Positions 1-32,126 of a DNA stretch of 32,126 bases are shown here, piece by piece. The notes beneath the pieces are model-generated. The model searched no databases. It was given only the letters and a program-made list of their open reading frames with translations, and was not told the DNA's origin. A program made the translations under genes and the position numbers. The DNA is from Nitrososphaerota archaeon. GTDB taxonomy: Archaea > Thermoproteota > Nitrososphaeria > Nitrososphaerales > Nitrosopumilaceae. The stretch's first letter is position 1. Every line of letters begins with the position of its first letter. Location of the stretch: the NCBI GenBank assembly GCA_028866895.1, contig JAGWHF010000017.1:1-32126 (forward strand), read 5' to 3'.

Positions 1-2
1 TG

Positions 3-2273
3 TATGCATACCTGATGCAAAACGGCCAGGTTGTCCAGTCAGGCTTTACACCTGCCACCTTCATCTTGAACAATACGCTTACGTACAGCGTTGGAATAGA
101 CAACTATCCTCCATACGCATTTGACCACTGGTCGGACACGGGCTCTACAGCAAACCCAAGAACAATATCGATATCGTCTGACACACAGATTACCGGTATA
201 TTCCAGGATACAGACCTGACCCTATCCCCGTACAAGGGACCGGATGGAACAAGGGTCTCTGTCACTGGCACCTCATTCTCTGCAAACAGTACCGTCACAC
301 TGGCATGGGACGGGACAGCACTTGCCACCAGCCCTGCCACAGTCACCTCGGACTCGACAGGAGGGTTTGCTGCCACATTCCTGGTACCCAGCACCGCGGC
401 AGCAGGATCGCATACGGTACAGGCAACTGACGGCATCCACACACATTCCACAATGTTCACCGTAAACGCATCGCCTACCATATCGCTTAGCACCAATTCC
501 GTCAACGTAGGAACTGATGTGAGGGTTACAGGGGCAGGCTTTACACCAGACTACCTCATAACATTATCGTTCGACGGGGTACCAATCGGAGTAGGCGCCC
601 AGGATGTGGGCTCCGGTTCAACAAGCCCGCTGACCGTAACGACTGATTCCAACGGTAACTTTGTCGCTATAATGCAGGTACTGCGCGCCGTCACAGGCAT
701 GCACACGATAAGCGCTGAAGACTCGGTCAACGATGTTGCAAGCCAGAGTGTCATACTCTCCCCGCACGTCTTTATCTTCCCGACAACTGCAAAGCCCGGG
801 CAGTCCATACTTATCCCGCCAAGCCAAGGCAACGGATTTGCGGCAAACTCTACAATTACTATAAAATTTGACGGCACCCCAATCTCCCCAAGCGGCAGCA
901 TCACCACTGATTCTACGGGCAACTTTGGGGGAACCTTTACAGTACCTGCCACGGCAGCAGCAGGATCTCATGTCATCACAATATCCGACAGCAAGGGCGA
1001 CACCTACACAGTCCAGTCCTTTACCGTCGATCCAAACGCCCACTCGTTTAGCTCCCAGATAGTGGCAACGGGGCTTGCCCCGCCATGCTCGTACTGGGCC
1101 GGATGCACTGACGTACCAGCCAACTTTGCGTTCATACCTGACGGCAATCTGACCACGCCAAGCTCCGGAGCATTCATGGTAAATGAGAAGAACTCCGGCA
1201 ACGTTCTTGTGTTCAAGAACTCCAACGGCCAGTTCGTGCGGCAGTCGGTGCCGTTCGTTAATGTTCCAAGCCTGCAGGTCAACTACGAGACAAACGGCCT
1301 GATGGGAATTGCATTTGATCCAAACTGGGCAAATGCGGTCACCCCGGAAAAATGGGTCTACCTCTATGTAACTAGGAACCAGACGGTAAACGGTGCAACT
1401 ACTGATAACATCATAGGCGAGGTCATAAGATACCACGCGACAACCGACTCGTCAGGAAACATTATTGCCGACTCTTCCGTCGGAGAGCAGCTAGTACTCG
1501 GGCCAATTCCTGCCTTTGTCAACGGGCACAACGGCGGAGGGCTCAAGTTTGACTCAAAGGGCAACCTCTATGTCTCTACAGGCGACGGGTGGGGCTTTGA
1601 CACGACAGCCCAGGACCTTGCCTCATACCAGGGGAAGATCCTCAGGATAACCCCGGTCTACGGATCGCAGGTAAACGGCCAATGGTATACTATACCGTCT
1701 TCAAACCCATTTGCCTCCAGCACAAACCCGGTGACACAGGACGTCTGGGCATACGGCGAGAGGAACCCCTATGCGTGGGACCTGGATCAGTCTACCGGAA
1801 AGATGTACATCTCGTCCACCGGATTTAACACGTGGGAGGCAATACTCAATGCAACGGCCGGAAGTTCCAACGACGGCTGGTCAGACTATGAGAGACCTGC
1901 AGTAGGAAACCCGGTCGACCTGCAAAACTATGTGCCTGCCCTGTACTGGTATGGCCACCAGGGAATGGAACCACAGACAGGGCCTGCCGCAGGACTTGAG
2001 GCGCTCTCTGCAGGGGCATTCTACCACGGGACTGCCTACCCGGGCCTTGACGGCGCATACTTCTTTGGCGACTATGGCGTGGGCAATATCCAGGCACTGC
2101 TGCCTTCAAACACGGCTGCCCCAGCGACCGACCCTCTAAGCGGCGTCCAGGAAAGCCAAGCGGTGCCGATATTGTACGGCCTCACGCTTGGCCCGATTTA
2201 CATGGAGGAGTGGAACGGCAAGCTCTACTTTATGGACCTCAATGGCAACATGAACGTCATAAACTACAACTGA
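3..2273 (+). CDS. Secreted Ig-like-repeat / glucose-sorbosone dehydrogenase-type propeller protein, 5' end outside window
   Basis: The reading frame is open to the window edge, so the N-terminus is missing. Residue numbers below count from the ATG at 15. The visible start (to about 70) is a repeat of the kind F-HWSD-GS-NPRTI-IS-DT-IT common in archaeal surface proteins. Three Ig/IPT-like repeats follow (about 70-335), sharing a TDSTGxF core and a TAAAGSH segment. The last 400 residues match the PQQ-dependent aldose dehydrogenase (GSDH/YliI) propeller: GLMGIAFDPNW, then GHNGGGLKFDSKGNLYVSTGD-like residues near 505, then WAYGERNPYAWDLD near 583, where the family carries an active-site Arg. By family it would oxidise sugars with PQQ outside the cell. 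The substrate, and whether PQQ is bound at all, are unknown. No C-terminal anchor is visible. Confidence 0.85.
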   Translation, partial: YAYLMQNGQVVQSGFTPATFILNNTLTYSVGIDNYPPYAFDHWSDTGSTANPRTISISSDTQITGIFQDTDLTLSPYKGPDGTRVSVTGTSFSANSTVTLAWDGTALATSPATVTSDSTGGFAATFLVPSTAAAGSHTVQATDGIHTHSTMFTVNASPTISLSTNSVNVGTDVRVTGAGFTPDYLITLSFDGVPIGVGAQDVGSGSTSPLTVTTDSNGNFVAIMQVLRAVTGMHTISAEDSVNDVASQSVILSPHVFIFPTTAKPGQSILIPPSQGNGFAANSTITIKFDGTPISPSGSITTDSTGNFGGTFTVPATAAAGSHVITISDSKGDTYTVQSFTVDPNAHSFSSQIVATGLAPPCSYWAGCTDVPANFAFIPDGNLTTPSSGAFMVNEKNSGNVLVFKNSNGQFVRQSVPFVNVPSLQVNYETNGLMGIAFDPNWANAVTPEKWVYLYVTRNQTVNGATTDNIIGEVIRYHATTDSSGNIIADSSVGEQLVLGPIPAFVNGHNGGGLKFDSKGNLYVSTGDGWGFDTTAQDLASYQGKILRITPVYGSQVNGQWYTIPSSNPFASSTNPVTQDVWAYGERNPYAWDLDQSTGKMYISSTGFNTWEAILNATAGSSNDGWSDYERPAVGNPVDLQNYVPALYWYGHQGMEPQTGPAAGLEALSAGAFYHGTAYPGLDGAYFFGDYGVGNIQALLPSNTAAPATDPLSGVQESQAVPILYGLTLGPIYMEEWNGKLYFMDLNGNMNVINYN

Positions 2274-2425
2274 CACAATGGCCAATATCCAGTTTGTTTC
2301 GCTCTTGTCCCCACTGTAGCAGGCCATTGTGACAGCCGGATGTCTGCTCGGGCCCTAACGTTCCAAATCGTATAGAGGAATATTGCGAATAGCTCAACTG
2401 CGGACATTTTACTCATTGATTGGAT

Positions 2426-2521
2426 TTGAAGGTCCTTGTTGTAGACGATGAGGAAGATATCGCTTCGGTACGTCACCCCAGAACCAAGACGTACGATAGG
2501 CAAACATCAAAGATATTCTAA
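2426..2521 (+). pseudogene. Fragment of a response-regulator receiver domain
   Basis: Reading from TTG 2426 gives LKVLVVDDEEDIAS, the typical beta-1 strand and acidic pocket of a CheY-like receiver domain. After that the sequence stops resembling the family and ends at TAA 2519-2521. Nothing further of the domain is seen in the other frames. It looks like a decayed or truncated copy rather than a working gene. It occupies the otherwise gene-free stretch 2274-2542. Confidence 0.4.
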
Positions 2522-2542
2522 AAAAAATAAGAAAAGGGGGGT

Positions 2543-2905
2543 CTAACTCGTCAAGACGAGTATCACAGTGTCACCAAAGGCCTTCAGTGGTGCCGTGGCA
2601 TTGCCAGTCGTCCCGTCAGTTCCTGTACATGAAACAAACGTGGAATTGTCGCCTGCAGGCGCCTGCACTTTTGCCACCCCGCCATTATTTGCAGTGGCGT
2701 TCATTGGTGTTCCTGATGGCATGAAAGTAAAGCTGCACTGTGCGCCCTTTTCAGGTACCATGGTTGCATTGTTTCGTACCTGCACAAGAACATTGTGCGA
2801 GGCAGCGTATGTTTCTGGCAGCGAAAAGGCGCCCGTGACGGCCAGGACTGCGAGCAGGCCTAGCACGAGTTTTGCATGGGTCTTGCCCAGATCGAACCTG
2901 TTCAT
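2543..2905 (-). CDS. Small secreted protein of unknown function
   Basis: The 120-residue product begins MNRFDLGKTHAK, followed by a hydrophobic stretch (LVLGLLAVLAVTGAF) and an AYA-type signal-peptidase region near residue 36. The mature part is rich in Asn, Thr and Gly and looks like a single beta-sandwich domain with two Cys. I chose ATG 2905 because a TTAACTATG-like TATA element lies about 27 bp upstream, which fits a leaderless archaeal mRNA. An in-frame TTG at 2923 would add six residues. I do not recognise the family. The gene stands alone, divergent from the 3052 gene. Confidence 0.7.
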   Translation of the reverse strand: MNRFDLGKTHAKLVLGLLAVLAVTGAFSLPETYAASHNVLVQVRNNATMVPEKGAQCSFTFMPSGTPMNATANNGGVAKVQAPAGDNSTFVSCTGTDGTTGNATAPLKAFGDTVILVLTS

Positions 2906-3023
2906 TGAACCGTACTTGTCCAATCTGCATAGTTAACAATTGCGGAGAATTTACACGTATTGTTCTTCAGTAGAATTTTACTATAATTTTAGGGCGTTTT
3001 TCTTGCCCCAATCTGCAAATTGA

Positions 3024-3050
3024 CTTTTTAACATTCAAATTCCTTTGAAT
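3024..3050 (+). promoter_or_regulatory. TATA box plus palindrome ahead of the 3052 gene
   Basis: CTTTTTAA (3024-3031) lies about 25 bp before GTG 3052, the usual archaeal TATA-to-start spacing for leaderless mRNA. Between the two sits a perfect inverted repeat, ATTCAAA (3033-3039) and TTTGAAT (3044-3050), with a 4-bp spacer. A regulator bound there would cover the transcription start. Confidence 0.45.
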
Positions 3051-3051
3051 T

Positions 3052-5226
3052 GTGCAGAAGAACAAGATCATACCATCAATGATGGCATTATTGATCATTG
3101 CCCCTCTCCTGTCAATGCCAGACGCAAACGGATACGTCGACGCATCATGCCATGTGACGGTAAACGTCACGGCGCACCCGTCGATTATTGCCATTAACGG
3201 CACATACCATGCCAGGGCAAACCCCGACGGCACGTACTATCCGGGAGACGCGTTCGACTTTGAAATACTTGTGTGGTGGACAAAGAACTGCTGGCACATC
3301 TATCCGCAGCCCATCCGGTCGGGAGGGGTGACTCTGGGCAGCATACAGGCGGGCCCGGTGTCATCAGACGGACAGGGCGACGAATACTACTACGAGTACG
3401 GCCACGCCGAGATTGCAACCACGGCTGGCAGCGCGTACGTATCGCAGACTGTAGAAGCATACGGGATTGTCTGCGGCATCTTCAAGTGCACCAAGGGGTA
3501 CACGTACGGTTCAGGCTCGTATTTCCCCCAGATCATACAGCCCCATGTGACTGTCGCCCTCCGGTTCGAGAATCTCACGGACCGCGACGGGTACGAGATG
3601 AGAAACGGGGACGGCACCTATTACACCTGGGACGGCATCAACATAGTATACGACCCAAACTACAAGTGGAAGAACGAGAGGTTTGGAACCATAGATGCCA
3701 AGACGGCGCCAAGTTCTGACATACCGCTTGTCGGCACCTACGAGTGCCACATGAAAGCCTGCCCGCACACCTTCTCCGTTCCCGCAATCCTGCCCTGGAG
3801 ATTTACGTTTGGGTACGAGGAAGGACATGCGGCATTCAACTCTACGTCACGGGCAGGCATCGGGAGGCATCTCTTCGTATTCCATACGACCGTCTACAAC
3901 CTCGGCCGCAGGATCGGCGCAGGGTACAACTCGACATACGCGCTTGTCGTGCTGTACAACCCGGTATACGTCAACTATCCGTATACGGTCCTCAAGGATA
4001 CCAGCAGCTGGTGGGGATTTGGCAAGAGTCCTGCAGTCGCGCTCCATTATTATGGTTCCACTGGAGGGGGGCCGGGCGACACTCCTGGAATACATCCTGG
4101 CAGGAGGAGCAAGGTAAACGGCTTTGCATATGACAGCTTTGCCTACCGCATCACGACGCCAAGGCCCCTTAATGTCACGATGACATGGCAGGCCTCGTAC
4201 CATGCCAGTTTCTCAGATGGCAACTTCACCTACCATGACGACTCGCTGCAGCCTGGAAAAAATTCCGCCATGTTTGTGCACGCAGGATACGGCAAGATTG
4301 TATTTACTGATCCCATACTGTACCCAATACTGAGGACGAGGTACGACAATTCCACGATAATCAACCAATTACAGTCGTCAGACTTTGCCGGGTACGGGAC
4401 CTACAACCTTACAAGATACACCTTCGCATATCCGCAGACAAGGTTCAGCACCGACGTGCTTGTGATGGCCCTGCACTCCAACGGCTCGATTAACCGCATC
4501 CCACTGAGCCTGAGGATGGTCCCTGATTTTTCGGAGAACGCTACATACGAGCAGGACTTTATACGTGAGAAGGTGACACATGACAGGAACTGGATATTTG
4601 CGGGAATGGTGCTTGGCGACATGTACGGTAAAGGAGATTCTGCCTCAGGCTCTGGCGTGGTAAACATGAGGGCAAACCTCACCTCGATGGCATTGCCGTC
4701 CGTCTACAGTGTGCTGGCGCGGGACCCACTTGAGCTGCCACTGAACCTGGTATACGAGCAGCCATCACCCTACAACGTTACTATCACGGCAGGCCAGAAG
4801 AGGCTCTCGTTTATCGAGCGGGGTTTTGAGTTTGATACCAGCTGGAAATATGTTGTTAATACTGACCAGGACAATCCCTTGAACGCCACAAGATACCAGG
4901 GACTGGTAACCATACATCCTGACAATTACTTTGGGCCATACGCCAGTATTCTTGTGGATGGCAGGGTGGAGAACACGGCCTGTACTGGCGGCTGCACAAT
5001 CCTCCTGCCTGACAGGAACGCAAACGCAACCGTGACGGCATTCAACGCCTGGGGAGGCAGGGCGTCAAGTACTCTTGCTGGAGGTTTTTCAATGCCTGCT
5101 GTACGCTTTGAATACGGCGGAATTGTATCCTCCATCCTGGTGCTTGTTTTGGCCGTAATCGGATACGGCCTTGTCAAAAGATACTGGGGGAGCCTTGCAT
5201 CGATGGCAGGGTTTGGGAGGAATTGA
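3052..5226 (+). CDS. Large membrane-anchored surface protein of unknown function
   Basis: The 724-aa product has an N-terminal signal peptide (hydrophobic MMALLIIAPLLSM, cleavage probably after the Ala/Asn/Gly run near residue 26) and a single C-terminal membrane helix around 690-712 (SILVLVLAVIGYGLV). A short basic tail follows. This is an outside-facing ectodomain with a C-terminal anchor. The ectodomain is rich in Tyr, Asn and Gly, has many N-x-S/T sites, and carries Cys clusters near residues 130-145 (GIVCGIFKCTKG) and 225-235 (YECHMKACPHTF). I recognise no enzymatic motif. GTG 3052 is preferred as start because of the TATA box about 25 bp upstream. ATG codons at 3079 and 3082 are possible but would cut into the signal peptide. 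It is monocistronic and converges with the zinc-finger gene 11 bp downstream. Confidence 0.8.
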   Translation: MQKNKIIPSMMALLIIAPLLSMPDANGYVDASCHVTVNVTAHPSIIAINGTYHARANPDGTYYPGDAFDFEILVWWTKNCWHIYPQPIRSGGVTLGSIQAGPVSSDGQGDEYYYEYGHAEIATTAGSAYVSQTVEAYGIVCGIFKCTKGYTYGSGSYFPQIIQPHVTVALRFENLTDRDGYEMRNGDGTYYTWDGINIVYDPNYKWKNERFGTIDAKTAPSSDIPLVGTYECHMKACPHTFSVPAILPWRFTFGYEEGHAAFNSTSRAGIGRHLFVFHTTVYNLGRRIGAGYNSTYALVVLYNPVYVNYPYTVLKDTSSWWGFGKSPAVALHYYGSTGGGPGDTPGIHPGRRSKVNGFAYDSFAYRITTPRPLNVTMTWQASYHASFSDGNFTYHDDSLQPGKNSAMFVHAGYGKIVFTDPILYPILRTRYDNSTIINQLQSSDFAGYGTYNLTRYTFAYPQTRFSTDVLVMALHSNGSINRIPLSLRMVPDFSENATYEQDFIREKVTHDRNWIFAGMVLGDMYGKGDSASGSGVVNMRANLTSMALPSVYSVLARDPLELPLNLVYEQPSPYNVTITAGQKRLSFIERGFEFDTSWKYVVNTDQDNPLNATRYQGLVTIHPDNYFGPYASILVDGRVENTACTGGCTILLPDRNANATVTAFNAWGGRASSTLAGGFSMPAVRFEYGGIVSSILVLVLAVIGYGLVKRYWGSLASMAGFGRN

Positions 5227-5237
5227 ATAAGGCGTAC

Positions 5238-5354
5238 CTACCTGAAGGAATCAAGCGCCTTGGGATCGCCTTTCCTGTGCGCCTTGCTTAGGTGAAGCTC
5301 AAGCCCCTCGCCTGAGAAAAATTCCAGGTGGCACTCCTTGCATTTTAAGGCCAT
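5238..5354 (-). CDS. 38-residue C2H2 zinc-finger protein
   Basis: ATG 5354 opens a 38-codon frame beginning MALKCKECHLEFF and containing HLSKAHRKGD. The spacing is Cys-x2-Cys-x12-His-x4-His, the classical C2H2 zinc-finger pattern, and nearly the whole protein is that single finger. A G-rich stretch (GGGGGA) about 14 bp upstream could serve as ribosome binding site, and an AT-rich TATA-like stretch lies further up. Small single-finger proteins of this type are known in archaea and are presumed to bind nucleic acid or protein. No target can be inferred. It converges on the 3052-5226 gene. Confidence 0.65.
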   Translation of the reverse strand: MALKCKECHLEFFSGEGLELHLSKAHRKGDPKALDSFR

Positions 5355-5583
5355 GTTACTTGGATTTCCCCCGTTTTGATTTAATGGATTCGATCAACAA
5401 AATGGAACGCTATGATTTACAACAAATTGACCGATGAAAGAATTGCCCGAAAAAATCTCATCCCAAGGGTCCTGACCCTGCCGAATGCTTGCCTGGCATC
5501 CTGTCAAACATTCCAACATGTTGAATTGTCGGGGCATCAAACCCGTCCGAGGCCCGGGCTGATCCGTTCCGGCCCTCAAGATT

Positions 5584-5814
5584 TCATCCCAAACTATGTT
5601 GTATCTGCCTGGCTACAAGTACCGGCAGCTGCTGCAAGAGGCTGTCCATGTTTTTCTGTATTTCCTGGTCCTGATGCTGCCTCTCCTGCTGCTTGATCTC
5701 CTCGTTCTGCTGCTCTTCTGCCTGTGTCAATGCTGCAGCCGGCAGGTAGTGGCCGATATTTGCCAATACGACAAGGAACAGAACGGATGCTATGGCTGCT
5801 GTGCTGCGCTTCAC
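5584..5814 (-). CDS. Small secreted Gln/Glu-rich protein, partner of the 7609 gene
   Basis: The first 40 residues (VKRSTAAIASVLFLVVLANIG, then AALTQAEEQQ) are almost identical to those of the 7609-8280 product, after which the two proteins diverge. This one continues for about 40 residues with EEIKQQERQHQDQEIQK, a predicted coiled coil, and ends in a hydrophobic LLQQLPVLVARQIQ helix. The N-terminus is a clear signal peptide. The conserved block lies in an inverted repeat that also holds the promoter. GTG 5814 suits a leaderless transcript from TTTTATAG at 5840-5847. TTG 5823 is the alternative. Function is unknown. Confidence 0.6.
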   Translation of the reverse strand: MKRSTAAIASVLFLVVLANIGHYLPAAALTQAEEQQNEEIKQQERQHQDQEIQKNMDSLLQQLPVLVARQIQHSLG

Positions 5815-5879
5815 TCTGCCCAATTATGCATGGGTTTTGCTATAAAATGAATTGACGAATCCCAGTTTTTGGGATTCAG
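5707..5879. repeat. Left arm of a ~175-bp inverted repeat flanking the histidine kinase gene
   Basis: Read on the minus strand, 5879 to 5707 matches 7544-7719 on the plus strand. It begins CTGAATCCCAAAA, includes the TATA box and the signal-peptide codons, and ends GAGCAGCAG. The copies are identical over long stretches. They differ at the palindrome centre, at one synonymous codon and over a 15/12-nt segment around the signal-peptide end. Confidence 0.9.
5840..5877 (-). promoter_or_regulatory. Palindromic operator and TATA box of the 5814 gene
   Basis: Minus-strand order: an inverted repeat with 8-bp arms GAATCCCA and TGGGATTC around a 5-bp centre (5857-5877), then the TATA box TTTTATAG (5847-5840). 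The palindrome sits where a regulator would act just upstream of TATA/BRE, and the same layout recurs at 7546-7583. It begins 2 bp from the histidine kinase stop codon. Confidence 0.6.
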
Positions 5880-7385
5880 TCAATGGCCCACTGTTTTTAC
5901 CATTTTCTGGTTTTGGCTGTGCGGAACTACAAATTGCGGGTCGAAATTGGTGAGGGGCAGCCTTATGGTAAACGTGGCGCCCGACCCGGCCTTGGATTCG
6001 ACCCTGAGCGTACCGCCATGCTGCTCTATTATATTCCTGCAGGACGGCAGGCCCAGGCCAGTACCCTCCTGCTTTGTAGTGAACAATGGCTCGAATATCT
6101 TGGGAAGTACGTCGGATGGTATGCCGGGCCCGGAATCCTCAATCTCGACTGCAAGAAAATCATCCTTTTTCGTTGTTCGAATGCTGATTGTCCCATCGCC
6201 CTTCATTGCCTGCTTTGCGTTGACCAGGAGATTTTCAAAAACGACTTCCAGTAAAATTGGATCACAAAATACCGTAAAGTCGTCCTGGGGCAGACTGACC
6301 TTGATGTTGTCGGGGAGGGAAGCCTTCTCGATTGCAGACATGATTATCTCGTTGATTGATGCAACCTTCATCTGGACAGACCTTATCTTTACAAAATCCA
6401 TCACGCCCTCGATCTGGTGTACCATACGGAAGGTGGCGCGGTTTATCCTCTCAAATATTTTCGTAATTTCTGGACTTGAGTTGTATTTCAATTTGATAAT
6501 CTCCAGGGAATTTACTATTATGTTCAGGGGGTTCCTCAGGTCGTGCGCCAGCCTTGCCGCAAGCTCGCCAATTGAAGAAATCCGTTCGGTTTTCACCAGC
6601 CTTTCCTGCTGATCCTTCAGTTTTTTTGCCATTGTTTCCACCTCGCACTCCAGTGCCTTCAGTTCGGTGTATCCCTTCGGCTTTGATCTGATGTTAAAGT
6701 CACCTTCCGCGATTCTTTTCGCGTTTTGGTGGATTACCTCTATGGGATTTATCACGTTTCTTCGCAGGGCATAATATGTGAAGAACATCATGGTTCCGAA
6801 AATGGCTGTCCCTATTGCAGAGATCAAAAAGATCATCCAGTTGGTGTTTTCAATGTACAGATTGATAAGGTCCAATGAAAGATATGCCTCAACCACTCCG
6901 ACCACGCGGTTCGAGTCTGATTTTATCGGGATGTAAATCTCGATCAATTGGCCGTACTGTTTTTCCGCATAATTGTCCGGATCATTGAGGTTGGAAATGG
7001 AGGATACAACATGACCACCGGCTAATGCCGCTGCCAGTTTGCTATTGTCAGGATATGTCCTTCCGACAAGGCTGGATTCGTCAGAATAGATTATCTCCCC
7101 GTTTGGGCTCCATATCTTAAGGCGTACTAGTTCAGGGTTGTCAATTTCATTTGCAAACTGCGAAAATGTTTTATTTTTTTCATATAAATTGTTTGGACTA
7201 AAATCATTGATGGACAAACTGTAATAGGCAGTCTGTCTCACCGTGTTGGTAAGGACAAAAACGGTCCTTTGAAGTATGACCTCCTTGAAATATTGCGAGA
7301 TTGCAAAGGTCAGGAAAATTGTTACCACTAGCACCGTGAAAAAAGCTATTGTTAACCATAAAGATACTCCATGCTTAATCTTCAT
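5880..7385 (-). CDS. Membrane sensor histidine kinase
   Basis: The 501-aa product has a membrane helix at about 10-32, an extracellular sensor region of about 150 residues (Cache-like, with KIWSPNGEIIYSDESSLVG), a second helix at about 185-205 and a HAMP segment (NPIEVIHQNAKRIAEGDF). A short coiled coil leads to the HisKA domain with ARLAHDLRNPLN, phospho-accepting His about residue 281. The HATPase domain carries the N box (LLVNAKQAM), G1 (EDSGPGIP), F box (KIFEPLFTTK) and G2 (GTGLGLPSC). It should autophosphorylate in response to an external signal. No response regulator is adjacent; the nearest is the single-domain receiver at 9855-10253. The gene is enclosed by an inverted repeat and stops 2 bp short of the neighbouring palindrome. 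Confidence 0.95.
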   Translation of the reverse strand: MKIKHGVSLWLTIAFFTVLVVTIFLTFAISQYFKEVILQRTVFVLTNTVRQTAYYSLSINDFSPNNLYEKNKTFSQFANEIDNPELVRLKIWSPNGEIIYSDESSLVGRTYPDNSKLAAALAGGHVVSSISNLNDPDNYAEKQYGQLIEIYIPIKSDSNRVVGVVEAYLSLDLINLYIENTNWMIFLISAIGTAIFGTMMFFTYYALRRNVINPIEVIHQNAKRIAEGDFNIRSKPKGYTELKALECEVETMAKKLKDQQERLVKTERISSIGELAARLAHDLRNPLNIIVNSLEIIKLKYNSSPEITKIFERINRATFRMVHQIEGVMDFVKIRSVQMKVASINEIIMSAIEKASLPDNIKVSLPQDDFTVFCDPILLEVVFENLLVNAKQAMKGDGTISIRTTKKDDFLAVEIEDSGPGIPSDVLPKIFEPLFTTKQEGTGLGLPSCRNIIEQHGGTLRVESKAGSGATFTIRLPLTNFDPQFVVPHSQNQKMVKTVGH

Positions 7386-7543
7386 GGCTAACCCCCGGCT
7401 ACCAACACCATGCGTTTCATCAGAGGCTTGACTGATAATACGATAAGCTTGTTTGGGATGAGCTCATTACTGCAAAAAAGAGGCCATGCTGTTGGGGTTG
7501 ATGACGTGAGTTATTCAAACCGTCAAACCTACAGAGGGGATAC

Positions 7544-7719
7544 CTGAATCCCAAAAGTTGGGATTCGTCAATTCATTTTATAGCAAAACCCATGCATAAT
7601 TGGGCAGAGTGAAGCGCAGCACAGCAGCCATAGCATCCGTTCTGTTTCTTGTCGTATTGGCAAATATCGGCTATAATTTTCCCACTGCTGCAGCATTGAC
7701 ACAGGCAGAAGAGCAGCAG
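7544..7719. repeat. Right arm of the inverted repeat flanking the histidine kinase gene
   Basis: This is the reverse-complement counterpart of 5707-5879. It is 3 bp longer because of one extra codon in the signal peptide (GYNFPTAAAL here, GHYLPAAAL in the left copy). It includes palindrome, TATA box and the first ~40 codons of the Gln-rich gene. Confidence 0.9.
7546..7583 (+). promoter_or_regulatory. Palindromic operator and TATA box of the 7609 gene
   Basis: A perfect inverted repeat, arms GAATCCCAA and TTGGGATTC around AAG (7546-7566), is followed 9 bp later by the TATA box TTTTATAG (7576-7583). Start codons lie 17-26 bp beyond. The same arrangement precedes the 5814 gene in the opposite orientation, so the two genes are likely controlled together. 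The histidine kinase between them would be a natural upstream sensor, but that is inference. Confidence 0.6.
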
Positions 7720-8280
7720 CAATTGCAGGATCCAACGCAACAAGGACAGGATCCATCTCAGGCGGGCACGCAACAGGAACAGCAAAACTCCCAAAGGGAT
7801 CTGCAGGATCCAAACCAGCAAGGAACATCCCAGTCTTCACAGGATAATCTGGCTCAAAATGAAATGAACAGGCAGGATAAACTACAAAACGAGAAAGAAA
7901 ATGTACAGAAACAACTCACACAAATGCAGGATCAATTTGCACTAAATTTAGCTAATCAACTAGCCCAACAAATCCATCAACAGCAACAAGTGGACCAACA
8001 GCAGCAGCAACAGGTCCAGCAGCAGCAACAGGTCCAGCAGCAGCAACAGGTCCAGCAGCAGCAACAGGTCCAGCAGCAGCAACAGGTCCAGCAGCAGCAA
8101 CAGGTCCAGCAGCAGCAACAGGTCCAGCAGCAGCAACAGCAGCAGGCAAATTCAGGCAACGGCAACGGCAATGGCAACGGCAACGGCAACGGCAATGGCA
8201 ACGGCAATGGCAACGGCAATGGCAACGGCAATGGCAACGGCAATGGCAACGGCAATGGCAACGGCAACGGAAAGCCTTGA
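7609..8280 (+). CDS. Secreted low-complexity Gln-rich / (Asn-Gly)-repeat protein
   Basis: A signal peptide (VKRSTAAIASVLFLVVLANIG) is followed by a hydrophilic Gln/Asp/Asn-rich segment with QDPSQ and LQDPNQQG-type motifs, a helical stretch (about 85-125), a Gln tract with Val every sixth residue, and a tail of 19 Gly-Asn pairs ending GKP. There is no recognisable catalytic domain. The composition resembles prion-like or adhesive/matrix polypeptides. GTG 7609 fits the TATA box at 7576-7583 for a near-leaderless mRNA; TTG 7600 would add three residues. The pentapeptide-repeat gene follows after 39 bp and has its own Shine-Dalgarno, so the two may be co-transcribed. The N-terminal 40 residues are shared with the 5814 gene. 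Confidence 0.8.
   Translation: MKRSTAAIASVLFLVVLANIGYNFPTAAALTQAEEQQQLQDPTQQGQDPSQAGTQQEQQNSQRDLQDPNQQGTSQSSQDNLAQNEMNRQDKLQNEKENVQKQLTQMQDQFALNLANQLAQQIHQQQQVDQQQQQQVQQQQQVQQQQQVQQQQQVQQQQQVQQQQQVQQQQQVQQQQQQQANSGNGNGNGNGNGNGNGNGNGNGNGNGNGNGNGNGNGNGNGKP
8000..8148 (+). repeat. 18-bp tandem repeat encoding Gln-Val-(Gln)4
   Basis: Seven copies of an 18-bp unit (CAGGTCCAGCAGCAGCAA) place a GTC codon at 8014, 8032 and every 18 bp to 8122. The flanks are pure CAG/CAA codons. Units are essentially identical in DNA, pointing to recent slippage or unequal exchange. Confidence 0.9.
8155..8268 (+). repeat. Hexanucleotide GGCAAY tandem repeat encoding (Gly-Asn)19
   Basis: There are nineteen in-frame GGCAAC/GGCAAT hexamers, with AAC and AAT alternating in runs that suggest a 12-bp higher-order unit. 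Copy number is likely to vary between strains, and the tract may be mis-assembled. Confidence 0.9.
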
Positions 8281-8319
8281 TTTTTTTACATTTCAATAAA
8301 TTCTTGAAAAGGTGAGATT

Positions 8320-9246
8320 ATGAACCCAAAAATAATACTGCTGGCAGAAATCATGGTACTTTCATTCCTGGCCGCCGATTTTTCAAGCTACACTGCAACA
8401 GCAATGATATCCTCAGGAATTCCCTCCAACTGTTACATTGCGCCGCAACAGCAGGTCAACTGGGAGGAATGCCCGTTTGCCGGCAGGTACTTTTCAAACG
8501 TAAGCCTAGACGGTTCAAACCTCTCACACATCAATCTCTCGGGGGCGCAGCTGACGGGAGTCAGTTTGAGGAACGTGAACCTCTCAGGCGCTGACCTTAC
8601 AGGCATCCATCTCAGCAACGTGGACCTTACAGGTGCCAAACTGTACGGGGCCAATTTGAAAGGCGCCGTACTCTCAAATGTAAAATTGTCAGGAACGGCG
8701 TTTTCAGGGGCCATCCTTGACAACCTCGACCTGTCCAATCTAAACATGAAAAATGTGGATCTCTCCTCTGCCTCCCTCATAAACTCCAACCTTCAAGGCG
8801 CCGACCTTTCAGGAACCAACCTGAGCTATGCCACGCTTACAGGCGCAAACCTGAAGGGGTCAATCCTGTTCAACACGAATTTCTTTGATGCAAACGCGGG
8901 AGACACAAACCTCTCCGACACGATAATCGGGGGAACCAACTTTTTCGGGGCAAACCTGACCAATTCAGATCTCACGCATGACGATCTCATTGCAGTCAAC
9001 CTGGCCTATTCCAATCTGGTGGGGACCGACTTTTCAAGCTCCAACCTTGCCGACGCCGATTTCGACCATTCAAACTTTGTTGACACCAAGTTCGAGGGTA
9101 CCAATCTCAGCGATTCAACCCTGACCCATTCCACGCTGTTTGATGTGGATTTTCACAACGCAAACCTTGAAAACACCAATCTGTCAAGCTCGACGATTAC
9201 AAGGGGCGTCTGGTCATGCCATAATAATCCGGCCTGCCACGCCTGA
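8320..9246 (+). CDS. Secreted pentapeptide-repeat protein
   Basis: The 308-aa product has a signal peptide (MNPKIILLAEIMVLSFLAADF) and then more than 40 consecutive pentapeptides of the A(D/N)LxX type, for example LSGADLTGIHLSNVDLTGA, from about residue 55 to 295. The repeats should fold as a right-handed quadrilateral beta-helix. Later repeats shift to less regular DFSSSN and DFDHSN forms. Two Cys lie near the N-terminus (NCYIAP, EECPFAG) and two near the C-terminus (WSCHNNPACHA), possibly capping disulfides. Cytoplasmic members can mimic DNA; an exported one is more likely structural or adhesive. ATG 8320 has a good Shine-Dalgarno (AAGGTGAG). It probably belongs with the 7609 gene upstream. 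Confidence 0.88.
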   Translation: MNPKIILLAEIMVLSFLAADFSSYTATAMISSGIPSNCYIAPQQQVNWEECPFAGRYFSNVSLDGSNLSHINLSGAQLTGVSLRNVNLSGADLTGIHLSNVDLTGAKLYGANLKGAVLSNVKLSGTAFSGAILDNLDLSNLNMKNVDLSSASLINSNLQGADLSGTNLSYATLTGANLKGSILFNTNFFDANAGDTNLSDTIIGGTNFFGANLTNSDLTHDDLIAVNLAYSNLVGTDFSSSNLADADFDHSNFVDTKFEGTNLSDSTLTHSTLFDVDFHNANLENTNLSSSTITRGVWSCHNNPACHA

Positions 9247-9383
9247 CAGCATCCTCCCCTGATGAAAAGGCGCGGCACAGGCAAGCCCGGCATCCCATGT
9301 TCTCCCGGTTTTGTACGTTGCATGAGGACAAACAACATCTTATAAGAAAATTTCAGCCAAACGAGATTACAGGCGCAAACAAA

Positions 9384-9812
9384 ATGGAGACAGGAGATGA
9401 CAAATTCTACAGGGCAATACTCAACGTCCTAAACGACGAGCAGTCGATGAGGATAATCCTCTGCGCATCAAAAAACGCAAAATCAATGAACGAGATGATC
9501 CAGGAGACAAACATCGCCCGTACGACCATACACAGGAAGATAAATTCAATGGTCCGGGAGGGGCTTTTATTCGTAGAAAACTTCACGATTTCCAGGGACG
9601 GAAAGAAAAGCATGCTGTTCCGGGGCCGGATTTCCAACATCGAGATAAGACATGACGGTAAAAACCTGATGATAATGATAGAGGAAAATCCCGGCGGAAG
9701 GTCGAAAATACTCGCGCGTTCAAGCCAGAATGAAACCGGCAAGCCCAGGCCGGAAAATTCAACAGAACCACTTTCAGGCGTAAAAGGGGATCTTGCCGTC
9801 CATTATCTCTGA
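9384..9812 (+). CDS. Winged-helix transcriptional regulator (ArsR-like fold)
   Basis: The start is ATG 9384 (METGDDKFYRAILNVLNDEQ). TATAA at 9340-9346 puts transcription start near 9370, downstream of the longer ATG 9297. Residues 15-80 form a winged helix: helices LNDEQSMRIILCASKN and MNEMIQETNIARTTIHRKINSMV, then a wing (EGLLFVENFTISRDGKKSMLFRG). The rest is a beta-rich segment (NIEIRHDGKNLMIMIEENP) and a polar tail. It should bind DNA as a dimer. Candidate targets nearby are the palindromes at 5857, 7546 and 10284, but no site is assigned. Confidence 0.75.
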   Translation: METGDDKFYRAILNVLNDEQSMRIILCASKNAKSMNEMIQETNIARTTIHRKINSMVREGLLFVENFTISRDGKKSMLFRGRISNIEIRHDGKNLMIMIEENPGGRSKILARSSQNETGKPRPENSTEPLSGVKGDLAVHYL

Positions 9813-9854
9813 TCCACGCAACCGGAAGAAACAAAAATTCCAGCCTAAATCGTA

Positions 9855-10253
9855 CTATACGTGAGTTACCTTCAAGCGTCGGAGGGAACACACATTGCGC
9901 ATTGTCTCCATCACCTTCTCCATCTTGAAGGGCTTGAAAACCACTGCAGAAGCCTCCAGCCTTTCCAGCTTGTCCTCCGTCTCAGCCGTCAGGTCCGCAG
10001 TAACCATGATTACTTTTGCATCCCCGTCCAGTTTTTTGATCCCCTCCAGCCCGTAAAACCCGTCATAGCATGGCATCATTACGTCCATGAAGACGACATC
10101 CGGCCTCAGCCTTGCATACAAGTCACAGGCATTTTTTCCATCGTAGCCCCTCCCAACTACCTGTATCCCCATGATTTCCAGGTATTCTGAAAAGAATGAC
10201 ACGGTGTCATTGTCATCATCAATCACTATGGCCCGCAGATGTTCTTCCAACAA
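9855..10253 (-). CDS. Single-domain response regulator (CheY-like receiver)
   Basis: The 132-aa protein is a stand-alone receiver domain. It has an acidic pocket IDDD (12-14), phospho-acceptor Asp57 in VFMDVMMP, Thr85 (VTAD) and Lys107 (VVFKPF), so all catalytic residues are present. No output domain follows. Like other archaeal single-domain receivers it probably relays phosphate or acts by protein contact. The start is TTG 10253. An AT-rich TTAATTTAATTT element about 25 bp upstream favours a leaderless message. It is the only intact receiver in the window and so the most obvious candidate partner of the histidine kinase at 5880-7385, though the two are 2.5 kb apart. Confidence 0.88.
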   Translation of the reverse strand: MLEEHLRAIVIDDDNDTVSFFSEYLEIMGIQVVGRGYDGKNACDLYARLRPDVVFMDVMMPCYDGFYGLEGIKKLDGDAKVIMVTADLTAETEDKLERLEASAVVFKPFKMEKVMETMRNVCSLRRLKVTHV

Positions 10254-10605
10254 CGTCCGGACGACTCCAAATTAAATTAACCCCTGTTTGTTTTTCCCAA
10301 ACAGACGGACCGGACCCTACAGGCCTGACCCGTGATGCAAATAGCCACAACTTACATGGCAAGCGGACATTTGCAACCACTAAACCAACGGTTGTTCCGA
10401 TATATGCCGGCAGTCCTGACCACGGTTTGAACAAGTAAACGGATGGCTCTGGGTTTGAATTGCAATGGCGGCGGTAGTTGGATTCTGGCTTTTCTATTTC
10501 AGACTGCCAGAGGTTGGAAAATGAAGACTCGATAAATCCGTTTTAAATCCCAAAAAGATTGTTTAAAAAGTCATCATGCCAAACTGGCAGTTTCTTAGAA
10601 GAAAG
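10254..10605. promoter_or_regulatory. Divergent intergenic region with two inverted repeats
   Basis: No gene is supported here. Near the response-regulator start lie CGTCCGGACG (10254-10263), the TATA-like TTAATTTAATTT (minus strand, about 10268-10280) and a 7-bp inverted repeat CTGTTTG/CAAACAG (10284-10304) just upstream of it, well placed for an operator. Close to the right-hand promoter is TTTCTTAGAAGAAA (10591-10604), a perfect 6-bp inverted repeat abutting the conserved TTACGGTG element. The middle (about 10305-10590) shows nothing I can name. Confidence 0.4.
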
Positions 10606-10662
10606 TTACGGTGATAAAGTACGCCACTTTTTTAAGGCAATATGGTACCGTCCATATCAAAC
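10606..10662 (+). promoter_or_regulatory. Conserved promoter of the MKTLHLAI set, copy 1
   Basis: TTACGGTG (10606-10613), TTTTTTAA (10628-10635) and a short AT-rich leader ending ATCAAAC before ATG 10663. The same order and spacing, including the run CGCCACTTTTTTAAG, is found at 26197-26254. A less exact copy is at 20682-20738. The upstream element sits where an activator would contact TFB/TBP. This alignment decides the start at 10663 rather than ATG 10642. Confidence 0.6.
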
Positions 10663-12903
10663 ATGAAAACTTTCCATCTTCCAATAATCATGCTTTTAAT
10701 GCTCATGATTCCAATCCTTGTTCATAATGCCAATGCCACGGTTCCGCAGCTCTCGTTTGGCTCGCTTGGATCAGGCCCTGGTCAACTTCATCTTCCAAGA
10801 GGCATAGCAGTTGACGATTCCGGCAACATCTACGTTGCAGACAACAGGAACCACCGGGTGGAGGTCTTTGGCCCGTCGGGAAAATATGTCTCAGAGTTTG
10901 ACAAGGGCGGAATCCCAGAGGGCATTGCAATTGACAGGTCGGGAGATATCGTGGTATTGGACAGGGCAAACATGACGGTAGAAAAGTACGGCCGGGATGG
11001 AAGGCTAGTCTCATCGTTTGGCTCTGCAGGTTCCGACCCAGGACAGCTGGGAAACGCAGAACGTGTTGCCGTGGACGCAGGGGGCAACATCTACGTTACG
11101 GACGCAAATGACGTGCAAAAATTTGACTCGGACGGTTCGCATGTATCGTACTTTTTTGCAAACAACTCAAAGAACTGCTGCATGAGTGCCATGGGAATTG
11201 CAGCAGACAGCTCAAACAACATCTACGTGGCAGACATGATGTACCACCGGATAATCAAGTTCAACTCCACAGGCTCCATCCTCTCCGTGTTCAATGCAAC
11301 ATTTTCAGAACCAAGGATTAGCAGCACCCCGCAGGACGTTGCGGTAGATTCCGACGGCAGCATCTATGTCGCAGACACGTACAACGGGCGCATTGTAAAG
11401 CTTGATTCCCAAGGCCGCCCTGTCTCCGCAATTGGGATTTCAGGCGTCCCGGTAGGGCTTGCAGTCAAGGACGGCATGGTCTACACAACGGACATTGCAA
11501 ACAACCGGGTCGAGATATATGCAACATCACAATTTGTTAACAGTTCAGGCCTTGCCATGAACAGCACGCAGCCAACAGGGGTCCCGCTAAACAAAAACTC
11601 GACTGCGCTTGAAGCCGCAATAAATCTTGCCAAAAGCTCCGCCCAGTTCCAGTCCATGGTCAAAGGCTACAACTATTCCTTTAGCAGCGACTTTGAAGAG
11701 TCGGGACCCTTGTCAAAGGGGGGGATAGGACTTACCGCACGCGGGTTTGCCTTTGAACTGTATTCCGGCCCGGTAAAACCGGGGAGTGCAGTTAAAGTGG
11801 TAGAGGTCCTGGAAGATCCGACCCTTTCAAGGATACTGAACGTCACATCATATCCGGCAGTCTATATGGGGCCTGCGATGTCTGCCGGCCCGCATACTCA
11901 TCCCGTGTCTGGCAGGCCGTCTCCCCTTGCACAGCTCAGGTCCGGCATTAGCCTAATTGACGTCACATGCAAACCCGGCTTCTATCTTGCAGTAAGAATG
12001 GATCACGAGCCCGCATGCCTCAAGCCAGCTACAATCTCCAAGTTTGCGTCAAGGGGGCTGCTTTATGGTGCAGGGCAGGACTCGGAGACCACCATATTGA
12101 TTCCGCCAGGCTCCGGGGACGGAACCTTAAACAAGACTTACAGTCCCGATAACGCAACTGTTGTAATCGGAATCAACAATACGGTCACCTGGGTAAACCA
12201 GGCAAATGCTACAAACTCGATTGTCCAAGACATGCCGGTAGTGCAAAACCTAAACACATTTGGCAGCGATCAGCTGCTGCAAGGGGACTCGTACAGATAC
12301 ACATTCACAGAACCCGGCGTCTATCATTATCATGGAATGGCACACCCGTGGCAACGGGGTACTATCAACGTAATTTCAGTCCCACTCGTGGGAACCTTGA
12401 CTTCACAGCAACCCGGCACGGCGAGTTCCTCAGGAAACCACACACTACCATCATCGTTTGAGCCATGCCAGGACCCATGGCCGCAAAAATATCCGGGAAT
12501 ACCAGTCTTGTACATGCCACAAAACTCTACGGGGAAGATATGCGTAAGGTATCACAACCTAAACGATTTCCCAGTGCATGTGGGGGTGTCAGTCTTTGAG
12601 GCAGGAAATCTCACTGAAACCGCAAATGACGCAACCACTTGGAGCGATGCGGAAAACGGGACAATAGGGCCGGGTGACTCGACTGTTGCGTATTGGGTCA
12701 AGACTGGAGGCCACAAAGGGCTGTACGGGCTGACAATATTTTGCGTGGGGATGCCCTTTGCAGTGGGATATGATGGCGAAACCCTGCAAGAAGGCCAGTT
12801 CCCGTGGCTGGGGCACGGACAGATTTACTGCCCGATGGAACCCTATGACTTTCACATTGACAGCACGACTGGAATCAGGGTAGGATACATTCAGGCGAAA
12901 TAA
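10663..12903 (+). CDS. Secreted NHL-propeller and cupredoxin-like multidomain protein
   Basis: The signal peptide MKTFHLPIIMLLMLMIPILV is a variant of the MKTLHLAI leader. It is followed by a six-bladed NHL propeller (about 25-285) with repeats such as GIAVDDSGNIYVADNRNHRV, a middle region, and a short two-Cys module (IDVTCKPGF then EPACLKP, about 430-465). Next come a cupredoxin-like domain (about 470-575: TVVIGINNTVTWVNQA, then YHYHGMAHPWQRG) and a C-terminal domain with paired Cys (EPCQDPWPQKYPG, IFCVGMPFAVG, QIYCPMEPYD). In the cupredoxin domain the usual Cys and Met copper ligands are absent, though several His remain. It is probably a cell-surface protein. Promoter and leader tie it to the two minus-strand operons at 15365-26196. 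Confidence 0.85.
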   Translation: MKTFHLPIIMLLMLMIPILVHNANATVPQLSFGSLGSGPGQLHLPRGIAVDDSGNIYVADNRNHRVEVFGPSGKYVSEFDKGGIPEGIAIDRSGDIVVLDRANMTVEKYGRDGRLVSSFGSAGSDPGQLGNAERVAVDAGGNIYVTDANDVQKFDSDGSHVSYFFANNSKNCCMSAMGIAADSSNNIYVADMMYHRIIKFNSTGSILSVFNATFSEPRISSTPQDVAVDSDGSIYVADTYNGRIVKLDSQGRPVSAIGISGVPVGLAVKDGMVYTTDIANNRVEIYATSQFVNSSGLAMNSTQPTGVPLNKNSTALEAAINLAKSSAQFQSMVKGYNYSFSSDFEESGPLSKGGIGLTARGFAFELYSGPVKPGSAVKVVEVLEDPTLSRILNVTSYPAVYMGPAMSAGPHTHPVSGRPSPLAQLRSGISLIDVTCKPGFYLAVRMDHEPACLKPATISKFASRGLLYGAGQDSETTILIPPGSGDGTLNKTYSPDNATVVIGINNTVTWVNQANATNSIVQDMPVVQNLNTFGSDQLLQGDSYRYTFTEPGVYHYHGMAHPWQRGTINVISVPLVGTLTSQQPGTASSSGNHTLPSSFEPCQDPWPQKYPGIPVLYMPQNSTGKICVRYHNLNDFPVHVGVSVFEAGNLTETANDATTWSDAENGTIGPGDSTVAYWVKTGGHKGLYGLTIFCVGMPFAVGYDGETLQEGQFPWLGHGQIYCPMEPYDFHIDSTTGIRVGYIQAK

Positions 12904-12906
12904 GAA

Positions 12907-13032
12907 ATGAAAGCTCTCACTCTTGCTGTATCATTCATCATTGTTGCTACGGCTGTTAGCGGCGGAGTTGCATATGCACAAGATGAGGCAAATTCTACAA
13001 GCCAGGCTCCCAGAACACTACCGCAAGCGTGA
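12907..13032 (+). CDS. Micro-protein with signal peptide, possibly a frameshifted longer gene
   Basis: ATG 12907, 3 bp after the preceding stop, opens a 41-codon frame. It starts MKALTLAVSFIIVATAVSGG and continues VAYAQDEANSTSQAP, a textbook signal peptide with an AYA|Q-like cleavage site and only about 16 mature residues. A different frame then reads NTTASVIPEKAQETPRPLD to a TAA at 13069-13071, which looks more natural than the RTLPQA ending in frame. A one-base frameshift around 13010-13016 would give a secreted peptide of about 55 residues. Either reading is short. It may be translationally coupled to the 10663 gene. Confidence 0.4.
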   Translation: MKALTLAVSFIIVATAVSGGVAYAQDEANSTSQAPRTLPQA

Positions 13033-13110
13033 TCCCTGAAAAGGCGCAAGAGACACCAAGGCCTCTTGATTAAACGAGAGTACGTTAAACGGCTTTGAAA
13101 ATGCTCCCCT

Positions 13111-13172
13111 GGTAGAACCCTACTACCAAGAAATACGCCCGCGCCTTGAGGCGAATCTTGTGCGATTTTTTT
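13111..13172 (+). other. Two small hairpins and a T-run in a gene-free stretch
   Basis: GGTAG/CTACC (13111-13127, 7-nt loop) is followed by CGCC-TTGA-GGCG (13142-13153) and seven T at 13166-13172. This could be a transcription terminator or small RNA end. No gene is supported between 13033 and 13318; the remainder shows no clear coding pattern. Confidence 0.25.
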
Positions 13173-13318
13173 GAAGATGTTTTAGGGGGTACCTTTGAAG
13201 AGGCGGCATCACAACTCCCATCAAAACAAAAATAGTTTAGCCTTGCCAAACCATCACGCTGAAAAATTATTTTTAGAAATGTATCCTGCATGAAAAAATA
13301 AAAAAGGAAAAGTGAATT

Positions 13319-13900
13319 CTAGGATCTTGGTGCCTGGAATGCCATGCTAAAGTCGGCAGATCCTGCATCGCTAAAGCCAGCTGGTGCAACGATAGAGACT
13401 TCACCTAGGTGTGCCACGATATTGCCATGAGCTCGGAGGCTAGTATCAGATGCTGTGCCTGATAGAATCTGGACTTCTGTCCCATTTGATGGGATTGAGG
13501 TTCCCTGAGCTGCTGGTGTGACTCCACTTACAGAGCACGTGCCTTCATGGTTGCATAGTTTTTGAGCAGGCTCATACGTTCCAATTGTGCCAAAGTCAGA
13601 CAGTGTAGCACAGGTTCCGGTCCCATTGTCATTGCAGGTGGCACTGATGTTAAATGCACCTGTCATGTTGTCGCCTATTCCCGCTCCCTTGTCAAGGCAG
13701 GAACTTTCTACAGTATATGTTATGACAACGCCGTTTGAGCTGTTTGTACTTGTTGCCGTCTCTATTTCCGGACCTAATGCGGTTCCGGTACCGGAAACAG
13801 CACAGCTCCCCTGCGCATTGGCAAAGTCTGGCATTTGCACAGCCAATGCAATAACAAGTATTGCAGCTGGCACTATTGCCAAAGATTTTGTTTTGTTCAT
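13319..13900 (-). CDS. Secreted Cys-containing protein of unknown function
   Basis: The 193-aa product begins MNKTKSLAIVPAAILVIALA with a signal peptide cut near AQGSCAVSG (residue ~30). The mature chain is Thr/Ser/Gly-rich and beta-like, with about eight Cys in pairs (SSCLDKG, ATCNDNGTGTCA, KLCNHEGTCSVSG), suggesting extracellular disulfides. I do not recognise the family. ATG 13900 has AAGAGG 8 bp upstream as ribosome binding site and an AT-rich TATA-like segment (CTTAATAGATAAA). It is monocistronic, between the gene-free stretch and the winged-helix gene. Confidence 0.75.
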   Translation of the reverse strand: MNKTKSLAIVPAAILVIALAVQMPDFANAQGSCAVSGTGTALGPEIETATSTNSSNGVVITYTVESSCLDKGAGIGDNMTGAFNISATCNDNGTGTCATLSDFGTIGTYEPAQKLCNHEGTCSVSGVTPAAQGTSIPSNGTEVQILSGTASDTSLRAHGNIVAHLGEVSIVAPAGFSDAGSADFSMAFQAPRS

Positions 13901-14007
13901 TATTTGCCTCTTACAAATTTATCTATTAAGTCGCGCTCAGCACTAGGTAAGTACCACGCGATAAGTATTTTCAAAATATTACAAACAGAATATTAAATTC
14001 AAAATTT

Positions 14008-14271
14008 TTAATTGAAGTTTTTTAGCTGCTCTATTACTTCAATTCCTTTCTCAGTCACCGTTACAAAACAGATGCCGCCGTCAAAAAGTACATTTATCCA
14101 TCCAAGTGCATGTAGTAAATTGAGATATCTTATGCATTTGTTGTAATTCAAGCCAGACATGCCAGCAAGGTTTGTCCTTTTGAGACGGCCATTCTCGTAA
14201 AGTATGCGAATAATTCTTTTTACGACGTTAATGCTAAAAGTATTGGCATACTCTGAATTCAAATTCGCTGG
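14008..14271 (-). CDS. Small winged-helix DNA-binding protein (HTH_45-like)
   Basis: Eighty-seven residues from ATG 14271 (MPANLNSEYANTFSINVV) make a single winged helix: VVKRIIRILYENGRLKRTNLA, GLNYNKCIRYLNLLHALGW, then the wing NVLFDGGICFVTVTEKG and helix IEVIEQLKNF. This is the pattern of the small archaeal HTH_45-type regulators. ATG 14271 is preceded by GGGAG at ribosome-binding distance. An in-frame GTG (14319) or TTG (14331) would add 16-20 residues. It is divergently placed from the secreted-protein gene at 14520, a possible target. Confidence 0.75.
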   Translation of the reverse strand, partial: PANLNSEYANTFSINVVKRIIRILYENGRLKRTNLAGMSGLNYNKCIRYLNLLHALGWINVLFDGGICFVTVTEKGIEVIEQLKNFN

Positions 14272-14486
14272 CATGTCTTCTCCCGGCCTTATCAAGTTTG
14301 GAAAGGTTACATCTTTCACAATTGCTACCAATTAAACACTGCTCTTTTGCAAGTTACTTTGTCCTATCACTGGATATTTTTGGCAACAAATTCAATTTAT
14401 TGTATAGTATGTCAGATAAAGTAACAGCATACAATACATAATAGATCAGAGAAAAACAAATCATGCAAGCGAAGAAATGATACGCG

Positions 14487-14495
14487 TTTTTTAAA
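14487..14495 (+). promoter_or_regulatory. TATA box of the 14520 gene
   Basis: TTTTTTAAA centred about 30 bp before ATG 14520. It supports that start and a near-leaderless mRNA. It lacks the TTAYGGTR element of the MKTLHLAI promoters. Confidence 0.5.
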
Positions 14496-14519
14496 TCAGA
14501 GAAGATTCTTCGCATCATA

Positions 14520-15185
14520 ATGAAACTAAGACCCAACGGAATGGCACATGCCAAGAAAAAGTCCTTGGCAGTGTTTGGAACCGGTCTGATGTTGATGGTG
14601 TTGACGCTCACACCACTTGGTGGCGCACAGCCGTCATTTGCTACAGGAAACGGAGCACCGAGCGGTCATCACTACAACCTAAACATCAATGGAGTAAGCA
14701 ATACGGCAAACTTTCCTACGACTGATAACAGCGGAGGAAACGTGATCTTTGTCCCATTGCATGGACACTGCGACATTGGCCTTACCCAGGGCTCGTCATT
14801 TTATGTCTTGGACAATAACTGCATGGATGGAAAGGCAAACTTCCAGTTGCCTCCACCAACCACCAGCACTGGAACTGCGCAGTATACAGTCTGGGCAAGA
14901 GCAGTGGGCAAGCCCGGGGGCTCATCCACGCTTACTACATGTGCCACAGACCCGACAACTGGAGAACAGGTGTGTTCTCTAAACCAGGTCATAACCATGA
15001 GAACTCATGGCAAGCAGACATTCACAAACGTCACAAACCAGCTCACACAGCTCTGTTATCTGAACTCTACAACGGGCCAGACTACATGTGTGAACATCTT
15101 TGATCCAACGTTTGAGAACTACCTCTGGTCATATGACAACAATGGGGTAAAGGTCCTTCAGTTAAGGTTCTATCCAATAAACTAA
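14520..15185 (+). CDS. Secreted beta-rich protein of unknown function
   Basis: The 221-aa product has a basic N-terminus (MKLRPNGMAHAKKKS), a hydrophobic core (LAVFGTGLMLMVLTLTP) and probable cleavage after the PSFA segment near residue 41. The mature domain begins HHYNLNINGVSNTANFP. It carries Cys in CDIGLTQGSSFYVLDNNC, TTCATDPTTGEQVCS and QLCYLNSTTGQTTCV, i.e. paired Cys with DPTTGEQV/NSTTGQTT spacers that look like two copies of one hairpin. It ends in VKVLQLRFYPIN. I know similar secreted proteins only as uncharacterised archaeal proteins. ATG 14520 fits the TATA box; ATG 14541 would still leave a signal peptide. Confidence 0.78.
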   Translation: MKLRPNGMAHAKKKSLAVFGTGLMLMVLTLTPLGGAQPSFATGNGAPSGHHYNLNINGVSNTANFPTTDNSGGNVIFVPLHGHCDIGLTQGSSFYVLDNNCMDGKANFQLPPPTTSTGTAQYTVWARAVGKPGGSSTLTTCATDPTTGEQVCSLNQVITMRTHGKQTFTNVTNQLTQLCYLNSTTGQTTCVNIFDPTFENYLWSYDNNGVKVLQLRFYPIN

Positions 15186-15196
15186 CATCCCCCCAC

Positions 15197-15209
15197 TTTC
15201 TTTTTTTTC
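15197..15209 (+). terminator. T-rich terminator after the 14520 gene
   Basis: TTTCTTTTTTTTC begins 12 bp beyond the stop codon. Archaeal termination commonly occurs at such T-runs without a hairpin. Confidence 0.4.
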
Positions 15210-15364
15210 TCACACTGTTCGCTTTCAGCCTTTTACCACATCTAGCACAATTTCTCCAACAAACCCTTTTCCCAATCTGCCTTCTTCAAACTACCAAATA
15301 CCGTCAAACATAATTTTCCCAAACATGCAAACACAATCCAATTTTCCTTCCACATATTCACCTA

Positions 15365-16537
15365 TCAATTCAAGGCATTAGAACCAAATACCGATATCCC
15401 GCCTTTTCCAAGATAATTCCCAGTTACATACACATTGCCATTCTCTTGGTCTACCGCAACAGACGATCCTACCCTCCCTGCCTGGAGATAGTCTGTCACA
15501 TGGTTGGTCTGCCCGTCTATAATTGCAACACGAAACGAGCCCGCTGTGCGATCTACAGGGTCTGAGCCCAGGGTGGAATAGAGCGTATTGATTTTTGGAT
15601 TCACCGCAATATCCAGCGCGTCAAGGGGTATCGTGTTTGCTACCGTATCAGTGGTACCGTTTATCACCGATATCCAGGACCGGCTCTGGTTCTGGCCCGG
15701 TGCCATGCAGCCTGAACATGAGGCATAGACCATGTTCGTTGACGGGTTTACTGCAAGCGGCGATACCGCAGGTCCGGGAATCGTCGATACGCCATGAGGC
15801 CCCCTCAGCCCTATTGTCACGTTTGCCAGGATCTTGCCGGTATATCCATCAATGACTGTGACCTGGTACGGTGCCTTGTACCCGTACTGCACATTGTCGA
15901 CATAGATCCTGCCAGTCTCGGGGTCTACGCCAATACCGTACGAGCCCCCGTCAAGCCCTGTAATGGCATTTACAACCTTGTCTGTCCTGCCATCAATTAC
16001 GGTAACGCCGCCATCCCCGTAATTCCAGTCGCTTACATAGATACGGTCAGTCCTCGGGTTTACTGCCACCTGGACAGGCCAGATCTTGTATGTTTTTCCT
16101 CCTTGCATGGCGTTAAATATCATCTCGGGAGGTTTCTTTCCCATCTCGGCCAGGCTGATCTCTTTTACTATCGTGTCATTTGTGCCGTCTATTACATCGA
16201 CTGCACTATCGGCACGAGGACGGGGATAGCTGCCTATTACTGCATAGATCTTGTCTGTAACGGGATTTACCGCAATGTCCTGTGGTATGCCGCCCATTGG
16301 AATCATGCCAAGTGTCCTGCCTGTGCGGGCGTCAAGGACATTGACAAAGCCGAGGTCGTTGCACACGTATTCCTTGCCCGTTACTTGGTTGACTGCAATC
16401 CCGCCGAAATCATAGTGCTGGGGAGAGGCAATTCTGAAGCGTTCTGCGGGATGGGGAGTTGAGAGGATGACTATCCCAAGGGATGCCACGGCCCCGATGC
16501 CGATCACGGTAATTATTGCAAGGTGCAGCGTTTTCAT
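15365..16537 (-). CDS. Secreted YVTN/YncE-type beta-propeller protein (operon B, gene 4)
   Basis: The 390-aa product starts MKTLHLAIITVIGIGAVASL and has a propeller over about 40-390. Blades repeat AVNPxTxxIYV and VIDGxTDxVV, for example IAVNPVTDKIYAVIGS and AVNPRTDRIYVSDWN, as in YVTN-repeat surface proteins. By family it is a structural or binding propeller; no catalytic residue can be assigned. It is the last gene of operon B, 9 bp after the 17878 gene, with GGCGGA before ATG as a weak ribosome binding site. No C-terminal anchor is seen, so it may be tethered by an uncleaved leader helix or released. Confidence 0.88.
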   Translation of the reverse strand: MKTLHLAIITVIGIGAVASLGIVILSTPHPAERFRIASPQHYDFGGIAVNQVTGKEYVCNDLGFVNVLDARTGRTLGMIPMGGIPQDIAVNPVTDKIYAVIGSYPRPRADSAVDVIDGTNDTIVKEISLAEMGKKPPEMIFNAMQGGKTYKIWPVQVAVNPRTDRIYVSDWNYGDGGVTVIDGRTDKVVNAITGLDGGSYGIGVDPETGRIYVDNVQYGYKAPYQVTVIDGYTGKILANVTIGLRGPHGVSTIPGPAVSPLAVNPSTNMVYASCSGCMAPGQNQSRSWISVINGTTDTVANTIPLDALDIAVNPKINTLYSTLGSDPVDRTAGSFRVAIIDGQTNHVTDYLQAGRVGSSVAVDQENGNVYVTGNYLGKGGISVFGSNALN

Positions 16538-16546
16538 TTTTCCGCC

Positions 16547-17878
16547 TCAAGATCCATACGGCACAAACTTGGTCCCGATCCCAATTGTGGCTACAATGTG
16601 ATATTGAACTCCAGAGCTTGGGCAGTGGTATACTGCAAGAAAGTCTTGAATATCAGACTGGTAATGTATTTTGGAATTGAACCCCTCTACATATATCGGT
16701 ATGAACCTGCAGGGTGCAACCTTCAGCCAGTACATGCCGCTTGTGTTTTTTGCAACTAGATTGTATGTGATGATACGAGTTTCATCGTGTGGTATCGTAA
16801 TCGGGGTTTCGTCTAAGATCAATTGTGACGAATCAAGCTGGTTTTTTGTGAACCCATCATACAGTTTTGGATACAGTACAAGATCCGTTTCAGGTGACGT
16901 GTTCGCAAATTTTACAAGTATCTGGCCGCTTGAATGCGGCTTGATAACAAAGACAACGTTTTGTGGAAATGGCCCTCCACTCCATCCCCTCAGGTATAGA
17001 GGACCCACGTCTTGGGGCAATACACATGCCGGCGAGCCGTCCTCTGCCTTGAAAACCAGTTGAAGCCCTTGCTGGCATCGGACATGGCGGGGGTCTATCC
17101 CATACCTTGTCTGGCTCAATGGTGAAAGGGCGGGTTGGTTTGAATTCGCGGCAGGGGCAGGAGCGGCAAGACTCCAGGACGTGCCGTTGAGGGCCCAGAT
17201 CCGAGAGTCGTGAAAGTCGTCTGTCAGCTGCGGGGTCTTGACTAGAAAGTGGCTTCCTTGGTAGTCGTACTGTACCTGCAAAGTTACGTTGTCTGACGGT
17301 GCAAACTGGCCTGCAACGGTACATCTCTCATGCGGGAGGAGTGTCAGGGAAAAATTGTCAAAGTTGTGCTCTTGAAAACCCTTGGAGTACCAATCCAGGC
17401 TAAAGTTTGCCACACTTGCTGGCGCAGGGTGCGGGTTGTACAGGACAAACCACTGGGTTCCCCTTGAAAACTTTTCAATGACAGGTGACCCGTCGGGCAG
17501 GAACTCCGAGTAGAACGGGCATGCGTCAGTGAAATTGTATGTCACATGAACGGGCACGCACAGCCGCGGGTATACCATGGAATAGCCGCACTCTACCTCC
17601 TGCCTTGGTGCCACTTGCGTGCAATAATAGGGGACAAGCCTCTGGTCTGCCATGGCATTCCATTGCTGGCACGAGATGCCAGGCGATATGGACTGGTACG
17701 AGTCGTTGAGCTCCACCCGGCTTATTTCTATTGGAAGGATTTGTCTTCCGTTATTTTCTATAACATTGGTCTGACCTTGGGTGGTATTGGTTGAATCTGC
17801 CTCTAGTCCGGATACGTTATCCAAGGGAAATATGGCGTAAAGTATAATTGCAATTATTGCAAGATGTAACGTTTTCAT
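16547..17878 (-). CDS. Secreted protein with two-Cys module (operon B, gene 3)
   Basis: The 443-aa product starts MKTLHLAIIAIILYAIFPLD. A more upstream in-frame start (17986) exists, but the leader alignment and the 2-bp gap to the preceding stop point to ATG 17878. The N-terminal half has several Cys (ISCQQWNA, YYCTQVAPRQEVECGYS, PRLCVPVHV, DACPFYSE) and an Ig-like part with FVLYNPHPAPASVANFSL. Around 285-330 is the module RHVRCQQGLQLVFKAEDG followed by SPACVLP and LRGW, nearly identical to that in the 26196 gene. A C-terminal beta domain follows, ending VATIGIGTKFVPYGS. Function is unknown. Confidence 0.82.
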   Translation of the reverse strand: MKTLHLAIIAIILYAIFPLDNVSGLEADSTNTTQGQTNVIENNGRQILPIEISRVELNDSYQSISPGISCQQWNAMADQRLVPYYCTQVAPRQEVECGYSMVYPRLCVPVHVTYNFTDACPFYSEFLPDGSPVIEKFSRGTQWFVLYNPHPAPASVANFSLDWYSKGFQEHNFDNFSLTLLPHERCTVAGQFAPSDNVTLQVQYDYQGSHFLVKTPQLTDDFHDSRIWALNGTSWSLAAPAPAANSNQPALSPLSQTRYGIDPRHVRCQQGLQLVFKAEDGSPACVLPQDVGPLYLRGWSGGPFPQNVVFVIKPHSSGQILVKFANTSPETDLVLYPKLYDGFTKNQLDSSQLILDETPITIPHDETRIITYNLVAKNTSGMYWLKVAPCRFIPIYVEGFNSKIHYQSDIQDFLAVYHCPSSGVQYHIVATIGIGTKFVPYGS

Positions 17879-17880
17879 AA

Positions 17881-19332
17881 TTATGGCACTATCGTTGAAT
17901 TTCCATAATCTACCAGTGACGCATTTTTGTTTTCCGCTGTGGAAGATACAAATACCTGAATCCTTACTGTGTCTCCATACTTCCATTTCAGGTCCGTAGG
18001 CAGCGGTACCATTGCAAAGTCAGGCCTCAGAATGTCATTAATTGGGAGGGAGACTGCCAGATCATTTCCTGCAGTACAAGAATTGCCATCACAGATGTTG
18101 TAACCTTGTAGGTAGGCAGCGGTTGCAGAGTTTATCTTGAGATAAAAGGTATTTGGAGGGCATGGGCCAAGGCAGGCAGCTGGCGGATGATAAACTACAA
18201 GTGCAATTATTCCAAACGGATCGTCGCCTCTTGTGTATGCCACATGACCAGCTTGATGCAACAACAAAGGTGGTACTACCTCAAACTGCTCATAAGTAGA
18301 ATTGAGGGCATAATCGACGTGAATAGTATACGTTCCACTCTGGTTTATGGAGAACGGACCGCCTAGTGTGTTCATCCCAAATACAGTGTCATGATATCCT
18401 CTACCGGGTATGCAAGAGATCCAAGGAGTCTTGTTGCTCTGCCAGACCAAGCTGCCGTTCTGCCCAAATACAGAGACATATGGTATCTCACACGCATCAT
18501 ATCCGTATCCGTTCATCCTAAGCTCAAAGCTTATTGGTTCGCCTGCTGCGTACTTTGATTTGAGACCAGAAATTACAATATCTGCGTATTCTTGCTGGAT
18601 TGACGTGTCCACTCCTACAAGACGCAGTATTGCAAGTTCGTCAGGATTTGTGCACGGGTTGCGCTGGCCTGAGGGATAGTAGCATGTCGTGTCTGGCCTC
18701 ATTATGGCGTAATTGTCAACGCCATTAGCTGTTACCTTCTCGATATAGATATTTGAGCCAAATCGCTGTGCAGTAAAATTATGGTTGGGTGGATAATTGG
18801 GGCATGGCATCGTAAATGTAGCGCACGGTTCTGAAATGCCGCTGCTTGCATTGAGAGTGACTGTTTGGATTGCATTTTGAGCAGATTGAGGAAGTACTAC
18901 GATCCAGCCAGCCAGCCAAGGATGCGGTTCTGTGCCGTATCGAAATTCCCCTACCTTTGTAAAGGTGAAATTAAACGACTGGCCAGGAAGTAGCTGCGAA
19001 TCATGGCCAAGACGGGTCGCGTTCCAGAAGAGCGGATCGTCTTGGCTTTCAGCCACTATAGTACTTGCAGCTTCGGGGGATTCGTTTGTCCATTTGACGG
19101 TATTATTTACACCAAGAACAACCACCAAATACTGCGGTTCAAAAATTTTTCCTGAGCTTGGATCTTCAGAGCCTGCAGGAATTACGATATTAGAAACACT
19201 TGGAGGTATGTTTGTTTGGTTTGTCTGGTCTATATTGACAGGAGTTTTTTGGTTGAGCTCAAACGTTAAAACGCCAATTATTATTGCAATGGATGCGGTG
19301 CCAACAATTATTGCAAGGTGCAGCGTTTTCAT
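17881..19332 (-). CDS. Secreted cupredoxin-like protein (operon B, gene 2)
   Basis: The 483-aa product starts MKTLHLAIIVGTASIAIIIG. Residues about 45-150 look like a cupredoxin fold (VVVLGVNNTVKWTNESPEA, then QSFNFTFTKVGEFRYGTEPHP, then WLAGWIVVLP). The His of the C-terminal loop is kept, but the Cys ligand position is Thr and the Met position Leu, so a type-1 copper site is unlikely. The rest has Cys-bearing beta segments (EPCATFTMPCPNYPP, DTTCYYPSGQRNPC) and an Ig-like domain with LKSKYAAGEPISFELRMNG. The start codon overlaps the upstream stop (ATGA), so translation is coupled. It is likely cell-surface. Confidence 0.82.
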   Translation of the reverse strand: MKTLHLAIIVGTASIAIIIGVLTFELNQKTPVNIDQTNQTNIPPSVSNIVIPAGSEDPSSGKIFEPQYLVVVLGVNNTVKWTNESPEAASTIVAESQDDPLFWNATRLGHDSQLLPGQSFNFTFTKVGEFRYGTEPHPWLAGWIVVLPQSAQNAIQTVTLNASSGISEPCATFTMPCPNYPPNHNFTAQRFGSNIYIEKVTANGVDNYAIMRPDTTCYYPSGQRNPCTNPDELAILRLVGVDTSIQQEYADIVISGLKSKYAAGEPISFELRMNGYGYDACEIPYVSVFGQNGSLVWQSNKTPWISCIPGRGYHDTVFGMNTLGGPFSINQSGTYTIHVDYALNSTYEQFEVVPPLLLHQAGHVAYTRGDDPFGIIALVVYHPPAACLGPCPPNTFYLKINSATAAYLQGYNICDGNSCTAGNDLAVSLPINDILRPDFAMVPLPTDLKWKYGDTVRIQVFVSSTAENKNASLVDYGNSTIVP

Positions 19333-20681
19333 TTTCTAATTCCCATCCTGTACGACATGATACCTGATGCTATGCCAACCAACAAAACCGGAACTGCAAA
19401 TGAAAATTCAGGAACTGTCTGTAAATCCAAGTTTGAAAAAGGTATCACGGATACCGTTCCGCCGAAATTAGAAATGTATACAGTCTTTGTAGCGTTGTTA
19501 ATTGCTATAAAGGATGGATTGGGTCCTACCGGTATCGTATCTATTACAGAATTTGCCTTGCCCGAGACTACAGATAGTGTTTCTGCAACATAATTTGGCA
19601 CATAAATGACGTTATCCGACGAATCAATTGCGATATTTTGGGCTCCTATATCAACATCAATTGTTCTTACTACCTTGTCCGTTTCACCTGAAATGACTGA
19701 TAGTTTGTGATTTTGATACGAGTCAGAGGTAACGTAAATGGTATTCGTGACAGGATTGACTGCAACAAAGTTTGGAAAAGGTGCCACGGATATGGTATCA
19801 ACCAGTTTGTTTTCCTTTGCAGATACCACAGAGACGGTATTGTCGCCGTTGTTCGCAGTGTATAACATGCCAGTATTTGGGTTCAGGGCCACCTTGTCTG
19901 GATCGCGTCCGACAGATATGGTGCCTGCAAGCTGGTTTGTAGTGCCAGATATTACAACGAGTTTTCCCTCAGGTCCAGTACAGGTTACATATATTGTGTC
20001 TGTAGGCTCGTCTACGGCAAGATCTGAGGACCAGAGATTGCAAACGCTCAGAGTAGCTACAACCTTGTTTGCACTTCCATCAATTACAGATACCGTATTT
20101 GAGATCCAGTTTGCAACGTATATCATGTTGGTTCTATGGTTGATTGCAATGCTTTGTGGGTCAGAACCGACAGGTATTGTTGCCACGACGCTATTTGTAT
20201 CTCCTGATATGACCGATACTGACTGGGAATTTGCGTTGGATACGTAAACCATGTTGGTTGAGGGGTTGACGGCAAGGCGTACCGGGCTGGTTCCCACTGG
20301 TATGGTATCAACAATTTTGTTGGTTAGGCCGGATATGACAGATACCGAGTTTTCATCGATATTGGTAACATAGGCAATGTTTGTATCCGGATTTACTGCT
20401 ATCTGGCCTGTCCTTATTCCTACATGGATGTCAAGTCTTTTTGTTGAATTCAGAGTAGGCAGTGGTCCCATGGAGCCAAGAGAGCCCGTCTGAGAAGAGT
20501 TTGCACATGGAGTAGGCTGCCATCCTGTCTTGTTTGTATAAACGTAACAGCCAATCTTGTTTGGAGGCAGAGGTGCAATCTGATGAGGCAGATCCGGGGG
20601 ATTTTGTGCATATGTTACAGACGGGTGTAAAAGCAGGACAGCCGCCAGGGTTGTAATTATTGCAAGGTGCAGCGTTTTCAT
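19329..20681 (-). CDS. Secreted YVTN beta-propeller protein with PEF-type C-terminal sorting signal (operon B, gene 1)
   Basis: The 450-aa product starts MKTLHLAIITTLAAVLLLHP and is cleaved near TYAQNP. About eight blades of ~42 residues (80-420) repeat AVNPxTNxxYVxN and SVISGxTNxVVxTIPVG, the YVTN/YncE family. The C-terminus, VPEFSFAVPVLLVGI then a short helix and basic YRMGIRK, matches the PEF(G)-CTERM pattern recognised by archaeosortases, so this protein may be cleaved and re-attached to a lipid. It is the first gene of operon B, behind the conserved promoter at 20682-20738. Confidence 0.88.
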   Translation of the reverse strand: MKTLHLAIITTLAAVLLLHPSVTYAQNPPDLPHQIAPLPPNKIGCYVYTNKTGWQPTPCANSSQTGSLGSMGPLPTLNSTKRLDIHVGIRTGQIAVNPDTNIAYVTNIDENSVSVISGLTNKIVDTIPVGTSPVRLAVNPSTNMVYVSNANSQSVSVISGDTNSVVATIPVGSDPQSIAINHRTNMIYVANWISNTVSVIDGSANKVVATLSVCNLWSSDLAVDEPTDTIYVTCTGPEGKLVVISGTTNQLAGTISVGRDPDKVALNPNTGMLYTANNGDNTVSVVSAKENKLVDTISVAPFPNFVAVNPVTNTIYVTSDSYQNHKLSVISGETDKVVRTIDVDIGAQNIAIDSSDNVIYVPNYVAETLSVVSGKANSVIDTIPVGPNPSFIAINNATKTVYISNFGGTVSVIPFSNLDLQTVPEFSFAVPVLLVGIASGIMSYRMGIRK

Positions 20682-20738
20682 TTTTGATTGGTACTGGACA
20701 GGTATGGTTTAAAAAATTAGTGTAGATTTTTACCATAA
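20682..20738 (-). promoter_or_regulatory. Conserved promoter of the MKTLHLAI set, copy 2 (operon B)
   Basis: On the minus strand: TTATGGTA (20738-20731), TTTTTTAA (20716-20709), then CCATACCTGTCCAGTACC and AATCAAAA just before ATG 20681. Element spacing matches copy 1 exactly. The part downstream of TATA is shared nearly base for base with copy 3. Confidence 0.65.
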
Positions 20739-20754
20739 GATCCTTCATGTTTAA

Positions 20755-22254
20755 TCAATTGGTCGGTGTCAAGCACCATCCATTTTGCAAGAACTTTGTG
20801 ATATCAGAGTTTGATGCGTATCCTGATACGGGCCCAAGGCATCCAAGACCCACGCTTTTGACACCAGTATCATCCCGGTCAAATGTTACCTCAAGCCGCA
20901 GTGTCCTTGTTCCTTCAGTTGGCGAAGGGTAAACTTGCTTTTCTACATCAAAATATACACTGTCATAGTAGTTATGCTCAATGCTTATCACTGCGTCAGG
21001 GTGTGCTGCAAGAAACATTTTCGAATAATTCAGATCTTTTGCCACGGCGATTAGTTCTGAATCGTTATAATATCCCGGGTCTATGACCCTGATTCCTCCC
21101 ATAAGAGATGGGTTCATCTTGTCATAATAGTCATAGTATCCTGCTGAAAACGGCTCTGTGTCAAGAGTAAATCTTGCTCCGGGTAGAATTGGGCCCGAGT
21201 CAAATATCGCCGGACCATACTTGCTTGTAATGGTGTGGGTAACATTGTCTATGTTGTCCCACGATACCAGGGTCCCTCTGAGAACTGCCACCATGTCATT
21301 AGAATATCTGTGATCATCAAGGGGCGGTCTTCTAGGATGTTGTATTTGCAACCACTCAAACATCGGATCGACTGGAAGCACGGTCACGGTTCCATTCTGG
21401 CCGGAACTTGCATGGTATTCATACTTGCCGGGCCTGTCAAACCATTGAGTAAATGAGTTGCCAGGGTCAATAGATGATGGAAGCGGATTTCCAAAATGGG
21501 TTCTCTCATAGAACCCGGCATCGTCTTGGCTGTCTGAGATTATGGTATTTTGAGAGTTGTCTTCATTTGTCCACCTTATTGTCTCATTAACACCTATCTT
21601 GACAGTAATGTTTTGAGGCTCAAATGTAGCCTCATGTTTTGAGAAACCCTCAGGTATTATGACCTGTGATGCAGCTGACTCTTCCCAAAAGCTCTTGTGT
21701 AGCGTCTTGCCATTCCAGATAATGACGAGGTTGTAAGATCCCGAGTTTTTCATAGGATGTAGTTCTTCCACATCCACGGGCCAAGAAAGTTGCCGCTGTT
21801 CTACAGTGTCTGCAGGATCGCACATCATAAGAGGGCCAAAGTTTGACCACGCCAGTATGTTGTTGTCAGTTGTGAGGACAACTCTAGGATAGGAGCAGGA
21901 CAGGGATTCTCCACTAAACTTTACTGTGAAATTTATTGGCTGTCCCACTGTATAGGTATCGTTTAGGCCTTCAACTGAGAGCCCGTCTGAAGATTCGTTT
22001 GGAGGATAAAGATAAAGCAACAGTCCGCGTTCAAGCGGTGTGTTTAATTTGTTAAAATCAATGCAGAGTGGCTCTAGATTCTCATACTGGATTACAAGCT
22101 GAAGATCATTGTTACATTCTACCACCTGAGGACGAATGCCTGATTCAAACTGTTTTAGAGGAGACGGAAACTGTTCGGTTGCACTTACTATTTCAGTTGA
22201 GGATATGCTGATTAACGCGCAGATGGCAACTATTGCAAGATGTAGGGTTTTCAT
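20755..22254 (-). CDS. Secreted protein with two-Cys module and two cupredoxin-like domains (operon A, gene 4)
   Basis: The 499-aa product starts MKTLHLAIVAICALISISST at ATG 22254, which overlaps the preceding stop (TGATG) and has GGAGGT upstream. A longer frame to 22323 exists but would duplicate the upstream gene. After the leader comes a degenerate two-Cys module (PQVVECNNDLQLVIQYE, then EPLCID, near 30-55) and an Ig-like domain. Two cupredoxin-type domains follow: NITVKIGVNETIRWTNED to YEYHASSGQNGTVTV (about 190-290), and a second to YYDYYDKMNPSLMGGIRV (about 295-385). Neither keeps the Cys-His-Met ligand set. The C-terminal region has Cys near the end (GLGCLGPVSG, NGWCLTP). It is likely extracellular. 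Confidence 0.82.
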   Translation of the reverse strand: MKTLHLAIVAICALISISSTEIVSATEQFPSPLKQFESGIRPQVVECNNDLQLVIQYENLEPLCIDFNKLNTPLERGLLLYLYPPNESSDGLSVEGLNDTYTVGQPINFTVKFSGESLSCSYPRVVLTTDNNILAWSNFGPLMMCDPADTVEQRQLSWPVDVEELHPMKNSGSYNLVIIWNGKTLHKSFWEESAASQVIIPEGFSKHEATFEPQNITVKIGVNETIRWTNEDNSQNTIISDSQDDAGFYERTHFGNPLPSSIDPGNSFTQWFDRPGKYEYHASSGQNGTVTVLPVDPMFEWLQIQHPRRPPLDDHRYSNDMVAVLRGTLVSWDNIDNVTHTITSKYGPAIFDSGPILPGARFTLDTEPFSAGYYDYYDKMNPSLMGGIRVIDPGYYNDSELIAVAKDLNYSKMFLAAHPDAVISIEHNYYDSVYFDVEKQVYPSPTEGTRTLRLEVTFDRDDTGVKSVGLGCLGPVSGYASNSDITKFLQNGWCLTPTN

Positions 22255-23237
22255 CACCTGACCTCCAGCGATGTCTTCAGCGAGTTGGCAAGTGGTACTG
22301 GATATCCCGTAAAGTTGCCCCATACAAACGCTTCAACGGTATAGTTCCCTGCCTTGGAAGGGGTCCAGCTGTTAAACAGTGCGGCGCTTTGCAGTGGGTC
22401 CAGCTGCTGGTTGTGCCACTGGATGCTCTCAACTCTGCCCTGGTTGTCAAAAACCTCCGTAATATAGGAAAAATGTTGCCACTTCGGCGAGATGTTTTCC
22501 GCATCGGCCTGAATGGATATGGGTTTTCCCACCTCGAAATAATCAAACGGGGCGAATCTCCCCGAAAAAGGCCGGAAATTTTCAACCCTTATGGGAGGTG
22601 GGTGGGCAGAACCAATGATGATGGTTTTGTTCAAATCCTGTATGCCAAGTAGTAGGTCAAAGTTTGGCACGCTGTAGGGATTGCTATTGTCAAAGATATT
22701 GTTGTCGCGGTCTATTGAGAACATCTGAACACTGAGGTGGTATTCAGTTCCCGGGTCATTGAAGACTGGTGCCTGCACTACTATTGGCTCGTCATCATTG
22801 TATGGGACCCACCCGTTTAGAATAGGTTCGTGGGATGCCGTGACGTTCCAACTTGGGCTTGTAGTCGAGACAACCTTGACATTTAGGATGCCCGTATGGG
22901 TATGGAGGAGTTCACGGAAGAGCACATTGCCTTCTTGTGTTATTGTAGAAAAGAAGGAGACATGGCGTATTGTTTGGTTTGTGTTTGCATCAAAGAACCT
23001 GAACCAGAGGTAATGGGTACCGGTTGGCATCGTAGTGTTTGAGTAGAGTCGTACTGCAAGATCTAAGGTCCTGTTTCCCACTGAGGCTGAAGGGAAGGGA
23101 GCTGCTCCCGGGCAGGAAGACCCTCCCATGCATTGTTCTTTTGAGAGTTGCGCTTGCTGTTTGTCAAGTTGTAGGTATGCAGAAGAGGCAAACAGGGCCG
23201 AAGTGCAGAGAATTATCGCAAGTTGCAGTGTTTTCAT
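22254..23237 (-). CDS. Secreted Ig-like protein (operon A, gene 3)
   Basis: The 327-aa product starts MKTLQLAIILCTSALFASSA. It has a Cys pair (QCMGGSSCPG) soon after the leader and then mostly beta-sandwich sequence. The first domain (about 50-210) contains LDLAVRLYSNTTMPTGTHYLW. The second (about 230-325) has the pattern YFEVGKPISIQADAENIS to NSWTPSKAGNYTVEAFVWG, a CARDB/Ig-like form common in archaeal surface proteins. It has no transmembrane anchor beyond the leader and no enzymatic motif. It starts 2 bp after the upstream stop codon and shares one base with the next gene's start, so it is firmly within operon A. Confidence 0.78.
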   Translation of the reverse strand: MKTLQLAIILCTSALFASSAYLQLDKQQAQLSKEQCMGGSSCPGAAPFPSASVGNRTLDLAVRLYSNTTMPTGTHYLWFRFFDANTNQTIRHVSFFSTITQEGNVLFRELLHTHTGILNVKVVSTTSPSWNVTASHEPILNGWVPYNDDEPIVVQAPVFNDPGTEYHLSVQMFSIDRDNNIFDNSNPYSVPNFDLLLGIQDLNKTIIIGSAHPPPIRVENFRPFSGRFAPFDYFEVGKPISIQADAENISPKWQHFSYITEVFDNQGRVESIQWHNQQLDPLQSAALFNSWTPSKAGNYTVEAFVWGNFTGYPVPLANSLKTSLEVR

Positions 23238-23239
23238 TT

Positions 23240-23905
23240 TTATCCTGTCCTCGACGAATTTTCAACTGTAAGAACGAGGCCCGGCCCTTCGTTGCATACT
23301 CCGGGCGGAAGGAACAGCCAGTGGCTTCCTGTCTCGGCATTCCTAGTTGAAGATATGGTTGCAGTTACAAGAATTGAGCTCCAAGGCCAGAGTATCTCGA
23401 ATTTTGGCTCAAATGAGACCGTCACACCTTTGAGGGATTCTGTGTAAGTTTCTGAATACCCGCCCGGTATAGACCTGTAGTGTGAGAAACTGGCCCGGTT
23501 TGTCATGTTTATGTGCGGAAGCTTGATGGCCTCAGAAAGCGGCAGGTTGGAGTAAATCATATACGATATAGAACCGTTGTGCCCCGCCCCTAGGACGAAA
23601 TTGCCCGCACTATACCTCTTGTCAAGACAGACCTCGTCAAAACCGGAATTCCCAGCTACTTTAGTAAATGTGTGAAAACCGATTATCGGGCACATGAATC
23701 CGCCCATGGGACCGGGATCATAGTTTTGAAGTAATTTCAGTGAACATGCATGGACAGTGCTATTCTGAGGGATGGTCTCGGTCTGGATTCCTTCAAGCCC
23801 GGGATATGGATAATAGTTTTGAAAAAATACCTCGATGAGGACTAGAGTTACAATCACACTTGCAGACGCTGAACCGAATATTATCGCAAGGTGCAGTGTT
23901 TTCAT
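23240..23905 (-). CDS. Leader-anchored extracellular protein (operon A, gene 2)
   Basis: The 221-aa product starts MKTLHLAIIFGSASASVIVT followed by LVLIEVFF. This long hydrophobic segment has no good cleavage site and may stay as a membrane anchor. The outside part has Cys in HACSLKL, GFMCPIIGFH and EVCLDKRYS, and ends in a beta segment with VSFEPKFEILWPWSSILVT. I do not recognise it. The start overlaps the preceding stop (ATGA), so it is translationally coupled to the Asp-box gene. The small size and shared leader suggest a subunit of whatever the operon builds. Confidence 0.75.
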   Translation of the reverse strand: MKTLHLAIIFGSASASVIVTLVLIEVFFQNYYPYPGLEGIQTETIPQNSTVHACSLKLLQNYDPGPMGGFMCPIIGFHTFTKVAGNSGFDEVCLDKRYSAGNFVLGAGHNGSISYMIYSNLPLSEAIKLPHINMTNRASFSHYRSIPGGYSETYTESLKGVTVSFEPKFEILWPWSSILVTATISSTRNAETGSHWLFLPPGVCNEGPGLVLTVENSSRTG

Positions 23906-26196
23906 TTTCTATCTCCGTATTGTCCCGATTTTAGAACATTCAGGGTGAAGCTGCCGACATCAGGCCATGATCTGCTTGTCTCCGACGGTATGTGTGATAT
24001 TGTGATAAAGTATCTGCCAGTAGGAGTGGATGATCCGGCATACATTGTGAAATTAAAGACTGCGGGATGGGTCACCGATGATGTGTCATTGTCTGAGACC
24101 ATCTTGACATCATAATTTTCCATGCCGCATGGCAGCCTGTCGAGGTACAATTTCATGTGCGGCTCGCCAAACTCCTTGATAATGGGACTCACAGAGACCT
24201 GGAAACTGGCAGGACCAAATCCCTTTGTTACATTGACCTGTGACGGGACAATGGTAGTATCAAACTGTGCGGGAGCAAGAGGAACCGCATACAGGTAAAA
24301 CGGCAGATAGGCAGTAGCGTTTGTACCATAGTGACTAATATCACCTCCATAGGTTGTGTAAAACTGGAGAAGCGGAGGACCATGTGAGGTTCTAGTCTGG
24401 TCAAGTGCTGCAAATGCGTCAATCTGCCTTGATATCTTTTTCTCATCCCACTGGTTGAACTGGAAACATCCCTCCTGGTCGGTGCTTGCAGTTCCCATCT
24501 CGGTGCCGTTGACATAGACTGTTACCTGGCCATTTGCTATGGGGCCTGCAATGGAATCAAGATACCCCTTGAGAAAGTCCCCGTCAAGCCTCGTATACGA
24601 GCCGTATGCATCAAGCCTAATGTGCGGAATCCTTGGGTCTGCCGCAGGCATCGCCCATCCCCTCCTCATCAGTTTGTCAACGCTTGCAGGCTCGACGCAT
24701 GCAGGGGAGCCGTCCTCTGCCTTGAATACAAGTGTCAGGTATGGATTGCACGTCACATCCTTTGCAAATACGTGTATCTTTGATTGCTGCAGGGGCGGCA
24801 TTACGTGGATGAGATCCTGAGGAGAAGCCACAGTACCGTAATGGTTAAGGTTCATCATCTTTTCAAAGGTATTCCCTCCATCCCTGCTTGCAAGAAACAT
24901 AATGTCGTTTCCCGGATACCACGTGCCAAAGGCAAGGTAGACGTTCTGCCCCGAATAGGCCACCTGCGGCTCGTTAAAGTTGTACTTTATGTCTCCAGTA
25001 AGGTTTGTGATCTTGTCAAAGCTAGAGCCGTTGTCCGAGCTCTTTGTGAAAAACTCATCCCACTTGTCCCCTGTTCGGTTCATCCATGTGATGTAGGCGC
25101 CGTCCTTGTATGCAACTATATGGGAAAAGACGTGAACAATGTCTCCCGAAAGGTTTACGGGCTCTGAGAAGGTACTTCCTCCGTCAGTGGATCTCGTAAG
25201 GAAGAGCCCGGAAGGGTGGCGGTGTGCATTGTTCTCCCATGTAACGTATACGTTGTTGCCGTAAGATGCGATTCGCGCATCAATTGACTGGCCAATGGTC
25301 ATATCCTTGCTCAGGTTGATAGTGGGTGCAAATGTTAGACCGCCGTCATTGCTTCTTGCTAGATTGACAATTGTGCCGTTTTGCTCCCATTTCAGGTACA
25401 CGTTTTTCCCGGAGGTAGACATTTGAAGGCCCCAGAACTCTTGGGTCGAGTTTTCAATTATAACCTGCCTGCCAAAGGTTGCCCCTCCGTCCGTGCTCCT
25501 CTTTACAAACAGCTCATAGTTGCAATGCATGCTCTGGATTGGACAGTTGTTGCTGTCCTGCCCGTAGGCAAAGATGGTGCCGCCGTCCTGTGACAGGGCG
25601 ATGTTTGCGCCTCCGCGGGTTGCCGCATCCTCAAGCAGTACCAGCGGGTTTCCGAAGGTTGCACCGCTGTCATGGCTTGCCCTAAAGGAGAGCCCGGTCG
25701 CAGTGTTTCCACGGAGCTCGTCTATCATCAGGACATAGACGTTGCTTCCAGATGCGATTATCTGGGAAATATTAGACCTGCTGGAGGTGTTGTTGCTGAG
25801 AACTATTGGCGCAGAGAAGGTGCTTCCTCCGTCCGTGCTCCTCTCAAACATTACCCTTGACTTGCCAAGTCCATAGTCTTCCATCCATGCAAGATAGACG
25901 TTGGTGCCCACTGATGCAACAGTTGGGTTATACGAGCTTGAATTGTCCAAAGAGATTATCCTTCCAAAGGTTGCCCCTCCGTCGGTGCTCTCTCTGAAGA
26001 AAGCTGCAAACTGGCCCCCGTTGCCTCCATTCTGCTGGTATGTGACATAGACATGATTTCCTGATGCCAGGAGCTGGGTCAGTTGATACTCAACTACAAG
26101 TGCCTGGCTGGATGCGACCTGGGCAGTTGCAAGATGTAAAGGTACGATGGATGCGGCTGCAATTCCTGCAATTATGGCTAGATGCAAAATCTTCAT
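23902..26196 (-). CDS. Secreted sialidase-like (BNR/Asp-box) propeller protein (operon A, gene 1)
   Basis: The 764-aa product starts MKILHLAIIAGIAAASIVPL, cleaved near TAQ. Residues about 30-440 contain eight Asp-box motifs (RSTDGGATF, RSTDGGSTF, KSSDNGSSF, ASRDGGNTF and similar), a sialidase-type propeller. The sialidase arginine triad and nucleophile Tyr are not evident, so hydrolase activity is doubtful. Then comes the two-Cys module KDVTCNPYLTLVFKAEDG followed by SPACVEP and RRGW (about 475-515). Next is a domain with GQVTVYVNGTEMGTASTDQEG, like extracellular Ig/carrier domains, and a last beta domain. It is first in operon A, behind promoter copy 3. Confidence 0.87.
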   Translation of the reverse strand: MKILHLAIIAGIAAASIVPLHLATAQVASSQALVVEYQLTQLLASGNHVYVTYQQNGGNGGQFAAFFRESTDGGATFGRIISLDNSSSYNPTVASVGTNVYLAWMEDYGLGKSRVMFERSTDGGSTFSAPIVLSNNTSSRSNISQIIASGSNVYVLMIDELRGNTATGLSFRASHDSGATFGNPLVLLEDAATRGGANIALSQDGGTIFAYGQDSNNCPIQSMHCNYELFVKRSTDGGATFGRQVIIENSTQEFWGLQMSTSGKNVYLKWEQNGTIVNLARSNDGGLTFAPTINLSKDMTIGQSIDARIASYGNNVYVTWENNAHRHPSGLFLTRSTDGGSTFSEPVNLSGDIVHVFSHIVAYKDGAYITWMNRTGDKWDEFFTKSSDNGSSFDKITNLTGDIKYNFNEPQVAYSGQNVYLAFGTWYPGNDIMFLASRDGGNTFEKMMNLNHYGTVASPQDLIHVMPPLQQSKIHVFAKDVTCNPYLTLVFKAEDGSPACVEPASVDKLMRRGWAMPAADPRIPHIRLDAYGSYTRLDGDFLKGYLDSIAGPIANGQVTVYVNGTEMGTASTDQEGCFQFNQWDEKKISRQIDAFAALDQTRTSHGPPLLQFYTTYGGDISHYGTNATAYLPFYLYAVPLAPAQFDTTIVPSQVNVTKGFGPASFQVSVSPIIKEFGEPHMKLYLDRLPCGMENYDVKMVSDNDTSSVTHPAVFNFTMYAGSSTPTGRYFITISHIPSETSRSWPDVGSFTLNVLKSGQYGDRK

Positions 26197-26254
26197 TTTT
26201 GATTTGTACTGGACTGGTATGGCTTAAAAAAGTGGCGTAACATTTGCACCGTAA
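26197..26254 (-). promoter_or_regulatory. Conserved promoter of the MKTLHLAI set, copy 3 (operon A)
   Basis: On the minus strand: TTACGGTG (26254-26247), CGCCAC directly followed by TTTTTTAAG (TATA at 26231-26224), then CCATACCAGTCCAGTAC and AATCAAAA before ATG 26196. It shares its upstream half with copy 1 and its downstream half with copy 2. The rest of the gap to the AbiE region (26255-26421) holds no gene I can support. Confidence 0.65.
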
Positions 26255-26421
26255 GATCGTTTCACAAAACTAATCATCAAAAGACATTGCGGTGAATATT
26301 GGCAAATCAGGGCTGCATGAAGGAATGGATTGTACCCGTCTTTCATTGCGGCTAAAATGTGGTTGGATGGAGACTTCAGCACATGTGTATTTTTCCGATA
26401 GGTATGTTGCAATGATAACAA

Positions 26422-27212
26422 TTATGATAATAATTCAGTTAAGGATGTCCGTAATTCTTTCATTATGGTTTCTAATGGGGGAAGCGGATCTCTGCTGAGT
26501 CTTGTCAGACCTACTTCTAAAAAGGGCTCTAACGTGGCAACAATTCCTTCTGGAAAGAATTGGTCAATGCCGTTATATGGAATCCCCTCAATCTTCATTT
26601 TTTCCAAAAAAATCTTCTTGATCTTCTCTGTGTCAAAACTCTGAGTCTTTAATAATCGCCATACGTCATAGTAATCCCGAATCTTTCTTCTCTGTATTAT
26701 GGCGCGCGTTTTTTCTGCGAGAATCTCATCCAAAGTGTAAACCTCTACGTCAAATTCCGGGTAATCATAGGCTCGTGGGACCTCTAGTCTCCCAAAACCA
26801 TACGGTTTGTTCTCCTTTGTTATTTCCATTTTCACGGTATCTTTTCCAAGAGGGCCATTGTACTGAAATTTGCTTGTAAGCCACCCTTCATTGGAATGTG
26901 GCCTTTTCTTCAGTCTGACTTCCATACCTATTTTGTTTTTGATAATTCTAGGCACTTCTGTCCTGAGAATTTCTTCTACAGCGTCTGGTCTATTTCATCA
27001 AATATTGTAAAATCCAGATCTTCTGAAAGTCGCCATCTTTCTGAGAAGAATATTTTAGAAAGGGAGCTCCCTCCTTTGAAAACAAGTTTTTTTCCTATGG
27101 TACTTTGGGAAATCCCATACAGTAGCCATCCTAATGCATAGTCCTTGGTGAGTACCATCGGATCAATTTTCTTCGCACCTGCCATTCTCATAATGTCATT
27201 TTTATTCAACAT
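26422..27212 (-). pseudogene. abiEii: AbiEii-type nucleotidyltransferase toxin, frameshifted
   Basis: The first 78 codons (from ATG 27212) carry the family's N-terminal signature: LVFKGGSSLSKIFF, then RLSEDLDFTIFDEID, the GGSS and DxD residues of the nucleotidyltransferase fold. That frame stops at 26976. The remainder (AVEEILRTEVPRIIKNKIG onward, with LDEILAEKTRAIIQRRKIRDYYDVWRL, a typical AbiEii/DUF1814 helix) is in another frame. Adding one C near 26986-26990 would read EIDPDAVEEIL and give one protein of about 260 residues, the family's usual size. So one base seems lost. AbiEii toxins transfer nucleotides to tRNA or other targets. The gene starts 1 bp after the antitoxin stop. It is either an inactivated toxin or a sequencing error. 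Confidence 0.85.
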
Positions 27213-27213
27213 G

Positions 27214-28044
27214 TCAGTGCCCTCTCCAACTCGTCAATTCTCTTTCAGTCCTGTTTATGATCAAACCAAATTTCTTGGAATATCTGACTATTCTCTTTGG
27301 TCCGCTTGGATCGAACCACATGAATCCTTTGATGTCATCAAGAACTTTCTTGTCTATGTTCGACTCGATCTCAAGCATCTCAAGTATGTACATCAGTCTT
27401 CTGATCACAACGCTGGTTTTGATTTTTTTTGAATACTTTATAACTTTTGTAAAGTCAATTTCGTCCTGTGACTCCCATATTCCTTTGATAACTTCATCAA
27501 TTCCACCACAATACTTTGGATAAATCAGGCAATCTACAACTGTCTTTTCTCTTGACGATACTCTGAACTCCTCTCCGCCTGCCTCCTCTTCCACATATCC
27601 AAAAAATCTGTCATTGGATAGTGTGATGAATTTGAATCTAAGCGAGCCATATTCTAAATTCCTTTTTCTTTTTGTTGTAACAACAAAGGTCACACTCGGG
27701 ACCTGTTCTGTCATCCCCCAATAATTCAATGCAGACCAGAACCCTATGTAGTAAGGATCGACAATTTTCGAAGCTATGACAAAAGGCATCTCAGCCCATT
27801 TGCCTTCGTATCCAGCTTTTGCAGGTATCAGGAGGTATTTTCCCCTCTCTATCTCCTCTATCCTACCCTTCTTTCTGAGCCTGTAGAGTGCAGTATTGAC
27901 CGAGTCTCTTGTAGAATTGAGAATCCTATAAGCATCCGCTGTATTGAATACGGTTTTTTCATCCTTTTCCAGAGTCAGTAACAGCCTCAATTCTGTGGGG
28001 CCAAGTCTTAAGTCGTGTGTAACCATAATGTCTTTAAGAGACAT
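27214..28044 (-). CDS. abiEi: AbiEi-type antitoxin and transcriptional repressor
   Basis: The 276-aa product is intact and first in the toxin-antitoxin operon. An N-terminal winged helix (LGPTELRLLLTLEKDEKTVFN to RILNSTRDSVNTALYRLRKKG, wing with IERGKYLLIP) is followed by the AbiEi C-terminal domain, with PYYIGFWSALNYWGMTEQVP and VSSREKTVVDCLIYPKYCGG, both typical. Characterised AbiEi proteins neutralise AbiEii and repress their own promoter by binding inverted repeats. Two such repeats are present here, one overlapping the start codons. ATG 28044 lies inside the first palindrome; ATG 28026 is an alternative that would remove six residues. Confidence 0.9.
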   Translation of the reverse strand: MSLKDIMVTHDLRLGPTELRLLLTLEKDEKTVFNTADAYRILNSTRDSVNTALYRLRKKGRIEEIERGKYLLIPAKAGYEGKWAEMPFVIASKIVDPYYIGFWSALNYWGMTEQVPSVTFVVTTKRKRNLEYGSLRFKFITLSNDRFFGYVEEEAGGEEFRVSSREKTVVDCLIYPKYCGGIDEVIKGIWESQDEIDFTKVIKYSKKIKTSVVIRRLMYILEMLEIESNIDKKVLDDIKGFMWFDPSGPKRIVRYSKKFGLIINRTERELTSWRGH

Positions 28045-28111
28045 TATCGTTACATAATTATTAAAATATATGCCTCGTAACCATAATGTCTCTTAAAGAC
28101 ATTATCGTTAC
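28019..28111 (-). promoter_or_regulatory. AbiE promoter: TATA box between two 35-bp palindromic operators
   Basis: Copies at 28019-28053 and 28077-28111 have identical 15-bp outer arms (GTAACCATAATGTCT and AGACATTATCGTTAC) and differ only in the 5-bp centre, TTAAG versus CTTAA. Each is itself an inverted repeat with 14 of 15 arm positions paired. The 23 bp between them contain the TATA-like ATATATTTTAA (minus strand). The downstream copy covers the predicted transcription start and the AbiEi start codon. This is the layout expected for AbiEi autorepression. Confidence 0.8.
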
Positions 28112-28136
28112 ATGACTATTAGTGCCCCAGGCTCGT

Positions 28137-28646
28137 TTATACAGTGTTATACCTGCCAGGTCTTGATTCGTAAATCCTTCCCCTCGTACGCATCCCGTCA
28201 ACCATACTTTCTGCGTCGTCCTGCGTGAACCTTCCTGATCTTACAAGCTCTTCAATGAGCACATCCTGTTCTACCGGCCTCTTTTCATTACCCTCAAGGC
28301 TTCTCATCGTGTGAAAGAACTGGTCCGGCTTTGAGAGTTTTTTCTTGTGCTGCTCATCGCCTGTGCAGTCAAGACTGGTGGAAGTTCCGCTGCCTGATTG
28401 TAGCTTGATCCCATGCAGATATTCCAGTCTTGCCCTCACTGCGTTGATGTATTCCTTTCTTGTGCCTCCAGATAGTGCCCAGTTGCGTATCATCTCTAGG
28501 TTTAGCCTGTGCATTATCTCTTCGTAGCTACTTTTTTTGTAAAACTCTTGTTTTGCTATATCAACTAACACATCAATCCTGTCTTTTCTGTTGCTCAGAT
28601 CCGACAACTTGTTCCTCGAGTCTGCCAGACCGTCTTTTTGATCCAT
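28137..28646 (-). CDS. Protein with C-terminal winged helix resembling the MCM C-terminus
   Basis: The 169-aa product has a charged helical N-terminal half (MDQKDGLADSRNKLSDL, then DRIDVLVDIAKQEFYKKSSY, then a segment with TRKEYINAVRARLEYLHG). After a polar linker comes a winged-helix domain (about 118-169: VEQDVLIEELVRSGRFTQDD, then MVDGMRTRGRIYESRPGRYN). The last part closely resembles the wing at the C-terminus of archaeal MCM helicases (GxIYExxPGxY). It may therefore be a DNA-binding or replication-linked accessory protein, but no partner is visible. The gene lies upstream of the AbiE operon on the same strand, separated by the operators. ATG 28646 has only a weak ribosome binding site. 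Confidence 0.7.
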   Translation of the reverse strand: MDQKDGLADSRNKLSDLSNRKDRIDVLVDIAKQEFYKKSSYEEIMHRLNLEMIRNWALSGGTRKEYINAVRARLEYLHGIKLQSGSGTSTSLDCTGDEQHKKKLSKPDQFFHTMRSLEGNEKRPVEQDVLIEELVRSGRFTQDDAESMVDGMRTRGRIYESRPGRYNTV

Positions 28647-28752
28647 TTCTTACAGCTGTAGCCTTGAATCGGCCTCCTAATTGGATTGACTGATCAAATA
28701 CATTAACAAACTGCCCAATCCTCTCTATCACTCTATTTTCCAAACGATGCAT
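28573..28752 (-). CDS. Possible 59-residue ORF overlapping the 28646 gene start
   Basis: ATG 28752 opens MHRLENRVIERIGQFVNVFD and continues QSIQLGGRFKATAVRNG, which reads like coding sequence. It then runs 74 bp into the next gene in another frame and ends at 28573. An AT-rich TATA-like stretch precedes it. The overlap and short length make it doubtful. The rest of 28647-28851 shows no other gene. Confidence 0.25.
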   Translation of the reverse strand: MHRLENRVIERIGQFVNVFDQSIQLGGRFKATAVRNGSKRRSGRLEEQVVGSEQQKRQD

Positions 28753-28851
28753 TCTGTTTTTTTATTCTGATACTCTCCATTCTTCCACTTTGTTGTTGTC
28801 TACCCAAGTTCTTCCAACTCTCTTGCGTCTGCAAACGTCCCAGAACCAAAA

Positions 28852-29841
28852 CTAATTGGCAGGCACAACTTGAAATGAAAAAGATTCATGGTCTGACCCG
28901 TATCCATTCTTTTGTGCATCTACATAAACGTCAAATGTCCCAGGAGTGGAATTACCACCTATTCTCCATGAGAAACTAAACTGACCCGCAGAGTCTGTCG
29001 TACCATCAAAGTTTTTTGTTGTAGAGCCTGACGCATAATCCACTTCTACTGATACACTCGCATCGCTTACTGGATTTGTGCCATCTGTTACATCTACTGT
29101 CATAGATTGGATGCTGCCTCTGGTAATTTGGCTTTGTCCTGTTATGTCTACATGAAGTGTCCCTAAAGATTGGACAGTACTAGATTGAGCAACTCCGCTT
29201 TGGCTGGACTGGTTTGAAGTATTGATACTGGGCTGGTTTGTAGTGATACTGGCTTGGCTGCTGGCAGACTGTGCTGTGCTTTGTGAGTTAATCTCCAAAT
29301 AGTACTTTAACCAGTCTGTGGCAATCTCGTCTTGCGCAGTCTTGAGATCCATTGCACCAGAACATACTTGGCGGTGAAGATAATTTTCAAAGCCATCCTT
29401 GTTGTATGCAGTTACAGTTGTATAGTAAGGCTCGGGCCACAGGTTCTTGATGTCGGAAGGTGCCCCACCAAGTTCCAGCGGGATTAGATGATCTAATTCA
29501 TAATTGCTTGGCGAATCTGCATCTCCATATGCTTTCATGCGTTCTAGCTTGATTGGGTCTGTGACGGAAGTTGGCGGTCTTACCGTCTTGGTATATCCTG
29601 AAACACAAATGGTCGATTGGATATTGTCCTGTGTCACACGCAGATCCGTTGCTCCCGGCGTACAGATGGGATCAGGCATTATCTTGTTGACTGACTTGCA
29701 TGACGACTGCGTTGGTCCACTGGTCTGGTTGCCAGAGTAGGCGGTCTGTTGCTGTAATGCATTGGCATGAATTATTCCTGACTGGACAAGGTAGTATGAT
29801 GAAATAGCAAGGATACGTCGTGAAATTCTCCTGTCTGTAGT
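28852..29841 (-). pseudogene. Secreted HNH-nuclease-like protein, 5' end cut off by the IS element
   Basis: The reading frame continues upstream of the internal ATG 29679 to the IS boundary without a start codon. It encodes DRRISRRILAISSYYLVQSG then IIHANALQQQ, a signal peptide lacking its Met. The mature protein has an HNH-type motif (YELDHLIPLELGGAPSDIKN then LWPEP), with KDGFENYLHRQVCSG and AQDEIATDWLKYY downstream as in that family, a Ser/Thr/Gln linker and a C-terminal Ig-like domain (TRGSIQSMTVDVTDGTNPV). Whole length would be 333 residues. The missing codons 1-6 are at 30869-30886. In its present state export is probably lost; a cytoplasmic product from ATG 29679 cannot be excluded. 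Confidence 0.85.
29836..29841. repeat. Target-site duplication TGTAGT, left copy
   Basis: It abuts the left IS end and matches 30869-30874 exactly. On the minus strand it is ACTACA, codons 5-6 of the HNH gene. Confidence 0.75.
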
Positions 29842-29892
29842 TGTAGTGTGCCATAGATAATGTCACTAAAGCATGCCAGGGTTAATGTCACC
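29842..29892. repeat. Left IS end with two tandem terminal repeats
   Basis: An outer imperfect copy (29842-29867) and an inner copy TGCCAGGGTTAATGTCACC (29874-29892) are 25 bp apart. The transposase stop codon TGA lies within the inner copy. Confidence 0.75.
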
Positions 29893-30787
29893 CTTTAGAT
29901 TTTCTTTTCACTCTCCTACCAAAGTATATTTTGTCATGATATATTGATGCAGGTGTCTTCCATCCAAGCGTCTGGTTCTTCCTCCAGTAATTGTATCTCC
30001 TGTCAAATTTTCTGAGTTCTGCTCTAAAATGAGACAGTGATGAGAACCTGACCTGTGATACCAGTTCCTGCCAGAGAATGCTGTGATACCTTTCTATCTT
30101 ACCTCTTCCTCTTGGATGGTACGGCCTGCCGTAGACTGGCCTGATGTTATTTTTGGCAATCTCTTCTCTGAACTCTTTTGCTGTGAACTGTCTTCCATTG
30201 TCCAGATAGATCTGTCTTGGTACTCTTCCTTTTTTCAGCGCATGGCGTAATGCGTTGATTGATTTATTCTTGCTTTTGTTCAGGTATGCCTTGGATATTA
30301 TGCGATATCGCGAGCGGTCGTCAGTGAACCCTGTCACATACACCTTTCCCGTGCCTGAAATTCGGAACTGGAAGGTATCGCCCTGCCACATGGAATCGAC
30401 GTTTCTTTTCTGGAATCGTTTTGATGGCTGGGGTTTTGGCCTGATTCTAACCAGCATTCCGTTTGATTGAATGACCCTGTGCACTGTTCTCTAGTGGCAG
30501 GAAACATCATACTGGTACTTGATTCGTCTTGCTCGCCATGGAGGATGTCTTTGCTTAAGATGTATTATTCTTGATCTGATCCTGCTGGAAATTGAACCGG
30601 TTCCCTGCGGAGGGCCTGGTTTGTGCCGGGCCAGACCATCGATGCCGTCTGCCCTGTATTTTCTTATCCACCTTCTGACCGTCCTGATTGAGACGCCCAT
30701 TACCGATGAGATCTCTTTTGCATCCTTGGCACCTTCCACGTAAAGAAGGACTGCCATGATCTTGTCATCTTGATTATCTTTTGCCAT
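29888..30787 (-). pseudogene. IS481-like DDE transposase with in-frame amber stop
   Basis: A single 300-codon frame from ATG 30787 contains TAG at 30493-30491 (codon 99). Codons 1-98 hold an HTH region (DAKEISSVMGVSIRTVRRWI, then KYRADGIDGL) and the HPPWRARRIKYQYDVSCH segment. After the stop the same frame continues RTVHRVIQSNGM, as expected for the family. It then gives the rve catalytic core: Asp in QGDTFQF, Asp in YLDNGRQF and Glu in GRGKIERYH, the last two 35 residues apart. All three catalytic residues survive. A single substitution (for example TGG, CAG or AAG to TAG) explains the stop. Restart at GTG 30484 would make only the catalytic half. The copy is probably immobile unless helped in trans. 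Confidence 0.85.
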
Positions 30788-30817
30788 GGAATCATGGCTT
30801 GACAGATACTGTTAGAG

Positions 30818-30868
30818 TGTGACACTAACCCTGTCAACAAAAGGTGACACTAACCCTGTCACTCTACA
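30818..30868. repeat. Right IS end with two tandem terminal repeats
   Basis: Read inward on the minus strand, TGACAGGGTTAGTGTCACC (30861-30843) is repeated 25 bp further in (30836-30818) with one change. The 25-bp step equals that of the left end. Confidence 0.8.
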
Positions 30869-30886
30869 TGTAGTATTCTGATACAT
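30869..30886 (-). pseudogene. Separated first six codons of the HNH gene, including target duplication
   Basis: ATG TAT CAG AAT ACT ACA (30886 to 30869) encodes MYQNTT. The last two codons are the right copy of the 6-bp duplication. Joined to 29835 downward the frame is continuous: MYQNTTDRRISRRILAISSY. Confidence 0.75.
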
Positions 30887-30936
30887 CTTATATGATTAAG
30901 GCATCTCGTGACAGATTTCCTTTGAGGATATCAAAA

Positions 30937-31359
30937 ATGAATCGGACAAATTGGGATAAGGCTGTTGATGGAATTACAGTTCTATGGTTTGGAAATTTCT
31001 TTGTAGGTTTCTTTTCTTTTGATGCTGGACTTTTTGGGTTAAATACAGTCATCAACATTCCAAAAGACTGGCAGCCATCATGGGATATAATATCTTGGGC
31101 TGTTTGGGTAGTCTTTATAGTTGACATTTGTTTCAAGTATAAAACCTCTGAAAACTGTAAGATATTTTTGAAGAAACACTGGTTTGATATTCTATTGTTA
31201 ATACCATTTTTCAGGGTTATAAGGCTGGTTCGGTTATTGCGCTTATTGAAGACATTAAAATTTGCAAAGGCAGGTATTGGAGGTTCAAGAGCTTTTAGTA
31301 AATCAAAGAGATTTAAAAATTCTATACTGTACTCTGAGGAGGTACCAGAAGGGAAATAA
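30937..31359 (+). CDS. Stand-alone voltage-sensor-like membrane protein
   Basis: About 140 residues from ATG 30937 (MNRTNWDKAVDG). GAGG upstream and a CTTATATGA TATA-like box at 30887-30895 favour this over ATG 30892. Helices: S1-like around ITVLWFGNFFVGFFSF, S2-like IISWAVWVVFIVDICFKY with an acidic residue, S3-like HWFDILLLIPFF with Asp. An S4-like segment has basic residues at every third position: RVIRLVRLLRLLKTLKFAK, four Arg and three Lys. That is the signature of the ion-transport voltage-sensor domain. No pore helix or selectivity filter follows; only a short polar tail does. It could be a proton-channel-like or regulatory sensor, or a truncated channel. It is divergent from the HNH start. 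Confidence 0.75.
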   Translation: MNRTNWDKAVDGITVLWFGNFFVGFFSFDAGLFGLNTVINIPKDWQPSWDIISWAVWVVFIVDICFKYKTSENCKIFLKKHWFDILLLIPFFRVIRLVRLLRLLKTLKFAKAGIGGSRAFSKSKRFKNSILYSEEVPEGK

Positions 31360-31409
31360 CTCTCCAACATCAATTAATCCGTAACCAATTTTTTCATGAA
31401 TAAAATTAA

Positions 31410-31624
31410 TTGGAGATTTTACAAAAACAAAAAGACCAGCTCCACACCATCATCGAAAAAGCTGCCCCTGAAAAGGTGCAAGAGATGCTGAGGCTTCTTG
31501 GCATCTGCAATACCTAGTTCAGAGGGTAGCAACAAGCGAGGAAGCGGAGAGGCTGATTGCGGAGAACTGGAGGTTTGTCGGGATCCTGCCAAACGGAAAG
31601 GTCGTTCTGGAAAACCGCAGATAA
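31410..31624 (+). pseudogene. Frameshifted ORF remnant next to the tRNA gene
   Basis: One frame reads LEILQKQKDQLHTIIEKAAP then EKVQEMLRLLGIC and hits TAG at 31515. A second frame (from 31514) reads LVQRVATSEEAERLIAENWR then FVGILPNGKVVLENR to TAA 31622-31624. Adding one A near 31509 joins them (GICKYLVQRV). The combined piece looks like the C-terminal 70 residues of a protein: a coiled helix followed by a small alpha/beta unit. The EEAxxLI...FV...G pattern is loosely like the end of some archaeal tyrosine recombinases, and the place beside a tRNA would suit an integrase relic. That identification is weak. Confidence 0.4.
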
Positions 31625-31650
31625 CCGGATTCCGGTCGGTAAGTGAGAGC

Positions 31651-31742
31651 GGGCTCGGAGGGCTTCGATCCCTCGACCTGTAACTTAGGAGGCTACCGCG
31701 CTGTCCATGTTTCGCGTCGCTTTGACTCTGCGCCACGAGCCC
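31651..31742 (-). tRNA. tRNA-Arg (anticodon CCT) with an 18-nt insertion in the D-loop
   Basis: Minus strand: acceptor GGGCTCG pairs with CGAGCCC, D stem GCGC/GCGC, anticodon stem GTAGC/GTTAC with loop CTCCTAA (anticodon CCT, reading AGG), variable AGGTC and T arm GAGGG-ATCGAAG-CCCTC. All stems pair fully except one G-T. The D-loop is 28 nt instead of about 10. Removing 31707-31724 leaves AGAGTGGACA, a normal D-loop with the conserved GG. No CCA is encoded. The gene lies 25 bp downstream of bluB. Confidence 0.9.
31707..31724 (-). other. Candidate non-canonical tRNA intron in the D-loop
   Basis: The 18 nt CAAAGCGACGCGAAACAT interrupt the D-loop between AGAGT and GGACA; the junction could shift by 1 nt. 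Archaea splice introns at many non-canonical tRNA positions. A full bulge-helix-bulge is not obvious by eye, so intron status is inferred from the otherwise perfect tRNA. Confidence 0.55.
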
Positions 31743-31767
31743 AGAAAAAATCAAAACAGGTAACAAT

Positions 31768-32126
31768 TTAAGCGTAATCGAAATTGGACATTATCATCTC
31801 CTGAATCTGACGCCAGTTGGAATCGCTCCCGTTCTCCCATCTCTCATAGTATACGACGTCCTTGAGGGCAAGCCTGTTAAGCCAGCCTGCAGACTGCAAG
31901 TCGGGCTTGTCGGCAAAGTTGGTGACATGCCCAAGGCAGAGGTATGCCACCGGAACCACGTGCTCGGGTATGGCAAGAATCCTCTTGAGGTCGCCGTTTG
32001 AAAGTATGCTTACCCAGCCCACGCCTATCCCCTCGGCCCTTGCGGCAAGCCAGAGGTTCTGGATGGCGCAGCAGACGCTGTAGAGGCCCGTCTCGGGTAT
32101 GCTTGACCTTCCTATCACGAACGGCC
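31768..32126 (-). CDS. bluB: 5,6-dimethylbenzimidazole synthase BluB, N-terminus outside window
   Basis: The visible 119 residues match the C-terminal half of BluB, a nitroreductase-fold enzyme that cleaves reduced FMN to make the lower ligand of cobalamin. IGRSSIPETGLYSVCCAIQN, then LWLAARAEGIGVGWVSIL, LAIPEHVVPVAYLCLGHV and the AGWLNRLAL segment are diagnostic. The frame is open through the window edge, and the GTG at 32118 is internal (BluB runs about 200-230 residues). It fits the known synthesis of cobalamin by ammonia-oxidising archaea. The tRNA-Arg gene follows on the same strand after 25 bp. Confidence 0.93.
   Translation of the reverse strand, partial: PFVIGRSSIPETGLYSVCCAIQNLWLAARAEGIGVGWVSILSNGDLKRILAIPEHVVPVAYLCLGHVTNFADKPDLQSAGWLNRLALKDVVYYERWENGSDSNWRQIQEMIMSNFDYA

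Follow-up and report, generated by a model that had tools for sequence, protein, structure and literature searches.

The leader genes described here form a genus-specific regulon of Nitrosotalea that is driven by one promoter type, and part of it lies in the window, the stretch of 32,126 nucleotides that was analysed. Their products begin with a nearly constant signal-peptide head of nine residues, MKTLHLxII, and vary freely in the remainder of the signal peptide. Signal peptides are normally variable in sequence, whereas stabilising selection acts on the peptide of this head and additionally on its nucleotides, and the mature parts behind it are recombined from a small set of modules (WING-49, propellers and cupredoxin). 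We interpret the set as surface proteins that would be exported by Sec and whose head may serve as an early targeting tag, and we give this reading of mechanism and function a probability of about one half.

Leader genes and promoters in the window

MKTLHLAI, or a form one or two substitutions away from it, opens eight consecutive minus-strand genes (from 26196 to 15365) and the plus-strand gene at 10663; inspection of the translated starts thus confirmed the shared N-terminus that the earlier note had reported. The first four genes, all on the minus strand, begin with an exported Asp-box (BNR) protein (23902..26196; head MKILHLAII, leader codons 26170-26196) that contains a WING-49 domain (24652..24795, minus strand). 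The second gene (23240..23905; MKTLHLAII, 23879-23905) overlaps the first by ATGA and encodes an exported or anchored protein, the third (22254..23237; MKTLQLAII, 23211-23237) encodes an exported protein, and neither product matched a family. The fourth (20755..22254; MKTLHLAIV, 22228-22254) is a cupredoxin-like protein with a WING-49 domain (22024..22161, minus strand). The next four genes, also on the minus strand, all start with MKTLHLAII. They encode a YVTN beta-propeller (19329..20681; head 20655-20681) with a PEFG-like C-terminal anchor, read by eye as PEFSFAVPVLLVG...IRK, a cupredoxin-like protein (17881..19332; head 19306-19332) overlapping the propeller gene by ATGA, a WING-49 protein (16547..17878; head 17852-17878; domain 16982..17122, minus strand) and a YncE-like beta-propeller with an anchor-like N-terminus (15365..16537; head 16511-16537). 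The plus-strand gene (10663..12903; MKTFHLPII, 10663-10689) encodes an NHL propeller with WING-49 (11923..12060, plus strand) and cupredoxin domains. Just behind it, at 12907-13032, lies a 41-codon ORF (MKALTLAVSFIIVATAVSGGVAYAQ...) that encodes nothing but a signal peptide; its head is of a weak form, and the ORF may be a remnant.

Alternative start codons were no better than those given: 10663 lies 26 nt past a TATA-like box, 17878 and 22254 adjoin the stop of the preceding gene, and the ORF list's start for the third gene of the second group, 17986, falls within the preceding gene. The gaps in the eight-gene run are -4 to +9 nt, with the single exception of 73 nt between 20755 and 20681. 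A promoter-like element, TACRYYANTTTTTTAAR...GTMC, has exactly three copies in the window against 0.01 expected, upstream of 26196 (26211..26239, minus strand; TACGCCACTTTTTTAAG...GTCC), 20681 (20696..20724, minus strand) and 10663 (10620..10648, plus strand), which indicates two four-gene operons in tandem and a third transcription unit. The operons are therefore not back to back, as the earlier note had it, but follow each other on one strand, each with its promoter just upstream. Its description of the proteins as unrelated was also too strong, because four of the nine have WING-49 (NF058652) above the curated cut-off, three have cupredoxin-like domains and two have YVTN/YncE-like propellers. 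The shared promoter, WING-49 and the constraint on synonymous sites do not figure in that note.

Most genomes of the genus have the head, almost exclusively on exported proteins encoded in dense operons. Of 144 leader genes in an earlier set, 118 lay inside operons, 41 of these with stop and start overlapping in ATGA; the other 26 were first or unclassified. Most first genes are preceded at constant spacing by the element CTAGAAGAAnCCTACRCCAnTTTTTTAAACCATRnnnGTCCAGTACRTGTACAAA-ATG, in which the T6AAA box lies 26 nt from the start codon, a distance that suggests leaderless messages. The promoter was present in 7 of 10 genomes tested, with no hit in the reversed control. A second promoter form (...TTTTTTAAAgtttgaag...catatt) stands ahead of leader genes starting with TTG in other stretches of the genus, for example L164:1275, L165:436 and L167:8770.

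Several other features of the window and of related clusters were recorded. An AbiEi/AbiEii toxin-antitoxin pair (26422-28044), whose toxin ORF seems short (177 aa), lies directly upstream of the first operon, and a two-ORF insertion sequence with an rve integrase and, by eye, a helix-turn-helix protein is located at 29888-30787. A 149-nt inverted repeat (5731-5879 and 7544-7692, 92% complementary) flanks a sensor histidine kinase gene (5880-7385), and an exported protein of (QQQQQV)n and (GN)n repeats (7600-8280) is followed at 8320 by a pentapeptide-repeat protein. In other species, HerA/VirB4-like ATPases and actin-like proteins lie near some leader clusters (L092:1-1300, L132:1940-4400, L117:4442, L163:6793), a hint of integrated elements. 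The clusters themselves are not considered virus-borne, since no exact match was found in IMG/VR.

Distribution of the head and conservation of its peptide and codons

Nitrosotalea, the host genus, comprises ammonia-oxidising archaea of acid soils. The host genome (2.26 Mb) contains 16 matches to a degenerate leader pattern with two mismatches allowed, and its reversed control none. With one mismatch allowed, 27 of 37 genomes of the genus match, compared with a single weak match in 24 genomes from other genera of the order, and the reversed control was again empty. A looser pattern gave 1 to 69 matches per genome in the genus, about 69 being found in a genome of 2 Mb, and cluster size varies strongly between species. 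Among genomes sampled once per species, the degenerate pattern matched Nitrosotalea devanaterra, other named Nitrosotalea and Thaumarchaeota records; the bacterial matches, scattered and about twenty in number, were close to the chance expectation estimated for a collection of that size. A taxonomic scan with the Asp-box protein found no relative by that route.

For comparison of sequences, stretches from ten genomes were processed with a simple gene caller, giving 221 leader genes among 767. If the likeness only reflected lineage composition and the common ancestry of one expanded family, these would be ordinary signal peptides. The generic character of K2 and of the hydrophobic part is in keeping with this, as is the fact that one domain-sharing network links most bodies (115 of 132 by single linkage, genus-wide). 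It is nevertheless very improbable and already contradicted by the background, which was drawn from genome stretches only: exported background proteins of the genus match the head at no more than 3 of 7 positions, H5 and T3 are not generic features of signal peptides, and residues 10-24 of the same signal peptides show 11-13% identity in distant pairs. In background stretches of two genomes, no real leader occurred among 188 genes, 49 of them signal-peptide-like, and the one sequence flagged, LKKPILSIA, was noise. Between proteins lacking body similarity, identity was 0.59 in the leader and 0.13 in residues 10-24, the former value being inflated because leaders were picked by likeness. When loci were picked by promoter alone, the head score was still above background (p 1.4e-5), with many genes showing a weak form only; outside the main clusters, too, the head grades into weaker forms.

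The 27-nt leaders of 16537, 19332 and 20681 are exactly identical, as had been noted before. Such identity would be expected if a functionless short 5′ module had been copied repeatedly between genes by duplication, gene conversion or recombination at gene junctions, and both the strong variation of cluster size and the association of Y6 with TCC or TCT at codon 7 and of L6 with TCA (Fisher 1e-8), seen on 13 body groups and indicating some old haplotype structure, fit such copying. However, linkage between the other sites is almost nil, leaders resemble each other no better in adjacent genes than in random pairs from the same genome (p 0.36 for nucleotides, p 0.63 for codons), and the conserved tract is bounded by the start codon and codon 9 in more than 100 independent contexts. 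Synonymous sites, moreover, are saturated in the bodies but not in the leaders. Local gene conversion was rejected since a neighbour effect is absent, and we consider copying in general unlikely. Orthologue-like bodies in different species carry leaders that are barely more alike than unrelated ones; the likeness follows neither neighbourhood nor homology and is not a product of the recent duplication that, by the earlier note, would have refuted its claim.

In codons 2-9 of the nine window leaders, the pairwise difference at the first, second and third position was 0.118, 0.028 and 0.427, compared with 0.72, 0.62 and 0.72 in codons 10-25 and about 0.73-0.74 in the bodies. The low values at the first two positions indicate that the peptide is selected, and the earlier claim to this effect is supported by a head conserved across about 100 body groups, ending sharply after codon 9 and found on exported proteins only. 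The accompanying claim that the differences are mostly synonymous was correct for the window (0.43 against 0.12 and 0.03), but the third positions are far more conserved than elsewhere (about 0.73). Among paralogues at 32% body identity, identical residues used the same codon in 43% of cases in the body versus 75% in the leader. At short divergence (pairs at 70-90% body identity, 81%), leader and body change at similar rates, and the constraint is therefore soft and visible as a plateau.

Codon choice is position-specific: all genome groups share AAA2, CTT6, ATA8 and ATT9, and the low-GC species have ACT3 and CTA4 besides. That synonymous sites are constrained (CTT6, ATA8, ATT9) indicates that the nucleic acid matters too, and it counts against a pure peptide tag because such a tag does not predict it. 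The head might thus be mainly a nucleic-acid element, a start-proximal mRNA signal that encodes MKTLHL incidentally and acts in translation initiation within tightly packed, SD-poor operons or in RNA or protein binding. The codon preferences speak for such a signal, as do the mostly operon-internal position of leader genes with short gaps or ATGA overlaps and the failure of early-codon bias to explain the choice; early codons of other genes did not show the same constraint, and early-codon bias and weak mRNA structure were both rejected as insufficient sources of the conservation. On the other hand, conservation is highest at second codon positions and lowest at the wobble position, CAT/CAC usage at codon 5 is at background (as in the bodies in two of three genome groups), the wobble positions of codons 3 and 4 are nearly free in the two GC-richer species, and recoding of the leader hardly altered the predicted folding (mean z 0.34). 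Together with the distribution over exported and soluble genes described below, these points leave the mRNA signal a real but minority possibility.

Exported proteins and the putative reader of the head

In the clusters, the head was found on 146 of 175 operon-internal and 50 of 60 promoter-first exported genes (196 of 235 in total). None of 46 soluble genes behind the same promoter or within the operons carries it, many of the internal ones being housekeeping genes at cluster edges; this absence speaks against an mRNA signal. The leaders have the features of class I Sec signal peptides, a positive n-region, a hydrophobic core and an AxA-like site. By inspection, the window leaders contain neither the K/R-G motif that precedes the hydrophobic stretch in archaeal class III (prepilin) signals nor the twin arginine (RR) of Tat. 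By a crude rule, an AxA-type cleavage site is present in 147 of 202 leader proteins and 48 look like uncleaved anchors, so that the head stands on both kinds alike. WING-49 was the most frequent domain (41 of 99 leader proteins at E 0.001), followed by propellers, cupredoxins and MG2. It hardly occurs outside the genus (36 of 37 genomes within it versus 1 of 24 others), and its copy number tracks the leader count (rho 0.79). WING-49 homology was rejected as the cause of the common head, because those WING-49 proteins of the same genome that lie outside the clusters lack the head and have ordinary signal peptides.

With the head as an early targeting tag, export would proceed through the ordinary, single Sec translocon. 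Placed at the start of the hydrophobic core, the head could be recognised early by a cytosolic factor, for which we infer SRP as the default candidate, while the growing chain emerges from the ribosome, and its mRNA might be read with it. In this way all members of the regulon might be exported at the same time, with the same priority or at the same site of the membrane, after which most of the proteins would be cut by signal peptidase and about a quarter would stay anchored. It counts against the tag that no reader of it was found: across 37 genomes, the genes for SecY, type I signal peptidase and exosortase-like proteins are essentially single-copy, however many leaders a genome has. A dedicated second export machine was rejected for this reason. 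The weaker forms of the head outside the main clusters, its pace of change at short divergence and its presence on cleaved and uncleaved proteins count against the tag as well.

The one recurrent soluble neighbour of leader genes is a CDC48_N-only protein. In several species, small proteins whose only domains are CDC48 N and the second CDC48 domain are encoded by first genes or by operon partners of leader genes, and CDC48_N-only proteins correlate with the leader count (rho 0.67). In the host genome, however, only CDC48_N proteins of AAA+ size were detected; as an obligate reader, the CDC48_N-only protein was therefore rejected despite its co-operonic position elsewhere. The dedicated export or processing route proposed in the earlier note accordingly found no support in either the machinery or this neighbour. 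It is doubtful, for our part, that the head is a sorting code, the first of its kind in archaea, with a dedicated cytosolic factor (such as a CDC48_N-like double-psi-barrel protein) that reads both its peptide and its mRNA and brings the regulon to one membrane site. Stand-alone CDC48_N/CDC48_2 double-psi-barrel proteins without AAA domains are encoded at L113:4718-5500, L148:3483-4600, L150:284-1350, L153:591-1500 and other loci; in several species of Nitrosotalea, their genes share a transcript with leader genes or lie downstream of the same promoter.

Comparison with known signal-peptide systems

That a head is conserved over about a hundred types of body suggests a still undescribed step of protein export in archaea. 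As both its peptide and its codons are constrained, it also offers one system in which to test whether mRNAs encode export signals, a question of long standing. Considering its size (up to about 69 pattern matches in a genome of 2 Mb), the shared promoter and the copper-type domains, the set probably plays a major part in the way these archaea cope with an acidic environment. An earlier description of the set was not found in the open papers searched.

Within the same archaeal order, PEFG-CTERM and thaumarchaeosortase (TIGR04296) provide another sorting signal on exported proteins, and some leader proteins have this tail. It differs in being C-terminal and in occurring on a minority of leader proteins, 2 of 99 by TIGR04296 at E 0.001 and 22 of 202 with a PEFG-like tail by a crude rule.

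The YSIRK/G-S signal peptides of staphylococci and streptococci (PF04650) likewise have a conserved motif where the hydrophobic core begins, on many surface proteins with different bodies and otherwise variable Sec signal peptides. The motif steers secretion to the septum in Staphylococcus (PMC12445088), a location phenotype of which no counterpart is known for the Nitrosotalea head; the shared promoter and the operons are on the Nitrosotalea side. The two differ in sequence and domain of life, and many YSIRK proteins are anchored to the cell wall, whereas a PEFG-like anchor is present in about a tenth of the leader proteins by the crude rule. PF04650 matched none of the nine window proteins, a list of 25 families from 99 leader proteins does not contain it, and by inspection the leaders lack YSIRKxxxGxxS. 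From these likenesses we infer that the head may work like the YSIRK signal peptides without belonging to them.

Conservation of the signal peptide down to its codons, with divergence of the mature parts, is also found in conopeptides and spider hexatoxins, a pattern termed 'position-specific codon conservation' (Conticello et al. 2000, as cited in PMC4029134). Those are small venom peptides of animals, whereas the Nitrosotalea set consists of large modular surface proteins of archaea. The head resembles the conopeptide families in its codon conservation and is a member of neither the YSIRK nor the conopeptide group.
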